From the NCBI RefSeq assembly GCF_024704725.1, contig NZ_JALIQS010000003.1, forward strand, positions 310,001 to 374,000: a stretch of 64,000 nt of DNA. The letters are read 5' to 3'. Positions 1-64,000 of the stretch are shown in pieces. Both the position numbers and the translations under genes were made by a program. Positions within the stretch are counted from its first letter, which is position 1; every line of letters begins with the position of its first letter. The stretch comes from Shinella sp. CPCC 101442. Its GTDB lineage: Bacteria; Pseudomonadota; Alphaproteobacteria; Rhizobiales; Rhizobiaceae. The notes under the pieces were generated by a model. It did not search any database. It saw only the letters and a list, made by a program, of their open reading frames with translations, and was not told where the DNA came from.

Positions 1-110
1 TGCACATCGCGGATGAGCCCCGATTCGATACCGGCGAGCAGCTTGCGCTCCAGCCCCGGTTCAAACCCCGCCTCCACTGCCCCAACGTTCGCCCATGCCG
101 TCTTGGCCAT
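1..110 (-). CDS. 5' end of an unidentified gene (partial)
   Basis: About 36 codons are visible, reading off the left edge of the window. The protein begins MAKTAWANVGAVEAGFEPGL and continues with a short amphipathic stretch. An ATG at 108-110 (minus strand) is preceded by a purine-rich AGGAG-AGGTGAGG stretch at about 112-125, which fits a ribosome binding site. The N-terminus would suit a cytoplasmic enzyme such as a serine hydrolase, but too little is present to name a family. It is divergent from the TSUP permease. Confidence 0.5.
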   Translation of the reverse strand, partial: MAKTAWANVGAVEAGFEPGLERKLLAGIESGLIRDV

Positions 111-267
111 CGCCTCACCTCTCCTGCTGCCCCATCACTCTATAAGGCCTTTTGACCTGCATTTGATCCGCGTTGCGAGAAAGCGTTGATGCAAGCGGGC
201 TTTGCTTTTGCCCTGCAGTCTGACAGAAGTCAGGAAAAGCCCCTCCCCGAAAGTCCCGAGTCCCGTC

Positions 268-1053
268 TTGGCTGATATCGCCCTCCACATCCTCGTCTTC
301 CTGTTTTTCGCGGCCTTCCTTGCGGGCTTCATCGATTCCATCGCGGGCGGCGGCGGCATGATCACCATTCCCGCCATGCTGATCGCCGGCCTTCCGCCGC
401 TGGAAACGCTCGGCACCAACAAGTTGCAATCGCTGTTCGGCTCCGGCTCGGCGACGCTCGCCTATGCGCGCGCCGGCCATGTGCGGTTGTCGGAGCAATT
501 GCCGATGGCGGCACTCTCGGCGCTCGGCGCCGTCTTCGGCGCGCTGCTGGCGACAATCGTTCCCGGCGATGTGCTGAAGGCCATTCTGCCTTTCCTGCTC
601 GTGGCGATCGCCGTCTATTTCGGCTTGAAGCCGAACATCGGCGACGTGGACAAACACCGCCGCATGAGTGTCTTTCTGTTCACCGTTACCATCGTGCCGG
701 CCATCGGCTTCTATGACGGCGTGTTCGGTCCCGGCACCGGCTCGTTCTTCATGCTGGCCTTCGTGACGCTCGCGGGCTTCGGCGTGCTGAAAGCGACAGC
801 CCACACCAAGCTCCTGAATTTCGGCTCGAATGTCGGCGCCTTCGCCGTCTTCCTGTTCTATGGCGTCGTGTTGTGGAAGGTCGGCCTCGTCATGGGCGCA
901 GGCCAGTTCCTCGGCGCCCAGGCGGGATCGCGCGTCGCGATGAAAAGTGGCGCGAAGATCATCAAGCCGCTTCTCGTCGTGACCTCGATTGCGCTTGCCA
1001 TCCGCCTAATGGCCGATCCGAGCCATCCGCTGCGCGTCTGGCTCGGCTGGTAG
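268..1053 (+). CDS. TSUP-family (TauE/SafE) membrane permease
   Basis: This is a polytopic inner-membrane protein of the TSUP (TauE/SafE, PF01925) family, which exports or imports small sulfur-containing or organic anions; the substrate cannot be read from sequence. The first helix is followed by the family signature GFIDSIAGGGGMITIPAML and by TNKLQSLFGSGSA, and a second copy of the half-repeat begins at YDGVFGPGTGSF. This internal duplication is typical of the family. Start choice: TTG at 268 gives a protein of about 261 residues beginning at the first hydrophobic segment. An upstream in-frame TTG at 202 would add 22 residues with no membrane character. It is convergent with cobO, only 6 nt away. 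Confidence 0.85.
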   Translation: MADIALHILVFLFFAAFLAGFIDSIAGGGGMITIPAMLIAGLPPLETLGTNKLQSLFGSGSATLAYARAGHVRLSEQLPMAALSALGAVFGALLATIVPGDVLKAILPFLLVAIAVYFGLKPNIGDVDKHRRMSVFLFTVTIVPAIGFYDGVFGPGTGSFFMLAFVTLAGFGVLKATAHTKLLNFGSNVGAFAVFLFYGVVLWKVGLVMGAGQFLGAQAGSRVAMKSGAKIIKPLLVVTSIALAIRLMADPSHPLRVWLGW

Positions 1054-1059
1054 GAAGCA

Positions 1060-1701
1060 TCAGAACTCGACGCCCTGCTGAGCCTTGATGCCGGAGCGGA
1101 ACGGGTGCTTCAGCAGCTCCATTTCGGTTGCCAGGTCGGCGATCTCGATCAGCTCTTCCTTGGCGTTGCGGCCCGTCAGCACGACATGGGTCATATGGGG
1201 CTTTTCGGTCTTCAGGAATTCGATGACCTCGTTCACGTCGAGATAATCGTAGCGCAACGCGATATTGATCTCGTCGAGCAGCACCATGGAATTGCGCTCG
1301 TCGCGGATCAGTTCCTTGGCCTTTTCCCAGGCCTTCTGCGCCGTCGCGACATCGCGGGCGCGGTCCTGCGTTTCCCAGGTAAAGCCCTCGCCGAGCGTAT
1401 AGAACTGGCAGATGTCGGAGAAATGCGTCTCGATCAGTTCGCGCTCGCCCGTCACCATCGCGCCCTTGATGAACTGCACCACGGCGCAGGGCATCTTGTG
1501 GGCGATGTGGCGGAAGATCATGCCGAAGCCGGCCGTCGACTTGCCTTTGCCCTTGCCGGTATGGACGACGATGAGGCCCTTTTCGTCCGTCTTCGTCGCC
1601 ATGATCTTTTCGCGCGCCTGCTTCTTCTTCGCCATCTTCTCCGAATGGCGGGCGAGTTCGGCCTCGGTCATGCCGGCGGTTTCGTCGTGGTTCTCGGTCA
1701 T
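1060..1701 (-). CDS. cobO: Cob(I)yrinic acid a,c-diamide adenosyltransferase CobO
   Basis: CobO transfers the adenosyl group of ATP to the cobalt of cob(I)yrinic acid a,c-diamide (and cobinamide) in the cytoplasm. The 213-residue protein has the family P-loop HTGKGKGKSTAGFG at residues 47-60, then AVVQFIKG and LLDEIN motifs, and ends in RSGIKAQQGVEF, which matches CobA/CobO/BtuR length and C-terminus. The N-terminal 40 residues are a polar, lysine-rich extension common in alphaproteobacterial CobO. The ATG at 1701 has a GGGAAGG-type ribosome binding site. It is the last gene of the minus-strand operon cbtB-cbtA-cobU-cobW-cobN-cobO and lies 74 nt after cobN. Confidence 0.95.
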   Translation of the reverse strand: MTENHDETAGMTEAELARHSEKMAKKKQAREKIMATKTDEKGLIVVHTGKGKGKSTAGFGMIFRHIAHKMPCAVVQFIKGAMVTGERELIETHFSDICQFYTLGEGFTWETQDRARDVATAQKAWEKAKELIRDERNSMVLLDEINIALRYDYLDVNEVIEFLKTEKPHMTHVVLTGRNAKEELIEIADLATEMELLKHPFRSGIKAQQGVEF

Positions 1702-1775
1702 CTTGCTTCCCTTCCCTAACTCTTTGTGTGCGCAATTCCGGACGCAAAGCCGCTTCACACGTTTGCCGGATTGCT

Positions 1776-4700
1776 CTAGGACGCCTTGCGGGCGCCCAGC
1801 ATGTCCAGTTCGAAACGCGCGGAATTGGAGCGAGGCGTCCAAAGGCCCCGGTCGATAGCCTCGGCAAAGCGCGCGGCCATTTCGGCAAGCGCCGCCGGGT
1901 TCTTCTGCATCAGGAAATCCCGCACGCGCTCGTCGAGCATATAGGCCTGATAGGCGGCCTCGAAATGATGGTCCTTCACCGCACCCGTCGTCGCGGCGAA
2001 GGCAAACATGAAATCGACCGTCGCGGCGATCTCGAAGGCGCCCTTGTAGCCATGGCGCATGACGCCATCGATCCATTTCGGATTGACGACGCGGGCGCGC
2101 ACGACGCGGCCGATCTCGTCTTCCAGCGTGCGCACGACCGGCTTTTCCGGCCGTGACAGGTCGTTGTGGTAGATGGTGGGTTGCTGGCCGGAGAGGTGCT
2201 GCACGGCCGCGGCCATGCCGCCCTGAAACTGGTAATATTCATCGCTGTCGAGCAGGTCGTGCTCGCGGCTGTCCTGGTTCTGCACGACGGCCTGCAGGCT
2301 CTTCATGCGCGCCTCGAGCCGCTCGCGCATCGGCACGCTGTCGCCCTCGCCGTCATAGGCGTGCGCACCCCAGGCAAGCCAGGCTTCCGCGACATCGCCG
2401 CGATCGGTCCAGAGCCCTTCATCGATCATGGTTTGCAGGCCGGCGCCATAGCTGCCGGATTTCGCGCCGAAGATACGGAAGCCGGCCTGTCTGGCGGCCT
2501 CCTCCTCGGATATTCCCCTGGCCGCAAGAACCGCGGCCTCAGCGCGCATGCGGGCGGCAACCGGGTTGTCCGCATCGTCCTCGTCAAGTGCGCCGATGGC
2601 GCGCACGGCACGGTCGAAGAGCGCAATCTGTTCCGGGAAGGCATCCCGGAAGAAGCCGGAAATTCTGAGCGTCACATCGACGCGCGGATGGCGCAGCATC
2701 GCGGGCGGGATGATCTCGAATCCGGTGACGCGGCGCGATGCCATGTCCCAGGTCGGCTTGACGCCGATCAGTGCCATCGCCTGCGCGATATCATCGCCGC
2801 CGGTGCGCATGTTGGAGGTGCCCCAGGCGGTAATGCCGAAGGAGGTCGGCCATTCGCCGTGGTCCTGCGCATATCGGGTGACGAGCAGTTCGGCGGATTT
2901 TTTACCCAGCTCCCACGCAGCCGGCGTCGGCACGGCACGGCTGTCGACGGAGTAGAAGTTGCGCCCCGTCGGCAGCACGTCCGGCCGCCCGCGCGTCGGC
3001 GCGCCGGAAGGGCCGGGCTCGATGAAGCGACCGTCGAGGCCGCGCAGCAGTGCTGCGATCTCCGCCGGGCCGCAGGCGGCGACGGCGGGGCGGATGCTCG
3101 CCTCGATCGTATCAAGCACCGCACGGGTCGCCGGCCAGTCTTCCGGGCAGGCCAGCGTGCCGTCCACGAGTTTCGCCGCCAGAAGCTCGATACGTTCCAC
3201 TGTATCGCCATTGCTGCGCCACGGAGCATCCAGCTGTCCGGCAAGGATCGCGGGACGCGGACCGGTCCACGCATCGGAGCCGACGCAATCGAGCGGATCG
3301 AAGGCGATGTCGCCGAGGCCATCCGCGGCAATCGCCCGCTGCAAACTCGCCTCTCCACCCTCGCCGAGCCCGCGTGGAACGCGGGCGAGCGCGACCGTCA
3401 GGTCGGTAAGAAGCCGGCCCTCCGGCGAGACGCCAAAAATGTGCAGGCCGTCGCGAATCTGCATTTCCTTGAGGTCGCAGAGATAGGCGTCCAGCTTTTG
3501 CAGCGCCGCCTCTTCGCCGTCCGACCGGGCGATGCCGGCGTCGCTGTCGAGGCCGATGTCGCGCACGAGTTCCAGGATCTGCTTCGTCAGGAGCTTGATG
3601 CGTCGCGGGTCGCCGCCGGAGGCCTCGTAATACTCATCGACGAGCGCTTCGAGATCCTTGAGGGGGCCATAGGTCTCGGCGCGGGTCAGCGGCGGCGTCA
3701 GGTGGTCGATGATGACGGCGGCGGAGCGGCGTTTGGCCTGCGTGCCCTCGCCCGGATCGTTGACGATGAACGGATAGAGATGCGGCAGCGGACCGAGCAC
3801 GGCCTCGGGGTAACACGCCTCCGACAGCGCCAGCGCCTTGCCCGGCAACCACTCGAGATTGCCGTGTTTGCCCATATGCACGATGGCATGAGCGCCGTAG
3901 TGCAGGCGCAGGAAAGCGTAGAAGGCGAGATAGCCGTGCGGCGGCACCAGATCCGGCGAATGATAGGTGTCCTTCGGATCGATATTGTAACCGCGCGCCG
4001 GCTGGATGCCGACCAGCGTCTCCCCGAAACGGGCGAGCGGCAGGGCGAAGACGTCGCCGAGGACGAACGGATCGTCTTCCGGCGCACCCCAGCGCGCTGC
4101 CATCTCATCCTGAATCGACTTCGGAAGCGTCAAGAAGAAGGCCTTGTAATGATTCAGTGAAAACGTTTCGCGAATTTCGCGGCCGTCGCTCGCCGCGTTG
4201 GTCGGGCCGGCCATCAGATGGGCGATCAGCGCGTCGCCGTCACCAGGCAAACCGTCAATTGCATAACCTTCCGCCGCCATGGCGCGCAGCACTTCCATCG
4301 TGCCGGCGGGCGTATCGAGGCCGACGCCATTTCCCAGCCGGCCGTCGCGGTTGGGATAGTTCGCCATGACCAGTGCGATGCGGCGCGCGGCGGGTTGGGC
4401 ACGGCGCAGCCGCGCCCAGCCGGCGGCAAGCCTGGCCACGAAACGGATGCGGTCCTCGACCGGGTCGAGGCTCACGATGTTCGTCTCGACGCGCTCGTCG
4501 TACCGCGCGGCGGCCTTGAAGGAGACGGCGCGGGAAAGCACGCGGCCATCCACCTCCGGCAGCGAGACATTCATGCCGAGATCGCGGGCCGTCAGGCCCT
4601 GCCCCGACGCCTCCCACGCTTCGCGCGAGGAACCGGAGAAGACGACCTGCAACACCGGCGCACCGGTCTCGTCCAGCACGGTTGGTTTGCGGCCGGCGCC

Positions 4701-5537
4701 GGGCGCGGAAACAGCGAAGCTCGTGGCGTTGAGAACCACTTCAGGCTGGATTTCGGCGAAGGCGGCGCGGACCGTTTCGATGGAAACGGGTTCCTTGAGA
4801 CTGGACACGAAGAGCGGCAGGGCACGGATGCCTTCCGCCGCCAGTGCCTCGATCAGCATTTCGACGGGACGGGTCTCGCCGCTCTGGACGTAAGCGCGGT
4901 AGAACGAGATCGCGGCGGTCGGAGGTTCGAATCCCTCACCCGCTACCATCGTCCCGGCGAGGTCTCGCCATGTCGCGACATCCACCACGCCCTGCCCCGG
5001 CCACCAGATAGCGGCCTTTTCCAGCGGCATTGCCGATTCCGGTTTGTCGCCGCCAAAGGCCACGGCATCGGCATAGGCGAGGAAGCGGTCCGCATTGTCG
5101 GCACCGCCCTCGTTGAGATAGGCCCAGAGACGCTGGCGGTCGGTGTCCTCGATGCGATTGAACGGCATCAGGCCTTCGTCCGGCCGGTCGTCTCCGGGGA
5201 GTGCAACGAGCTTGATGCCATTGGCGACCGCCGTGGCCAGCAGCGCTTCCAAGACGTAGCGGAAGTAGCTGGCGCCGCCGAGGGCGCGGATGACGATCAG
5301 CTTCGCGTGGCGGGCCGTGCGCTCGATATAGGTATCGACCGACATCGGGTGCGAGAGCGTCGCGAGACTGGCGAGGCGCAGGCGCGTATCCGTGCCGCGC
5401 GCACGGTGCGCGGCGGCGATGGAGGCGAGTTCCGTGTCGGCGGCCGAGAGGAAGAGGATATCGCCCGGCGTCTGGCCGAGATCGATCGCCTCCTTGCCAT
5501 CGGCGATGGTGCCCTTCTGGGCTAGCAGGAGATGCAT
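1776..5537 (-). CDS. cobN: Cobaltochelatase subunit CobN
   Basis: CobN is the large subunit of the aerobic, ATP-dependent cobaltochelatase (CobNST) that inserts Co(II) into hydrogenobyrinic acid a,c-diamide. At 1253 residues it has full family length. It carries the CobN/Mg-chelatase H signature around residues 550-565 (MGKHGNLEWLPGK) and the C-terminal GFEIAATVDFMFAFAATTGA-like region, with GYKGAFEIAAT visible near the end. The start at 5537 is supported by AGGAGG about 7 nt upstream. It lies between cobW and cobO on the same strand; CobS and CobT are not in this window. Two long open frames on the opposite strand are high-GC shadows. Confidence 0.97.
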   Translation of the reverse strand: MHLLLAQKGTIADGKEAIDLGQTPGDILFLSAADTELASIAAAHRARGTDTRLRLASLATLSHPMSVDTYIERTARHAKLIVIRALGGASYFRYVLEALLATAVANGIKLVALPGDDRPDEGLMPFNRIEDTDRQRLWAYLNEGGADNADRFLAYADAVAFGGDKPESAMPLEKAAIWWPGQGVVDVATWRDLAGTMVAGEGFEPPTAAISFYRAYVQSGETRPVEMLIEALAAEGIRALPLFVSSLKEPVSIETVRAAFAEIQPEVVLNATSFAVSAPGAGRKPTVLDETGAPVLQVVFSGSSREAWEASGQGLTARDLGMNVSLPEVDGRVLSRAVSFKAAARYDERVETNIVSLDPVEDRIRFVARLAAGWARLRRAQPAARRIALVMANYPNRDGRLGNGVGLDTPAGTMEVLRAMAAEGYAIDGLPGDGDALIAHLMAGPTNAASDGREIRETFSLNHYKAFFLTLPKSIQDEMAARWGAPEDDPFVLGDVFALPLARFGETLVGIQPARGYNIDPKDTYHSPDLVPPHGYLAFYAFLRLHYGAHAIVHMGKHGNLEWLPGKALALSEACYPEAVLGPLPHLYPFIVNDPGEGTQAKRRSAAVIIDHLTPPLTRAETYGPLKDLEALVDEYYEASGGDPRRIKLLTKQILELVRDIGLDSDAGIARSDGEEAALQKLDAYLCDLKEMQIRDGLHIFGVSPEGRLLTDLTVALARVPRGLGEGGEASLQRAIAADGLGDIAFDPLDCVGSDAWTGPRPAILAGQLDAPWRSNGDTVERIELLAAKLVDGTLACPEDWPATRAVLDTIEASIRPAVAACGPAEIAALLRGLDGRFIEPGPSGAPTRGRPDVLPTGRNFYSVDSRAVPTPAAWELGKKSAELLVTRYAQDHGEWPTSFGITAWGTSNMRTGGDDIAQAMALIGVKPTWDMASRRVTGFEIIPPAMLRHPRVDVTLRISGFFRDAFPEQIALFDRAVRAIGALDEDDADNPVAARMRAEAAVLAARGISEEEAARQAGFRIFGAKSGSYGAGLQTMIDEGLWTDRGDVAEAWLAWGAHAYDGEGDSVPMRERLEARMKSLQAVVQNQDSREHDLLDSDEYYQFQGGMAAAVQHLSGQQPTIYHNDLSRPEKPVVRTLEDEIGRVVRARVVNPKWIDGVMRHGYKGAFEIAATVDFMFAFAATTGAVKDHHFEAAYQAYMLDERVRDFLMQKNPAALAEMAARFAEAIDRGLWTPRSNSARFELDMLGARKAS

Positions 5538-5580
5538 GCCGCGCCTCCTGTCTGTGGCCGTGCCGTGGACGTGAAACCCC

Positions 5581-5702
5581 GGGTCAGGCCCGAGGATGAC
5601 GGAAAGGAGGAACGGTCACGGAACCTTTCCGCCGGCGCCGCGTGCAGAACTTTCCCTATCGTCGGCAGCCTCCCCTCCCCACCGTCATCCTCGGGCCTGA
5701 CC
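5581..5702. repeat. Intergenic inverted repeat (GTCATCCTCGGG family)
   Basis: Between cobW and cobN, a 22-nt sequence at 5581-5602 recurs as its reverse complement at 5682-5702 with one difference, separated by 79 nt. The core CCGTCATCCTCGGGCCTGAC is a very common intergenic repeat type in rhizobia (from memory). Transcribed, it would form a long hairpin inside the cob operon, which could act in mRNA processing or partial termination before cobN. Confidence 0.75.
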
Positions 5703-5789
5703 GGAAGATCCACCGGCATGGCGGACCGGAAACAGCCGGAGGGCACCTGAGACGAGTAAGAGAGGGGCTGCTGTGTCTTCATGCCGAAA

Positions 5790-6839
5790 TCACGCCGCCG
5801 CGGCGATGGCGGCGCGGACGGCCTGCTCGTCCATGTCGTGCAGGCCGATGACGACGAGGCGGGTGCCGCGGGTTTCACCGGGCGCCCAGGCCCGTTCGAA
5901 ATAGGTGTCGATGCGGCTGCCGACAGCCTGGACGAGCAGGCGCAGCGGCTTGCCGGGCACATCGGCAAACCCCTTGACGCGCAGCACGTCGTGTTCGGCG
6001 ATCACGCCCTTGAGGCGTTCGGTGAAGGTCGCCGGATCGGCGATGGCCGGCAGTTCCACGACGAAGCTGTCGAACTCGTCGTGATCGTGTTCCTCGCCGT
6101 TCTCGTGTTCCAGCTCATGGTGCGATTTGCGATTGGCAATGTCGTCTTCCGTGCCCACACCCAGGCCCAGCAGGACGGCGGCGGCGACTTCGCCGTTCCT
6201 CGCCTCGATCATCGAGGGCTTGCGAGCGATGCGGGAGGCGACTTCGTCGCGCACGCTCTGAACGCCGGCGGCGTCGAGGAGATCGGTCTTGTTGAGCACG
6301 ATGAGGTCAGCGGCGGTCAACTGGTCCTCGAAGAGTTCTTCCAGCGGGCTTTCGTGGTCGAGATTGTCGTCTTCGGCCCGAAGCGCATCGACCTTGTCAT
6401 GGTCGTCGGCAAAACGGCCGGCGGCGACGGCGGCACTGTCGACCACGGTGATGACGCCGTCTACCGTGACCTGCGTCTTGATTTCCGGCCAGTTGAAGGC
6501 GGCGATCAGCGGCTGCGGCAAAGCGAGGCCCGACGTCTCGATGACGATGTGGTCGGGACGGTTTTCACGCTCCAGCAGCTTCGTCATCGTCGGAATGAAA
6601 TCGTCGGCGACCGTGCAGCAGATGCAGCCATTGGTGAGTTCGATGATGTCGTCTTCCGTGCAGGCTTCCGCACCGCAGCCCTTGAGAACGTCACCGTCGA
6701 CGCCGAGATCGCCGAACTCGTTGATGATGAGCGCGATGCGTTTTCCCCCGGCGTTCTGCAGGAGGTTGCGGATCATCGTCGTCTTGCCGGCACCCAGGAA
6801 TCCGGTGATGACGGTGGCGGGGATCTTCTGTTGCAGCAT
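5790..6839 (-). CDS. cobW: CobW-family G3E GTPase, cobalt chaperone candidate
   Basis: CobW is a P-loop GTPase of the G3E family, thought to deliver cobalt to the cobaltochelatase. The 349-residue protein has the P-loop GFLGAGKTT at residues 13-21, the metal-binding GCICC motif at residues 71-75 (CxCC signature) and a conserved ETSG (VIETSGLALPQP). A histidine/glutamate-rich stretch near residues 220-245 (HHELEHENGEEHDHDE) could bind metal. The C-terminal CobW_C domain follows. It sits directly upstream of cobN and 4 nt after cobU ends, the standard operon position. Confidence 0.96.
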   Translation of the reverse strand: MLQQKIPATVITGFLGAGKTTMIRNLLQNAGGKRIALIINEFGDLGVDGDVLKGCGAEACTEDDIIELTNGCICCTVADDFIPTMTKLLERENRPDHIVIETSGLALPQPLIAAFNWPEIKTQVTVDGVITVVDSAAVAAGRFADDHDKVDALRAEDDNLDHESPLEELFEDQLTAADLIVLNKTDLLDAAGVQSVRDEVASRIARKPSMIEARNGEVAAAVLLGLGVGTEDDIANRKSHHELEHENGEEHDHDEFDSFVVELPAIADPATFTERLKGVIAEHDVLRVKGFADVPGKPLRLLVQAVGSRIDTYFERAWAPGETRGTRLVVIGLHDMDEQAVRAAIAAAA

Positions 6840-6843
6840 AGGC

Positions 6844-7368
6844 TCAACCCTTCATTTTCAGCGGCAGTCCGGCCGCGACGAAATAGACTTCCGGTACGAG
6901 CGCCGCCACCTGCTGGTGCAGCCGCCCGGCATGGTCGCGGAATTCGCGCGCCATGCGATTGTCAGGTACGATGCCGAGGCCGACTTCGTTCGATACGAAG
7001 ACCAGCCGGCCCGGCGCGTCTTTGATGGCCGACAAAAGGCCGGCAAATTCCTCTGCGATGTCCCGTTCCTCCAGCATCAGGTTGGTCAGCCAGAGGGTGA
7101 GGCAATCGATAAGGACCGCTCGGTCCTCGTGCGCCACATCCTTTATGCGGGCGGCGAGCGCAAGCGGTTCCTCGTGCGTTTCCCAGCCTTTTCCGCGATC
7201 TTCCCGGTGTTTGGCGATGCGCTCACGCATCTCGTCGTCCCAGGCGCGGCCGGTGGCGATATAATGACGCGAGAGGCCGGTCTCGGCGACCAGCCTCTCG
7301 GCAAAAGCGGATTTTCCGGAACGCGCACCGCCCAGAACCAGGACGGCTCCGGGCGATGTCTGCACCAT
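6844..7368 (-). CDS. cobU: Adenosylcobinamide kinase / guanylyltransferase CobU (CobP)
   Basis: This bifunctional enzyme phosphorylates adenosylcobinamide and transfers GMP to it in nucleotide-loop assembly. The 174-residue protein begins with the P-loop GGARSGKS at residues 13-20 and has the family motifs [12 protein letters not shown] and [11 protein letters not shown], plus [12 protein letters not shown] near the C-terminal third. The ATG at 7368 follows the cbtA stop after a single base, which indicates translational coupling. A longer open frame upstream is just the overlap with cbtA in another frame. Confidence 0.95.
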
Positions 7369-7369
7369 A

Positions 7370-8158
7370 TCAGGCTGCCTTGGCGATCTTCTCGTTGGCA
7401 AAGCCGAGCGAGAGGCCGAGCACGATCCAGAAGAACAGCGTCGTGGCAAGGGCCGCGACGGCGAACTCCGCGCCGAGAACGGCCGGAACGTTGCTGGAAA
7501 TGTCGGACGGCTGCGGCGCACCATAGACCTGCGGTGCGGCGAGAAGAACGACACCGGCAACCTTGGCGACGATGCCCGGCTTCAGGAACAGCAGGTAAAG
7601 TCCCGCCGCCGAAAGGGCCACGGTCGCAACCCACCAGATCTGGCGCTGCGTCAGGTCGGCAGCCGGGAAGCCCGGAAGCTCCGGCGGCAGACCAATGGCC
7701 GGCAGCATATGCACGGCCAGCCAGCCGGCGGCGCCCCAGAGCGCACCATTGGCAATGGTGATCGGATTGCCGGAAACGAGGCTGAAACCGGCGAGCAGCA
7801 GGGCAAAGCCCGTACCCGTGACAAGGTTGGCGAGCAACGTGCCGGAGAAGCGGCTCATGCCGAACATGATGCCGCCCTCCTCGTGATCCTCGCCCTCATG
7901 GGCATAGGCCACGGAGACGGGGGAGAGTGCGGACGCGACGTCGAGGATCATGGCGCCGAGCGAGGAATGCTCCTGCGTCGCGGCAGCACCATCGGTCGTC
8001 GGCGTGGTGCCTTCGATTGCCGGAGCGGCTTCGTCGCCGCCCTCGAACTCTTCAGCGTGCAGAATGAGCGGCACGACTCGGGCTTCCTGGGCGGCTGTCA
8101 TCAGCACGCCGGAAAACAGCCCGGCCACCAGGGCGGCCAGGAGATAACGAACGATCAT
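7370..8158 (-). CDS. cbtA: Cobalt transporter subunit CbtA
   Basis: CbtA is a predicted inner-membrane cobalt importer (PF09490) found in B12-regulated operons. The 262-residue protein has an N-terminal membrane segment (residues 1-25) and the family-typical early [16 protein letters not shown] periplasmic-like, acidic, Ala/Thr-rich loop with a His/Glu/Asp cluster ([13 protein letters not shown]) follows, then four or five further membrane segments. It is translated from an ATG with AGGAG overlapping the cbtB stop codon. The neighbours (cbtB, riboswitch, cob genes) make the cobalt assignment strong. Confidence 0.95.
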
Positions 8159-8170
8159 GTCAAAAACTCC

Positions 8171-8347
8171 TTAGTGGCAGGGAAAGCCGTAGGAGTGACG
8201 CGTGTCGTGGGCCGTGTCGTGCAGCACGGCCGAATTGGCAAGGCCGGCGCCGAAGACAAGGAAGGCACCGAGAAGCAGCGCGAAAACGCCGGCAACGAGG
8301 CGGTCGTTCGCGGAAAGGGTAATAGAAGACGTATTGGAAACAGCCAT
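8171..8347 (-). CDS. cbtB: Cobalt transporter subunit CbtB
   Basis: CbtB is a 58-residue single-span membrane protein (PF09489) that works with CbtA. The sequence shows one hydrophobic helix (LVAGVFALLLGAFLVFGAGL) and the diagnostic C-terminal histidine-rich tail ending HDTRHSYGFPCH, proposed to bind cobalt. The start at 8347 has GGAGG five bases upstream. It is the first gene of the cob operon and lies directly downstream of the cobalamin riboswitch. Confidence 0.95.
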   Translation of the reverse strand: MAVSNTSSITLSANDRLVAGVFALLLGAFLVFGAGLANSAVLHDTAHDTRHSYGFPCH

Positions 8348-8367
8348 GACAACCTCCGTGCAGGCGT

Positions 8368-8385
8368 TGGGGAAGCCCCTCCCCA
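8368..8385 (-). promoter_or_regulatory. Riboswitch expression-platform hairpin upstream of cbtB
   Basis: TGGGGA and TCCCCA arms with a 6-nt loop form a hairpin between the B12 box and the cbtB ribosome binding site (GGAGG at about 8353-8357). Its position suggests that it switches access to the ribosome binding site when cobalamin binds; this is inferred from position only. Confidence 0.5.
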
Positions 8386-8399
8386 GGTCGAGCGATATG

Positions 8400-8612
8400 C
8401 CCTCATTGGCTGGCAGGTCTCCTGGCTCGCAGCGTCCGGCGCATTCAGCGCCTGCGGGCTACCCTCACCTTCCCGAATTCAAGCATCGCGAGAGGCGGAC
8501 GATTCGTAGAAAAAGAGGCGTCCAACCCCGGCTATCGCGATGCCATCCAGTGGCTTTTCCGGCTGGCACTCCTTTCGTGCTTGCAAGGCACCATTGCCCC
8601 TACGCCCACGAA
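8400..8612 (-). ncRNA. Cobalamin (AdoCbl) riboswitch upstream of cbtB
   Basis: On the minus strand the leader carries a near-perfect B12 box, GCGAGCCAGGAGACCTGCC, at about 8412-8430. Upstream are GGTGCC at about 8587-8592 and a GCCACTGG element at about 8549-8556, with a GGGAAGGTGAGGG segment between. The order and overall length (about 200 nt) fit the cobalamin riboswitch family. It lies immediately before cbtB, so cobalamin should repress the whole cbtB-cbtA-cobU-cobW-cobN-cobO operon. I did not fold it computationally. Confidence 0.88.
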
Positions 8613-8839
8613 AATCCTCCATCCGGATGGGTATCCCTCGCTACTCTACAGTCGCGGGGTCGGCCGTGATTGCAGCGCCCTGATTGGGTCCGCCACGTCA
8701 CATTCCCATTTACTCCCTGATCCGTTTCCGGATCCGGGAACCATCCAATATCGCCGATGATTATGCGGCCCACCCCGGGAAGTCAATCGACCGGCAGCGG
8801 CATGGCCTATGCCAAAACCGCCGTCCGGTCGTCGCATTC

Positions 8840-10897
8840 TCAATAGCCGGGGATGATCACCACGCCGCCGCCCTCATTGTAGTAGCCGTCGTCGCGGTAA
8901 TACGGGCCATCGTAGTAGCCATCGACGGGACCTTCGAGCACGTCGTAGTCCTGCTGGTAGCGGCGCTGGCGATTCTGCCTGCTCTGACGGGTCTCGGCAT
9001 ATTGTGCGGCCTGGCGCAGCGCGCGGAACTGCTGGCGTGACATGTAGCCGTCAGCGCGGTAGCCGGACGCGCCTTGCCAGGCGGATATCGCCGCGCGGGT
9101 GCGCGGCCCGAAGACACCGTCGGCGCCATAGGTGTTGAAACCAAGCATGCTCAGGTAGCGCTGCGCCTGGGCACGGATGGAGCGATCCATATAGGCCTCG
9201 CGCGGATCGACGACCGGTTCGGCCTTGCGCTCGGTTTCCGTGGTCGCGGCGTCTTCCTTCGCCTGCACGTCCTGCTTGGTCGTCAACGCGGCGATGCGCT
9301 TGCGGGCATCATCAACGAAGCGCCCCTGGGGATATTGGTAGATGTAGTCACGGAAGGCCTTTTCCGAACCGTCGGCCACAGCCGTCTGGAATGTCTTGTC
9401 TTCCGCACGCTTGGCCGCCTCCGCCTCTTCGAGGGCGAGCGCGCGATTGTCCTTGTCGGCGTCCTGCGGCGCGTTTTCGCGGGCGGCGGTCGCATCATTC
9501 CCGGTGTCGGCAGGCTTTTGCGCGGCGGCAGCGTCTTCAGCGCGCTTTTCGGCTTCTTCGGCAAGGCGCGCGGCTTCCGCCGCCTTAGCTTCGGCATCGG
9601 CGGCCGCAGCGGCGGCCTCGGCCTTCAGGCGCTCGACTTCCGCCGCCTTCTCTTGCGCGAACTTGCGGGCGGCGGCGGCCTCTTCCTCGATCTTCGCCTT
9701 TTCGACGGCGGCAGCCTTTTCGGCCTCGAGGCGCTTTGCCTCGGCTTCACGGCGGGCAGTCGCCTCCTCTTCAGCGCGTGCCTTCTCGGCAGCCGCAGCC
9801 TCTTCCGCCTTCTGGCGATCCGCCTCGGCCTTCAGTCGCGCGGCTTCCTCCGCCTTTGCCTTTTCGGCGGCGGCAGCCACCTCCTCCTTGAGGCGCTTGG
9901 CCTCGGCCGCCTGCGTTTCCGCGAGCTGCCGGGCTTCCGCTTCCTTTTTATCGGCTTCTGCCTTCAGGCGAGCGGCTTCTTCCGCCCTGACCTTTTCGGC
10001 GGCAGCTGCTTCCGCCTTGAGACGCTCGGCTTCCGCCGCCTGCCGTTCCGCAAGCTGCCGGGCTTCCGCTTCCTTTTTCTCCGCTTCGGCCTTCAGGCGA
10101 GCGGCTTCTTCCGCCTTCGCCTTTTCAACAGCTGCTGCTTCCACCTTGAGACGTTCGGCCTCGGCCGCCTGCTGTTCCACTAGCTGCCGCGCTTCCGCTT
10201 CCTTTTTCTCCGCTTCGGCCTTCAGGCGGGCGGTCTCCTCGGCCTTCGCTTTTTCAGCAGCCGCAGCCTCCACCCTGGCCTTCTCCTCGGCGGCGGCCTT
10301 TTCTTCGGCAACTTTGCGGGCGGCAGCGGCCTCCTCTACCTTCTTGGCTTCAGCCTCGGCCTTGAGGCGCGCAGCTTCTTCTTCGGCCTTGGCCTTTTCC
10401 GCTTCGGCCGCCTTCTGAGCCTCTTCCGCAGCCTTCTTGGCTTCGGCGGCTTTCAGGGCCTCCTCTTCGGCTTTTTTCGCCTCGGCGGCCTTTTCCGCTT
10501 CTTCCGTCTTGCTGGCCTCGGCCGCCTTCCTCGCCTCCTCGTCAGCCTTTGCCTTCTCCGCAGCGGCAGCCTCGTCGGCCTTGGCTTTCGCCTCCGCCTC
10601 GGCGGTGGCGCTCTTGGCGGGCTTTTCCTTGGCGGTAGCCTGCAACTCGGCGATACGCAGGCGCGCCATGGAGGCGAAGGTGCCGTTGGGATACTGCGTC
10701 AGATAGCCTTCATACTGGGTGACATCGCTGCCGGAGGAAACCTTTTGCCAGAGCGAAAACTCCTCTTCCCAGCGCTTGCCCGCGCTGCCGGCTTCCTTGC
10801 CGGTGGCGGCCTGCGCGAAGGCGACGGCCGGCGTGCCGGCCAGCGACAGCCCGAGGAGGCCGGCCAGAACGGAGCGTGCGAGAGGTCCAGAACCCAT
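8840..10897 (-). CDS. Secreted Ala/Glu/Lys-rich protein with C-terminal peptidoglycan-binding domain
   Basis: The 685-residue protein starts with a signal peptide (residues 1-30, cleavage near VAFAQ). A first short module follows (FSLWQKVSSGSDVTQYEGYLTQYPNGTFASMARLRI), then about 380 residues of Ala/Glu/Lys-rich, coiled-coil-like sequence, then a second copy of the short module (DGSEKAFRDYIYQYPQGRFVDDARKRIAAL). A C-terminal peptidoglycan-binding-1-like domain (LSMLGFNTYGADGVFGPRTRAAISAWQ) and a Tyr/Gly/Asp-rich tail end the protein. Part of the middle is a 43-residue tandem repeat. The start at 10897 was chosen for the signal peptide; an upstream in-frame start at 10999 adds an arginine-rich leader of doubtful value. 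The role is probably envelope-related. The large open frames opposite it are compositional shadows. Confidence 0.85.
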   Translation of the reverse strand: MGSGPLARSVLAGLLGLSLAGTPAVAFAQAATGKEAGSAGKRWEEEFSLWQKVSSGSDVTQYEGYLTQYPNGTFASMARLRIAELQATAKEKPAKSATAEAEAKAKADEAAAAEKAKADEEARKAAEASKTEEAEKAAEAKKAEEEALKAAEAKKAAEEAQKAAEAEKAKAEEEAARLKAEAEAKKVEEAAAARKVAEEKAAAEEKARVEAAAAEKAKAEETARLKAEAEKKEAEARQLVEQQAAEAERLKVEAAAVEKAKAEEAARLKAEAEKKEAEARQLAERQAAEAERLKAEAAAAEKVRAEEAARLKAEADKKEAEARQLAETQAAEAKRLKEEVAAAAEKAKAEEAARLKAEADRQKAEEAAAAEKARAEEEATARREAEAKRLEAEKAAAVEKAKIEEEAAAARKFAQEKAAEVERLKAEAAAAAADAEAKAAEAARLAEEAEKRAEDAAAAQKPADTGNDATAARENAPQDADKDNRALALEEAEAAKRAEDKTFQTAVADGSEKAFRDYIYQYPQGRFVDDARKRIAALTTKQDVQAKEDAATTETERKAEPVVDPREAYMDRSIRAQAQRYLSMLGFNTYGADGVFGPRTRAAISAWQGASGYRADGYMSRQQFRALRQAAQYAETRQSRQNRQRRYQQDYDVLEGPVDGYYDGPYYRDDGYYNEGGGVVIIPGY
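9866..10252. repeat. Three imperfect 129-bp tandem repeats inside a coding region
   Basis: The element GCTGCCGGGCTTCCGCTTCC begins at 9925, 10054 and 10183 (the last copy diverged slightly), exactly 129 nt apart. This corresponds to a 43-residue protein period (EKxEAEARQLxExQAAEAER). Outer limits are approximate. The period is a whole number of codons, so copy number can vary without breaking the frame. Confidence 0.8.
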
Positions 10898-11051
10898 ATA
10901 TCTCACCCTTTTAGGATCGCGCGAAAGCGGCTGCGCCCAGCTTCTCCGGGCGGATTTCAGTAAGTCCTCGCACCGAATTCTGGCGCAACTTTGGTGCAAC
11001 AGAGTGACTGCGAGGAACCTGATGGCTGTACGTTTGAGAAGACTGATTTAA

Positions 11052-12512
11052 TCAGGCGGGTCGCAGGAGACTGTCGAGCCAGGTGGGGTCGAGTACCGAT
11101 TCCAGCTCCGCCGCGACACCGTCGAGCGCCGCGTCGACGCTGGCACGATAGTCGAAGCCGCCGCCGTCGATGCCGAAATCGGCGAGAAGCCCGGCGCGGT
11201 AGGCGTCGCTGGACAGGAGCCCATGCAGATAGGTGCCCATCACCCGCCCGTCGGCGGAAACGGCGCCATCCGGCCGGCCGTCTATACTGACGGACGGACG
11301 CAGCACATCCGGCCCGGTGGTGCGGCCGAGATGGATCTCGTAGCCTTCCAGCGGCACGTCATATTGCAGGGAGCGGGCCGTGCTGTTGCGCACGGTTTTT
11401 TCCGGCGCCATCTCGGTTTCGACCGCCAGGAGGCCAAGCCCCTCGACGTCGCGCTCGCTGCCCTCGATGCCGAGCGGATCCGTGACACGCTGCCCGAGCA
11501 TCTGGTAACCGCCACAGATACCGATGACGCGGCCGCCGCGACGCATATGGAGCTGAAGGTCCCTGTCCCAGCCATAGGCGCGGAAATCACGCAGGTCCGA
11601 GATGGTGGATTTCGAGCCCGGCAGGACCACGAGCCCGGCATCCGCCGGAAGCCGCTCACCCGGCCGCACGAAGACGAGGTCGACCTGCGGCTCGGCCTTG
11701 AGCGGATCGAGGTCGTCGAAATTGGCGATGCGCGGCAGCACGGGCACCGCCACCTTCAATGCCCCTCCTCCGCCTCTGGCAAGCCGCTCCAGCACCACGG
11801 AATCTTCCGCCGGCAGATGCGCGGCCTGCTTCAGCCACGGCACGACGCCGAAGCAGGGCCAGCCGGTGAAACGGGCGATCTCGGAGAGGCCGCTGTCGAA
11901 AAGCGTCACGTCCCCGCGAAACTTGTTGATGAGGTAGCCCGTGACCATGCGCCGGTCTTCCTCCGGCAGAATGGCATGGGTGCCGACCAGCGAAGCGATG
12001 ACGCCGCCGCGGTCGATGTCGCCGACCAGCACGACCGGCACATTCGCCCGTGTCGCGAAGCCCATATTGGCGATGTCGCCGGCGCGCAGGTTGATTTCCG
12101 CCGGCGAGCCCGCCCCTTCCACGACGACGAGATCGGCGCCTTCGCTGACGATCCCGAAGCTCTCCAAGACCGCGCCCATCAGCTTGGGCTTCAGCGCCTG
12201 GTAGTCGCGCCCCTTGGCCTGGCCGAACACGGATCCCTGCACAATGATCTGGCTACCGACATCGGACTGCGGTTTGAGCAGGACCGGGTTCATGTGTACC
12301 GAGGACGGCACGCGGGCGGCCAGCGACTGCAGCCACTGCGCGCGGCCGATCTCGCCGCCATCGGCCGAGACGGCGGCGTTGTTGGACATGTTCTGCGGCT
12401 TGAAGGGGCGTACCTTCAGCCCGCGGTTGGCGGCGATGCGGCAGAGCCCCGCCACCAATACCGTTTTTCCGACATCCGAGCCGGTGCCCTGGAGCATGAT
12501 CGTTCTGGTCAT
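11052..12512 (-). CDS. cobQ: Cobyric acid synthase CobQ
   Basis: CobQ amidates side chains b, d, e and g of adenosylcobyrinic acid a,c-diamide using glutamine and ATP. At 486 residues it is full length. The N-terminal dethiobiotin-synthase-like domain begins [12 protein letters not shown] and contains [11 protein letters not shown] and [13 protein letters not shown]. The C-terminal class I amidotransferase domain has the nucleophile Cys in [10 protein letters not shown] at about residue 332 and the His in YLHGLLSSD at about residue 429. It is transcribed away from the upstream intergenic region and separately from the riboswitch-led operon. Confidence 0.97.
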
Positions 12513-12757
12513 GAACCCCTCCTAGCACTCCGGCCTGCAGCCGAAAAGCGCTGAATTACCGCAATCTTGCCGTAATTGACGACCGCGATGCGATGCATTT
12601 GCGCAACAGGCCGCCATGCAACGTAAACATGGCTGTCATGCTGTCGAATTTGCGACATTTTGCGCCGTGAACGACCGTGACTTTCCATGCGATCGCGCCT
12701 ATATCAACGCCATCAGACAGCCGAGGCGTGTGGCTTCGGATTTTTAGGACAAAGACC

Positions 12758-12901
12758 ATGCTGTTCATCTTCAGCAAGCCGAATTTCGTACAGATCGCCT
12801 GGAACGGCATCGTTCCCCAGAGCCAGTCCCGCGTGCGCAACGTCGTCATGGACGCGCCTTTCGGTCCGCTCGGCTTCATCCGTACGCGCAACGTCGGCTG
12901 A
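12758..12901 (+). CDS. 47-residue small protein, unknown function
   Basis: The ORF encodes MLFIFSKPNFVQIAWNGIVP followed by a basic/polar tail ending GFIRTRNVG. An AGGAC element lies 8 nt before the ATG at 12758. A strong rho-independent terminator follows 36 nt after the stop, so the ORF sits in a transcription unit of its own. There is no signal peptide or membrane segment. I do not recognise a family. It lies between cobQ (divergent) and the betaine-type ABC transporter. Confidence 0.55.
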   Translation: MLFIFSKPNFVQIAWNGIVPQSQSRVRNVVMDAPFGPLGFIRTRNVG

Positions 12902-12936
12902 TCCTTCGAGCGCGACGTCAGGTCCGCTCGCATGCG

Positions 12937-12968
12937 ACGTCGCCTCTCTCCGGGAGGCGGCGTTTTTC
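12937..12968 (+). terminator. Rho-independent terminator after the 47-residue ORF
   Basis: The arms ACGTCGCCTC and GAGGCGGCGT form a 10-bp stem (one T-G pair) with a TCTCCGG loop, followed by TTTTT at 12963-12967. Confidence 0.8.
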
Positions 12969-13675
12969 TTTGCCCGCAGTTCAGAGAACGACGCCCTGAA
13001 ACGGCGAAAGCCGTGCATCCCTCTCGGTGATACACGGCTTGCCAAAATACGCATGGCGGCTATCGACAAACACGCGTCGAAGCCCGGTCACCCCGGTACG
13101 CAATACCTTTCCGGAGCGGGCGGCGGTGTCCCCCGCCGTGTTGAAACCAATAGCGGCACATCGTTACCGGACCGTTATCGGGAGCTTAAGCAAAGATGAA
13201 TCGTCACTTTTTTTGAAAAAATCTGAAATATTTTATTGGACGACAGAGCGGCGCAGACGAGACAGGATATGTCCGCAATCAACGACCATGCCCGACACCC
13301 TTCCTGAGCGGACGTGAATATTTGCCCGAATGCGAGCAAACGCCCATTTTTTCCGCTCCAGGCCTGCCGCTTTTTCAGCTTTTCCACCTGTCAAAGAAGG
13401 TCTCCTGACAACCCGTCGGCATGCAGGAGGTTGATTTCTCAATAGGAACCCGTAGGCTACCCCCTGTAGCGCACGACGACACGTCTCCGGCGACAGGGTT
13501 CCGCCGGTGAACAGAAAAACAGGGATCGGCGCTTTTGCAGCAGGGGGATTGGCTCGCCTCACTGGCATCGAACCTCCATGGCTGTCGCGAAACTTTCGGG
13601 CAGACGGGACAACGCAGTAGCCTGCGCTGCCTTCCGGGTTGATTGCTGCATCCAAGACTGGGAGGTCTTAACCTA
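12969..13675. other. Long intergenic region upstream of the ABC transporter operon
   Basis: About 700 nt with no convincing gene on either strand. Around 13190-13245 there is an AT-rich stretch, unusual against the GC-rich surroundings (poly-T, then GAAATATTTTATTGG). At 13399-13640 the minus strand shows pieces resembling a cobalamin riboswitch (TCAGGAGACC and GGCGAGCCAATCC about 150 nt apart), which are discussed as a finding. The plus strand must hold the promoter for the binding-protein gene at 13676, but I could not fix -35/-10 boxes. Confidence 0.5.
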
Positions 13676-14674
13676 ATGAAGAAGCTCCTTGCTTCCACTA
13701 TCCTCGCTGCCGGCCTTTATGGCTTTGCCGGTTCTGCCCAGGCGGCAGAGTGCGGCGAAGTTTCCATGGCCGAAATGAACTGGGCCTCGGCAGGCGTTGC
13801 CGCGCATGTCGACAAGCTCATCCTCGAAAACGGTTACGGCTGCACCGTGACGCTCGTGACCGGCGACACGATGCCGACCTTCACCTCGATGAACGAAAAG
13901 GGCGAGCCTGACGTCGCGCCCGAAATGTGGGTGAACGCCGTGCGCACGCCGCTCGACGCGGCCATTGCCGAGGGACGCCTCATCCAGCTCGCTCCCCTCC
14001 TCTCGGAAGGCGGCGTCGAAGGCTGGTGGATCCCGAAATTCCTCGCCGACGCGCATCCCGACATCAAGACCGTCCAGGACGCGCTCAAACATCCCGACCT
14101 CTTCCCCGCGCCGGAAGACCCGTCCAAGGGCGCCGTGCACAATTGCCCGTCGGGCTGGAACTGCCAGGTCTCGACGGACAATCTCTATCGCGCGCTCAAT
14201 GCCGACAAGGATGGCTTCACGCTCGTCGATACTGGGTCGGCAGCCGGCCTCGACGGCTCGATTGCCAACGCTTTCGAAAAGAAGTCCGGCTGGCTCGGCT
14301 ACTATTGGGCACCGACCGCCATTCTCGGCAAGTACGAGATGACGAAGCTCTCCTTCGGCGTCGACCATGACAAGGCCGATTGGGATGCCTGCACCGCCGT
14401 GCCGGACTGCCCGAACCCGAAGGTCAACTCCTATCCGACCTCCGACGTCTTCACCGTAGTGACCAAGGCCTTCTCCGAAAAGGCCGGCGTTGCCATGGAC
14501 TACATGAAGACCCGCCAGTGGGACAACGGCACGGTCGGCAAGGTTCTGGCCTGGATGGACGCCAACCAGGGCACGAACGAGGACGCCGCAAAGTACTTCC
14601 TCGAAACCTATCCCGACATGTGGACCAAGTGGGTTGCCCCCGAGGTCGCCGAGAAGGTCAAGGCCGCTCTCTAA
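13676..14674 (+). CDS. Glycine betaine/proline/choline-type ABC transporter, periplasmic binding protein
   Basis: This is a 332-residue OpuAC-fold (PF04069) substrate-binding protein for quaternary amines. It has a Sec signal peptide MKKLLASTILAAGLYGFAGS with cleavage after AQA. The mature protein starts with a short Cys-containing segment and has several tryptophans suitable for a cation-pi cage (MNWASAG, EMWVNAV, EGWWIPKF, YYWAPTA). The start at 13676 has GGGAGG upstream; an in-frame ATG at 13643 would hide the signal peptide. Permease and ATPase genes follow. Glycine betaine, proline betaine or choline are the likely ligands; sequence alone does not separate them. Confidence 0.92.
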   Translation: MKKLLASTILAAGLYGFAGSAQAAECGEVSMAEMNWASAGVAAHVDKLILENGYGCTVTLVTGDTMPTFTSMNEKGEPDVAPEMWVNAVRTPLDAAIAEGRLIQLAPLLSEGGVEGWWIPKFLADAHPDIKTVQDALKHPDLFPAPEDPSKGAVHNCPSGWNCQVSTDNLYRALNADKDGFTLVDTGSAAGLDGSIANAFEKKSGWLGYYWAPTAILGKYEMTKLSFGVDHDKADWDACTAVPDCPNPKVNSYPTSDVFTVVTKAFSEKAGVAMDYMKTRQWDNGTVGKVLAWMDANQGTNEDAAKYFLETYPDMWTKWVAPEVAEKVKAAL

Positions 14675-14681
14675 ACCGATC

Positions 14682-14712
14682 GCCGGCAGCCTTTCCCGGC
14701 TGCCGGCCTTTT
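14682..14712 (+). terminator. Intra-operon attenuator hairpin after the binding-protein gene
   Basis: A perfect 10-bp stem GCCGGCAGCC / GGCTGCCGGC with a 6-nt loop is followed by CTTTT. Placed between the binding-protein and permease genes, it should cause partial termination or 3' protection, giving more binding protein than permease, as in many ABC operons. Confidence 0.75.
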
Positions 14713-14929
14713 CCGCGACCTGAACAAGCGCATCGGGCATCGTTGCCGCCGCGCATCAAGAAACGGCAGAGGTCGCAAACAGCACAGTATCATCGAGTGG
14801 TTCGTGTCATGACGAACCGCAAGCCGGGAAACAGAACAAGAATATCCCTGTGCGCACCGTCTCGTTCGCAATTGCACAAGAATTGCAGTGCGTTGCGAGA
14901 CAATAACTTCCGGTAGAGAGGGGACAAGA

Positions 14930-15841
14930 ATGGCAGGTCTATGTGAATCGTTGCCAGGCTTTCTTTGTAAATTTCCGGCCTTCAGTGACGTCAGCATCCG
15001 TGTAGTCAGAAAAAGTGTCGACGACGGTTTCAAATCGCTCGTTCGAAGCTATGTGAACGCCATCGACGCGATGGTGCAGCCACTGCAATGGTTTCTGAAC
15101 TATCTCGAGCGGCTGTTCGTCAGCTCACCCTGGCCGATTATTCTATTGATCATGCTGGCCATCGTCTATTTCGGCAGCCGCAATATCAGGATCACCATCG
15201 GCACGGCCGTCTCGATGCTTGCCATCGGCCTGCTCGGCCTGTGGAACGACACGATGGTGACGCTCGCCATGGTGACGGTCTGTACGTTCATCGCCATCCT
15301 GATCGGCATTCCGATCGGCATTCTCATGGCCCGGTCCGACCGGGTGCAGGGCATCATCAACCCGATCCTCGACGTGATGCAGACGATGCCGAGCTTCGTC
15401 TACCTCATTCCCGTCGTCATGATCTTCGGCATCGGCAAGGTGCCGGGGCTCATCGCGGTCGTCATCTACGCCGTGCCGCCGATGATCCGCCTCACCAATC
15501 TCGGCATCCGGCTTGTCGACAAGGAAGTTCTCGAGGCGGCCGACGCCTTCGGTTCCTCCGGCTGGCAGAAGCTCAAGAACGTGCAGATGCCGCTGGCGCT
15601 GCCCACCATCATGGCCGGCATCAACCAGACGATCATGATGTCGCTCGCCATGGTCGTGGTCGCCTCCATGGTCGGCGTCGGCGGTCTCGGCAAGAACGTG
15701 CTTCAGGCCATCAACAACCAGTTCTTCACGGTCGGGTTCCTCAACGGGTTCGCGCTCGTGGCCATCGCCATCATTTTCGACCGCACAAGCCAGGCCTATG
15801 GCAAGCGGCTGCAGAAGCATTCGGAGGTAATTCATGGTTAG
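14930..15841 (+). CDS. Glycine betaine/proline-type ABC transporter permease (ProW-like)
   Basis: This inner-membrane subunit of 303 residues has six or so membrane segments. The BPD-transp-1 domain carries the EAA loop ADAFGSSGWQKLKNVQMPLALPTIMAGI near residues 200-228, which contacts the ATPase. An N-terminal amphipathic region (about 50 residues, with LERLFVSSPW) precedes the first helix, as in ProW/OpuAB. The start at 14930 is preceded by GAGGGGAC. Its last 8 nt overlap the start of the ATPase gene. Confidence 0.92.
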   Translation: MAGLCESLPGFLCKFPAFSDVSIRVVRKSVDDGFKSLVRSYVNAIDAMVQPLQWFLNYLERLFVSSPWPIILLIMLAIVYFGSRNIRITIGTAVSMLAIGLLGLWNDTMVTLAMVTVCTFIAILIGIPIGILMARSDRVQGIINPILDVMQTMPSFVYLIPVVMIFGIGKVPGLIAVVIYAVPPMIRLTNLGIRLVDKEVLEAADAFGSSGWQKLKNVQMPLALPTIMAGINQTIMMSLAMVVVASMVGVGGLGKNVLQAINNQFFTVGFLNGFALVAIAIIFDRTSQAYGKRLQKHSEVIHG

Positions 15842-16877
15842 TCATGCAATCGAGGTCCGCAATCTCTACAAGATTTTTGGCCCGCGGGGCGGTGACTATG
15901 TCGATGCGGTGAAGAACGGTCTTGGCAAGGCGGAACTGAACGAGAAATACGGCCACGTTCTCGGCCTGCGCGACATCAACATCTCCATGCCCGCCGGCGG
16001 CATCATGGTGGTGATGGGGCTTTCGGGTTCCGGCAAGTCGACGCTGATCCGCCACATCAACCGCCTGATCGACCCGACCGCCGGCGAAGTGCTCTATGAC
16101 GGCGTCGACGTCTGCAAGATGAGCGAGAACGACCTTCGCGAATTCCGCCGCCACAAGACGGCGATGGTGTTCCAGAAGTTCGCGCTGCTGCCGCATCGCA
16201 CCGTGCTCGAAAACACCGTCTACGGCCTGGAAATCCAGGGCGTGGGCCAGGAAGAGCGCGAGAAGCGGGCAAAGCAGTGGATCGCCCGGGTCGGCCTGTC
16301 CGGCTTCGAGAACCACTATCCGAACCAGCTGTCGGGCGGCATGCAGCAGCGCGTGGGCCTTGCCCGCGCATTGACCAATGACGCCGATATCCTGCTGATG
16401 GACGAAGCCTATTCGGCGCTCGACCCGCTCATCCGCGTCGACATGCAGACCGTGCTTCTCGATCTCCAAAAGGAGCTGAAGAAGACCGTCGTCTTCATCA
16501 CGCACGATCTCGACGAGGCGCTTCGCCTCGGCGACAAGATCGCCATCCTGCGCGACGGCATGGTCGTGCAGCAGGGCACCGGCCAGGAAATCGTGCTCAA
16601 CCCGGCGGACGAGTACATCACGGCCTTCGTGAAGGAAGTGAACCGCGGTCGCGTGGTTAATGTCGAGACGATCATGGCGCCGCTGTCGGGCACTCCCGAG
16701 GGCATGCCGATCGTCAAGGGCACCGTGCTGGAAGCGGCCGCCCGCGCTATGACCTCGGTGAACCAGACGCTCGCCCATGTGGTGGACGAGAACAATCGTC
16801 CGGTGGGTGCGATCAGCCTCAGCGCGATCATCTCCAGCATGGTGACGCCGACGAGCCACGAGGCGAAGGCGGCCTGA
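15834..16877 (+). CDS. Glycine betaine/proline-type ABC transporter ATPase (ProV-like)
   Basis: The 347-residue ATPase has Walker A GLSGSGKST (about residues 62-70), signature LSGGMQQRVGLARAL, Walker B ILLMDEAYSALDP, and the switch His in FITHDLDEALRLGD. The N-terminal extension typical of OpuAA/ProV (IFGPRGGDYVDAVKNG) is present. C-terminal residues beyond 270 form only a short, incomplete CBS-like region (LAHVVDENNRPVGAISL), as in ChoV-type proteins. The start overlaps the permease stop, so translation is coupled. Confidence 0.93.
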   Translation: MVSHAIEVRNLYKIFGPRGGDYVDAVKNGLGKAELNEKYGHVLGLRDINISMPAGGIMVVMGLSGSGKSTLIRHINRLIDPTAGEVLYDGVDVCKMSENDLREFRRHKTAMVFQKFALLPHRTVLENTVYGLEIQGVGQEEREKRAKQWIARVGLSGFENHYPNQLSGGMQQRVGLARALTNDADILLMDEAYSALDPLIRVDMQTVLLDLQKELKKTVVFITHDLDEALRLGDKIAILRDGMVVQQGTGQEIVLNPADEYITAFVKEVNRGRVVNVETIMAPLSGTPEGMPIVKGTVLEAAARAMTSVNQTLAHVVDENNRPVGAISLSAIISSMVTPTSHEAKAA

Positions 16878-16906
16878 GCCGACACGGCGACCCTGGCGAA
16901 CAAACG

Positions 16907-16937
16907 TCCCGCCGCGCGCTTTGCGGCGGGATTTTTT
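16907..16937 (+). terminator. Terminator after the ABC transporter operon
   Basis: TCCCGCCGC / GCGGCGGGA stem with a short loop is followed by TTTTTT at 16932-16937. It lies in the gap between the ATPase gene and the convergent RhtB gene. Confidence 0.85.
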
Positions 16938-16941
16938 GCGC

Positions 16942-17574
16942 CTAGCTGCGGGTGCCGAGCGCCAGCCTGCACGCCAGTCCCGCAAAGACGCTCGCCAGCA
17001 AATACTGCGGCAGCCGGGGGAAACGGCTGATGGAGCCGAGGCGGCTTCGCAACTGGCTACCCAGCAGGATGACCATGCCGTTCACGAAGAGACCCACACC
17101 GTTCAAGACCGTGGCCAGCACGGCCATCTGCACCGGCAGCGACGCGCCGGAGGGATCGGCGAACTGCGGAAAGAGCGCCAGCACGAACAGCGCCATCTTC
17201 GGGTTGAGGAGGTTCGTGGCGAGGCCTTCGGAGAAAATCCGTTTGCCCGACAGCCGCTTCAGCGTCGCCGACGGAGAAAAGGCGGATCCTTCCGACCGCA
17301 TGGTCTTGTAAGCAAGATAAAGCAGGTAGATGCAGCCGGCCCAACGTACGATTTCATAGGCGATGGGAACGGTGAGGAAAAGTTGGGACAGGCCAAGGCC
17401 GGCCGCGAACGCGTGGCAATAGGTGCCGGCGGCGATGCCGGCATAGGTCAGGAAACCGGCGGACCGCCCCTGGCTGACGCTACGCGACGCGATGAGCAGC
17501 ATATCCGGACCGGGCGTCGCGGTCAGAACCAGGGACGCGGCGGCAAAGAGCATGAAGGTGGAGAAATCCGGCAT
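16942..17574 (-). CDS. LysE/RhtB-family amino acid exporter
   Basis: A 210-residue inner-membrane protein of the LysE/RhtB family (PF01810) that effluxes amino acids such as threonine or homoserine lactone; the substrate is unknown here. The family N-terminal motif TATPGPDMLLIASRSVSQGR is present near residues 19-38, and NLLNPKMALFVLALFPQF around residues 123-140 is equally diagnostic. Five to six hydrophobic segments follow the expected spacing. It is divergent from bmt. Confidence 0.92.
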   Translation of the reverse strand: MPDFSTFMLFAAASLVLTATPGPDMLLIASRSVSQGRSAGFLTYAGIAAGTYCHAFAAGLGLSQLFLTVPIAYEIVRWAGCIYLLYLAYKTMRSEGSAFSPSATLKRLSGKRIFSEGLATNLLNPKMALFVLALFPQFADPSGASLPVQMAVLATVLNGVGLFVNGMVILLGSQLRSRLGSISRFPRLPQYLLASVFAGLACRLALGTRS

Positions 17575-17688
17575 GAGAGTTTCCTTTTGGAATGGAGCCG
17601 GAATTCCGGTTTAGCAGCATCACGCCGGGGCACAACCGCCGAGTCGCCTGAAACATCATTTTGTTTGCCGGCAATGCATCGTTGCAAT

Positions 17689-17710
17689 CACATAAGGAAA
17701 TCTTTATATG
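17689..17710. promoter_or_regulatory. Near-palindromic operator upstream of bmt
   Basis: The 22-nt sequence with half sites CACATAAGGA and TCTTTATATG matches its own reverse complement at 16 of 22 positions. It lies 26 nt upstream of the bmt start. ArsR-type SahR sites in proteobacterial methionine-cycle genes are AT-rich palindromes of this general kind (from memory), so a SahR-like regulator is a reasonable guess, not shown. Confidence 0.45.
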
Positions 17711-17735
17711 ATGCGACAAACAGAAGGATCCGCCC

Positions 17736-18752
17736 ATGACCGCCACGAACAAGCTTGCCAACCTGCTCGCCGAAAAGCCCTTCCTGCTTGCCGATGGTGC
17801 AACGGGCACCTCGCTCTTCGCCATGGGCCTGGAAGCTGGCGAAGCGCCGGAGTTGTGGAACGAGGCCAAGCCCGAAAACATCACGAAACTGCACCAGGAC
17901 TTCGTCGATGCCGGAGCGGACATCATCCTTACCAACACGTTCGGCGGCACGCGCCACCGCCTGAAGCTGCACCACGCCCAGGACCGCGTCTTCGACCTCA
18001 ACAAGACGGCCGCCGAGATCGCCCGCGCCGTCGCCGACAAGGCTGAGCGCAACGTCATCGTCGCCGGCTCCGTCGGCCCGACCGGCGAACTGCTCGTGCC
18101 GCTTGGCGCGCTGACCTATGACGACGCCGTCGCCGCCTTCGTCGAGCAGATCGAAGGCCTCAAGGCCGGCGGCGCCGACGTCGCCTGGATCGAAACCATG
18201 TCCTCGCCCGAGGAAATCCGTGCCGCCGCGGAAGCCGCCACCAAGGTCGGCATGCCCTTCGTCTATACCGGCTCGTTCGATACGGCCGGCAAGACCATGA
18301 TGGGCCTTCATCCGCGCGACATCCATGGCGTTGCCGGCGATATCGGTGCGGGACCTCTGGCCGTTGGCGCCAATTGCGGCGTCGGCGCATCCGACATCCT
18401 CTCCTCGCTGCTCGACATGACGGGTGCCAACCCGTCCGCAACCGTGGTCGTCAAGGGCAATTGCGGCATTCCGGAATTTCGCGGCTCGGAAATCTATTAT
18501 TCCGGCACGCCGCCATTGATGGCCGAATATGCCCGTCTCGCCCGCGATGCCGGCGCGCGCATCATCGGCGGCTGCTGCGGCACGTCCTGCGAGCACCTCG
18601 CCGCCATGCGCGTCGCGCTCGATGCGCACGAGCCGCGTGACCGCCCCACCCTCGAAGCCATTGTTGAAAAGATCGGCCCGCTGCGCAACAAGACGGCCGA
18701 CGAAAGCGCCGCCCAGCCGACCCGCGAACGCGGCGGCCGCCGCCGCGGCTAA
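17736..18752 (+). CDS. bmt: Betaine-homocysteine S-methyltransferase
   Basis: Bmt transfers a methyl group from glycine betaine to homocysteine, giving dimethylglycine and methionine. The 338-residue protein is a homocysteine S-methyltransferase-domain barrel (PF02574). Substrate motif ADGATGTSLFAMGL is at residues 19-32. Zinc ligands are Cys in GANCGVG (about residue 213) and the paired cysteines of IIGGCCGTSCEH (about residues 280-281). The C-terminus is a short Arg/Gly-rich tail (TRERGGRRRG). Its position near a betaine-type transporter and the corrinoid methyltransferase cluster supports betaine rather than S-methylmethionine as donor, but that remains inference. Confidence 0.92.
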   Translation: MTATNKLANLLAEKPFLLADGATGTSLFAMGLEAGEAPELWNEAKPENITKLHQDFVDAGADIILTNTFGGTRHRLKLHHAQDRVFDLNKTAAEIARAVADKAERNVIVAGSVGPTGELLVPLGALTYDDAVAAFVEQIEGLKAGGADVAWIETMSSPEEIRAAAEAATKVGMPFVYTGSFDTAGKTMMGLHPRDIHGVAGDIGAGPLAVGANCGVGASDILSSLLDMTGANPSATVVVKGNCGIPEFRGSEIYYSGTPPLMAEYARLARDAGARIIGGCCGTSCEHLAAMRVALDAHEPRDRPTLEAIVEKIGPLRNKTADESAAQPTRERGGRRRG

Positions 18753-18775
18753 GGTCGGGTCTTCCTATCAAGATC

Positions 18776-18808
18776 AGCCGCCCCGGTCGGCGCCGTGGGC
18801 GGCTTTTT
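18776..18808 (+). terminator. Terminator after bmt
   Basis: AGCCGCC and GGCGGCT arms flank a CCGGTCGGCGCCGTG loop and are followed by TTTTT. Confidence 0.8.
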
Positions 18809-18904
18809 CATGCGCGTAGCGATGGCCATTACCTGCAAGGTAATCGATCCGCCGCACGGCGCCGTCTAGGGTCCTCTCACCGAAACCCGGTAGAGGAGAC
18901 CCCG

Positions 18905-19228
18905 ATGACCACCTACGCAATCGCCCATCTTCGCAACGTCGCGTTCGGCCCCGACATCATCGCCTATCTCGAAGGCATCGATGCGACCATGGCGCCGTAC
19001 GGCGGAGCATTCGTGTTGCATGGCGAGGGCAACAAGCGGGTGCTCGAAGGCGCCTTCGCCGGTGACATCGTCATGCTGTCTTTTCCGGACCGCAAGGCGG
19101 CGGAAGACTGGTACGCTTCGCCCGCCTATCAGGAAATCCTGCCGCTGCGCACCCGCAATTCCGACGGGGATGTTCTGCTGGTCGATGGCGTGGAAGACGG
19201 ACACAGGGCGACCGATATTCTGGACTAG
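18905..19228 (+). CDS. DUF1330-family small protein
   Basis: A 107-residue soluble protein with the dimeric ferredoxin-like fold of DUF1330 (PF07045): AYLEGIDATMAPYGG, then LEGAFAGDIVMLSFPDRKAAEDWYASPAYQEILPLR. The DWYxSPxYQ motif is diagnostic. No enzymatic function is established for the family. The ATG at 18905 has AGAGGAGA just upstream. It stands alone between bmt and a convergent aminotransferase gene. Confidence 0.85.
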   Translation: MTTYAIAHLRNVAFGPDIIAYLEGIDATMAPYGGAFVLHGEGNKRVLEGAFAGDIVMLSFPDRKAAEDWYASPAYQEILPLRTRNSDGDVLLVDGVEDGHRATDILD

Positions 19229-19274
19229 CCACCAGAGGAGAAGCCTCGCGGACAAGCCCGCGAGGTCGTTGAAA

Positions 19275-20408
19275 TCAGGCTTCCGACAAAAATTCCCGCC
19301 AGGCCGCAAGGCCCACCTCAATGTTCCGGCGCCCGACACCGACGCGGAAACGGTCCACCGGGACAGGCAGAAGCGCAGAGACGAAAAGGCTGGAGGGCAG
19401 CAGCAAAACACCCTTTTCTTCCACCAGTCGGCGGCAATGTTCTTCCACGCCATCCTTTCCCAGATAGCGCGTGAAGGCGACGCAACCGCCATCGGGCGCG
19501 ACCCATTCGTAGAGATCGGGATAGTCGGCGAAGAAGGCGCCGATCTTGGCGATATTTTCCGCGCAGATCGCACGGTTGCGACCAAAGATCGTCTCGCGCG
19601 CCTTGATCGCGATACCGGCCAGCACCTCGGAGGGGCGCGCGTTGCAGATGGAGAGATAATGTTTCATCTTCTCCATACGTTCGAGCAGCGCATGGTCGCG
19701 GCAGGCGATCCAGCCGATGCGCAGACCCGGCAGGCCATACGCCTTGGACATCACATTGAGCGAAATGCCCTTGTCGAAGAGATCGGCGGCCTGCGGCAGG
19801 CGCTTTGCAGCGTCGGTTTCGAGCCCGCGATAAACCTCATCGGAAAAGAGATGGATGCCACGTTCGGCACACAGCGCGACAAGCTCGCGGAAAATGTCCT
19901 GGTCGGCGATCGTTCCGGTCGGATTGTTCGGGAAATTGACGGCGATAAGTCTGGTTTCCGGGCGAAGTGCAGCACGGACGTCGTCGAGATCGAGCTGCCA
20001 GCGGTTTTCCGGGCGGAGCGCTATACCGGTCACTTTGCCTGTGATGGTAACCGGCATCGTCTCCATCGACTGGTAGTTCGGCACCGTGACGATGGCGTGG
20101 TCCCCAGGCCCGAGCAGCGCCAGCATGGCGCAATACAGCCCTTCTTCCGCGCCGGCGAAGGTCAGAATGTCGGCGCCGGACAGTGTCTCATAGGTCGAGG
20201 CGATGGTTTCGCGCAGCGCCGGCGCGCCCCAGGTCTCGGTGTAGCCGAGCGAAACGCGCTCCCAGGCCTCGCGATCTTCGGGACCGGCCAGCGCCAGAAG
20301 CTCCGACATGGTCATGGTCTCGGCGTCGCTCGCCGTCATATGGTGGCGCGCCTTGAACTCCCAGCGCGAAAAATGGGTCTCAAGGCGGAAATCCGGCAGG
20401 GTGGTCAT
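19275..20408 (-). CDS. PLP-dependent aminotransferase class I/II
   Basis: A 377-residue fold-type I aminotransferase. It has NFPNNPTGT (PLP/substrate loop), LFSDEVYRGLE (Asp binding the pyridine nitrogen), the Schiff-base lysine in NVMSKAYGLPGLRIGW and RFRVGVGRRN with the carboxylate-binding Arg. The ATG at 20408 overlaps the stop of the upstream regulator gene (ATGA), so the two form an operon. The specific amino acid cannot be inferred; control by a YheO/DauR-type regulator suggests amino-acid catabolism. Confidence 0.9.
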   Translation of the reverse strand: MTTLPDFRLETHFSRWEFKARHHMTASDAETMTMSELLALAGPEDREAWERVSLGYTETWGAPALRETIASTYETLSGADILTFAGAEEGLYCAMLALLGPGDHAIVTVPNYQSMETMPVTITGKVTGIALRPENRWQLDLDDVRAALRPETRLIAVNFPNNPTGTIADQDIFRELVALCAERGIHLFSDEVYRGLETDAAKRLPQAADLFDKGISLNVMSKAYGLPGLRIGWIACRDHALLERMEKMKHYLSICNARPSEVLAGIAIKARETIFGRNRAICAENIAKIGAFFADYPDLYEWVAPDGGCVAFTRYLGKDGVEEHCRRLVEEKGVLLLPSSLFVSALLPVPVDRFRVGVGRRNIEVGLAAWREFLSEA

Positions 20409-21052
20409 GACGTCATGTCCTTCTGGCTCTGGCGCCGGGCATCGGCGAGATAGTTGTAGATCGAGGCGCGCGAGGCGCCGATAAGGCCGGCGAGATGATC
20501 GACGGCGTTGCGGGTCTGGAAGAGGCCGCGCTCGTCCAGCATTGTCACGAGCGCCACGCGGTCGCCCTTCTTGAGGGCAGTGAGCGCCAGCCCACGACTG
20601 CGCAGCCAATCGTGCAGCGCCGTGTTGATTTCCTCGCGCCAATCGCCGGCAAAGAGCGCGGGCGGGCGCGACGCGGCAACGCCGGTGAAGGCGGAGAGAA
20701 GCTTCGCCGCCGCCTCGAAATGCGAGACGTCCATGTTGATACAGAGCAGGCCAAGTGCCTGACCGTAGTCGTCCTTCAGCACGGCGGTCACGGATTTCAG
20801 CCGGCGGCCGTCCTCGCCGGTCTTTTCGTAGGGACCATAGACGCCGGCCTCGCCCACCTCGGCCAGTTCCTCCCCGACAAGGGATTCCATGCCCGGCTTG
20901 CGGCCGGAAAAGGCGTTCCAGATGCCGGCGACCAGCCCGGTTTCGAGATCGTGCAGCACGACTTCGGCATGGGGATAGAACAGGGTCGAGATGGCCGCGG
21001 CCGTCGCGGCGTGCTGGCGGAGCAGCAGATCGGCGTTTGATGAATCGAACAT
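20405..21052 (-). CDS. YheO/DauR-type transcriptional regulator (PAS-like plus HTH)
   Basis: A 215-residue regulator with an N-terminal YheO-like PAS domain (PF08348; LFYPHAEVVLHDLETGLVAG, and DYGQALGLLCINMDVS) and a C-terminal helix-turn-helix of the HTH_22 type (LGLFQTRNAVDHLA-like, then GASRASIYNYLADARR). Relatives such as DauR repress amino-acid catabolic genes. The ATG at 21052 is used; an in-frame TTG at 21064 is less likely. Repeated TTGGAT/ATCCAA half sites directly upstream suggest autoregulation. It is translationally coupled to the aminotransferase. Confidence 0.85.
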   Translation of the reverse strand: MFDSSNADLLLRQHAATAAAISTLFYPHAEVVLHDLETGLVAGIWNAFSGRKPGMESLVGEELAEVGEAGVYGPYEKTGEDGRRLKSVTAVLKDDYGQALGLLCINMDVSHFEAAAKLLSAFTGVAASRPPALFAGDWREEINTALHDWLRSRGLALTALKKGDRVALVTMLDERGLFQTRNAVDHLAGLIGASRASIYNYLADARRQSQKDMTS

Positions 21053-21063
21053 GGCGGCAAACA

Positions 21064-21106
21064 ATCCAAAATTGGATAATTTGTCAACATTGGATTTTTA
21101 GTCCAA
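21064..21106. promoter_or_regulatory. TTGGAT/ATCCAA operator cluster
   Basis: Four half sites lie in 43 nt: ATCCAA at 21064, TTGGAT at 21072, TTGGAT at 21090 and TCCAA at 21102. The first pair is an inverted repeat with a 2-nt spacer. The cluster sits between the YheO-type regulator and the divergent small gene, so it is probably the binding site of that regulator. Confidence 0.55.
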
Positions 21107-21172
21107 AAACTTTTCGCCGCTTGCGAGGGCTTCTGCAGCGTCCTATCCAAGGCAAAGACGATTCTGAAGGGG

Positions 21173-21526
21173 ATGAACATGAGTGCGGACCTTGCAGCCT
21201 TTCCGGACCGGGACACCGTTGCCGACAAGCTTGCGGCCCTTGGCGAAGGCGAGCAGGCGTATCTGCGCCTCCTCATGGAAAACCCACAGCAGGATGAAAA
21301 CCTGCTCGAAGGCCTTCACGTCTGCCTGAACCGAGCTGCGGCCGCGCCCTTCCTCAATTCGCTGAAGCTGGAAAGGCTCGGCGAATGGCTGGGCGAAACG
21401 GCACCCACGCGACTGCAGATCCGCCTCATGGAAACCGCCCGCTCCAGCCAGCACGCCGCGCACACCGCCCTGCGTACGGGGCTAACCCGCTCCGGCGGCC
21501 TCGAAAAGGCCTATCCGAAAGCCTGA
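21173..21526 (+). CDS. 117-residue hypothetical protein
   Basis: A soluble, helix-rich protein (YLRLLMENPQQDENLLEGLH, LKLERLGEWLG) with no recognised domain, signal or membrane segment. Two in-frame ATGs six bases apart begin it; GAAGGGG lies just upstream. It is divergent from the YheO-type regulator across the operator cluster, so it may belong to that regulon. Its last 16 nt overlap the end of the convergent LysR gene. Confidence 0.6.
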   Translation: MNMSADLAAFPDRDTVADKLAALGEGEQAYLRLLMENPQQDENLLEGLHVCLNRAAAAPFLNSLKLERLGEWLGETAPTRLQIRLMETARSSQHAAHTALRTGLTRSGGLEKAYPKA

Positions 21527-22428
21527 TCCAAGCCCGCCGTCAGCGGCCCGAAGGATTTGCGGATCAGATCCGCCATGCCGTCGATCGCCGGCCCACCGCG
21601 ACGGGGATTGCGTTTCAGCACGACGCGCGAGGAATCGACGACCGGAAACCCGTCGGCAAGTGTCAGCTCCCGTGCACCCGGCGGAATGTTGCTGCGGGCA
21701 AGCGGCGCGATGGCGAGGCCGCTTGCCACTGCCGACCGCAGGCCGCTGCTGGTATCGCTGGTATAGGCGACGCGGTACGGGATCGCGTGGCGTTCCAGTG
21801 AACGTTGGGCAAATTCCCGGCACCAGACCGAACGCCGATAGAATGCGACGGGTACCGGACGCTCCAGATGCAGATTATGCGCGACGGACGCCACCCAGAC
21901 CGTCGGATCGATCGCCAGAAGCTCGCCGGAAATGCCGCCGTCCCACTCGAAGATGACGGCGAGATCGAGTTCGTCCGCCTCCAGCGCTTCCATCTGCTGG
22001 GCCGTATAGCCGCAAAACACCGTCACCTCTGCTCCAGGATGGGCCTCCGCGAAACCGGCCAGCGCATTGGGCAGAACCGTCTGGTTGTATTCCTCGGGGA
22101 TGCCCACCCGCACCGGCCCGTCGAGCGGTAGGGTACGCATCGCTGCCGTCGTCTCGTCGACCAGCCCGACAATGCGCTTCGCATAGGGAAGCAGCCTCTG
22201 CCCCTCCATCGTCAGGCCGACACCGCGCGGGCCGCGTTCGAAGAGTTTTGCGCCGATGGAATCCTCCAGCTTGCGCACCTGCATGCTGATTGCCGATTGC
22301 GTACGCCCCAGCCGGTCCGCGGCGTGCGTGACATTGCCCGCCTGCGCGACGGCCGCGAAAATCCTGAGGAGATCACTTTCGAGAGGTGGATACATGGCGC
22401 CATCGCTTTTTCTGATGTCTGCCATCAT
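21511..22428 (-). CDS. LysR-family transcriptional regulator
   Basis: A 305-residue LTTR with the N-terminal winged HTH (LESDLLRIFAAVAQAGNVTH, then RTQSAISMQVRKLEDSIGAKLF) and a C-terminal effector domain (GPVRVGIPEEYNQTVLPNAL). It resembles the LsrB/VtlR branch, to which the LysR at 38025 also seems to belong. It is divergent from a DUF1127 gene, the arrangement known for VtlR-type regulators that control DUF1127 small proteins. The start could also be the ATG at 22395; neither has a clear ribosome binding site. Confidence 0.88.
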   Translation of the reverse strand: MMADIRKSDGAMYPPLESDLLRIFAAVAQAGNVTHAADRLGRTQSAISMQVRKLEDSIGAKLFERGPRGVGLTMEGQRLLPYAKRIVGLVDETTAAMRTLPLDGPVRVGIPEEYNQTVLPNALAGFAEAHPGAEVTVFCGYTAQQMEALEADELDLAVIFEWDGGISGELLAIDPTVWVASVAHNLHLERPVPVAFYRRSVWCREFAQRSLERHAIPYRVAYTSDTSSGLRSAVASGLAIAPLARSNIPPGARELTLADGFPVVDSSRVVLKRNPRRGGPAIDGMADLIRKSFGPLTAGLDQAFG

Positions 22429-22493
22429 CGCTATTCGTTTGTGAAATGTCTACGGCTTTGCTTGGCTCTCTCGCAGAAGGAAAGGCGAAGGGC

Positions 22494-22775
22494 ATGGATA
22501 TTTTGACAAAACTGCGGACGCTGTTGGCCCGCTATCGGCAGAAACGGCTGGAGCGCGAGGCCCTGCGGCTGCTCATCGCGCGCGGAGATCGGCGATTGCT
22601 GCGGGATGCGGGGCTCAGCCTGGCCGAAGGCGACCATCCGCGCGTCGAGCCTCTACCCCGAACGAAGGAGAGGCGCTGGACGGCGCCCCTCATCCGGTTG
22701 CCGCGACCGTCTCTCCACAAGCACGTCGGGAGGGATGTTGCACCGGCCTCCGAAAGCAGCCGGCCCGCCGCGTAA
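22494..22775 (+). CDS. DUF1127 small protein
   Basis: About 93 residues with the YjiS/DUF1127 core (RQKRLEREALRLLIARGDRR, then LLRDAGLS), followed by an unusual Pro/Arg-rich C-terminal extension of some 45 residues. DUF1127 proteins are small basic proteins; some in Agrobacterium act on RNA turnover and phosphate or carbon metabolism. The ATG at 22494 has GGCGAAGGG upstream; an in-frame ATG at 22446 would add 16 residues. It is divergent from the LysR gene, with a TTCGTTTG motif between them. Confidence 0.75.
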   Translation: MDILTKLRTLLARYRQKRLEREALRLLIARGDRRLLRDAGLSLAEGDHPRVEPLPRTKERRWTAPLIRLPRPSLHKHVGRDVAPASESSRPAA

Positions 22776-22792
22776 GGGGAGGCTCGCAGCTT

Positions 22793-22824
22793 GCTCCTTC
22801 TCCCCTTTCACGGAGAGAAGGAGC
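22793..22824. repeat. CTTCTCC palindromic intergenic repeat, copy 1
   Basis: CTCCTTCTC (22794-22802) pairs with GAGAAGGAG (22815-22823) around a CCCCTTTCAC-type loop. A related copy (ACCTTCTCCC...GGGAGAAGGT) lies at 63053-63080. Such hairpins are common between rhizobial genes (from memory). Here it lies between two convergent genes and may help terminate both. Confidence 0.65.
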
Positions 22825-22847
22825 CGGCAGACCGCATGGGCGAGCTT

Positions 22848-24908
22848 TCACTTCTCGCCGGAAAGCCCACCGGCGAGCTGCACCAGTTTCACGAACTCCG
22901 CCCGGTAGCCGAAGGGATCGTTGCCCCTCGCGGCTTCGGAAAGGCCGAGGATCGATCCATAGGCATAGTCCTGCAATGCGGACACACCCTTGAGCTTCTG
23001 CCCGAAGGCGGCAACCGCAACGGAGAAGCGTATGTCCGTGGAGGCCGCGTTCACATCGGCAATGGCATTGGCGTCCGTCACCGGCATGGTGACGAGTTCG
23101 CTTTTGTCGCTATCCGGTTTCTTCCAGCGCATTTTCAGGAAGGCAAGCTCGCCGCCACTGGCGGCAGGCGTTGCCGCCGCATCGCCCTTGCCGTAGCGCA
23201 GGGGATCGTTCAGCACTGCGGGGCTGCCCTTCGGTGTCACCTCGTAGATCGCGGTCACCCGATGGCCGGAGCCGATATCGCCGGCATCCACCTTGTCGTC
23301 GTTGAAGTCCTCGCGGTTGAGAATGCGGGTCTCGTAGCCGATCAGGCGGTATTCGGCGATGCGCTCCGGGTTGAACTCAATCTGGAACTTGACGTCCTTG
23401 GCGATGGGGAAGAGCGAGGAGCCAGCCTCCTCGACCAGCGTCTTCTGCGCTTCGGCGAGCGTATCGATATAGGCGGCCGTGCCGTTGCCGTTCTGCGCCA
23501 GCGCCTGCATCATGCCATCGTTGTAGTTACCCCGGCCAAAGCCGAGTACGGAGAGGAAGATGCCGCTTTTGCGGCGTTCCTCGATGATACGCTTCAGGTC
23601 CTCGTCGCTCGCCGGACCGACATTGAAATCGCCGTCCGTGGCCAGCATGACGCGGTTGACGCCATCCTTCTTGAAGGCCTTTTGCGCCAGCTTGTAGGCG
23701 GCCTCGATGCCCTCGGCACCGGCCGTCGAGCCGCCGGGTTCGAGATTGTCGATGGCGTCGAGGATTTTCTGGCGATCCTTCGCCGCCGTCGGCTCCAGCA
23801 CCACGCCGGCATCGCCGGCATAGGTGACGATCGAGACCGTATCCGTCTCCTTCAGCTTGCCGACCAGCAGGCGAAAGGCACTCTTGAGCAGCGGCAGCTT
23901 GTCGGCCTCGTCCATCGAGCCGGAGACATCGATCAGGAAGACGAGATTGGCCGACGGCTGCTCCGTCGCCACGGTCTCAAAACCCTTGATGCCGATATGC
24001 AGGAGCTCGGTGTCCTTGTTCCACGGCGTCGGCATGACGGTGACGGTGGCGTTGAACGGCTTTTCCGCCGTCTCCGGCCCCTTCCAGTCATAGGGGAAGT
24101 AGTTGACCAGCTCCTCGACGCGCACCGAATCCGGCTCCGGCAGGCTACCGCCGAGCAGCGCGCCGCGCATATAGGAATAGGAGGCCGTGTCGACATCCGC
24201 GGAAAAGGTCGAGACCGGATCGGTGGCGACACTCTTCACCGGGTTCGGATCGGCGGAGGCGAAGCGCTCGCGGTCTTCTTCCGGCATGGGCATGGCGATG
24301 CTGTCCGCCACTGCGGAGGACTGCGTCACCGCACGGCTCAGCGCCGGTGTGTTCGCGGCACCGCCGACGGCGAGCGATTCCGGCATGGCGGCAGCCATTT
24401 CCTCGTCGCGACTTTCGGCAATCGGTGCGGGTTCGGCAGCGATCGCCTTTGCGTCCGCATTCGGAGTCGAACGCTTGGCACCACCACCGACGGCCTGCTC
24501 TTTATTCAGAAGCTTATGAATCTCGCCAGCGTCGACGCCTAGCGACGTCTTCTTGTCGACACGTGCGCGAAGCTCACCCTCGACAGGCTTTGCAGCGATC
24601 TCCGTTTCCGTCGTCAGCGGCACCGTGCCGTTGCGCACCATTTCATAGGTGACGAGGCCAGCGACAGGCACGACAAGCAGGGTGGCAAGGGCCGAGCCGG
24701 CCAAGAGTTTGCGGTTCATGATGGGGCTCCATATCCGGTTGAAGATGGAGTTTTGACGCCCGTCCCTGGTCGATCCTTGGGGAGCATCCGCATTTTTTTC
24801 CGCATTGTCGAAAGCCTGCATGGCAACGGCAAGCGCCGCAGCGCGGACAGAGGCGTCAGCGGCCGGTGCGGCGCGGCGGGCGAGTTTTTCGAGGTCGAGA
24901 TCGGTCAT
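22848..24908 (-). CDS. Membrane-anchored vWA-domain protein (YfbK-like)
   Basis: A 686-residue protein with a cytoplasmic N-terminus of about 65 residues, one membrane span (LLAGSALATLLVVPVAGLVT, about residues 68-87), a linker rich in Ala/Glu, an N-terminal von Willebrand-associated segment (FSADVDTASYSYMRGALLGG) and a vWA domain. The MIDAS motif is complete: DVSGSM, a Thr in GGSTAGAEGI and ATDGDFNVG. A DUF3520-type C-terminus follows. The gene comes straight after an ECF sigma factor gene with a good ribosome binding site (GGAAGGATAGG). The soluble N-terminal part has the position and length expected of an anti-sigma segment. Confidence 0.88.
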   Translation of the reverse strand: MTDLDLEKLARRAAPAADASVRAAALAVAMQAFDNAEKNADAPQGSTRDGRQNSIFNRIWSPIMNRKLLAGSALATLLVVPVAGLVTYEMVRNGTVPLTTETEIAAKPVEGELRARVDKKTSLGVDAGEIHKLLNKEQAVGGGAKRSTPNADAKAIAAEPAPIAESRDEEMAAAMPESLAVGGAANTPALSRAVTQSSAVADSIAMPMPEEDRERFASADPNPVKSVATDPVSTFSADVDTASYSYMRGALLGGSLPEPDSVRVEELVNYFPYDWKGPETAEKPFNATVTVMPTPWNKDTELLHIGIKGFETVATEQPSANLVFLIDVSGSMDEADKLPLLKSAFRLLVGKLKETDTVSIVTYAGDAGVVLEPTAAKDRQKILDAIDNLEPGGSTAGAEGIEAAYKLAQKAFKKDGVNRVMLATDGDFNVGPASDEDLKRIIEERRKSGIFLSVLGFGRGNYNDGMMQALAQNGNGTAAYIDTLAEAQKTLVEEAGSSLFPIAKDVKFQIEFNPERIAEYRLIGYETRILNREDFNDDKVDAGDIGSGHRVTAIYEVTPKGSPAVLNDPLRYGKGDAAATPAASGGELAFLKMRWKKPDSDKSELVTMPVTDANAIADVNAASTDIRFSVAVAAFGQKLKGVSALQDYAYGSILGLSEAARGNDPFGYRAEFVKLVQLAGGLSGEK

Positions 24909-24922
24909 ATCCTATCCTTCCG

Positions 24923-25444
24923 TCACGCGGCGGCATCGCGCAAAAGCACCTTCAGGCGCTTGCGGGCTTCGTGCACATGCCAGGAAATCGTCGTTTCGGC
25001 GCAGCCGAGAACATCGGCCGCCGCGGCGTGGCTCAGGCCCTCACTGTAGATCAGCAGCACCGCGTCGCGCTGCTTGTCCGGCAGTTGCCGCACAGCCTGC
25101 CACAGTTCTTCGCTGCCCTCTTCCGGCGGGCCGCCATCGAGCACCGCCTGTTCACGCAGATAGGCCGCATCGCGCCATTCGGCACGGCGGCGCTTGCGCA
25201 TCTGGTCGCGCGCGGCATTCAGCGTCACGGTATAGAGCCATGTGCCAAAGCGGCTTGCGCCCTTGAAGCCGCGGATAGCGTTGGCGAGACGTATGCACAC
25301 CTCCTGCGCCACATCCTCGGCATCCTGCCGGTCGCCGCACCATCGCCAGGCGACGGCATGAATGAAATCATAGCGGCCTTCGATCAGGGCGGCGAAAGCC
25401 TGCCTGTCTCCCGACGCCGCCTTTTCGACAAGTTCTGTTTCCAC
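24923..25444 (-). CDS. ECF-type RNA polymerase sigma factor
   Basis: A 173-residue sigma-70 family protein with region 2 (RWCGDRQDAEDVAQEVCIRL and FGTWLYTVTLNAARDQMRKR) and region 4 (RQLPDKQRDAVLLIYSEGLS, AAAADVLGCAETTISWHVHEARKRL). It starts with GTG at 25444, preceded by GGGATGGA. It is 14 nt upstream of the vWA gene, so the two are co-transcribed; no separate anti-sigma gene is present. Confidence 0.93.
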   Translation of the reverse strand: METELVEKAASGDRQAFAALIEGRYDFIHAVAWRWCGDRQDAEDVAQEVCIRLANAIRGFKGASRFGTWLYTVTLNAARDQMRKRRRAEWRDAAYLREQAVLDGGPPEEGSEELWQAVRQLPDKQRDAVLLIYSEGLSHAAAADVLGCAETTISWHVHEARKRLKVLLRDAAA

Positions 25445-25522
25445 GGGTCCATCCCGATTGCGTGCACTATCCTCTCAGACGTGTCTCAGGCAGCGATCCT
25501 TGGGTGTTTTTCAAAAAAATCA

Positions 25523-26275
25523 TTACCAGGGCAGATTTTTCACGACGGCGATGATCGTACCCATCGCCGCATCCCGGTCATGCCGGCGGATTTCCGGGGC
25601 GTAGAGGCTGGAAATGCTGCCATCGAGAAACAGCGCATTCCGGCTCTGAAGCCGGTCGCGGAAGAGCGTCGCGAAATCGTGAAAGCGCACCGGATCGTTC
25701 GAAATCGCAAAGGCAACGCGCCCGTCCGGCAGAACGCCGACGCCGTTGCGGATCTGCAAACTGGTCGCATCCGGCAGAAAGCGTGGGTGGATTTTTCCGT
25801 CGATTACCAGCATCGGCCCCGACTGCGTCGCCTCACGCGGTGAAAGCCCGGCTTTCGCAAAAGCTTCCGTCTCCATCACACCCGCTTCGCCATCCCCCAC
25901 CCAAAACACGCCGTTGGGTTTCATGAAGAAATTACCGAAGGCATCGGCATGGTTGAGCTCGCCCGCCTCCCGGCCTTGCTCGACCAACAGCCCGACCGGC
26001 CCGTAGTCCGGATGATACATGCCGCCATTCATGGCGAAGCTCATGTGCTGGCCGTTGCGCAGGAGATGCGTGTTGAGCTGATCATAGGTCGCACCCCGCG
26101 CCTCCAGCGTTCCTGCGCCAAAAAGCCGGATCGTGTCCTTGGCGAGATCGAAGGTGCAGACAGTGTAGCGACCGGAGAGATGCTCGATCACGGCGCATTT
26201 CGGCGGCTCGGCCATGGCGATGCTCCGCAGGGCAAAAGTGGCAAGCAGGATGGAGAAGAACAGGAAGGGTCGCAT
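25523..26275 (-). CDS. Secreted phosphodiester glycosidase-like (NAGPA/DUF2233) protein
   Basis: A 250-residue protein with a signal peptide (MRPFLFFSILLATFALRSIA, cleavage near MAEP). Its family (PF09992, related to the NAGPA uncovering enzyme and phage GP16-like proteins) is recognised by FAMNGGMYHPDYGPVGLLVE, FFMKPNGVFWVG, ATQSGPMLVIDG and ALFLDGSISSLYAP. The Asp/Asn/Gly residues of these motifs line the active site in the family. The probable role is hydrolysis of a phosphodiester-linked sugar in the envelope or periplasm. ATG 26275 was chosen over an upstream TTG because the signal peptide then starts at residue 1. Confidence 0.82.
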   Translation of the reverse strand: MRPFLFFSILLATFALRSIAMAEPPKCAVIEHLSGRYTVCTFDLAKDTIRLFGAGTLEARGATYDQLNTHLLRNGQHMSFAMNGGMYHPDYGPVGLLVEQGREAGELNHADAFGNFFMKPNGVFWVGDGEAGVMETEAFAKAGLSPREATQSGPMLVIDGKIHPRFLPDATSLQIRNGVGVLPDGRVAFAISNDPVRFHDFATLFRDRLQSRNALFLDGSISSLYAPEIRRHDRDAAMGTIIAVVKNLPW

Positions 26276-26323
26276 AGCTATCGGCTCAAGGGGCAATGCG
26301 GCGAATTTAGCGACGAACCGTGC

Positions 26324-27016
26324 TCAAAGCGACAGCGCCGCCATGTGGAAGCGCAGTTGTGCGTCGTTGTAGCGGTAGGTTGCACCGACCGGGCAGGCCG
26401 TGCGGGCGAAGCAGCCCTTGGCCATGCAGCCGCCCTGTCCTTCCGCCGTGCGAAGGTGCGTGCGACAGACAGGCACGTCGAATTTTTCCGGGCGCACCGC
26501 GCTGACGGGACAGGCGGCGAGGCAGGGCTTGTCCGGACAACTATCACAGGGATGCGCGGCACGGACTGCCGGTTCGTCAACGATCGGTTCGGCAAAACCG
26601 AGGGCGCCGCGGTAGCCGTGCCACAGGCCGTGCACAGGGTGGATGAGGATACCGAGCGGCGAGGCTTTGAGGCCTTCGGCGCGCATGGCCCATTGCTGGA
26701 AAGGCTGCCAGGGCGGATCGGAAGGAAACCACACCGCTGCCTCCACCGTGGTGGCGATGGGGCGGATGACGGCTTTCGACCAGGTGTCGAGCGGGTCACT
26801 GCCGCCGTGGTCCGATTGGGTTTCCCGCCAGTGGGAAAAAGCCGACCACAGAGAGCTGCCGATATTACCGACAAGGGCGACGCTCCTTGCGGAACGGCCA
26901 TCAGTCAAACGCGGGGCCGCCTCACCTTCCGTGAAATTCAAAAAACCGCGCAAAAAAAGACCGTGCGGCTCGAGAGCCGCACGGATGTTTTCTAGATCGG
27001 GGGAACGCGCCCTCAC
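26324..27016 (-). CDS. 4Fe-4S ferredoxin-type protein coupled to the MttB-family gene
   Basis: A 230-residue protein with a domain of unknown type at the N-terminus and a cysteine-rich C-terminal half. A ferredoxin-like motif CDSCPDKPCLAACPVSAV lies at about residues 155-172 and a second cluster, CMAKGCFARTACPVG, at about 195-209. No membrane segment is seen. The GTG start at 27016 has AGGGGA upstream and overlaps a TGA (GTGA), so it is translationally coupled to the frame before it. It lies directly downstream of the MttB-family gene on the same strand. A role in supplying electrons for corrinoid reactivation is attractive but inferred from position only. Confidence 0.85.
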   Translation of the reverse strand: MRARSPDLENIRAALEPHGLFLRGFLNFTEGEAAPRLTDGRSARSVALVGNIGSSLWSAFSHWRETQSDHGGSDPLDTWSKAVIRPIATTVEAAVWFPSDPPWQPFQQWAMRAEGLKASPLGILIHPVHGLWHGYRGALGFAEPIVDEPAVRAAHPCDSCPDKPCLAACPVSAVRPEKFDVPVCRTHLRTAEGQGGCMAKGCFARTACPVGATYRYNDAQLRFHMAALSL

Positions 27017-27123
27017 TTGGTCACGTCCCCTTTGAGTTCGTAGTGGGGACGCCAGACTTCCTTCTGGATCATGTCCGCCACCCGTATTGCTCCGCCTTGC
27101 TCCCTGGCGCGATCGGGACCCTT
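27013..27123 (-). other. Open 36-codon extension in frame with the MttB-family gene
   Basis: After the MttB TGA at 27124-27126 the same frame stays open for 36 codons and ends in a TGA (27013-27015) that overlaps the GTG of the ferredoxin-type gene. The extension reads KGPDRAREQGGAIRVAD, then MIQKEVWRPHYELKGDVTK. It could be translated from an internal ATG at 27072 (19 residues), as a readthrough tail, or not at all. The GTGA overlap is what suggests translation. Confidence 0.4.
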
Positions 27124-28707
27124 TCAGGTGAAGGCGTCGGGCATCGAGTCCTTGCGCTCCTTGATATAGGCGAGCAAGGCGTCGTCGATGGCCGGATCGA
27201 GATAGGGCGCCTCGTAGTGTTCCAACCAGGTGCGGCAGAGCGCATTGGCACGGTCTTCGATGCGCTTCTGTCCCTCGATCTCCCACTGCTCGAACGAGTT
27301 ATTGTCGGCGAGCGGCGAGCGGTAGAAGGCGGTCTGGAAGTTGGCCTGGGTATGGGCGCAGCCGAGATAGTGGCTGCCCGGACCGACTTCACGGATGGCG
27401 TCGAGCGCCTGCGCGTTCTCCGAAAGGTCGATGCCCTCGGCGAACTTCTGCTGCATGCCGAGCTGGTCCTGGTCGATCATGAACTTCTCGTAGGAGGCGA
27501 CGAGGCCGCCTTCCAGCCAACCGGCGGCGTGCAGCACGAAGTTCGTGCCGGCCAAGAGCGTCATGTTCAGCGTGTTGGCCGATTCATGGGCGGCCTGCGC
27601 GTCCGGGATTTTTGAGCCACAGAGCGAACCGCCGGTACGGAACGGAATGCCGAGACGGCGGGCGAGCTGTGCCGCGCCATAGGAGACGAGCGACGGCTCC
27701 GGCGAACCGAAGGTCGGCGCGCCCGACTGCATGGAGATCGAGGCCGCGAAGGTGCCGAACAGCACCGGCGCACCCTTGCGGATGAGCTGGGTGAAGGCGG
27801 CACCGGCGAGAACTTCGGCAAGGATCTGCGTCAGCGTGCCGGCGACCGTGACCGGGCTCATGGCGCCGGACAGGATGAACGGCGAGACCACGCAGGCCTG
27901 GTTATGACGGGCATAGACCTTCAGCGCACCCACCATGGTCTCGTCGAAGACCATCGGCGAATTGGCGTTGATGAGGTTCATCATGACGGTGTTGTTTTCG
28001 ACGAACTCGTCGCCGAAAACTAGCTTGGCCATCGCGATCGAGTCTTCCGCGCGTTCCGGCGCGGTGACGGAGCCCATGAACGGCTTGTCGGAATATTTCA
28101 GGTGGGTGTAGACCATGTCCAGGTGACGCTTGTTCACGGGGACATCGACCGGCTCGCAGACCGTACCGCCGGACGAATGCATCGACGGCGCCATATAGGC
28201 GAGCTTCACGAAATTGCGAAAGTCCTCGATCGTCGCATAGCGTCTGACGCCATCGAGGTCACGCACGAAGGGAGGGCCGTAGACCGGTACGAAGACGGTC
28301 GCCTTGCCACCAATGTGCACGCTGCGCTCGGGATTGCGGGCATGCCAGGTGAACTGCGATGGTGCGGTCTTCAGGAGTTCACGGCAGAGCCCCTTGGGGA
28401 AATGCACGCGCTCGCCGCGCACATCCGCGCCCGCCTCGCGCCAGAGCTGGAGCGCTTCGGCATCGTCACGGAATTCGATGCCGATCTCTTCCAGAATGCG
28501 ATCCGCATTGGCTTCGATAAGCTGCAGGCCCTCTTCGTCGAGGACTTCATATTCCTTGATCTTGCGGGTGATGTAGGGGAGCGACGGACCCGGGCCGCCG
28601 CCGGTGCGCGATGCGCGCCGTGCGGCCGCCCCGCGACCCTCGCGCGAACGGCGACCACCGCCTTCACCGGCGCCCTCGCCTGCCACCTGCTGAATATCGT
28701 CGCTCAT
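27124..28707 (-). CDS. MttB-family corrinoid-dependent methyltransferase (non-pyrrolysine)
   Basis: A 527-residue member of the trimethylamine methyltransferase superfamily (PF06253). It should move a methyl group from a quaternary amine to the corrinoid protein. Motifs include VFVPVYGPPFVRDLDG, YATIEDFRNFVKLAYMAPSM, a mid-protein NLINANSPMVFDETMVGALK, and PFRTGGSLCGSK. The frame has no internal TAG, so it lacks pyrrolysine and belongs to the MtgB/MtpB-like branch, whose known members use glycine betaine, proline betaine or carnitine. The first 40 residues are an Arg/Gly/Ala-rich tail (EGGGRRSREGRGAAARRASR) unlike the catalytic domain. It is divergent from the corrinoid-protein gene. The exact substrate is unknown. 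Confidence 0.93.
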   Translation of the reverse strand: MSDDIQQVAGEGAGEGGGRRSREGRGAAARRASRTGGGPGPSLPYITRKIKEYEVLDEEGLQLIEANADRILEEIGIEFRDDAEALQLWREAGADVRGERVHFPKGLCRELLKTAPSQFTWHARNPERSVHIGGKATVFVPVYGPPFVRDLDGVRRYATIEDFRNFVKLAYMAPSMHSSGGTVCEPVDVPVNKRHLDMVYTHLKYSDKPFMGSVTAPERAEDSIAMAKLVFGDEFVENNTVMMNLINANSPMVFDETMVGALKVYARHNQACVVSPFILSGAMSPVTVAGTLTQILAEVLAGAAFTQLIRKGAPVLFGTFAASISMQSGAPTFGSPEPSLVSYGAAQLARRLGIPFRTGGSLCGSKIPDAQAAHESANTLNMTLLAGTNFVLHAAGWLEGGLVASYEKFMIDQDQLGMQQKFAEGIDLSENAQALDAIREVGPGSHYLGCAHTQANFQTAFYRSPLADNNSFEQWEIEGQKRIEDRANALCRTWLEHYEAPYLDPAIDDALLAYIKERKDSMPDAFT

Positions 28708-29075
28708 GATCCGTCTTTCCTTGTTATTCCGATGCTGGAAGGCACCTTTGATCTTTGTTCCGGCGCCCGAACCGCGCCTCTTTTTCTATGCTAGCAAGCC
28801 GCGAAGACGGGGCGGTTCTCAATGCGCCAAGCGGTGGCGCACGCGGGATACCGGCCCGGCCGCGACTATAGCGGGATTGCGACGGACATCGTAGCGGCAT
28901 TGTCTTGTTTGCACTGTCAATTCACGGCTTTACGGGCTATTCATGCAAGAAGCGGGAGGCGGGTCGCTTTTCGCCATATGCGACGTCGCTTTCAAAATCA
29001 GGTTCGCGCCAGAGGAAGGCTATTCCTTGTGATGAGAGCCTGCCGCCGCAGCGCCACTGGAGACGAGGAACCAAT
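28708..29075. other. Divergent control region between the MttB-family and corrinoid-protein genes
   Basis: About 370 nt with no gene. It must hold both promoters of the methyl-transfer cassette. I see no B12 box, no terminator and no clear palindrome. An AT-richer patch with TTGTCTTGTTTGCACTGTC at about 28902-28921 is the best place to look for a regulator site. The GbdR-like activator at 40562 is the most likely controller. Confidence 0.5.
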
Positions 29076-29771
29076 ATGTCTGACGACGAAATCATTCTCG
29101 CCGATCTCTCCGACGAAGAGCTTGTGCAGCAGATGCACGACGACCTCTACGACGGCCTCAAGGAAGAGATCGAAGAGGGCACCAACATCCTGCTCGCGCG
29201 CGGCTGGGTCCCCTACGACGTGCTCACCCAGGCGCTCGTCGAAGGCATGCGCATCGTCGGCGTCGACTTCCGCGACGGCATCCTCTTCGTTCCCGAAGTG
29301 CTGCTTTCGGCCAACGCCATGAAGGCCGGCATGTTCATCCTGCGCCCGCTGCTTGCCGCCACCGGCGCACCGAAGCAGGGCAAGATGGTCATCGGCACCG
29401 TCAAGGGCGACATCCACGACATCGGCAAGAACCTCGTCGGCATGATGATGGAAGGCGCTGGCTTCGACGTCATCGACCTCGGCATCAACAACCCGGTCGA
29501 AAACTACCTGGAAGCCATCGAGCGCGAACAGCCCGACATTCTCGGCATGTCCGCCCTGCTGACGACGACCATGCCCTACATGAAGGTGGTCATCGACACG
29601 ATGAAGGAAAAGGGCCTGCGCGACGATTACGTCGTTCTCGTCGGCGGCGCGCCGCTGAACGAGGAATTCGGCAAGGCTGTCGGTGCCGACGCCTACTGCC
29701 GCGACGCGGCCGTCGCCGTGGAAACCGCCAAGGAATTCATGAAGCGCAAGCACAACATGCTCGCCGGCTGA
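29076..29771 (+). CDS. Corrinoid (B12-binding) methyl-carrier protein
   Basis: A 231-residue methyltransferase corrinoid protein of the MtaC/MttC/MtgC type. An N-terminal B12-binding-2 helical cap (residues 1-100, with ILLARGWVPYDVLTQALVEG and LFVPEVLLSANAM) is followed by the Rossmann B12 domain with the base-off signature D112-x-H114-x-x-G117 (GDIHDIGKN); His114 should ligate cobalt. Later motifs are GFDVIDLGINNP and MSALLTTTM. The first 35 residues are strikingly acidic (MSDDEIILADLSDEELVQQM). The ATG at 29076 has GACGAGGA upstream. Confidence 0.97.
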   Translation: MSDDEIILADLSDEELVQQMHDDLYDGLKEEIEEGTNILLARGWVPYDVLTQALVEGMRIVGVDFRDGILFVPEVLLSANAMKAGMFILRPLLAATGAPKQGKMVIGTVKGDIHDIGKNLVGMMMEGAGFDVIDLGINNPVENYLEAIEREQPDILGMSALLTTTMPYMKVVIDTMKEKGLRDDYVVLVGGAPLNEEFGKAVGADAYCRDAAVAVETAKEFMKRKHNMLAG

Positions 29772-29780
29772 TCATGACAT

Positions 29781-29813
29781 TCGACGGCGCCGGTCTTGAA
29801 TCGGCGCCGTCGA
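29781..29813. terminator. Strong hairpin after the corrinoid-protein gene
   Basis: TCGACGGCGCCG and CGGCGCCGTCGA form a perfect 12-bp stem with a 9-nt loop. There is no T-run on the plus strand, so it may stabilise 3' ends or work with Rho rather than terminate alone. It lies between convergent genes. Confidence 0.6.
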
Positions 29814-29822
29814 CCTACGACC

Positions 29823-29981
29823 TTAGTTTGCAGCTCTTTCGACGCTGCGGCCGGCATCCTGCGTCGCATCTACGGCGTTGGCGGTATCCCGACCCATGCC
29901 GCGAATGGTGTTGCCGCAGGCGCTGAGCGCGACAAGCGCGGCGAGAACGATACTGATCTTGGTCAGGTGTGTCCCAGTCAT
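29823..29981 (-). CDS. Entericidin-like lipoprotein (52 residues)
   Basis: The peptide MTGTHLTKISIVLAALVALS is followed by ACGNTIRGMGRDTANAVDAT. It has a positively charged start, a hydrophobic core and a lipobox L-S-A-C, then the entericidin EcnA/EcnB family pattern NTxxGxGxD. The mature lipopeptide would be about 31 residues, membrane-anchored. It is encoded on the minus strand inside the methyl-transfer cluster and its ATG lies 17 nt from the divergent DUF1638 start. Confidence 0.82.
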   Translation of the reverse strand: MTGTHLTKISIVLAALVALSACGNTIRGMGRDTANAVDATQDAGRSVERAAN

Positions 29982-29998
29982 GGTTGGAGTCCCTCTTC

Positions 29999-30640
29999 AT
30001 GGATATGGTTGACGCAGAACTTCAGCTTGGAAGTCTGAACGCTGAACGCACGAAAGCCGAAAAAGTTCGCGTGATCGCCTGCGGCGCGATTGCCCGCGAG
30101 GTCATCGCCATCCGCGATACGAACGGCCTTGCCCATATCGACCTCCAGTGTCTCCCCGCCATCTGGCACGCCCATCCCGAAAAAATCGCGCCCGGTGTCG
30201 AACAGGCAATCGCCGAGGCGCGGGCTGAGGGCTTTTCACGCATCTTCGTCGGCTATGCGGATTGCGGCACGGGCGGCCTGCTCGATCGGGTCTGCGAACG
30301 CGAGGGCATCGAGCGGATCGCCGGGCCGCACTGTTACTCCTTCTTCGCCGGCAACGCGGCCTTCGCTGCCAAGGATGACGACGTCACCTCGTTCTTCCTC
30401 ACGGACTTCCTCGCCCGCCAGTTCCGCGCCTTCGTCATCGAGCCGCTTGGCCTCGACCGGCACCCGCAGCTGAAGGACATGTATTTCGGCAACTACACCA
30501 AGGTCGTCTATCTCTCGCAAATCGAGGACGAGGGCCTGCAGCAGAAGGCCAGGGAAGCCGCCGACTATCTCGGCCTCGCCTACGAATACCGCTATACCGG
30601 CTATGGCGATCTGACGGGCGCGTTGCTTCAGGTGCGCTGA
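29999..30640 (+). CDS. DUF1638 protein of the methyl-transfer cluster
   Basis: A 213-residue soluble protein of the DUF1638 family (PF07796), often found beside MttB-type methyltransferases in anaerobes and proteobacteria. Visible conserved elements are VRVIACGAIAREVIAI, DLQCLPAIWHAHPEKI, IFVGYADCGTGG and GPHCYSFFAG, with cysteines and histidines that could bind a metal. The biochemical role is unknown. The start ATG at 29999 has GGAG about 9 nt upstream. Confidence 0.85.
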   Translation: MDMVDAELQLGSLNAERTKAEKVRVIACGAIAREVIAIRDTNGLAHIDLQCLPAIWHAHPEKIAPGVEQAIAEARAEGFSRIFVGYADCGTGGLLDRVCEREGIERIAGPHCYSFFAGNAAFAAKDDDVTSFFLTDFLARQFRAFVIEPLGLDRHPQLKDMYFGNYTKVVYLSQIEDEGLQQKAREAADYLGLAYEYRYTGYGDLTGALLQVR

Positions 30641-30740
30641 CTAACCAATCCTTAGCCTTGCCCGCGAAATCCACCGCCGCAGTTACCGCTTCCTAAGGCC
30701 TGCCGGCAATGATGCCGCCAGATATCGGCGGGGCCTGCAC

Positions 30741-31523
30741 ATGACGACTTTCGAGACGCGGACGGAAACGGTGGCGATGCTGATCCAGCCCGGCCACAAT
30801 CCGGAAGTCATCGTCAATGCCGTGAGAGCCATCTTCCCGAACCTCGTCGTCATCGAGGAACAGCCCGAATCGAAAAAGCTCTTCATTCTCAGGCGGGCGA
30901 AGAAACTCGGCTGGCCGCAGGCGCTCGGCCAGCTCGCAACCATGGTCGTCTCCAAATACGGAAAGCGCTTCACGGTGAAGCGCGCTGCGGAAATCCGTGA
31001 ACAATTCGGGGTAAGCGGCACTATCGACCCGACAATTCCCCGGGTCGCCATCTCCTCCGCAAATAGCCCGGACCTTCTGAAGGCGCTCGGCGACATCCGC
31101 CCGGCCGCGCTGCTCCTCTTCAGCTGCCGTATGCTGAAGGCCTACACGCTTGCCGCCATTCCCTGCCCCGTCCTCAATTTCCACGCCGGCATCATCCCGC
31201 AATATCGCGGCCTGCAGGGCGGCTATTGGTCGCGCATCCTGTCGGATGAGGAGAATTTCGGCGGCACGGTTCACCTTGTCGACGCCGGCGTCGATACCGG
31301 CGACACGCTCTACCAGCAGCGCACGAAACCTTCCAAACGCGACACGATGCACACCTATCCGCTGCTCCAGACGGCCGTCTCGACAGGCATCATCGTCAAG
31401 GCACTGGAAGATGCCGTCACCGGAAACCTCAAGCCCTTGAAAATAGCGGCGCCGTCGCGGCAATGGTATCATCCGCCGATCTGGACCTGGCTCTGGAACG
31501 GCGTGACCCGCGGCATCTGGTAA
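30741..31523 (+). CDS. Formyltransferase-like protein (PurN/Fmt fold)
   Basis: A 260-residue protein whose central part is a formyl transferase N domain: ALLLFSCRMLK, LNFHAGIIPQYRGLQGG (His and the loop that binds 10-formyl-THF, about residues 146-161) and GGTVHLVDAGVDTGDTL (Asp in GVDTGD matches the catalytic Asp of GART/Fmt). The N-terminal 100 residues are not the standard nucleotide part. In this cluster it may make or break 10-formyl-THF, or formylate something else. It is separated by 100 nt from the DUF1638 gene. Confidence 0.8.
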   Translation: MTTFETRTETVAMLIQPGHNPEVIVNAVRAIFPNLVVIEEQPESKKLFILRRAKKLGWPQALGQLATMVVSKYGKRFTVKRAAEIREQFGVSGTIDPTIPRVAISSANSPDLLKALGDIRPAALLLFSCRMLKAYTLAAIPCPVLNFHAGIIPQYRGLQGGYWSRILSDEENFGGTVHLVDAGVDTGDTLYQQRTKPSKRDTMHTYPLLQTAVSTGIIVKALEDAVTGNLKPLKIAAPSRQWYHPPIWTWLWNGVTRGIW

Positions 31524-31631
31524 ATCCTCTGGACAGTCAAATCCCGCGTCGTTTTTGAGCATGGGGCAGTCGTGGCGAGTGAAGCCCGCGACGTCGCCAC
31601 AAAGCATTGTCAATGCGAGGAGAATTTTGAC

Positions 31632-31934
31632 ATGGCAGACCGCATCATCGTCTACTGGCGCGACATTCCCGCCCAGGTGATCATCAAGAAGGGCCGCACG
31701 ACGGCCAAGCGGGAACTCTCGCTGCGCTTCACCGAGGCGATCGACATGTGCGCCATGCGCACGGGGGCGGCGGAAACGGACGACTATCTCGCCGAATGGC
31801 GCAAGGCCGAGCCGACGCCGGTTTCCGACGACCTCGAAGCGGAAGCGGACAAGGCCGCAGCCGAACTCGAATCCGCCTATGACCGCGAACGGCTCGTCGC
31901 GCTCGTCAAGGCCGGAGGCCGCGACAATGGCTGA
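31632..31934 (+). CDS. Virulence-factor-domain small protein
   Basis: A 100-residue protein with the PF13769-type domain annotated as conserved virulence factor: IIVYWRDIPAQVIIKKGR, then RELSLRFTEAIDMCAMRTG. The name reflects an old annotation; no virulence role should be read from it here. The gene overlaps metV by 8 nt (ATGG...TGA) and is clearly part of the same operon. The function in folate or methyl transfer is unknown. Confidence 0.8.
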   Translation: MADRIIVYWRDIPAQVIIKKGRTTAKRELSLRFTEAIDMCAMRTGAAETDDYLAEWRKAEPTPVSDDLEAEADKAAAELESAYDRERLVALVKAGGRDNG

Positions 31935-32514
31935 TGCCGTCCAAAAGCCCGGCAACGCCGCGCCCGCCAAGAAGGCCGCCACCGGCGCCTTCACCCCGGC
32001 GGGCGTTTCGCCGAACCGCCGCTCACGCCACAAATACACGATCCGCCTTTGGGCCGTGCGCAATTCCCGCTTCTTCGAGTGGTTCTACCACCGCTTCGCC
32101 GAAGTCTTCCTTCTCCTCCATCCCGTCTGGAAGCTTTTGGGTTACCAGCGCGTCGAGCGTCCCATCACCTTCGTCGAAAAGCACGTGAAGGGCTTTCTCT
32201 TCGACTGTCGCATGTGCGGCCAGTGCGCGCTGTCGTCCACGGGCATGTCCTGCCCGATGAACTGTCCCAAACAGCTTCGCAACGGCCCCTGCGGCGGCGT
32301 TCGCGCCAACGGAAATTGCGAAGTGGAGCCGGACATGCCCTGCGTCTGGGTCCAGGCGTGGAAGGGCTCCCAGAACATGGTCAAGGGAGATGCCATCATG
32401 AACGTGCAGAAGCCGGTGAACCAGTCGCTGCGCGAAACCTCCTCCTGGCTGCGCGTGACGGCCGAAGCCGCAGCGGCCAGGGAAGCTGCCGCTGCCGCCG
32501 GAAAGGACGCCTGA
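31927..32514 (+). CDS. metV: MetV-type zinc/iron-binding partner of methylene-THF reductase
   Basis: A 195-residue protein of the MTHFR C-terminal type (PF12225). Eight cysteines lie at residues 94, 97, 100, 109, 113, 122, 131 and 139 (CRMCGQCALSSTGMSC, then PCGGVRANGNCEVEP), as in MetV, the small subunit of MetVF in acetogens. It should help MetF in methylene-THF/methyl-THF interconversion. The N-terminal 40 residues are basic, and an amphipathic helix (FFEWFYHRFAEVFLLLHPVW) follows. It lies between the virulence-factor-domain gene and metF. Confidence 0.88.
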   Translation: MADAVQKPGNAAPAKKAATGAFTPAGVSPNRRSRHKYTIRLWAVRNSRFFEWFYHRFAEVFLLLHPVWKLLGYQRVERPITFVEKHVKGFLFDCRMCGQCALSSTGMSCPMNCPKQLRNGPCGGVRANGNCEVEPDMPCVWVQAWKGSQNMVKGDAIMNVQKPVNQSLRETSSWLRVTAEAAAAREAAAAAGKDA

Positions 32515-32517
32515 GCC

Positions 32518-33612
32518 ATGGCGAATATCGACGAAAACCCGCTTGGCCCCCACCTTCCGCTCGATCCCCTGCCCGGCCACTCCTCGCTCGGCCGGCTGGA
32601 GCGCGTGCTGCGCCGCGGCGAATTTGCCGTTACGACGGAACTGAACCCACCCGATAGCGCGAACCCGGAAGACGTCTACGAACGCGCCGCGATCTTCGAC
32701 GGCTGGGTGGACGGCATCAACGCCGTCGATGCTTCCGGCGCCAACTGCCACATGTCCTCCGTCGGCATCTGCGCGCTTCTGACCCGCATGGGCTATGCAC
32801 CGATCATGCAGATCGCCTGCCGCGACAAGAACCGCATCGCCATCCAGGGCGACGTGCTGGGTGCCGCCGCCATGGGCGTGTGCAACATCATGTGCCTCAC
32901 CGGCGACGGCGTGCAGGCCGGCGACCAGCCGGGTGCGAAGCCCGTTTTCGACCTCGACTGCATGTCGCTGCTCGAAACCGTGCGCATCATGCGCGACAAT
33001 TCGAAGTTCCTGTCAGGCCGCAAGCTGTCAACGCCACCGAAGGTCTTTTTGGGTGCCGCGATCAACCCCTTTGCGCCGCCCTACGATTTCCGCCCCTACC
33101 GCCTTGCCAAAAAGATCGAGGCGGGCGCGCAGTTCGTCCAGAGCCAGTATTGCTTCGACGTTCCGATGTTCCGGGAATATATGAAGAAGGTGCGCGACCT
33201 CGGCCTGCACGAAAAGTGCTATATCCTCGTCGGCGTCGGCCCGATGGCATCCGCCAAGACCGCCAAGTGGATCCGCTCCAACGTGCCGGGCATCCACATT
33301 CCCGACTCCATCATTGCCCGTCTGGAAGGCGCGCAGGACCAGAAGAAGGAAGGCAAGCAACTCTGCATCGACATCATCAACGAGGTGAAGGAGATCGAGG
33401 GCGTTTCCGGCATTCACGTCATGGCTTACCGCCAGGAAGAATATGTCGCGGAAATGGTGCATGATTCCGGCGTACTGAAGGGTCGCCAGCCCTGGAAGCG
33501 CGAGCCGAACCCCGTCGACCAGATGGTTGCCGAGCGCATCGAGGCGGCCCGTAGCGGCCAGCAGCAGGACCAGCAGCAGATGGCGGAGAAAGCCGCTCAT
33601 CACCCCCATTGA
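32518..33612 (+). CDS. metF: Methylenetetrahydrofolate reductase MetF
   Basis: A 364-residue FAD-dependent MTHFR. It shows FAVTTELNPPDSANP (substrate strand with the Glu that protonates N5), VDGINAVDA, IMQIACRDKNR, NIMCLTGDG, FLGAAINPFAP and GAQFVQSQYCFDV. It starts 4 nt after metV, on an operon-style overlap. In a methyl-oxidising pathway it would run in the oxidative direction, from methyl-THF to methylene-THF. The C-terminal 20 residues are a Gln-rich tail. Confidence 0.93.
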   Translation: MANIDENPLGPHLPLDPLPGHSSLGRLERVLRRGEFAVTTELNPPDSANPEDVYERAAIFDGWVDGINAVDASGANCHMSSVGICALLTRMGYAPIMQIACRDKNRIAIQGDVLGAAAMGVCNIMCLTGDGVQAGDQPGAKPVFDLDCMSLLETVRIMRDNSKFLSGRKLSTPPKVFLGAAINPFAPPYDFRPYRLAKKIEAGAQFVQSQYCFDVPMFREYMKKVRDLGLHEKCYILVGVGPMASAKTAKWIRSNVPGIHIPDSIIARLEGAQDQKKEGKQLCIDIINEVKEIEGVSGIHVMAYRQEEYVAEMVHDSGVLKGRQPWKREPNPVDQMVAERIEAARSGQQQDQQQMAEKAAHHPH

Positions 33613-33703
33613 TTTCGCCTGCCGGCAAGCGCCGGCATGCCGCTTGTAACACCGGAAATCGCGCGCTAGATCAGCCTGAGCGCCCTGCCCCAGAGGACTT
33701 TAT

Positions 33704-34669
33704 ATGACCCGCACCATCGTCGCTTCGGCCACCCGCGAAATCGTCATCGGTTTCGACCAGCCCTTCTGCGTCATCGGCGAGCGCATCAACCCGACCGGCC
33801 GCAAGAAGCTGGCCGCGGAAATGCAGGCCGGTAATTTCGACACCGTCATCAAGGACGCACTGGAGCAGGTCGCCGCCGGCGCCACGATGCTTGACATCAA
33901 CGCGGGCGTGACCTCCGTCAACCCGAACGAGACCGAGCCGGGCCTGCTCGTCCAGACGCTCGAAATCGTCCAGGGCCTCGTTGATATCCCGCTCGCCATC
34001 GACAGTTCCGTGACGGCCGCCATCGAGGCCGGCCTGAGGGTCGCCAAGGGCCGCCCGCTGGTCAACTCCGTCACAGGCGAAGAGGAAAAGCTCGAAGCGA
34101 TCCTGCCGCTCGTCAAGAAGTACAACGTACCCGTCGTCGCCATCTCCAACGACGAGACGGGCATTTCGATGGACCCGGACGTCCGTTTTGCCGTCGCCAA
34201 GAAGATCGTCGAGCGCGCCGCCGACTATGGTATCCCGGCGTATGACATCATCGTCGACCCGCTCGTCATGCCGATCGGCGCGTTGGGCGATGCCGGCCGC
34301 CAGGTCTTCCAGCTGCTTTACCGTCTGCGCAACGAGCTGAAGGTCAACACGACCTGCGGCCTTTCCAATATCTCCTTCGGCCTGCCGCACCGCCATGGCA
34401 TCAATGCCGGCTTCATTCCGATGGTCATCGGCGCCGGCATGACGTCGGCTATCATGAACCCCTGCCGCCCGCAGGAAATGGAGGCCGTGCGCGCCGCCAA
34501 CGTGCTGAACGGCACCGACGCGAATTGCTCGAACTGGATCATGACCTATCGCGACCACAAGCCCGCCGAAGGCGGCGCCGTTAACGCAGCCGCAGCGGCC
34601 CCCGCTGCCGCCGGCGGTCGCCGTGGTGGCCGCGCAGCCCGTGCCGGTGCCGGCGCGAAGGTGGAATAG
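33704..34669 (+). CDS. Methyl-THF:corrinoid-protein methyltransferase (pterin-binding)
   Basis: A 321-residue pterin-binding domain protein (PF00809) of the MtvA/MtgA/AcsE type. Motifs include FCVIGERINPTGRKKLAAEM (pterin-binding), MLDINAGV, IPLAIDSS, LVNSVTGEEEKL and YDIIVDPLVMPIG. It would move the methyl from the corrinoid protein to tetrahydrofolate. After residue 285 the sequence becomes an Ala/Gly/Arg-rich tail (AAAAPAAAGGRRGGRAARAG) not found in typical homologs. It follows metF by 91 nt with a small hairpin (TGCCGGC/GCCGGCA) in the gap. Confidence 0.93.
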   Translation: MTRTIVASATREIVIGFDQPFCVIGERINPTGRKKLAAEMQAGNFDTVIKDALEQVAAGATMLDINAGVTSVNPNETEPGLLVQTLEIVQGLVDIPLAIDSSVTAAIEAGLRVAKGRPLVNSVTGEEEKLEAILPLVKKYNVPVVAISNDETGISMDPDVRFAVAKKIVERAADYGIPAYDIIVDPLVMPIGALGDAGRQVFQLLYRLRNELKVNTTCGLSNISFGLPHRHGINAGFIPMVIGAGMTSAIMNPCRPQEMEAVRAANVLNGTDANCSNWIMTYRDHKPAEGGAVNAAAAAPAAAGGRRGGRAARAGAGAKVE

Positions 34670-34670
34670 C

Positions 34671-34994
34671 GTGGCCGGCGGGCGTCAGTTTCGCCGCGAC
34701 GCCTTCAGCCTCTGGCTGGAGGCGCCGCTTGTCATCGCCATGCGCTGCCAGGAGATGGGTTTCGCGGCGATGACGGGTTCGACACAAAACACGACCGAGA
34801 TGACCCGAATGGTCACCGAAAAGATGGCTGCCGCGACGGAGAGCGTCGTGGCGGCCAATTTTGCTTTGGCGAAGGCCATGATGACGGCATCGCCTCCGGA
34901 ACGAACCGCGCGCGCCGTGACCGAGGCCGCGTTGAAACCCTATGGCAAGCGCGTGCGCAGCAATGTGCGCCGTCTCGCCAAGAAGAAGAGCTGA
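34671..34994 (+). CDS. Small unknown protein in the methyl-transfer operon
   Basis: A 107-residue basic protein with GTG start at 34671 immediately after the preceding stop (AATAGC, then GTG), so it is translated with it. It is helical (ATESVVAANFALAKAMM) with a lysine/arginine-rich C-terminus (VRRLAKKKS). There is no recognised family, signal or membrane segment; its composition is phasin-like. Its place between two core cluster genes suggests a structural or adaptor role. Confidence 0.65.
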   Translation: MAGGRQFRRDAFSLWLEAPLVIAMRCQEMGFAAMTGSTQNTTEMTRMVTEKMAAATESVVAANFALAKAMMTASPPERTARAVTEAALKPYGKRVRSNVRRLAKKKS

Positions 34995-35027
34995 GGCGGC
35001 CACGCCGCCAGTGGAAAGAACGATCCG

Positions 35028-37100
35028 ATGCGCATTGAAGGTGAGAGCGAGACCAATATGACGGAAGCTTCGGCAAAGGAACCGCTGGTCCTCTTCATGC
35101 CCTCCGGCAAGCGCGGCCGCTTCCCGGCCGGCACACCCGTTCTCGAAGCCGCGCGAAAACTCGGCGTCTATGTCGAAAGCGTCTGTGGCGGTCGCGCGAC
35201 GTGCGGGCGCTGTCAGATCGAGGTGCAGGAAGGCAACTTCGCCAAGCACAAGATCGTCTCCTCACTCGCCCACATCTCTGAAAAGGGTCCGAAGGAAGAG
35301 CGCTACGAAAAGATCCGCGGCCTGCCGGATGGGCGCCGCCTCTCCTGTTCCGCCCTGGTCCTCGGCGACCTCGTCGTCGACGTGCCGCAGGACACCGTCA
35401 TCAACGCGCAGGTCGTGCGCAAGGCGGCGACGGACCGCGTGATCGAACGCAACGCCGCCGTCCAGCTCTGCTATGTCGAGGTGGACGAGCCCGACATGCA
35501 CAAGCCGCTCGGCGACCTCGACCGCCTGAAGGTGATGCTCGAAAAGGACTGGGGCTGGAAAGACCTGCTGATCGCGCCGCACCTCATTCCGCAGGTGCAG
35601 TCGATCCTGCGCAAGGGCAACTGGGGCGTCACCGCCGCGATCCACCGCGACATGGACAGTTCGCGTCCCTTCATCGTCGCCCTCTATCCGGGTCTCAAGA
35701 ACGAGGCCTACGGCATCGCCTGCGATATCGGCTCGACGACCATCGCCATGCATCTCGTCTCGCTGCTGTCGGGCCGTATCGTCGGCTCCTCGGGCACCTC
35801 GAACCCGCAGATCCGCTTCGGCGAAGACCTGATGAGCCGTGTCTCCTATGTCATGATGAACCCGGACGGCCGGGAAGCCATGACCAAGGCGGTGCGCGAA
35901 GCCGTCAATAGCCTGATCGGCAAGGTCTGCGCCGAGGGCGAGGTCGACCGGCACGACATTCTCGACATGGTCTTCGTCGCCAACCCCATCATGCACCACC
36001 TCTTCCTCGGCATCGACCCGACGGAACTCGGCCAGGCACCGTTCGCGCTCGCCGTTTCCGGTGCCCTGCAATACTGGGCGCATGAACTCGATATCGACGT
36101 GAACCGTGGCGCGCGCCTCTATACGCTGCCCTGCATCGCCGGCCATGTTGGCGCCGATGCCGCGGGGGCAACGCTTGCAGAAGGCCCCTACCGGCAGGAT
36201 CGCATGATGCTGCTCGTCGATGTCGGCACCAATGCGGAAATCGTGCTCGGGAACAAGGACCGCGTCGTCGCCGCGTCCTCACCGACGGGACCGGCTTTCG
36301 AAGGCGCCGAAATCTCCTCCGGCCAACGCGCCGCTCCCGGCGCCATCGAGCGCGTACGCATCGACGCGCAGACGCTCGAGCCGAAATTCCGCGTCATCGG
36401 CGTAGACAAATGGTCTGATGAAGAGGGCTTTGCCGAACAGGCGGCCAGCGTCGGCGTCACCGGCATCTGCGGCTCGGCGATCATCGAAGTCGTCGCGGAA
36501 ATGTATCTCGCCGGCCTAATCTCCGAGGACGGTGTCGTCGATGGCGCGATGGCCGAGCGCAGTGCCCGCGTCCTGCAGAACGGCCGTACCTTCTCCTACC
36601 TGCTGCATGACGGCGAGCAGCGCATCACGGTCACGCAGAACGACATCCGCGCCATCCAGCTGGCCAAGTCCGCGCTCTATGCCGGCATCAAGCTGCTCAT
36701 GGAAAAACAAGGCATCGACCACGTCGACACGATCCGCTTTGCCGGCGCCTTCGGCTCGTTCATCGACCCGAAATACGCCATGGTGCTCGGCCTCATTCCG
36801 GATTGCGATCTCAACGAGGTGAAGGCCGTGGGCAATGCCGCCGGCACCGGCGCGCTGATGGCGCTGCTCAACCGCGACCATCGCCGCGAGATCGAAAAGA
36901 CCGTCGCCCATATCGAGAAGATCGAGACGGCGCTGGAGCCCAACTTCCAGCAGCTCTTCGTCAACGCCATGGCGCTGCCGAACAAGGTCGATCCCTTCCC
37001 CGAACTCGCCAAGGTCGTCACCCTGCCGGAGCGCAAGGTGCTGTCCGACGATGGCGGCGGTGAAGGTGGCGGCCGCCGCAGACGCCGCAGCCGGGAGTAG
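35028..37100 (+). CDS. RACo/RamA-type reductive activator of corrinoid proteins (ASKHA, 2Fe-2S)
   Basis: A 690-residue protein. An N-terminal 2Fe-2S ferredoxin domain has cysteines at residues 53, 59, 62 and 107 (CGGRATCGRC, then SCSAL). A linker follows, and a large ASKHA ATPase part (PF14574 and related) has ACDIGSTTIAMHLV (about 240), MLLVDVGTNAEIVL, SPTGPAFEGAEISSGQRA and FAGAFGSFIDPKYAMVLGL. It should reduce Co(II) back to Co(I) at the expense of ATP. The C-terminus is a Gly/Arg-rich tail (GGGEGGGRRRRRSRE). A second in-frame ATG at 35058 is possible; 35028 is used because it is the first. Confidence 0.94.
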   Translation: MRIEGESETNMTEASAKEPLVLFMPSGKRGRFPAGTPVLEAARKLGVYVESVCGGRATCGRCQIEVQEGNFAKHKIVSSLAHISEKGPKEERYEKIRGLPDGRRLSCSALVLGDLVVDVPQDTVINAQVVRKAATDRVIERNAAVQLCYVEVDEPDMHKPLGDLDRLKVMLEKDWGWKDLLIAPHLIPQVQSILRKGNWGVTAAIHRDMDSSRPFIVALYPGLKNEAYGIACDIGSTTIAMHLVSLLSGRIVGSSGTSNPQIRFGEDLMSRVSYVMMNPDGREAMTKAVREAVNSLIGKVCAEGEVDRHDILDMVFVANPIMHHLFLGIDPTELGQAPFALAVSGALQYWAHELDIDVNRGARLYTLPCIAGHVGADAAGATLAEGPYRQDRMMLLVDVGTNAEIVLGNKDRVVAASSPTGPAFEGAEISSGQRAAPGAIERVRIDAQTLEPKFRVIGVDKWSDEEGFAEQAASVGVTGICGSAIIEVVAEMYLAGLISEDGVVDGAMAERSARVLQNGRTFSYLLHDGEQRITVTQNDIRAIQLAKSALYAGIKLLMEKQGIDHVDTIRFAGAFGSFIDPKYAMVLGLIPDCDLNEVKAVGNAAGTGALMALLNRDHRREIEKTVAHIEKIETALEPNFQQLFVNAMALPNKVDPFPELAKVVTLPERKVLSDDGGGEGGGRRRRRSRE

Positions 37101-37265
37101 TGGCGCCGCGGCGGCCAGCCGCGGTTACCATGCTCATAAACCACACCAACAAATTCCGTTTTGTTTTCGACGGTTTATCGGCAAGGTGCGCGAATAGGGC
37201 TCCGGGTTGGCACGTCGATAGGACGTCGATCCCTCGCCACCCCTCCAGCGCACGAAAGCCGCTCC

Positions 37266-37574
37266 ATGCCGCTCGCCCGCCTTGCCGCCGCCAGCCTCTT
37301 GCTTCTTTTCGCCGCGACAGCAGCGGGCGCGCAGGAAGATTATCCTTTTACCGGCGAATGGGAATGCGACGGCGCGCCCTTCGTCTTCACCTCGACCGTC
37401 TACAGCATCGGCGACGACAGCTACGATGTGCAGGAGGTCCAGGAGGGCTCGGACGGTTCCTATTCGCTCTTCCTGTCGGATGACGTCTATATCACGCTTT
37501 CGGAGATCACAGCGGACACGCTGGACTTCTCCTCGTCGGAAAGCGACCGCACCTTCAACTGCCGTCGTTACTAA
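37266..37574 (+). CDS. Small secreted protein, unknown
   Basis: A 102-residue protein with a signal peptide (MPLARLAAASLLLLFAATAA, cleavage near GAQ). The mature part is acidic, beta-strand rich, with two cysteines (WECDGAPF and FNCRRY). No family recognised. It starts a pair of secreted proteins 12 nt apart, downstream of the methyl-transfer operon; I do not see a terminator between. Confidence 0.7.
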   Translation: MPLARLAAASLLLLFAATAAGAQEDYPFTGEWECDGAPFVFTSTVYSIGDDSYDVQEVQEGSDGSYSLFLSDDVYITLSEITADTLDFSSSESDRTFNCRRY

Positions 37575-37586
37575 GGATCAACCACC

Positions 37587-37991
37587 ATGAACCGCACTCG
37601 CCTTCTCGCGCTGGTCTTTTCGTTTGGCCTCGCCTCTCCTGCTCTTGCCGATAGCTATGCGGCCATCAGCAACACGGCGATGTCGATCACCGGCGATATC
37701 GAATTCGACGATTTCGGCATCACCTTCCAGAACGGCAAGAAGATCGTCTTCGACGAGCTTATCGGCGATACGTTCGTGGTGGATGGCAGGCAGGTGCCCG
37801 CATCGGTCTACAGCGTGGCGGAGCCGAAGGACCCGGTTCTGCTCAACGGCAATCGCCTTTGCGGCGCGCCCGTCACCTATGTCGCCTCCTGGGGTGGAGC
37901 CACGGAAAACGACACGATCGTTGCCGTCTTCTCGACGGAAGACGCACCTGAGAGCAGCGACGAGATGTGCGCGTCCTATACATACGAGTAG
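37587..37991 (+). CDS. Small secreted protein, unknown
   Basis: A 134-residue protein with signal peptide MNRTRLLALVFSFGLASPAL and cleavage near ADS. The mature part is beta-rich with two cysteines, one in RLCGAPV and one in DEMCASY. No family is recognised. It follows the previous secreted protein closely and may be co-transcribed with it. Confidence 0.75.
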   Translation: MNRTRLLALVFSFGLASPALADSYAAISNTAMSITGDIEFDDFGITFQNGKKIVFDELIGDTFVVDGRQVPASVYSVAEPKDPVLLNGNRLCGAPVTYVASWGGATENDTIVAVFSTEDAPESSDEMCASYTYE

Positions 37992-38024
37992 CGGAAAGCC
38001 GGGCCTACGCCCGGCTCCCGGACG

Positions 38025-38942
38025 TCAGCAGGCGACCTGCAGCATGTCCATCGGACGGCGTTCCATGCGGGCGAAGACGGCGCGGATATAGTCCGCGACG
38101 GCCTGCGCCGGCGCTTCCGCCTCCTCATTGACGACGAGGCCGATGTGGTAGTGCCCCAGGTCCGGCAGCCCGTCCTTTTCACCAAGCGCCACCATATCGT
38201 CGCCGATGAGGAAGCGGGCGAGCGGAGCGACCGCGAGATCGGCGCGAATGGCGGCGCGCTGGCCCATATGGTGGGCACAGAAATAGGCGACGCGGAAATC
38301 GCGGCCCGACCGGCTCAGCTCCTCGAGCGCCTTGGCGCGCCAGATGCAGCCCTCTTCCCAGACGGAAACCGGCAGCGGCGTCTTCAGATGCGCATTGCCG
38401 CAGTTCTTGCCGGCCCAGACGAGCTGTTCCTTGAGCAGGATTTCGCCGGGAACCGGAACCGTGCCATCGGTGGCATTGAAGATCGCAAGATCCAGCCGCC
38501 GCTCGGCGACGGCGCGGCGCAGGTTGGCGCTGGTTTCGATCGAGACATTGACGGCAATGGACGGGTAGCTGTCAGCAAAGCGCCTGAGCACCTCCGGCAG
38601 GATCAGTTCGCCGACATCGTCGGGCGCACCGAGCCGCACGACGCCGTTCATCTCCGGCATCATGAAGCGTGACACCGCTTCGTTGCTGAGCGCGATCAGG
38701 CGGCGCGCATAGGAGAGCAGCACCTCGCCGTGATGGGTCAGCACCACCGAGCGCGCGTCGCGGCGGAAGAGCATGCAGCCAAGCAGTTCCTCCAGCTTCT
38801 TGATCTGCATGGAGACGGCCGACGGCGTGCGGTGCACCGTCTCGGCCGCCGTGGTGAAGTTTCCCGTCTCGGCAATCGCCACGAAGGTCTTGAGGATGTC
38901 GAGTTCCAAAAGCGGGAGCGTCTGGCGCATGAGCAGGTTCAT
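38025..38942 (-). CDS. LysR-family regulator (LsrB/VtlR-like branch)
   Basis: A 305-residue LTTR. Its HTH is LELDILKTFVAIAETGNFTT, then RTPSAVSMQIKKLEELLG. The effector domain includes MNGVVRLGAPDDVGELILPE and ends MDMLQVAC. It closely resembles the LsrB/VtlR type, which in rhizobia and Brucella controls stress genes and DUF1127 genes. Two DUF1127 genes lie next to it on the other strand. The start is ATG 38942, with GGAGA upstream. A TTCGTTTGATTGA motif lies in the divergent region. Confidence 0.9.
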   Translation of the reverse strand: MNLLMRQTLPLLELDILKTFVAIAETGNFTTAAETVHRTPSAVSMQIKKLEELLGCMLFRRDARSVVLTHHGEVLLSYARRLIALSNEAVSRFMMPEMNGVVRLGAPDDVGELILPEVLRRFADSYPSIAVNVSIETSANLRRAVAERRLDLAIFNATDGTVPVPGEILLKEQLVWAGKNCGNAHLKTPLPVSVWEEGCIWRAKALEELSRSGRDFRVAYFCAHHMGQRAAIRADLAVAPLARFLIGDDMVALGEKDGLPDLGHYHIGLVVNEEAEAPAQAVADYIRAVFARMERRPMDMLQVAC

Positions 38943-38989
38943 GACATGTCTCCATGGATCAGAAATTCTGAAGCAAACTGTCACTTCAT

Positions 38990-39002
38990 TTCGTTTGATT
39001 GA
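38990..39002. promoter_or_regulatory. TTCGTTTGATTGA motif, copy 1
   Basis: Identical 13-nt sequence occurs here, upstream of the first DUF1127 gene and divergent LysR, and at 39296-39308 upstream of the second DUF1127 gene. A close relative (TTCGTTTGTGAAAT) lies at about 22434 before the other LysR/DUF1127 pair. Confidence 0.55.
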
Positions 39003-39058
39003 AATACGAGATGGGCGGATAGTCAACCTGCAAGCACACGAATGGAAGGAAAAACGCC

Positions 39059-39277
39059 ATGGAAACGCAGAAATCCCATGCTGACGGCGCCAATCTTGCC
39101 GTTCTCGCCCGTGGAAACGGATTTTACTACGCAATACGGCGCTTCGTTGGCGACGCAATCGAGGCCCGCCGCCGGCGTGCCGTTGTTCGCCACACGGAGG
39201 AAGAACTGGCCCAGATGCCCGACTATCTCCAGCGGGATATCGGCTGGACGGGCGCCACCAGCCATGAAGAACGCTGA
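39059..39277 (+). CDS. DUF1127 small protein
   Basis: A 72-residue protein with the YjiS-type C-terminal half: VGDAIEARRRRAVVRHTEEE, then LAQMPDYLQRDIGW. The sequence is basic in the middle and acidic after. It is the first plus-strand gene opposite the LysR gene, with the TTCGTTTGATTGA motif in the gap. Confidence 0.8.
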   Translation: METQKSHADGANLAVLARGNGFYYAIRRFVGDAIEARRRRAVVRHTEEELAQMPDYLQRDIGWTGATSHEER

Positions 39278-39295
39278 TCGATCCGATCAAATATA

Positions 39296-39308
39296 TTCGT
39301 TTGATTGA
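39296..39308. promoter_or_regulatory. TTCGTTTGATTGA motif, copy 2
   Basis: Same 13-nt element as at 38990, about 77 nt upstream of the second DUF1127 gene. Confidence 0.55.
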
Positions 39309-39384
39309 TATGTAAGGCCGCGGCATAGTAACAATCAAGGTCGCGACCTTTCGAAACCTCCCAAGCTCGAAAGGAACCCTGAAA

Positions 39385-39588
39385 ATGGCAATTGCATTGG
39401 AACACCGTCCGGTTCGGCGTGCTGTCGGCACCCCTGGTGCCGGTAGCCTGTCTCATCTCGTCCGTCACGTCTCCGAACGGATCGCTTCCGCATGGCAGCG
39501 CCATCGCGCGGAACGCGAACTGGAAAGCATGTCCTTCGACCAGCGCAAGGATATCGGTTTCCGTTCGTCGGACAAGACGACACGATGA
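39385..39588 (+). CDS. DUF1127 small protein
   Basis: A 67-residue protein with the DUF1127 core RIASAWQRHRAERELESMSF, then DQRKDIGFRSSD. The ATG at 39385 follows a purine-rich CGAAAGGAACCC. A strong terminator follows within 50 nt, so it ends the short DUF1127 unit. Confidence 0.85.
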   Translation: MAIALEHRPVRRAVGTPGAGSLSHLVRHVSERIASAWQRHRAERELESMSFDQRKDIGFRSSDKTTR

Positions 39589-39628
39589 CGGAAGACTGTA
39601 ACGGCGACATGCCGAAAGAAGACCACGC

Positions 39629-39679
39629 CAAAAACCGCCGGACATGACCTTCAAAAGTCTCTCCGGCGGTTTTCTTTTT
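39629..39679. terminator. Terminator between the DUF1127 gene and the convergent GNAT gene
   Basis: AAAACCGCCGGA and TCCGGCGGTTTT form a perfect 12-bp stem followed by TTTTCTTTTT on the plus strand and preceded by a T-run complement, so it can act in both directions. Confidence 0.85.
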
Positions 39680-39683
39680 GGGG

Positions 39684-40277
39684 CTAGATCATCGGGATCG
39701 CGGGTGCGACGGTGCCGGGCAGGATACCCGTCAACCGGGGATCGTCGAAAACCTCGATCTGGCGCTTTATCGGCGTAAAGCCCGAGCGGATGTAGAAATC
39801 CAGTGCCTGGGGCGAATCGAGCGTGCAGGTATGCACCCAGAACCGCCGAAGCCCCTGTCGCGCCCAGGCGCGTGCGATCGCCCGGTTCATCAGCCAACGG
39901 CCTGTTCCCTTGCCGATGACAGCCGCCGTCAGGCCGAAGAAGGCGAGTTCACCGACCCCCTCCTCGCGAAAGTCGAGTTCCAGCAGCCCTTCGCCGCGCC
40001 CATCCTTCATCACGGCATAGACCTCCACACCGGCATGGTGGACGATGGCGGCAAGCTCGTCTTCCGGCATGGCGAGGCGCGAAGCCCACAGCCATTCGGC
40101 GCCGATGCGGCCATAGAGATCGCGGTACCAGGCGATATCGATTTTCTCCATGCGCTCCAGCGTAATGCCCGGCTGCTCGGGATCCGCACGGCCGACCGGC
40201 GGCTCCAGCATTTCGAGGCAGGTCACCACGGCGGCGAGCTTGCCCGCCGGCACGTCCGAATATCCATCTGGCAGCAT
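39684..40277 (-). CDS. GNAT-family acetyltransferase
   Basis: A 197-residue GNAT protein with the acetyl-CoA loop in TAAVIGKGTGRWLMNRAIAR and the following strand FWVHTCTLDSPQALDFYIRSGF. Conserved DIAWYRDLYGRIG is near the N-terminus. The substrate is unknown. The ATG at 40277 has AAGGATGAG upstream. It is divergent from the GbdR-like regulator; GNAT genes are often next to carnitine/betaine regulators in proteobacteria (from memory). Confidence 0.85.
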   Translation of the reverse strand: MLPDGYSDVPAGKLAAVVTCLEMLEPPVGRADPEQPGITLERMEKIDIAWYRDLYGRIGAEWLWASRLAMPEDELAAIVHHAGVEVYAVMKDGRGEGLLELDFREEGVGELAFFGLTAAVIGKGTGRWLMNRAIARAWARQGLRRFWVHTCTLDSPQALDFYIRSGFTPIKRQIEVFDDPRLTGILPGTVAPAIPMI

Positions 40278-40561
40278 CGTCTCATCCTTCGAAATTCCGC
40301 TTCGTATCTGGCCGTCCAGCCGCATCTTGTCAAACGGGAACATCGGTGCACCACATGAAAAATCGCCTGTCGCAATCGGACGATGCCGCAGGCGAGGTCG
40401 CAAATGTGCTGCACTGCACAATCGCCATGAATTTGCCGGAAGCCTCTGGTATTTGAGCGATCCACAGACCCATCCAGTCGTAACCATCCTCTTTTGTGTC
40501 GCAAAAATACTAGCACGATGATTGTCCTCCCTGCGACCATCGTGACATTCCGGCCTCCAGC

Positions 40562-41581
40562 ATGGACACAACGATGAACAAGCAAAACGTCAAGAAGCGC
40601 TCTCTCGTTTTCTTCCTCGTGCCCAACTTCTCCATGCTGCCCTTTTCGGCGGCGATCGAGACGCTGCGCATCGCCAACCGCATGCTCGGCTACGAGGCCT
40701 ATACGTGGCGTCTTTCCTCCACGGACGGCCAGCAGGTTCTCTCCTCCAGCGGCATCGGCATCGAGGTGAACTCCTCGCTCGCCGACGAGCGCAAATATCT
40801 CGGCGGCGAGAGCCGACCCTCCATGGTGCTCGTCTGTTCGGGCATTTATGTCGAGGACTTCTCCAACAAGTCCGTCAATGCCTGGCTGCGCGAAGTCTAT
40901 AACCGCGGCATCGCGGTCGGCTCGCTCTGTACCGGCGCCCATGTGCTCGCCCAGGCGGGCCTGCTCTCGGGCAAGCGCTGCGCCATCCACTGGGAGAACC
41001 TCCCCGGTTTCGCCGAAGCCTATCCGCAGGCCGACGTCTATGCCGACCTCTACGAAATCGACAGCAATATCTACACCTGCGCCGGCGGCACCGCCTCGCT
41101 GGACATGATGCTGAACCTGATCGACCAGGATTTTGGCGAAAACCTCGTCAACCGCGTCTGCGAACAGGCCCTCACCGACCGCGTGCGTGGCCCGCACGAC
41201 CGCCAGCGCCTGCCGTTGCGCGCCCGCCTTGGGGTCCAAAACGCCAAGGTGCTGTCGATCATCGAACTGATGGAAGGTAATCTCTCCGAGCCGCTGTCGC
41301 TTTTGGAGATTGCCGACAGTGCCGATCTCTCGCGCCGCCAGATCGAGCGCCTGTTCCGCCAGGAGATGGGCCGTTCGCCGGCCCGCTACTATCTCGAAAT
41401 CCGCCTCGACCGGGCGCGGCACCTGCTCGTTCAGTCCTCCATGCCGGTGGTGGAGGTGGCGGTCGCCTGCGGCTTCGTCTCCGCCTCGCACTTTTCCAAG
41501 TGCTACCGCGAACTCTACAACCGCTCGCCCCAGCAGGAGCGTGCCGAGCGCAAGCTGACCCTGTCAGCCATCGCACGCTAG
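40562..41581 (+). CDS. GlxA-family GATase1-AraC regulator (GbdR/CdhR-like)
   Basis: A 339-residue regulator with an N-terminal DJ-1/PfpI-type domain (LVPNFSMLPFSAAIETLRIA, and GSLCTGAHVLAQAGLLSGKR) and a C-terminal AraC HTH pair (LLEIADSADLSRRQIERLFR and VAVACGFVSASHFSKCYREL). GbdR and CdhR of Pseudomonas, which respond to glycine betaine/dimethylglycine and carnitine, share this architecture. It is 3.5 kb from the methyl-transfer operon, so control of the cassette is plausible. The binding site is not identified. Confidence 0.9.
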   Translation: MDTTMNKQNVKKRSLVFFLVPNFSMLPFSAAIETLRIANRMLGYEAYTWRLSSTDGQQVLSSSGIGIEVNSSLADERKYLGGESRPSMVLVCSGIYVEDFSNKSVNAWLREVYNRGIAVGSLCTGAHVLAQAGLLSGKRCAIHWENLPGFAEAYPQADVYADLYEIDSNIYTCAGGTASLDMMLNLIDQDFGENLVNRVCEQALTDRVRGPHDRQRLPLRARLGVQNAKVLSIIELMEGNLSEPLSLLEIADSADLSRRQIERLFRQEMGRSPARYYLEIRLDRARHLLVQSSMPVVEVAVACGFVSASHFSKCYRELYNRSPQQERAERKLTLSAIAR

Positions 41582-41622
41582 ACATCACTGAAAATCAAGC
41601 CTCCCCGCCCCTTCGGCGGGGA

Positions 41623-42951
41623 TCAGCTTGCCAGTGCGTTCATCAAGGAGAGTTCGGAGAACACACGGTTCCGGCCGGCATGTTTTGCCATGTAAAGGAA
41701 CTGGTCGGCGGCATTCAGATAGTTGTCGAACGTTTCCCGTTCGGCGATCACGGCAAGTCCGGCCGAGACGGTGATGGTCAGCGCCTCGCCATCGGCGATG
41801 ATCGGCTGAGCTGCCAGCTCGCCGCACAGGCGCTCGCAACAATCGAGTGCCGCTTCCAGCGACATGCCGTGGAAGATGATTCCGAACTCCTCGCCGCCAA
41901 GGCGCGCCAGAAGATGCCGGTCGTTGAGCCGGTGCTTGAGGCGACGGGCGACCGCCTTCAGCACGACGTCCCCGACCTCGTGGCCGTAGGTGTCGTTGAG
42001 GCGCTTGAAGTGATCGATGTCGAGGATGGCGATCGACATGGGCTCGCCACGGCGCACCGCCTGGTCGACCAGGCGCGGACCAGCCTCGAAGAAGTAGCGG
42101 CGATTGTAGATATCGGTCAGATAATCCCGCGCGGCAATGCGATGCAGCGACTGGACGCGCTTCTGGATCGCCGCGACGTGGAAGACACGGCTGTTGAACT
42201 CTTCGACGAGGAAGGGTTTCTGGATATATTCGTCGCCACCTGCCCGCAGGAACCGGGCCGCGACCATGCGATCCGTCGCGGTGGAGAGGCCGACGACGCG
42301 CACCGTATCGTCGCCATGGCGCGTGCGGATTTCGGCCAGCAATGCGAAACCGTCCATATCGGCAAGGTCGAGATCGCAGACGACCATGTCGATGCCGCTG
42401 TTGGCATCCAGCGCCTCCAGCGCCTGAGCGCCGCTTTCGACGGCAGTGATCTGAAAGCGCTGCTTGGCGATGAGGTTTACCTGCCTTTGCAGGCTTTCAG
42501 GGTCCGAATCGACGACCAGCACACGGGTCTTGCCGCTCGTAAGGATGCGGTCCACCGCGAGCACCAGCTGCTGCATGGCGGCCGGGCTGTCCTTCACGAC
42601 ATAATCGAGCACGTTCTTGGCAAGGATCTGGTCGCGCGTCGCATCGCTGAACGAGCCGGTAAAGACAAGCGGCGCGATACCCTTGGAAATGACATAGTCG
42701 AGCGCCTCGCAATTGGGCGCATCGGGAAGATTGAGATCGAGAACGGCAAGCGCGAATTCCGGCGCCTCGGACTGGAAGATGGCACGCACCGCCGCCATGC
42801 TCGGGCAATGGGTGACCGCGAGGCCGAGTTCCTTTTCCAGGCGATATTTGAGCGCCGTGGAAAACATGCGTGAATCTTCCACGAGCAGCACATGCTGGCC
42901 GGAATGGCGCAGAAATGCAGGCCCTCGTTGCGGAGTTGAATCCACGTCCAC
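41623..42951 (-). CDS. Diguanylate cyclase with two receiver domains (PleD-like)
   Basis: A 442-residue REC-REC-GGDEF protein. REC1 (residues 20-140) has the phospho-acceptor Asp in AVLDLNLPD; REC2 (145-265) has Asp in MVVCDLDLADMDG. The GGDEF domain has LARLGGEEFGIIF, so it is likely active; the RxxD inhibitory site is replaced (NDRH) and product inhibition may be lost. It is GTG-initiated at 42951. The next gene upstream encodes a REC-REC protein with clear similarity to the first two domains. Confidence 0.9.
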   Translation of the reverse strand: MDVDSTPQRGPAFLRHSGQHVLLVEDSRMFSTALKYRLEKELGLAVTHCPSMAAVRAIFQSEAPEFALAVLDLNLPDAPNCEALDYVISKGIAPLVFTGSFSDATRDQILAKNVLDYVVKDSPAAMQQLVLAVDRILTSGKTRVLVVDSDPESLQRQVNLIAKQRFQITAVESGAQALEALDANSGIDMVVCDLDLADMDGFALLAEIRTRHGDDTVRVVGLSTATDRMVAARFLRAGGDEYIQKPFLVEEFNSRVFHVAAIQKRVQSLHRIAARDYLTDIYNRRYFFEAGPRLVDQAVRRGEPMSIAILDIDHFKRLNDTYGHEVGDVVLKAVARRLKHRLNDRHLLARLGGEEFGIIFHGMSLEAALDCCERLCGELAAQPIIADGEALTITVSAGLAVIAERETFDNYLNAADQFLYMAKHAGRNRVFSELSLMNALAS

Positions 42952-43088
42952 CCGTCCAGTATCCTGATCTTATTGTTCCCGTCAGCGCGCATTACAAACC
43001 ACTGGTTTTACCAAGTGGTTAATCCCGCGACAAATATCTCACGCTACGTGAGGGACAGATCTGGGTGAAGTTCGGACCCGGCCGGTTT

Positions 43089-43916
43089 TCAAGCCGTCTG
43101 GCGCAGCCGGCTCGTCCTGATCTGGGTCAGGGTGTCGAGATTCTGGTTCACCCGGCAGTAGAATTCTTCGTCGATGAACGGTCGCATGATGAAGTCGTTG
43201 CCACCGGCCTTCAGGAAGCGGGCGGAAAGCAGCCGGTCCGTCGAGGAGGAGACGCCGATGATCCGCAACTGGTGCGAGCCCGTCGTGCCACGAACGCGAC
43301 GCGTCAGCTCGAAGCCGTCGATGTCGGGCATGTTGTAGTCGGTGATCATCAGCGCGATATCGGGATTGTCCTTGAGCAGCGCAAGCGCCGTTGCGCCGTT
43401 CTCCGCCACGCTGACGCGGAAATTGTAGCGCTTGAGGCGCGTCGAAAGCAGGGCGCGAGCCGTGGCGCTGTCATCGACGATCAGAACATGATGCTGATGA
43501 TTGGTCAGGAAGCGGCAGACGGATTCCGCCAGCATATCGACAGCAAAGACGTTGTCCTTCAGGATATAGTCGACGATTTCCTTGGAGAGAAGCTGGTCAC
43601 GCGTCGTCTGCTGGAAAGTTCCGGTGAAGACGATAGTGGGGATGCTGAGATCGACAAGGTAGTTCAGCGCCTCGCCTTTTTCCGCACCGGGCAGGTTTAT
43701 GTTCGAGATTGCCAGCGTGATCTTGTCGGTGGATTTGTCATAGGCCAGTTCCAGCTCTTCGAAGCTGCGGCAAATCTCGACGTCTATGTCGAAAAGCTCC
43801 TTCAACCGCTTCGAGATCATGGACGTGAAGACATTCGAGTCCTCCGCAACAAGAATACGATGATGCGAGAGAGACGCACCGGAATACTGCATCCCGGAAA
43901 TGCCGATGAACGCCAT
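43089..43916 (-). CDS. Twin receiver-domain response regulator
   Basis: A 275-residue protein with two REC domains and no output domain. REC2 has a normal acceptor Asp (LMITDYNMPDIDG). REC1 has Asn (AISNINLPG) where the acceptor Asp should be, at codon 43701-43703, although the acidic pair (AEDSN), Thr (FTGTF) and Lys (ILKDN) are kept. The ATG at 43916 has GAAGG upstream. The domain layout and several segments match the neighbouring REC-REC-GGDEF protein, so the pair is a duplication. Confidence 0.9.
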   Translation of the reverse strand: MAFIGISGMQYSGASLSHHRILVAEDSNVFTSMISKRLKELFDIDVEICRSFEELELAYDKSTDKITLAISNINLPGAEKGEALNYLVDLSIPTIVFTGTFQQTTRDQLLSKEIVDYILKDNVFAVDMLAESVCRFLTNHQHHVLIVDDSATARALLSTRLKRYNFRVSVAENGATALALLKDNPDIALMITDYNMPDIDGFELTRRVRGTTGSHQLRIIGVSSSTDRLLSARFLKAGGNDFIMRPFIDEEFYCRVNQNLDTLTQIRTSRLRQTA

Positions 43917-44047
43917 GATATGCCTTCGTAAATTGAATGTTCCCCACGCTAATGGGTAGCGGCAACCCTTTGCGAAAGCGTTAAATTTAGAGAGCATGAA
44001 AAAGCGTATCGCGTTCCTTTCTTTCGTCAATTTTTCTCCGCGTAAAG

Positions 44048-44081
44048 AAGAACGGCGCGGAATTTCTTCCGCGCCGTTCTT
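44048..44081 (-). terminator. Terminator after the small secreted-protein gene
   Basis: AAGAACGGCGCGGAA and TTCCGCGCCGTTCTT form a perfect 15-bp stem with a 4-nt loop. Read on the minus strand it is followed by CTTTA, which suits the end of the 44104 gene. Confidence 0.75.
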
Positions 44082-44103
44082 AAGGAAAATCATCGCCAGG
44101 TGT

Positions 44104-44367
44104 TTACTTCACCGATGCTGATCCACCCTGAATCTCGACATTCTCGCCGCCATCAAGTGCGATACGGTCGCCATTCGACAGGGTCACGAAGCAGCCGGTG
44201 GGGCAGATCGTTTCCGTCGAGCCGGGTTCAAGCGCGATTTCGATCCGGCTGCCGCCTTCGACGACGACCAGAACCTGCGTGTCGGCGTCCTTGTTGGTAA
44301 CGGTGGCAGCCACGGCCGGAGCGGTCATCGCAGCCGACACGAGCAGCATCATGATCATTCGCTTCAT
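44104..44367 (-). CDS. Small secreted protein, unknown
   Basis: An 87-residue protein with signal peptide (MKRMIMMLLVSAAMTAPAVA, cleavage near AVAA). The mature part is a small beta-rich domain with two cysteines (ETICPTGCFVTLSNGDRIAL) and ends in EIQGGSASVK. It is conserved in look with secreted DUFs of rhizobia but I cannot name the family. It lies between the MscS-type channel gene and the twin-REC gene. Confidence 0.75.
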   Translation of the reverse strand: MKRMIMMLLVSAAMTAPAVAATVTNKDADTQVLVVVEGGSRIEIALEPGSTETICPTGCFVTLSNGDRIALDGGENVEIQGGSASVK

Positions 44368-44500
44368 TTTCGCCCGGCGCCAAGCGCCGCCCCTGTTCAC
44401 AAGCCCGGAAGAAACACTATCGTCCCTTCAGCGGATTTGCATCACGTTTTATACGGGGTCGGCTGAATGCAGCGTGAATGCGGCGTTCATGTGCCGGAAA

Positions 44501-47011
44501 TCAGGCCTCAGGCTCGTCCTGCGGCTTCGCGCGGCGTCGGCGTGTCGCCGGCTGCGCCACATTTTCCGTCGCCTGTTCGAGCAGCGACGTGATGAGCGCG
44601 GCACCTTCCGGAGAAATCTTGATCGGCACTTCCGGCGCGGCCGGGCCGCCGATGGCGATCTCCTCCGCGCGAAAGCGTTCGAGGACGGCGGTGCGAAGCT
44701 CCGATTTCACACCCGTGCCGTTGAGGATATCGGCGAGATATCCCCGAACTTCGAAATCCAGCGTCGCCGGTGAAAAGGCCAGGAAGACGATCACCGGTTC
44801 GGGGTTGCGCAGCAGGCCCTGCTGGCCGCGCACGACCTCGGTGAGGATTTCCTGGATCTGGCGCGGATCATTGCCGCCATGCACGCTGATGGCGACCTCG
44901 ATGCGGCCGAGCTTGTTGCGATGCGTCCAGTTGCCGACCTGGCCGTTGATCAGCACGGAGTTCGGCACGATGACCGTCTGGCGCTGAAACGTCTCGATCT
45001 CGGTGGCGCGCACGGAAATGCGGCGTACAAAACCTTCCGTCGTGCCGGCAACCACCCAGTCGCCCACCTTGAAGGGGCGCTCGGCGAGCAGGATAAGGCC
45101 GGACACGAAATTCGAAACGATGTTCTGCAGGCCGAAACCGATACCGAGGGAGAGCGCACCGGCGACGAGCGCGAGGCTGGAAAGGTTTATCCCCGCGGCC
45201 GAAATACCGACCAGGCCGGCGAGCGCGACGCCGGCATAGCCGACCGCCGTGCGTACGGAATTGCGCACGCCCGCATCCACCTGGCTGCGCGCCAGCACGT
45301 TGCCGTCTATCCATTTCTGGAACCAGCGCGTGACGATGAAACCCAGCGCGAAGAGCACGATGCCCGCGAGGATGCCGACCAGCGAGATCGTGATGCTGCC
45401 GATGCGGATTTCCGTGAAAATCCGGTAGGCCCAGGATTCGATATCCGCAACCTGGAAGCCCCATTGCAGAAGCACCATCGGCACGAAGAAGACGAAGATC
45501 AGGAGATAGATGGCAAGCCCGGCGGCAAGACCGATCTGGTCGAGCGCCACCGGGCCAAGCCCGAAGCGTTCCTCCAGCCTTTTACCGACGGTCGTCGCGC
45601 CGAAGGCATCCGGCGCGGAGACGGCGCGTCCGGAGAGGAAACCGATATACATCGTCACGACGATCGCACCCGTCACCACGATCTGCGTGGCGACGAACCG
45701 CGCCATGCCGACATAGCCGAGCAGCGACGAAAAGATAAGGCCGAGGCCGGTGAGGATCAGCAGCACGAAAATGGAGCGCGGCCACGGGCGCCCCGGGGAA
45801 CTCGGCGCCTCGCCCTGATGCAGCACGGGCCGGATGAAGGCGGTGACGACCAGAAGCGTACCGATGATGATCGATGCGAAGAAGCTCTTGACCACCGTCA
45901 GCACGACGGGAGAGCCGAGCACTTCGCTGATCGAACCCAGGAAATAGTCCGCACCGTTGACGATGGCCATGCTGAAGACGCAGAGCCAAAGCAGCTGAGC
46001 CCCGCGGTCGGAGATCCGCATCAGGCGCCAGTGCCCGTCGGCGGGCGAGAGAACCGCGTTGGCAAGCTGCGCGACAAAATAGACGGCAACGACCACGCCG
46101 AGCGCGATCGCGACGAGCGGCGCGATATCGGAGCGCAGGACGTTGAACGTGTCGAGGAAGAAATAGCTGGCGCCGGCGAAGGCGGCGGCGGCCATGGTGG
46201 GCAGGATGGTCGACCAGAAGGCGACCGACAGACGCGTGATATAGTGCGGCTTTTCCTGCTGCGCGGCGCGGGTGATATAGGGCGAGAACAGGCGATAGCT
46301 GCCGGAGAGCAGCACGAGCGCGGCCATCAGCGAGAGAGCGACGGCGCCGAGAAGCTGCATCCGCTTGAACTTCCAGACGAACTGCAGCCAGGCGGTCACG
46401 GTGCGGCCGAGCGTCGCCGTTTCGTTCATGACCGCGCCGGAGGCCTCGGTGAAGAGATCGGTATTGATGTCGGTTCGTTTCAGGATCGCGTCGGTGAACA
46501 GCTGCCGGCGGATTTCCGTAATGCGGTTGGAAAGCTTCGTCGCCTCGATGGAGAGATTTTCCGCCTCGCCCGTCAGCGCGTTGATCTCGTTGCGCTCGGC
46601 GGCAAGCTTCTTTCGCTCTTCCTTGACGACATCGGCCTCCGGCGGCGCGCCTTCCGGCGGCGGATCGCCCAGTTCCGCCTGGCGGGCCTTGATGGCTTCG
46701 AGACGTGGGCGCGTCGCGACCGAGATCGCGAGGATCGTCCGGTTCAGCGTTTCCGCCTCCACCTTCAGCGCAACGAGCCGGGCGTCATCCTCCTTGGCGT
46801 TGTCCACCCGCTCGCGGATGCTGCCCAGCTGCGCACCCGCCTTGTCGAGATCGGCATTGGCCTGCTCGAGCTGCGTCGTCTCTGTGGCGGGCGCGGCGGC
46901 GGTTTGTGCCACGGCGGGCGATGCCGCGAGCAGGAGAACCGCAAGAAGGACGGAGACGAGACGGTGGATCGACAACAGGCCATCCTCGGTGAACAGAAAC
47001 AGGCGACGCAT
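44501..47011 (-). CDS. MscS-family mechanosensitive channel with large N-terminal domain
   Basis: An 836-residue protein. It has an N-terminal signal (LVSVLLAVLLLAASPAVAQ), a periplasmic coiled-coil region of about 170 residues, a membrane domain of eight to ten helices (DUF3772-type) and a C-terminal MscS core with LGIGFGLQNIVSNFVSGLIL and ERPFKVGDWVVAG. The beta domain then carries RRISVRATEIETFQRQTVIVPN. The C-terminal tail is basic (RRRRAKPQDEPEA). It is a large MscK/YbdG-like channel that opens on membrane tension during osmotic downshift. Confidence 0.9.
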   Translation of the reverse strand: MRRLFLFTEDGLLSIHRLVSVLLAVLLLAASPAVAQTAAAPATETTQLEQANADLDKAGAQLGSIRERVDNAKEDDARLVALKVEAETLNRTILAISVATRPRLEAIKARQAELGDPPPEGAPPEADVVKEERKKLAAERNEINALTGEAENLSIEATKLSNRITEIRRQLFTDAILKRTDINTDLFTEASGAVMNETATLGRTVTAWLQFVWKFKRMQLLGAVALSLMAALVLLSGSYRLFSPYITRAAQQEKPHYITRLSVAFWSTILPTMAAAAFAGASYFFLDTFNVLRSDIAPLVAIALGVVVAVYFVAQLANAVLSPADGHWRLMRISDRGAQLLWLCVFSMAIVNGADYFLGSISEVLGSPVVLTVVKSFFASIIIGTLLVVTAFIRPVLHQGEAPSSPGRPWPRSIFVLLILTGLGLIFSSLLGYVGMARFVATQIVVTGAIVVTMYIGFLSGRAVSAPDAFGATTVGKRLEERFGLGPVALDQIGLAAGLAIYLLIFVFFVPMVLLQWGFQVADIESWAYRIFTEIRIGSITISLVGILAGIVLFALGFIVTRWFQKWIDGNVLARSQVDAGVRNSVRTAVGYAGVALAGLVGISAAGINLSSLALVAGALSLGIGFGLQNIVSNFVSGLILLAERPFKVGDWVVAGTTEGFVRRISVRATEIETFQRQTVIVPNSVLINGQVGNWTHRNKLGRIEVAISVHGGNDPRQIQEILTEVVRGQQGLLRNPEPVIVFLAFSPATLDFEVRGYLADILNGTGVKSELRTAVLERFRAEEIAIGGPAAPEVPIKISPEGAALITSLLEQATENVAQPATRRRRAKPQDEPEA

Positions 47012-47080
47012 CGCAACCAGGCGATTCCGCTCTCCTTCTAGCCATGATTGCGGCCATTTTAAACCGGCCAGCCGCCGTTG

Positions 47081-47653
47081 CTAGAAACCTGCCCCCGGTT
47101 CCGCGAGGTAAGCGGCCTCTTCCCGCGTCGAAATCCGACCGAGAAAGCCGTTGCGGTGGGGGAAGCGGCCGTATTTCACAACGACGTCGCGATGCCGCAC
47201 GGCATAGTCCAGATACATCTCGTCGCCATGCGCCTCGAAGAGCGCAACCGAAAGATCCTGGTCCGCGATGTCCTCGGAATGCTCGAACGGCATGTAGAAG
47301 AAATGCCGGCGGCCGTACTCGACACCCTTGTCGGCGCCGGCCTCCAGCGCCAGACGCGCCTCGCGCAGGGCGATCCAGTCGGTGGCGAAGGCCATCGGAG
47401 AGGCGCGATACATGTTGCGCGGGAGCTGGTCGAGCACGATCAGCGCGGCAAGGCGCGCCTCGGGGCTTGCGCGCCATTCCGGCGTCACCTCGCGGGAGAG
47501 CGCGAGATGGGTCGCGGCAAACCGCTCATGCACGCGTGCATCGAGCTCCGGGGTCGATTGCCACCAATCCTTTACGGTCAGCGTCTCGCACCAATAGCCA
47601 ACCACGTCTTGCGGGGTTTTGATCCTGCCGTCACTCATGCGCGTCATCTCCAT
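47081..47653 (-). CDS. DUF924-family protein
   Basis: A 190-residue protein of the DUF924 family (PF06041), a TPR-like helical fold. It shows LIVLDQLPRNMYRASPMAFATD, FFYMPFEHSED and RFPHRNGFLGRIST, all typical. Function unknown. The ATG at 47653 has AGGTGAAG upstream; MSDGR at 47638 is an alternative start. Confidence 0.87.
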   Translation of the reverse strand: MEMTRMSDGRIKTPQDVVGYWCETLTVKDWWQSTPELDARVHERFAATHLALSREVTPEWRASPEARLAALIVLDQLPRNMYRASPMAFATDWIALREARLALEAGADKGVEYGRRHFFYMPFEHSEDIADQDLSVALFEAHGDEMYLDYAVRHRDVVVKYGRFPHRNGFLGRISTREEAAYLAEPGAGF

Positions 47654-47790
47654 GCTTCTTCACCTGCGAATATGGTAGGGCGGCCGGGCGTGGCAAGGGG
47701 CGGCGTTAGCAAAGCATTTCCCCTGTTCATGAGCACCGCTTTTACCGCGCCTACGCTAGGCTTTACGGCGAAATCGGGGTGGGATGCTCC

Positions 47791-49182
47791 ATGTTGAAAT
47801 TCACCGGCCTCTCCAGGGCCAGTTACCAGAAGTCCAGCTTCGACATGCTTCTCGCTCTCGAAGGCTCGACGAAGCGCGCCTATCTCGACACGGCCGCAAA
47901 TCCTGCCCCAACCATCGGCATCGGTTTCAACCTGCGCTACAATCTCGAACCGGTCCTCAAGGCGATCACCGGCAGCGGCTGGAATGCGACGCTGCAGGCG
48001 AAGCTGAAATCCGCCATCGATCTCACCTATTCCAGCGGTGAGGCCACCCTTCTCAACAGCCGGCTCGACAAAGTGATGGCCGATTGGAACGCAACACGCG
48101 ATGCAAGCGCGCCGAAGACCTTCGGCTTTGCCTCGGAAGCGCAGATCAAGACGGCGCTGGCCGCCATCTCGCCGCGCTACGAGGCGGCTATTGACAGCTG
48201 GCTTTCCGGAATTCCCGCTTCCAGCGAACGCGCCGTGCTATTCAGCATGGCCTACAACGCCCCCTCCCTGCTCGGTCCGAAACTAAAGGCGGCAATCCTC
48301 GACGGCGACCGGGCCGAAGCCTGGTATGAAATCCGCTACAATTCCAACGGCAGCGGCCATGCCGGCATCGCCAATCGGCGCTATGTCGAGGCCGAGCATT
48401 TCAAGCTCTTTTCGACGGGGACGACCAACGAGGCGCTGGATGCCGGCGTGATGTATGCCGCGCACCGCGACAAGATCCTCTCCTACGAAACGCGTTTCGA
48501 CGCCGACAATGCCGGCCGCATCAAGGGTATTGCCGGGATAGACGCCATCGACAAGGAATATGCGCCGGCCATTGCAAGGTTGAAAGCGGCGTATGGCATC
48601 CCGAAAGCGATGGCGCTGGAGGAGTTGCAGGTCGCCTCCACCGCGAACCGCAACCTTGCCGGCGACGGCAGCGCCTACGATTCGACACGCAACGATTCCG
48701 ATCTGCTGGTGGGTACCAGCCATGCCGACACATTGCGCGGCGGACGGGGCAACGATGCCCTTGTCGGCCTCGGCGGCAATGACAAGCTTGCAGGAGACAG
48801 CGGCCATGACCGGCTGCTTGGCGGCACCGGCGCCGACACGCTGACCGGCGGCAGCGGTAACGACGCCTTTGTCTTCCGCAGCAGCGGCGAAATCGGCCTC
48901 GCCGCCGGCGCGCGCGACCGCATCACCGACTTCACACCCGGCCGCGACAAGATCGACCTCTCCGCCATCGACGCCAACGGCCCCGCTGCCGGCCATGCTT
49001 TCACTTATCTCGGCACCAGGGCGTTCACCGGCCATGCGGGGGACCTGCGCTGGTCGGCGGCGACGAACAATGGAAAGGCAGTAACCATCATCGAGGGCGA
49101 TATCGACGGCAACGGGACAGCCGACTTCCGCCTGGAACTCGACGGAAAACTGGCCCTGACATCAGGCGATTTCCTGCTCTAG
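47791..49182 (+). CDS. Lysozyme-like enzyme fused to RTX calcium-binding repeats
   Basis: A 463-residue protein with no Sec signal. The N-terminal 260 residues look like a T4-lysozyme/pesticin-type domain: Glu24 in LLALEGSTKRAYLD, Asp33 nine residues on, and TIGIGFNLRYN (Thr41) match the catalytic triad layout. From about residue 305 come RTX nonapeptides (LRGGRGNDALVGLGGNDKLA, then RLLGGTGADTLTGGSGND), and a C-terminal serralysin-like domain (ITDFTPGRDKIDLSAID). The fusion predicts type I secretion of a muralytic enzyme. The ATG at 47791 was chosen over a GTG at 47779. It overlaps fahA by 21 nt. Confidence 0.85.
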   Translation: MLKFTGLSRASYQKSSFDMLLALEGSTKRAYLDTAANPAPTIGIGFNLRYNLEPVLKAITGSGWNATLQAKLKSAIDLTYSSGEATLLNSRLDKVMADWNATRDASAPKTFGFASEAQIKTALAAISPRYEAAIDSWLSGIPASSERAVLFSMAYNAPSLLGPKLKAAILDGDRAEAWYEIRYNSNGSGHAGIANRRYVEAEHFKLFSTGTTNEALDAGVMYAAHRDKILSYETRFDADNAGRIKGIAGIDAIDKEYAPAIARLKAAYGIPKAMALEELQVASTANRNLAGDGSAYDSTRNDSDLLVGTSHADTLRGGRGNDALVGLGGNDKLAGDSGHDRLLGGTGADTLTGGSGNDAFVFRSSGEIGLAAGARDRITDFTPGRDKIDLSAIDANGPAAGHAFTYLGTRAFTGHAGDLRWSAATNNGKAVTIIEGDIDGNGTADFRLELDGKLALTSGDFLL

Positions 49183-50424
49183 CGCGGGCTTGCCTTTAGG
49201 TTGCGGACGTCGCCCGCTTTCCTCGGCCGGCAGAATGCGGCCGGTGCAGGGGCCGAAACCGATCCTATACCCCTCGCCTTCAGCAAAAGCGTAGAGGCCG
49301 ATCTCGTCGCCGTCCTCGATGAAGGTCCGTGTCTCGCCGTTCACCATCACCGGCTCCCTACCGCCCCTGCTCATCTCCAGGAGTGCCCCGGTCTGATCCG
49401 GACCAGGGCCCGAGATGGTGCCGGATCCCAGGAGGTCGCCGACCCGCATCGGGCAGCCCGATGCCGTGTGGTGGGCAAGCTGCTGGGCGCTTGAATAGTA
49501 CATGACGTTGTAATTGGTCCGCGCCATCGCCTGACCATTCATCGTCCAGCCGATCGTCAGATCATAGAGACCGGGCTGCTTCTCCTGCAGATAGGGAAGC
49601 AGCGGATTGACCCGCTCGGCGCCAGCGCAGCGGAAGGGTTCGAGCGCCGCCTGCGTCACGATCCAGGGGCCGATGGTCGTGCCAAGGGCCTTGGACTGGA
49701 ACGGGCCGAGGGGCTGGTACTCCCAGGCCTGGATGTCGCGCGCCGACCAGTCGTTCAGCAACACGTAGCCAAAAATCATCTCCTCGGCCTGCTCGACGGA
49801 GAGCCGTGCGCCCATCGCACTGTCTGCGCCGACGATTGCACCGAGTTCGAGTTCAAGGTCCAGACGACGGCAGGCCGTCCATTCCGGCCCGCTTTCGCCC
49901 TTGACCTGCCCCATGGGGCGGCGGATCGGCGTGCCTGAAACGACAACCGACGAGGCGCGCCCATTGTAGCCGATGGGCATATGCGTCCACTGGGGCGGCA
50001 ACGCATTCTCCGGTCCGCGAAACAGCACACCAACGTTGAAGGCATGGTTCTTCGAGGCGTAGAAATCGGTGAACTCGCTCACCCGGATCGGCATATGCAG
50101 CGTGGCGTCGGCCATCGGAAGCAGCGGCAGATCACCGGCCGCGCCTTCGCTCAGAAGCGCGGTCAGTTCCGCGCGGATCTCAGCCCATTTAGAGCGTCCC
50201 AGCGCAATGAACTCATTGAGCCGCGAAGCGGCGAAGGTTCCGCCCGCGTCGAGCAGGCCACACGCTTCGCAGGCGGCCAGATCAAGAATCCGGTCCCCGA
50301 TTGCCACACCGCAGCGCGGTGCGGTGCCATCGGTCGAAAACACGCCGTAAGGCAGGTTCTGTATGGAAAAATCGCAGTCCGGCGCGTTGGCGGCCGCGAT
50401 CCGGCTGCGCAGAGGCGTGGCCAT
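49162..50424 (-). CDS. fahA: Fumarylacetoacetase
   Basis: A 420-residue FAH (EC 3.7.1.2), the last step of homogentisate breakdown: fumarylacetoacetate to fumarate and acetoacetate. It has the N-terminal domain (NLPYGVFSTDGTAPRCGVAI), metal-binding DFYASKNHAFNVG, LDLELELGAIVG and LLNDWSARDIQAWEYQPLGP. Asp and Glu of these motifs bind Ca/Mg. The ATG at 50424 was chosen as it starts the usual N-terminus; an in-frame upstream start adds 21 unrelated residues. It lies 103 nt after hmgA. Confidence 0.94.
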   Translation of the reverse strand: MATPLRSRIAAANAPDCDFSIQNLPYGVFSTDGTAPRCGVAIGDRILDLAACEACGLLDAGGTFAASRLNEFIALGRSKWAEIRAELTALLSEGAAGDLPLLPMADATLHMPIRVSEFTDFYASKNHAFNVGVLFRGPENALPPQWTHMPIGYNGRASSVVVSGTPIRRPMGQVKGESGPEWTACRRLDLELELGAIVGADSAMGARLSVEQAEEMIFGYVLLNDWSARDIQAWEYQPLGPFQSKALGTTIGPWIVTQAALEPFRCAGAERVNPLLPYLQEKQPGLYDLTIGWTMNGQAMARTNYNVMYYSSAQQLAHHTASGCPMRVGDLLGSGTISGPGPDQTGALLEMSRGGREPVMVNGETRTFIEDGDEIGLYAFAEGEGYRIGFGPCTGRILPAEESGRRPQPKGKPALEQEIA

Positions 50425-50527
50425 GTCTATCTCCTCGTGGCCGATCCGGCCGCCGCACAACTGTGTTTGCGGAGCGCCCGCGGCCAAATCGAGAGCGCTC
50501 CGACCGTGTAATCTATGGCGGGCGATG

Positions 50528-51913
50528 TCACTTGATGCCGGGCTTGCCGTCGAACGTCTTCTCGAGGCGATCCCAGACCTCGATATATTCTTCCTGCATC
50601 GGCGCTTCCCTGGCTGCGAATTCCGTCAGGTGCTGCGGGAAACGCGTTTCGAACATGAAACTCATGGTTTCCTCAAGCTTCTCGGGCTTCAGAGCAGCGT
50701 TCGACGCCCCCTCGAAAGCATCCTTGTCCGGACCGTGCGGCAGCATGCAATTGTGCAGGCTGATGCCGCCGGGCGCAAAACCTTGCGGCTTGGCGTCGTA
50801 GATGCCGTAGATATTGCCCATCAGCTCCGACATGATGTTCTTGTGGTACCAGGGCGGCCGGAACGAGTGCTCGGCGACCAGCCAGCGTTCCCGGAACAGC
50901 ACGAAGTCGATATTCGCCGTGCCTTCCTGCCCGGACGGCGCCGTCAGCACCGTGAAGATCGACGGGTCCGGGTGGTCGAAGAGGATCGCACCAACAGGCG
51001 AATAGGTTCTGAGGTCGTATTTGTAGGCGCAATAGTTGCCGTGCCAGGCGACGACGTCGAGCGGGCTGTGGTTGATCCAGGTCTCGTGGAACTGGCCGCA
51101 CCACTTGATGACCACGCGCGACCGCACCTCGCGATCCTCGAAAGCCGCCACCGGGCATTTGAAGTCGCGCGGGTTGGCAAGGCAGTTGGCGCCGATGGGG
51201 CCGCGTCCCGGCAGCTCGAACTTCTGGCCGTAGTTCTCGCAGATGAACCCGCGGCAAGGCCCTTCCAGCACTTCGACGCGATAGACGAGGCCGCGTGGCA
51301 GGATGGCGACCTCCCGGGGCTCGAGGTCGATGACGCCCAGTTCTGTGCAGAAGCGCAACCGGCCCTCCTGCGGCACCACCAGCAGCTCGCTGTCGGCGGA
51401 GAAGAAATACTCGTCCTCCATCGAACGGGTGATCAGGTAGACGTGGCTTGCCATGCCGATCTGGATGTTGACGTCACCGGCGGTCGTCATGGTGCGCATG
51501 CCCGTGATCCAGGTCAGGTCCTCATCCGCGCCCGGCAGCGGGATCGGGTCCCAGCGGTACTGGCCGAGGCTCATGATGTTCTTACGGTTGGGATCATGCG
51601 GCAGGATGTTCGGCGCCGTCTTCCAATAGGGCACGTCGATCGCGCTGAAGCGCCCGGTGTGATGGACCGAGGGCCGGATGCGGTAGCACCAGGTCCGCTC
51701 GTTTTTGCCGCGCGGCGCCGTGAAGGCCGTGCCGGAAAGCTGTTCGGCATAAAGACCGTACTCGCACTTCTGGGGCGAGTTCTGGCCCTGCGGCAGCGCA
51801 CCCGGCAAGGCCTCGGTCTCGAAGTCGTTGCCAAAGCCGGGCATGTAGCCCTCGACCGTGCCGGTCGCGATCGCGGAACGGACCATGCCCTGGGGCAAAT
51901 CGTGTTTGGTCAT
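50528..51913 (-). CDS. hmgA: Homogentisate 1,2-dioxygenase
   Basis: A 461-residue iron dioxygenase (EC 1.13.11.5) that opens the homogentisate ring. It shows [51 protein letters not shown] [12 protein letters not shown], and the iron-binding [12 protein letters not shown] and [14 protein letters not shown] regions with conserved His/Glu. The ATG at 51913 has GGAGGG upstream. It is divergent from a MarR regulator with two operators between; with fahA it forms a tyrosine/phenylalanine catabolic operon. Confidence 0.96.
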
Positions 51914-51931
51914 CCGGATACCCTCCAATAT

Positions 51932-51947
51932 CGTTGCCATTGCAATG
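51932..51947. promoter_or_regulatory. Operator copy 1 in the hmgA/MarR divergent region
   Basis: CGTTGC-CATT-GCAATG: an inverted repeat with a 4-nt spacer and one mismatch. It starts 19 nt upstream of the hmgA start codon, so a bound repressor would block transcription or ribosome access. Confidence 0.75.
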
Positions 51948-51954
51948 AAAATAA

Positions 51955-51970
51955 CGTTGCTATCGCAACG
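51955..51970. promoter_or_regulatory. Operator copy 2 in the hmgA/MarR divergent region
   Basis: CGTTGC-TATC-GCAACG: a perfect inverted repeat, starting 23 nt after the start of copy 1, about two helical turns apart. It is the probable site of the adjacent MarR regulator. Confidence 0.8.
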
Positions 51971-52053
51971 ATGTCAATCACGGAATTCGGCGTGGCGGAT
52001 TTTGTTGTAAAAGCAATGGTTGTCTGCTTTTCTCCCGCTCCAAGGAGACGCAC

Positions 52054-52479
52054 ATGTCATTCGATCTCGACCAGTTCCTGCCCTATCGCCTCAGCGTCGC
52101 CGCAGCCCAGGTGAGCCGCCGTTTCGCCGCCCGCTACGCGGCAGAGGCAGGACTGACCGTGCCCGAATGGCGGGTGCTGGCGCATCTGAACAAGTCCGGG
52201 CCCGTCAGCGTGCGCGACATCAATGCGCGCGTCAATCTCGACAAATCGATGGTCAGCCGTGCCGCCATGCGGCTGGAGCAGGCCGGCTATCTGCGCAAGT
52301 CCACGCATGAAACCGATCTGCGGCTGGTGGTGCTGGAGCTGACTGAAAGCGGCAAGGACCTGATGCAACGCCTTGGCACGATCGCCGAGGCTTTCCAGCA
52401 GGAATTGCTCGCCGAACTCGGCGAAGATGCGCCGATCCTGCGCGATGCGGTAGAAAAGATCATTCGCCAGAAGGAGTGA
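52054..52479 (+). CDS. MarR-family regulator of homogentisate catabolism (HmgR-like)
   Basis: A 141-residue MarR protein with the winged helix LTVPEWRVLAHLNKSGPVSV, then NLDKSMVSRAAMRLEQAGYL and the wing RKSTHETDLRLVVLELTESG. It is divergent from hmgA-fahA and flanked by two operators, so it should repress that operon and itself, with an aromatic catabolite as likely inducer. The start has AAGGAGACGCAC upstream. Confidence 0.9.
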   Translation: MSFDLDQFLPYRLSVAAAQVSRRFAARYAAEAGLTVPEWRVLAHLNKSGPVSVRDINARVNLDKSMVSRAAMRLEQAGYLRKSTHETDLRLVVLELTESGKDLMQRLGTIAEAFQQELLAELGEDAPILRDAVEKIIRQKE

Positions 52480-52706
52480 CCGGGACGACGGTCAACGACC
52501 GGCGCGTAACGGCGATCACGACAGGTCCATGAGGAAAAAACTCTCTCCCAAGAGAGATTCCTGCGAGATCGATCCGTGCGCACAGTTTGGCCGCCACATG
52601 GCACTAGCCGGGGAACTGGAGGCATTGCCCGTCACAGGAAAGCGCCCTGTCATCCGGCACCCGCGCCAAGCGGCCTGCACCGGATGCTCCGGGAAATAGG
52701 CGAACC

Positions 52707-55464
<2,758 letters not shown>

Positions 55465-55556
55465 GTCTGCGTGTCCTTCCAGCGCCAAATTCGATTGATT
55501 TCAAATTTAGCGCCTGCCCCGGGCCGCGATTAGACGGTATAATGTGCATGAGCCTT

Positions 55557-55569
55557 TTAGCTGAGCTAA
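55557..55569. promoter_or_regulatory. Operator candidate between the AKR and LysR genes
   Basis: TTAGCT-G-AGCTAA is a perfect 6-bp inverted repeat just before the LysR start codon at 55580. A TATAAT lies at 55538-55543. The site may be used by the LysR protein for autoregulation. Confidence 0.5.
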
Positions 55570-55579
55570 CAAATACCGC

Positions 55580-56470
55580 ATGGAAAACTTCAACGACCTC
55601 GCCGCATTCGCCATCGTCGCACGAGAAAAAAGTTTTACGCGCGCCGCGGCAAAACTTCGCGTGTCGCCGTCAGCGTTGAGCCAGACCATCCGCAATCTCG
55701 AAGAGAGATTGGGCCTGAGACTGCTGACCCGCACAACCCGCAGCGTCGCCTCGACCGAGGCTGGCGAACGACTGCTGCGTACCGTCGCGCCGCGATTCGA
55801 GGAAATCGAAGCGGAGCTTGCTGCGTTGAGCGAACTTCGTGACAAGCCGGCCGGCACGGTCCGCATCACGGCCGGCGAGCATCCCGCGATCTCCGTCCTG
55901 CAGCCTGCGCTAAAACGCTTCCTGCCCGATTATCCCGACATCCGGGTCGAGATCATCATAGACTACGGCCTCACCGATATCGTCGCCGAGGGTTATGACG
56001 CCGGCGTCCGCATGGGGGAGCAGGTGGCCAAGGACATGATTGCCGTGCGCATCGGCCCAGACATGCGCATGGCCGTCGTCGCCGCGCCCGCCTACTTCGA
56101 GCGAAACCCGCCGCCGCAGACGCCGCAGGATCTGACCAGCCACACCTGCATCAACGTTCGCCTGCCGACTTATGGGGGATTGTTTCCGTGGGGACTGGAA
56201 AAGGATGGGCGCGAGGTGAACGTTCGGGGCGAAGGCCAGTTGGTCTTCAACAGCCTCAGCATGCGGCTCTCCTCGGCGCTTGACGGCCTTGGCGTCGCCT
56301 ATGTGCCCGAAGACCAGGTGCTTGCGCATATCGTCGAGGGCCGACTGCTGCGGGTTCTGGAGGATTGGTGCCCCGTCTTCCCCGGCTATCACCTCTATTA
56401 TCCGAGCCGCCGGCAACAATCGCCGGCACTGGCACTTCTGGTGGACGTATTCAGGTATCGCGGTGGCTGA
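55580..56470 (+). CDS. LysR-family regulator of the aldo/keto reductase genes
   Basis: A 296-residue LTTR with HTH MENFNDLAAFAIVAREKSFT, then SPSALSQTIRNLEERLGLRL and an effector domain starting AGTVRITAGEHPAISVLQPA. It is divergent from the aldo/keto reductase pair, the usual arrangement of an LTTR and its target. The inducer is unknown. Confidence 0.9.
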   Translation: MENFNDLAAFAIVAREKSFTRAAAKLRVSPSALSQTIRNLEERLGLRLLTRTTRSVASTEAGERLLRTVAPRFEEIEAELAALSELRDKPAGTVRITAGEHPAISVLQPALKRFLPDYPDIRVEIIIDYGLTDIVAEGYDAGVRMGEQVAKDMIAVRIGPDMRMAVVAAPAYFERNPPPQTPQDLTSHTCINVRLPTYGGLFPWGLEKDGREVNVRGEGQLVFNSLSMRLSSALDGLGVAYVPEDQVLAHIVEGRLLRVLEDWCPVFPGYHLYYPSRRQQSPALALLVDVFRYRGG

Positions 56471-56729
56471 CCGGAACATTCTCGATGGATTCGTTCCGAA
56501 CATCAGCCCCTGCGCGAAAGGCTGGAGAAGCGATTTCAAGCGGTGAGGTTGTGCGGTCCCATGCACTCCTGTTCGTGCAAGGGTCAACTGGCTTCGGAAC
56601 AACAAGGATCCCTACACCCACACGGATGCGCCTTCGGGAAGGCCTCTCCACCATCGACGGTGGAGACGTTTCCGTATTCTATCAAAGAAAGAAGAAATCA
56701 GCGTAACCATTTATCTCATAAGAGAAAAA

Positions 56730-56805
<76 letters not shown>

Positions 56806-56922
56806 ACTTGACCGCTCCAGCGGTCTGACGGGGCGTATAAAGGCCTTCTTGGACCTTGTCTATACCGCAACCGGAAAAAACATGCGCCAGCGCAAAATTT
56901 CTTCCGCAGCGCAAAACAACCG

Positions 56923-57846
56923 TCACAAATCCAGCATTCCCGATGCGATGCGAACGGCCTCGCCGCCGATACGCGCGCCGGCAATCGCGCCACCGGAAAC
57001 ATCGAGATGCAGATGGATATGCGAGGGCCGCCCCATTTCGACGCCCTGCTCGATCAGGAACGGGTGATGGCCGTCCACCAGCTTGTCGAAGAAATGGATG
57101 GCGCCGGACATGGCGGCAACGGCAGCGCCGGTCGCCGGGTCTTCGGTAATCCCCATGTCAGGCGCAAACATGCGGGTATGGAATTTTGCGAGATGGTTCA
57201 CACCGCCGCGGCAATAGAGATAGGCGGAGGCAAGCCGGCCCTCGGCGAAGGGTGCGCAGCGCTCCCAGAGCACCGGGTCGAAATCCACGGCAGCAGCGGC
57301 CGCGAGATCGTGCACGGGGATCATCACGAAGGCGACACCCGCGCTCCAGAGCGAAGGCACGTGATTCTCGAACCCGATCTGTCCGGGTTTCAGGCTGAAG
57401 GCATCGGCAAGCGCCTGGCGCTCGAACGTGGCGTCGAGCCGCAAGGATTTGCGCGGCACGTCGAACTCGGCGAAGGCGGCCTTCTGGCCGCCGACCTTCA
57501 CGGCGCAGCGTACCGGGCCGACATTCTCCTCGAGAACGTTCACCAGATCACGCGTTCCGCCGCCATTGCCGTTGCCCTCACCCGCCTCCGCAATCGCAAT
57601 CGCCGCGCCGACCGTCGGGTGGCCGGCGAAAGGCAGCTCACGGCCGGGCGTGAAGATGCGCAGGCGTGCGGCATGCGCCGGATTTTCCGGCGCCTTCACA
57701 AAAACCGTTTCGGAGAGGTTGAACTCGCCGGCGATACGCTGCATCGCGGCGTCCTCGAGGCCGTCGGCATCGAAGACGACGGCCAGCGGATTGCCGGCAA
57801 GCCGCGTGTCGGTGAAGACGTCGTAGATCGCGTAGCGACGGGACAA
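56923..57846 (-). CDS. PhzF-family epimerase-like protein
   Basis: A 307-residue PhzF-fold protein (PF02567). Motifs are YAIYDVFTDTRLAGNPLAVV, FNLSETVFV (with catalytic Glu) and LPFAGHPTVGAAIA, then ITEDPATGAAVAAMSG in the second half. Biochemical roles vary (isomerase/epimerase). It starts with TTG at 57846 with AGGGAG upstream. It follows the tRNA gene and precedes nothing on that strand for 93 nt. Confidence 0.92.
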   Translation of the reverse strand: MSRRYAIYDVFTDTRLAGNPLAVVFDADGLEDAAMQRIAGEFNLSETVFVKAPENPAHAARLRIFTPGRELPFAGHPTVGAAIAIAEAGEGNGNGGGTRDLVNVLEENVGPVRCAVKVGGQKAAFAEFDVPRKSLRLDATFERQALADAFSLKPGQIGFENHVPSLWSAGVAFVMIPVHDLAAAAAVDFDPVLWERCAPFAEGRLASAYLYCRGGVNHLAKFHTRMFAPDMGITEDPATGAAVAAMSGAIHFFDKLVDGHHPFLIEQGVEMGRPSHIHLHLDVSGGAIAGARIGGEAVRIASGMLDL

Positions 57847-57939
57847 GGCATTCTCCCTATTCAGTTTTTGCCGCGGGGCATTCCGTCGAAATTGCCCGAG
57901 CCATTCGCCGTGGGCAAGTGGAAATGCACGCTGTATCGA

Positions 57940-59046
57940 CTATAGATCGAGCTCCATGACGACGGGGCAATGGTCCGACGCCTTCGGCCGGTCCCAGCCG
58001 ATGCGGGGGTAACGCTCCACGTCCTGCCCCGGCGGGAAGATCGTCCGGAAGGGCTGGCCGGCGCGGATGATCTCGGGAACCCGCTCGGCATTGCGCGCGG
58101 CAAGCGCTGGCGAAAGCCAGATGTAATCGAGCTGGCAGAGATGGCGCTCTTCCGGCCCCCGGCTGTGATAGAGCGTCCACCGGTCGTCCACCGGCCGGCG
58201 CAGCATCGGGTTCACGGCGAAACCGTCTGCGGTAAAGACGTCAAGCGCGCTGGACGCCTCCTGCTGGGGCACGAAGCGGTAGCCGTTGCGCCTGTCGCCC
58301 TCGATCGCAAGCTTCTCCTGGTAGTCGTTCATGTCGCCGCAGATGGCGAAGGATTTGTCCGCGGTGTGGCCCTTGCCGAAGCGATCCTGGATGATGCGCC
58401 GTACGGCGCGCGCCTCGGCACGGCGTACCGGCATGGTCGATTGGCGTCCATCCAGCCCTTCTCGTCCCGGCCCCATCGATTTGAAATGCACGACATAGAG
58501 CGTCAGCGGCCGTCCGCCGATGCGCAGATCCATTTCCAGGCAATCACGCTTGAAGATCTTGTCGTCCGGCCGGTCACCCTGCCCAAGGTCCGGCGTGTGG
58601 AGATCGAAATCGCGGTACGTGATACCGGCGTGACTGCGGATATCGATACATTCGATCTTCTGGCCGTCCCGCGTTTCCTCGCGCATCAGCACGGAGACGT
58701 CGATGCCGCGGCTGTCATTGCCCTCGATGAGATATTTCTGGCGGTAGCCGTTGCCGACCATGCGGAAGAGATAGCCATGTTCGAACGCCTGCAGGGCGGC
58801 CATGTTGTCGGTTTCCTGCAGGCACAGGATATCCGCATCGGCATCCGCGATGGCGAGCGCCGAGTGCTGACGCGTATCATCGGTGTGTGCGACGGTGCGC
58901 GCCTCCTCCAGCCGCTGATACTCCGCCTCGCTGCGGATATCGAAGAGCCGCAGCACGCGATCCTGGCGGATCTGGTTTCTGAACCCGGTGAAATCGAAAC
59001 GGGTCATGAGGTTTTCGATGTTGAAGGTAGCAAGGCGCAGCGACAT
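57940..59046 (-). CDS. Endonuclease/exonuclease/phosphatase-family hydrolase
   Basis: A 368-residue EEP-fold metal-dependent phosphohydrolase. It has ATFNIENLMTRFDF (metal Asn), DILCLQETDNMAAL (metal Glu), LYVVHFKSMGPG (His), AICGDMNDYQ (Asp and Asn) and ASDHCPVVMELDL (catalytic Asp-His). No signal peptide is seen at the chosen ATG 59046; an upstream in-frame start adds an unrelated 26 residues. Its substrate (DNA, phospholipid head group or nucleotide) is undetermined. Confidence 0.9.
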   Translation of the reverse strand: MSLRLATFNIENLMTRFDFTGFRNQIRQDRVLRLFDIRSEAEYQRLEEARTVAHTDDTRQHSALAIADADADILCLQETDNMAALQAFEHGYLFRMVGNGYRQKYLIEGNDSRGIDVSVLMREETRDGQKIECIDIRSHAGITYRDFDLHTPDLGQGDRPDDKIFKRDCLEMDLRIGGRPLTLYVVHFKSMGPGREGLDGRQSTMPVRRAEARAVRRIIQDRFGKGHTADKSFAICGDMNDYQEKLAIEGDRRNGYRFVPQQEASSALDVFTADGFAVNPMLRRPVDDRWTLYHSRGPEERHLCQLDYIWLSPALAARNAERVPEIIRAGQPFRTIFPPGQDVERYPRIGWDRPKASDHCPVVMELDL

Positions 59047-59212
59047 GGAGCACTTTCGGTAGGCGGCAAGACAGCAGCCGGAGTGTAACCGGCTGACCGG
59101 CAATGGAAAGCCTCTTTCGTCCATCGCAGCCCCTACCCGGAATAAACCGGCTTGCCACGCCGTCCCTCCCTACGGATGATGGGCATTCCGGTGACGGGCG
59201 GAGGAATCGCAC

Positions 59213-60829
59213 ATGGGAATCGTATCCAGCATTTGGCGGATGTTCCTGATGGTCTGGCTGGCGTTCCTCGTCTTCGCCGGCCATCCCGCCCGCGCGGCCG
59301 AAAGCTATATCACCGCGCCCGGGGAAGCTGCCCGCGCCGCCGGGCTTGTCGGCGAAAAGCTCGGCAGGACGCCCGAGGTGCACACGCTTCGCATCACCGA
59401 CAAGGACGTGACCATGCTCGTACATGGCACGGGCACCGGCAATGTGGAGGAATGGCGCGTGCGGCAGGGCACGCGACTGCTCTTCTTCAGCGCGGAGGTG
59501 GTAGGCGGCCCGTCCCCGCGTCAAGCTCCGGCCATGGTGGACGATCTGGCGAGCGGCCTCTTTGCGCTCGACGCCGTGGCACTGGCGAAGACCGACGCGA
59601 TCGCCAAAAGCGCCATCGCCTATGCCAAGCTGGAAGGCGAAGCGAGCGTACAATCCATCGAGATCGCGAGGCGGGTCTATCTGCTGCCCTCCCCGTCCTA
59701 CGGCGATATCCGCTGGTCGATCTATGTCGCATCGCCGCGGGAAAGCGCGACGGTCTATGCCGATGCCGATGGCACGATCATCGGCGGCGACCTTTCCAAT
59801 ACCGCCCGCGCCCGCAACATGAACTTCATCAACGACGACGACTGGCCGAAGGAAGCGGCCATCGAAAGCCTGACCGGCGTCATCGGCGGCAAACCCATTA
59901 TCCGTGACCTCACCGTCTATCCGAAATCCGTGCAGGTGAAGGCCGATCACCCCACCACCAAGGGCGCCACGGTCGGCTATTCCTGGGACATTTCGGGCGT
60001 CACGCGCTCTCCGATCGCTTCGCCGATGTTCCCCGGCACCGAACAGGAGCCGGCGCTGTCGCTTGCCGATATCGATCTTTCCAAGCTGGGCACGGTTCGC
60101 GATGCCGCGAAGAAAGCCTGGGGCAACGACAAATCGACGCTGAACTACATGATGCTGCGGCTGTTTTCCGATGGTCCCGGCAAGCCGGAGCAGCGCTGGA
60201 CCGTGCATTTCACCGACTGGACGCAATCGGGCGAACTGGCGCTCTTTACCAACAGCGGCACGGTCGACCTGACCGCTGACGGCATTGTGCGGGTGACCGA
60301 CCTGCCCGATGCGCGCCAGCCGAAGCGCAACTGGCTCGATGCGACGACGACGCGTGACGTGTTTGCCGCGGTGGGTGAGCAATTCGGCAAGAACGCCCGT
60401 TTTGCCGAACTCAGCGTGTCCAACGATGCGATGCGCATTCTTGCCGAAGTGCCCGATACACCCGGCAAGATGCGCGAATACAATGCCAACGACCGGGGGA
60501 TCACCGCCTCCAGCATGATGATGCCCTGGGATGCGGAATTCCATCCCGAGCGGCTGTTCCGCATGGACGACCTTGCCTTCTTCTCCGCGGAAAAGCTCAA
60601 CGAGCTGACCGCCCGCACCTTCACGCGGCTGAAGGTCGGCTCAGATATGTCGCTCAGCCGCTACACCTTCTCCATCGGCCAGCTGTTGTCGCCCGACGGC
60701 AGCTTCATGGTGCCCTCGCCCGATGGCAAGGTGACGCTGGAAATCCGCCTGGAGGGCCAGGACGGCTGGAAGGGTGGGCGTGTCACCTATTCCTCCACCG
60801 GCGAGGAAATCGACGTGGTGATGCCTTAG
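59213..60829 (+). CDS. Secreted protein with three related domains
   Basis: A 538-residue protein with a signal peptide (MGIVSSIWRMFLMVWLAFLV, cleavage near ARAAE). The rest seems to be three divergent copies of a domain of about 165 residues, recognisable by EVHTLRITDKDVTMLV, RDLTVYPKSVQVKA and AELSVSNDAMRILAEV, each followed by a strand-rich part. The start has GGAGG at a good distance. No family is recognised; a substrate-binding or lipoprotein-partner role is possible. Confidence 0.78.
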   Translation: MGIVSSIWRMFLMVWLAFLVFAGHPARAAESYITAPGEAARAAGLVGEKLGRTPEVHTLRITDKDVTMLVHGTGTGNVEEWRVRQGTRLLFFSAEVVGGPSPRQAPAMVDDLASGLFALDAVALAKTDAIAKSAIAYAKLEGEASVQSIEIARRVYLLPSPSYGDIRWSIYVASPRESATVYADADGTIIGGDLSNTARARNMNFINDDDWPKEAAIESLTGVIGGKPIIRDLTVYPKSVQVKADHPTTKGATVGYSWDISGVTRSPIASPMFPGTEQEPALSLADIDLSKLGTVRDAAKKAWGNDKSTLNYMMLRLFSDGPGKPEQRWTVHFTDWTQSGELALFTNSGTVDLTADGIVRVTDLPDARQPKRNWLDATTTRDVFAAVGEQFGKNARFAELSVSNDAMRILAEVPDTPGKMREYNANDRGITASSMMMPWDAEFHPERLFRMDDLAFFSAEKLNELTARTFTRLKVGSDMSLSRYTFSIGQLLSPDGSFMVPSPDGKVTLEIRLEGQDGWKGGRVTYSSTGEEIDVVMP

Positions 60830-60835
60830 CGACGC

Positions 60836-61252
60836 CTAGAGCGTGGTGAGCAGCAGGCTGGTTTCCGACTTCGACACGCCATCCATGGCGCGGATGCCGC
60901 GCAGCACGCGCTCGAACTCCACGAGGTTCTCCGCATGCAGCTCGGCAACGAGGTCCCAGGCGCCGTTCGTGGTGTGCAGGGCGCGCACCTCCGGGATGCC
61001 GCGCAGCGCCTTGACCGCAGCGAGCGTCTTCTGCCCGGTGATCTCGATCATCGTGATGGCGCGAACCGCATGCGGATCGTCCGCCTCCGTCACCCGCACG
61101 GTGAAACCGGCTATGACGCCGTCGCGCGTCAACCGGTCGATGCGGTTCTGCACCGTGCCGCGTGAAACACGAAGCTCCGCGGCCAGCGCGGAGAGCGAGG
61201 CGCGGCCGTCCTTGCGAAGGAGGGCGAGAAGTTTGCGGTCGGTCGTGTCCAT
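60836..61252 (-). CDS. Lrp/AsnC-family regulator
   Basis: A 138-residue Lrp protein with HTH MDTTDRKLLALLRKDGRASL, then SRGTVQNRIDRLTRDGVI and the RAM domain VRALHTTNGAWDLVAELHAE. It is divergent from the M20 peptidase gene, so it probably controls it in response to an amino acid. Confidence 0.92.
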   Translation of the reverse strand: MDTTDRKLLALLRKDGRASLSALAAELRVSRGTVQNRIDRLTRDGVIAGFTVRVTEADDPHAVRAITMIEITGQKTLAAVKALRGIPEVRALHTTNGAWDLVAELHAENLVEFERVLRGIRAMDGVSKSETSLLLTTL

Positions 61253-61392
61253 GATGTCCGTTGCCGATATGTCAATCCAAGGTGACGAAACGGGAATATC
61301 GGGCGCAATTTTTCCAAAAGATTGCCGTTTCGCTTACCGCCATCCTTGGATAGCCTTCGTCTCAATGCAACCGCTTTCGACAGGCGCCCTTC

Positions 61393-63036
61393 ATGACGAC
61401 CGAAAATGCCCGCCGCACCGCCACCGCCCGCACCAAAGATCTTTCTCTGTTGATGACCCGTTGGCCGAGCGTTACCGGCTCGCCGGATGAAGCGGCCTTC
61501 TCCGAAAAGCTGCGGGCGCATCTTGCCGAAACGCCCTACTTCAGGAGCCATCCCGACGAGCTTTTCACTGTGGACAGCCACGGCGAACCGATGACGCAGA
61601 ATGTCGTGGCGCTCGTGCGCGGCCGTGGACGTCGCACGGTGGTGCTGGCAGGCCATTTCGATACGGTTTCCATCGCCAATTACGGCACGCTGGCCCCTCT
61701 CGCCTGTGACCCGGAACCCTTGACCGAGGCGTTGCTCAAAGAACTGCGCAGCCGCCCGCTGAACGGCGCGGAGACGAAAGCGCTGAAGGATTTCGAGGGC
61801 GGCGATTTCATCGCCGGACGCGGGCTGCTCGACATGAAGAGCGGCCTTGCCGCCGGCATTGCGGCACTGGAGCGCTTTGCCGGGCTGGAGGCGGCGGATG
61901 GCAACATCCTCTTCGTCGCCACGCCTGACGAAGAGAACCGTTCACGCGGCATGCGCAGCCTGCGCGACGCCTTGCCGGAGATTGCCCGCCGCTTCGACCT
62001 CGATATCGTCGGCGGCATCAATCTCGACGCGTCGAGTTGCGAACGTGATGGCGAGGAAGGCCGTGCGGTCTATCTCGGCTCCATCGGCAAGTTCGCCCCC
62101 TTCGCCTTCGTCATCGGTCGCCCGACCCATGCCGGCTACCCGTTCAACGGCACCAGTGCCCACCGCATCAGCGCGGAAATCGTGCGCGCCATGGATACCG
62201 TGCCGGAACTCAGCGACGAAGCCTTTGGCGAACGCTCACCGCCGCCGGTGTGCCTGGAAGCCCGCGACATCCGAGACGGTTACGACGTGACGACACCGGA
62301 TCGCGTCTGGCTCTCCTTCAACTGGCTGGCGCATCGCCGCAGCCCTGCCGACATTCTGGGCGAATTCCGCACAATCGTTGCCGGCGCGCTGGACGTTGCG
62401 CTGGAAACGCAGACCGCCCATCAAGCCCGCTACCGGGACCGAACGGTCGCGAAGATCGAAGGTGTGGTGCTGACCTATGCGGAGCTTCTGGAGCGGCTGA
62501 AGGCGCGTGGCGGCGACGCGCTCGATCGCCTTGCAGCGCTCGATCACTCACTCTCCGGCAGCACCGATCCCCTGAAAGTCAGCCGCGAGATCGTCGCGGC
62601 GGCAGCGACCGAAGCGGGTATCGAGGGCCCCGCGGTCATCATCGGTTTCGGCAGCCTGCATTATCCGCTCGTGCACCTGGCGCGCGCAGACGAAACAGGC
62701 GGCACCCTGCGCGACCGGCTTCAGACGGTGATGCAGGCGACCGCTGAACGGTACGGCACATCGATCAAGTTCAAGCAGATCTTCGCCGGCATTTCCGACA
62801 TGAGCTTCTTCGGCCACCGCCCACAAGCCGGCGAAACCGGCCTGCTCTCCGCAAACACGCCGTCAGTGGCCTTTACGGACAAGGCGCCGGAAGGACTGCT
62901 GTCCTTTCCTACCGTCAATATCGGGCCATGGGGCCGCGACTATCACCAGAAATGGGAGCGCGTGCATACGCCCTATACGTTCGAGGTCTTGCCGGACCTG
63001 GTGTTCGAATCGGCGCTCGCGTGGCTCGCGGATTAA
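61393..63036 (+). CDS. rocB: M20-family peptidase (RocB-like arginine utilisation protein)
   Basis: A 547-residue M20 metallopeptidase close to RocB. Zinc-site motifs are VVLAGHFDTVS, GRGLLDMKSGLAAGIAALER and VATPDEENRSRGM; metal and catalytic residues are His, Asp and Glu of these segments. RocB has an M20 fold with unknown exact reaction, linked to arginine breakdown. It is divergent from the Lrp gene with 140 nt between. The downstream aminotransferase is convergent. Confidence 0.87.
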   Translation: MTTENARRTATARTKDLSLLMTRWPSVTGSPDEAAFSEKLRAHLAETPYFRSHPDELFTVDSHGEPMTQNVVALVRGRGRRTVVLAGHFDTVSIANYGTLAPLACDPEPLTEALLKELRSRPLNGAETKALKDFEGGDFIAGRGLLDMKSGLAAGIAALERFAGLEAADGNILFVATPDEENRSRGMRSLRDALPEIARRFDLDIVGGINLDASSCERDGEEGRAVYLGSIGKFAPFAFVIGRPTHAGYPFNGTSAHRISAEIVRAMDTVPELSDEAFGERSPPPVCLEARDIRDGYDVTTPDRVWLSFNWLAHRRSPADILGEFRTIVAGALDVALETQTAHQARYRDRTVAKIEGVVLTYAELLERLKARGGDALDRLAALDHSLSGSTDPLKVSREIVAAAATEAGIEGPAVIIGFGSLHYPLVHLARADETGGTLRDRLQTVMQATAERYGTSIKFKQIFAGISDMSFFGHRPQAGETGLLSANTPSVAFTDKAPEGLLSFPTVNIGPWGRDYHQKWERVHTPYTFEVLPDLVFESALAWLAD

Positions 63037-63052
63037 TCTGCGAAATGAGCAG

Positions 63053-63080
63053 ACCTTCTCCCCGCTTTCAGGGAGAAGGT
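63053..63080. repeat. CTTCTCC palindromic intergenic repeat, copy 2
   Basis: ACCTTCTCCC and GGGAGAAGGT flank CGCTTTCA, with a perfect 10-bp stem. It is related to the copy at 22793-22824 and lies between the convergent rocB and aminotransferase genes. Confidence 0.7.
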
Positions 63081-63105
63081 AAACGCTGGAAAGCGTGCTT
63101 TCAGA

Positions 63106-64000
63106 TCAAGCGGCGAGCCGCTCGGTGCTCAGCAGCCGACCGAGACGGGAAATCCCCTCCTCGATGGTCGCAGCATCGGCGCAGGAGAAGCTGAGGCGCA
63201 GCGTGTTGGCGCCGCTGCCATCGGCATGGAAGGCCTGCCCGGGCACGAAGGCGACCTTTTCCGTCTCGATGGAGCGGGCAAGCAGGGTTGCGCCGTCCAT
63301 GCCGGCCGGCAGCGTGACCCAGACGAACATGCCGCCTTCCGGCTTCGTCCAGGAAACGCCTTCCGGCATGTATTTCTGGAGCGCGGCCAGCATGGCGTCG
63401 CGACGCGCGCTGTAGGCGGCCTTGATCTTCGCCACCTGCGCGTCGAAACCGCGCTCGGCGACATGGGCGATAGCCATCTGGTTGATGGTCGAGGAATGCA
63501 GGTCCGCCGCCTGCTTCATCAGCACGAGCTTGCGGATGACAGGCGCTGCCGCGACGATGTAGCCGACGCGCAGGCCCGGGGCCAGCGTCTTGGAGAAGCT
63601 GCCGCAATAGATGGTGCGCGCGGCGTCGATATCGCCGGTCTTGGCGATTTCCAGCGCCAGGATCGGCGGCACCGCCTCGCCGTCATAACGCAACGACTGG
63701 TAGGCGGCGTCTTCGATGACGGGAATATCCAGCTCTTCGGCGAGCGACAGCAGCTTTTCGCGGCCGGCGCGGTCGACGGTCTCGCCCGTCGGGTTGGCGA
63801 AGTCTGCCGAGAGATAGGCGAACTTGACGCGACCGCCGGCTTCTTCCGCCGTGGCACGATAGGCGTCCGGCGTACGGTTGCCCGTAAGGTTCAGGCGATC
63901 ATAGGTCGGCTCGTAGGCATTGAAGGCCTGGAGGGCGCCGAGATAGGTCGGCCAGGTGACGAGGGCCGTATCCTTCGGCGAAAGAAAGAGTTTGCCGAGA
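63106..64000 (-). CDS. PLP-dependent aminotransferase, class I/II (partial, 5' end outside window)
   Basis: About 297 codons of the C-terminal part are present, ending LSTERLAA. Motifs are FAYLSADFANPTGET (PLP loop), VIEDAAYQSLRYDGE (Asp), the Schiff-base lysine in YCGSFSKTLAPGLRVGYIV and LRLSFSCADAATIEEGI near the C-terminus (substrate Arg). It is of the 2-aminoadipate/MocR-like aminotransferase type (LysN-like) with no regulator domain visible in this part. Reading goes off the right edge. Confidence 0.88.
   Translation of the reverse strand, partial: LGKLFLSPKDTALVTWPTYLGALQAFNAYEPTYDRLNLTGNRTPDAYRATAEEAGGRVKFAYLSADFANPTGETVDRAGREKLLSLAEELDIPVIEDAAYQSLRYDGEAVPPILALEIAKTGDIDAARTIYCGSFSKTLAPGLRVGYIVAAAPVIRKLVLMKQAADLHSSTINQMAIAHVAERGFDAQVAKIKAAYSARRDAMLAALQKYMPEGVSWTKPEGGMFVWVTLPAGMDGATLLARSIETEKVAFVPGQAFHADGSGANTLRLSFSCADAATIEEGISRLGRLLSTERLAA

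Follow-up and report, generated by a model that had tools for sequence, protein, structure and literature searches.

Corrinoid-dependent use of glycine betaine by an aerobe has been described in Ruegeria pomeroyi by a combination of genetics and proteomics (Mausz et al. PNAS 2025, PMC12478193). In the passages of that paper covered here, analysis of mtgC and mtgD mutants revealed that MtgC and MtgD are required for glycine betaine use and also for methionine synthesis, two pfam06253 proteins were linked by proteomics with growth on glycine betaine, choline and carnitine, and the gene set of Sinorhizobium meliloti was found to be co-located with cob genes. A preliminary description of the Shinella locus analyzed in this study had stated that no detailed description of such a cassette working in an aerobe was known; given this work, that statement no longer holds. 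A split methionine synthase from Phaeobacter inhibens, first found by genetics as a route of methionine synthesis (Price et al. 2018, PMC5764234), comprises MtgC, MtgD and MtgE modules together with a RamA-like protein and a DUF1638 protein. MttB has no part in the passages covered of that account, and P. inhibens is without MetH, whereas the Shinella genome seems to have it. The MtgB/MtgC/MtgA system of Desulfitobacterium hafniense follows the same three-step logic in an anaerobe.

Analysis of the window, a 64-kb stretch of the Shinella genome, revealed the components of the R. pomeroyi and S. meliloti set named in the covered text (PMC12478193), namely a pfam06253 MtgB, a pfam02310 MtgC, a pfam00809 MtgD, a pfam02574 MtgE, a RamA-like activator and a DUF1638 protein; as stated there for S. 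meliloti, the set is co-located with cob genes. Hallmarks of the aerobic MtgBCD(E) system were found, with a B12 cap and DxHxxG motif in MtgC and a pterin-binding MtgD alongside the RamA-like activator, DUF1638 and MtgE. In contrast to that account, the methylenetetrahydrofolate reductase (MTHFR) of the window is a two-part MetV plus MetF and not the MetF2 named for R. pomeroyi, and a MetH-type frame is present in the Shinella genome in addition to MtgE. None of the words virulence, formyltransferase, ferredoxin and metV appears in the main text of PMC12478193, whose figures or supplement may depict these genes. The cassette is probably a rhizobial form of the known aerobic MtgBCD(E) system, and its candidate new feature is the association with VirF, a small protein with the PF13769 'Virulence_fact' domain.

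Profile searches and open frames revealed every gene on the part list of the preliminary description to be present, intact and in place, with scores far above chance. The MttB-superfamily methyltransferase of MtgB type (27124..28707, minus strand) matched PF06253 with 776.6 bits over profile positions 3-500 of 500, a full-length domain. Its 527-codon open frame has no internal TAG and ends in TGA, and hence holds no pyrrolysine codon; its score against the pyrrolysine MttB model TIGR02369 was 288 bits, under the cut-off of 525. The protein scored 1076 bits against 4yyc and shared 206 of 469 aligned residues (44%) with 2qne, the glycine betaine methyltransferase MtgB of D. hafniense. The corrinoid protein MtgC (29073..29771, plus strand, with 29073 probably the start) contains PF02607 (B12 cap) and PF02310, with the DxHxxG sequence DIHDIG at residue 113, and its top NCBIfam model was NF047996 MtgC at 213 bits (under the cut-off of 370). 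The methyl-THF:corrinoid methyltransferase of MtgD/MtgA type (33704..34669, plus strand) scored 96 bits against PF00809 and 395.7 bits against NF005719, a methyl-THF:corrinoid/iron-sulfur model with a cut-off of 259. The MetV-type subunit (DUF5981; 31927..32514, plus strand, start probably at 31927; PF12225, 96.1 bits, 8 Cys) overlaps the 3' end of VirF by 8 bp at its 5' end and is separated by 3 bp from MetF (32518..33612, plus strand; PF02219, 113.2 bits). This PF12225 and PF02219 pair, with its cysteine motifs, points to an MTHFR of MetVF type, similar to the acetogen enzyme, which also joins MetF to a separate Fe-S MetV subunit (PF12225). Acetogens run MetVF reductively; in contrast, the pair in the window is predicted to oxidize methyl-THF in an aerobe.

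We also examined the remaining parts of the cassette. The RACo/RamA-like reductive activator (35058..37100, plus strand, start probably at 35058; PF14574, PF17651, PF17650, PF00111) combines a 2Fe-2S motif (C43-x5-C-x2-C) with linker, middle and C-terminal ASKHA domains, all present, and its C-terminal domain scored 298 bits. AcsV itself was ruled out because the score of 390.9 bits lies below the AcsV cut-off of 800. The DUF1638 protein (29969..30640, plus strand, possibly with a later start; PF07796, 93.3 bits) is a probable B12-reactivation partner; its Cys at model residues 11, 34, 72 and 95 were invariant in an alignment of 28 rows, and its structure model had a pLDDT of 90. A 4Fe-4S protein (26324..~26944, minus strand, start codon uncertain), with the Cys motifs CDSCPDKPCLAACP and GGCMAKGCFARTACP spotted by eye in the translation and no match in Pfam or NCBIfam, is a candidate electron donor. 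Its gene lies behind a terminator-like stem at 26961-26984 (weak evidence, as the terminator scan found 16 stems vs 10.7 expected). The formyltransferase-like protein (30741..31523, plus strand) scored 39.9 bits against PF00551.

On either side of the gene set lie an ABC transporter of betaine type and a regulator resembling GbdR. The transporter comprises an OpuAC glycine-betaine-type substrate-binding protein (13643..14674; PF04069, 191.9 bits; 35.8 bits vs a choline-binding model with a cut-off of 379), a betaine/choline-type permease (14888..15841; PF00528; top NCBIfam scores of 271 for a ChoW-type model, cut-off 363, and 258.5 for ProW, cut-off 439) and a ProV-family ATPase (15834..16877; TIGR01186, 358.4 compared with a cut-off of 326.6), all on the plus strand. 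The regulator (40562..41581, plus strand) is of the AraC type with a DJ-1/PfpI domain by Pfam, and scored 354.5 bits against NF052371, under the cut-off of 480. CobN of the oxygen-dependent B12 pathway is encoded in the window (1776..5537, minus strand; PF02514, 1266 bits), which bears out the earlier view of a host with CobN-type B12 synthesis. At gathering threshold, the only RNA elements of the window were a cobalamin riboswitch (8395-8760, minus strand) and a tRNA, neither of them inside the cassette, and a promoter scan of the window was uninformative (1 found vs 1.8 expected).

A gene named 'Bmt', 8 kb away (17736..18752, plus strand; PF02574, 213.9 bits, GGCCG motif), had been proposed to compete with or complement the cassette. 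The protein scored 141 bits against the MetH homocysteine domain compared with 54 bits against BHMT, and its best solved relative was a MetH. Its S. meliloti homologue is without betaine-binding residues according to the passages covered of PMC12478193. On these scores and the reanalysis in that paper we rejected competition with the cassette; sequence comparison suggests that 'Bmt' is most likely MtgE, the homocysteine-binding module of a split methionine synthase, which would make methionine with the same MtgC and MtgD.

To examine conservation, 80 related Rhizobiaceae-type loci were fetched by their MttB and searched for the other parts by tblastn. The parts recovered held the same relative order across these MttB-selected loci, and MttB was divergent from and adjoining mtgC in 78 of the 80, a count to be read with the choice of loci by MttB. 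The 4Fe-4S gene was recovered in 78/80 loci, VirF in 75/80 and MtgE in 69/80; the formyltransferase-like gene, found in 50/80, is a variable passenger. MetF was absent between VirF and MtgD in 16/80 relatives, and the slot for methyl-THF oxidation held either MetV plus MetF, another MTHFR-like gene, or nothing. In one stretch from the class sample (L143), the 1.1 kb that separates VirF from MtgD contained no MTHFR-like frame with an ATG start. Counted alone, MttB genes were common in the family of the window (241/327 genomes).

We observed the genes, their order, conservation and co-occurrence directly, and from these propose a scheme in which the substrate, the electron carriers and the roles of VirF, DUF1638 and the 4Fe-4S protein are predicted. 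The ABC transporter (13643-16877) would import the quaternary amine, for which glycine betaine is the likeliest candidate. MtgB (27124-28707) would transfer a methyl group from this amine to cob(I)alamin on MtgC (29073-29771). MtgD (33704-34669) would pass the methyl group on to tetrahydrofolate, and MetV plus MetF (31927-33612) would oxidize methyl-THF to methylene-THF for C1 oxidation or biosynthesis. With the same MtgC and MtgD both running backwards, MtgE (17736-18752) could make methionine. RACo and DUF1638 would return cobalamin to its reduced state whenever it lapses into the Co(II) form, and the 4Fe-4S protein may supply the electrons; VirF would be a further dedicated accessory.

We are fairly confident of this overall reading, a rhizobial form of aerobic MtgBCD(E) in which MtgB takes methyl groups for the folate pool from a quaternary amine that is in all likelihood glycine betaine. 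It is favored by the full part list, the kinship of MtgB to 4yyc and 2qne, the betaine-type transporter, the GbdR-like regulator and CobN, by the constant part order in the MttB-selected loci and the closeness of 'Bmt' to MetH, and by the covered passages of PMC12478193 on R. pomeroyi genetics and the genes of S. meliloti and of PMC5764234 on P. inhibens. The scores of MtgC under curated MtgC cut-offs and the absence of MetF between VirF and MtgD in 16 of the relatives count against it, as do the MetH-type frame, the GbcAB-like Rieske pair and the further MttB genes of the genome, which are described below. The proposal in the preliminary description of a corrinoid-dependent quaternary-amine demethylation feeding folate is supported. 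Glycine betaine is the likeliest substrate; for the Shinella genome, both substrate and direction of methyl transfer are predicted.

It is rather improbable that the cassette acts on some other quaternary amine, whether proline betaine, carnitine, choline or an osmolyte akin to these, with glycine betaine left to a paralog or a GbcAB-like pair. The Shinella genome holds three MttB genes besides that of the cassette, and one of them, the paralog on C2, scored 413 bits against 2qne compared with 418 for the cassette MttB. In a tree of 34 MttB rows (30 different, with 2qne the sole characterized row and long branches flagged), the cassette MttB fell in a group of 29 rows (support 96/86; next fork only 82/92). 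The C2 paralog, which lies outside the cassette, was also inside this group, where it joined MttBs of another alphaproteobacterial family, f24 (81/95, long branch); because of its similar 2qne score and its place in the tree, it may be this paralog that acts on glycine betaine in place of the cassette MttB. The tree did not separate cassette from other MttBs cleanly: among 11 MttBs from class stretches with other cassette genes, nine were in the group of the window gene, which argues against another substrate, and two (L156 and L173) were outside, which argues for one. The genome also encodes a GbcAB-like Rieske pair (L096), with scores under the NCBIfam cut-offs (512.4 bits vs 670 for GbcA, 383.5 vs 500 for GbcB), and the transporter is placed at betaine/proline/choline family level only; both would suit a different amine. 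The nearby GbdR-like regulator and the proteomic link described above for the two pfam06253 proteins (PMC12478193, passages covered) speak against it. We consider it very unlikely that the set chiefly makes methionine, as an alternative split synthase dependent on B12 (MtgCDE), with MetVF reducing and MttB secondary. The closeness of MtgE, kept in most loci, and the first discovery of the P. inhibens genes through methionine synthesis (PMC5764234, passages covered) are consistent with such a role. Against it stand the MttB adjoining mtgC across the MttB-chosen loci and the betaine-type transporter and GbdR-like regulator nearby, as well as an open frame of 1281 codons in which PF02965, the activation domain of MetH, was detected (the only domain scanned) and due to which a methionine role of MtgCDE may be redundant.

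To assess the association of VirF (31632..31934, plus strand, start probably at 31632; 92.1 bits), which has the conserved motif W-(R/K)-D-I-P-x-Q-V, we analyzed three genome samples. In the class sample (142 genomes, 30 with MttB), all 26 PF13769 carriers had MttB; in the phylum sample (249 genomes, 24 with MttB) this was true for 23/23 carriers, only one of them from outside the class. Within the family (327 genomes, 241 with MttB), 236/238 carriers had MttB, the exceptions being two fairly complete genomes, G428 (98%) and G571 (91%), with VirF and no detected MttB. The neighbors of VirF were mostly MtgC/DUF1638 or MtgD, and in 22 of the 24 class stretches with a tblastn match no more than about 1 kb separated VirF from other genes of the cassette. 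Searches of the text of open-licence papers yielded no paper on PF13769; as far as that literature tells, its co-occurrence with MttB in this phylum is new and VirF seems overlooked. The Pfam label 'Virulence factor' was not counted as evidence for a virulence role.

We see about an even chance that, in the aerobic system of corrinoid methyl transfer and split methionine synthase, VirF is an unrecognized third accessory that joins RACo and DUF1638 and is required for function, perhaps by enabling work in oxygen. The suggestion concerning oxygen arises because in Methanosarcina acetivorans, the only methanogen among the controls, MttB and DUF1638 are present and PF13769 gave no match. VirF could also belong to something else and only travel with the cluster, which we regard as fairly unlikely. 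The presence of its domain in the control Bacillus subtilis, where MttB was not found, a fold model that gave no informative match, and the two exceptional family genomes all favor such hitch-hiking; VirF nevertheless follows MttB both across many families and inside a single one, and it stays near other cassette genes in most of the class stretches, also where MetF is gone.

Taken together, the cassette exemplifies a route already published for methylated osmolytes in aerobes. Since the same slot can hold another MTHFR-like protein in place of MetV plus MetF, the electron acceptor of methyl-THF oxidation becomes testable. If VirF is a required accessory, a protein with a Pfam domain labelled 'Virulence factor' would belong to a B12-dependent machinery for methyl transfer, and it might account in part for the working of oxygen-sensitive cob(I)alamin chemistry in aerobes.

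The demethylation cassette spans positions 26324-37100 of the window, and all of the parts named for it in the preliminary description were found there, intact. The minus strand encodes a 4Fe-4S protein (26324 to ~26944), assigned from cysteine motifs recognised by eye, and MttB (27124-28707), whose 527-codon frame is open and has no TAG, as had been stated. The plus strand carries MtgC (29073-29771), with the DxHxxG motif of the corrinoid protein present as DIHDIG, a DUF1638 protein (29969-30640), a formyltransferase-like protein (30741-31523), a small PF13769 'virulence factor' protein referred to here as VirF (31632-31934), MetV (31927-32514), MetF (32518-33612), MtgD (33704-34669) and the RamA-like reductive activator RACo (35058-37100). 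A single transcript for VirF, MetV and MetF is very likely, because the start of MetV overlaps the end of VirF by 8 bp and the MetV-MetF gap is 3 bp. Alignment of the DUF1638 protein with related sequences (28 rows) revealed invariant cysteines at model residues 11, 34, 72 and 95 together with invariant histidines, a possible metal or cluster site. The host genome is 6.1 Mb, and its MttB shares 98% identity with the MttB proteins of Shinella sp. WSJ-2 and SUS2, which places the host within the Rhizobiaceae as a Shinella-like organism.

The cassette core is ordinary and was already described in 2025. Mausz et al. (PNAS 2025, PMC12478193) report that mtgC and mtgD mutants of Ruegeria pomeroyi require methionine and can no longer use glycine betaine for growth, that levels of RamA, DUF1638, a MetF paralog and two pfam06253 proteins are raised on N-osmolytes, and that MtgBCDE, two reductive modules and a cobalamin operon are co-located in Sinorhizobium meliloti. 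This is the same system as in the window, so the earlier inference of cassette function was good, but the accompanying claim that none had been described in an aerobe was wrong. In Phaeobacter inhibens, the split methionine synthase is reported to require RamA-like and DUF1638 proteins (Price et al. 2018, PMC5764234), and the S. meliloti DUF1638 protein SMc04333 appears in proteome data (PMC12542648). The gene at 17736-18752 (PF02574 match), previously called Bmt, is most likely MtgE, since its product scored 141 bits against the homocysteine domain of methionine synthase (1q7m) compared with 54 bits against BHMT; the S. meliloti 'Bmt' is likewise argued to be MtgE, a module taking the methyl group from MtgC (PMC12478193). 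In contrast to R. pomeroyi and P. inhibens, which have no metH according to the same article, the host genome carries a 1281-codon open frame with a MetH activation domain, the domain that was scanned. Between MtgE and the cassette, 19275-20642 (minus) encodes a PLP-dependent aminotransferase-like enzyme; its best NCBIfam matches (aminotransferase, guanitoxin-type cyclodehydratase and capreomycidine synthase) were all below cut-off. Outside the cassette, RTX repeats with a serralysin C-terminal-type domain were observed at 47779-49182 (plus).

Conservation was examined by scanning named genomes with the window MttB, which confirmed at least 591 relatives; the best 80 of these were kept, and the window proteins were searched by tblastn in their loci with a 10 kb flank. 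S. medicae was among these loci and S. meliloti was absent from them. MttB was present in 80/80 by construction, as the loci were chosen through it. For the other parts, the counts among these closest relatives are lower bounds, since contigs may end within a locus and the flank was limited to 10 kb: MtgC 79, DUF1638 79, 4Fe-4S protein 78, VirF 75, MtgD 74, MtgE 69, RACo 69, MetV 59, MetF 58 and formyltransferase-like protein 50, the last being a variable passenger of the cassette. The order of the detected parts was constant across all 80 loci; in one (L047), a LysR match sits between MtgC and MttB.

We also examined the co-occurrence of VirF and MttB in class, phylum and family samples, which overlap in some genomes. 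The class sample (142 genomes, 140 genera, each listed carrier with its own family label) contained PF13769 in 26 genomes, MttB in 30, DUF1638 in 25 and DUF5981 in 12. MttB was found in 26/26 VirF genomes and DUF1638 in 23/26 (VirF-MttB association, Fisher P = 1.4e-24, kinship ignored). The class genomes with MttB and no VirF were G064 (68% complete), G071 (82%), G127 (74%) and G077 (95%), the last with MttB in pieces only. In the phylum sample (n = 249), VirF was present in 23 genomes and MttB in 24, with 23 shared; the MttB of the sole exception, G220, is a fragment of 73 model positions. The rule is mainly alphaproteobacterial, because 22 of the 23 phylum carriers belong to that class (12 in family f24, 8 in the Rhizobiaceae) and G218 alone lies outside. 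DUF1638, present in 39/249 phylum genomes, is less specific than VirF. Among 327 family genomes, 238 carried VirF, 241 MttB, 236 both and 84 neither; VirF occurred without MttB in G428 (98% complete) and G571 (91%), and MttB without VirF in G378, G419, G523, G614 and G623, four of which are under 90% complete. MttB chemistry does not in itself require VirF, since among 14 control genomes a methanogen had MttB and DUF1638 without VirF, and Bacillus subtilis had a PF13769 domain without MttB. A link between VirF and oxygen would stand on thin ground, with this single methanogen as its basis.

Analysis of 37 stretches taken around PF13769, DUF5981, DUF1638 or MttB matches in class genomes located VirF in 24 by tblastn; a VirF HMM match at the contig edge of L142 was not recovered by this search. 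VirF lay within ~1 kb of MtgC, DUF1638, MtgD, MetV or RACo in 22/24, and within ~110 bp downstream of DUF1638 in 16/24; the stretches with VirF away from cassette genes were L141, a short contig, and L164. In an alignment of 25 VirF sequences, W9, D11-I-P, Q15, L29, R32-F33, D38, A41 and Y52-L53 were present in all rows, and no Cys or His column reached 90%. The VirF fold model was of middling quality and nothing useful matched it. The function proposed for VirF is based on association.

The interval between VirF and MtgD, which holds MetV and MetF in most of the 80 loci and at 31927-33612 in the window, varied in content. Sixteen loci had VirF and MtgD without MetF; the interval was 50-109 bp in 12 and ~910 bp in four, each of the latter holding one frame of 289-306 codons. 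The scan covered six single slot genes, of which two lie in the 80 loci and the other four in class stretches; four of the six exceeded the PF02219 cut-off of 24 with low scores (25.9-38.5), and those of L144 and L150 missed it. The L144 gene is 46% identical to that of L150 and 37% identical to that of L163, which passes and has almost no similarity to the window MetF. A fifth class stretch, L143, had no such frame in the slot. Going by these matches, the slot is filled by either of two unlike MTHFR-type proteins, or none (variants include L070, L072, L076, L082, L144, L150, L155 and L163), an exchange consistent with methyl-THF oxidation being a separable module. Two other class stretches, L145 (G034) and L175 (G064), have MetV flanked by two MetF-type genes, in the order VirF-MetF-MetV-MetF in L145. 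As far as our searches of the text of open-licence papers tell, VirF and the MTHFR swap are unreported.

Several features favour glycine betaine as the probable cassette substrate. The cassette MttB is 44% identical (206/469 aligned residues) to 2qne, the Desulfitobacterium hafniense glycine betaine methyltransferase MtgB (PMC9842639), and scored 1076 bits against 4yyc. The window ABC transporter, whose genes end ~860 bp before MtgE, comprises an OpuAC-type binding protein, a ChoW/ProW-like permease under both cut-offs and a ProV-family ATPase above its cut-off; a GbdR-like AraC regulator scoring below that family's cut-off lies downstream of the cassette. CobN is encoded in the window, as previously noted, and a cobalamin riboswitch lies near cob genes (8395-8760, minus). 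Against a firm assignment stand three further MttB genes in the genome and, in L096 (contig C2, 803000-819000), a GbcAB-like pair of Rieske oxygenase and reductase that scored under the curated cut-offs and is possibly an alternative betaine or other quaternary-amine oxygenase. The MttB paralog in L093 (C2, 855000-872000) scored 413 bits against 2qne, compared with 418 for the cassette MttB. In a tree of 34 MttB rows, the window MttB fell in a 29-row group (support 96/86) with 9/11 MttBs whose class stretch has other cassette genes. The tree leaves the glycine betaine paralog undecided, because the L093 paralog lies inside this group, beside f24 MttBs (81/95, long branch) of which it could be the true counterpart, and L156 and L173 lie outside. 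A further point against a firm assignment is a distant MttB paralog in L095 (contig C3, 592000-608000), which sits beside two 815-816 aa FAD/GCV_T demethylase-like proteins.

With glycine betaine as the favoured substrate, homology and the published relative suggest that betaine would be imported through the ABC transporter and that MtgB would methylate MtgC. MtgD would then pass the methyl group to THF, where MetVF would oxidise it, and MtgE would make methionine from the same methyl-MtgC. Oxidised cobalamin may be rescued by RACo and DUF1638, for which there is genetic support in P. inhibens, perhaps with the 4Fe-4S protein supplying them, and VirF may help at MtgC or MtgD.
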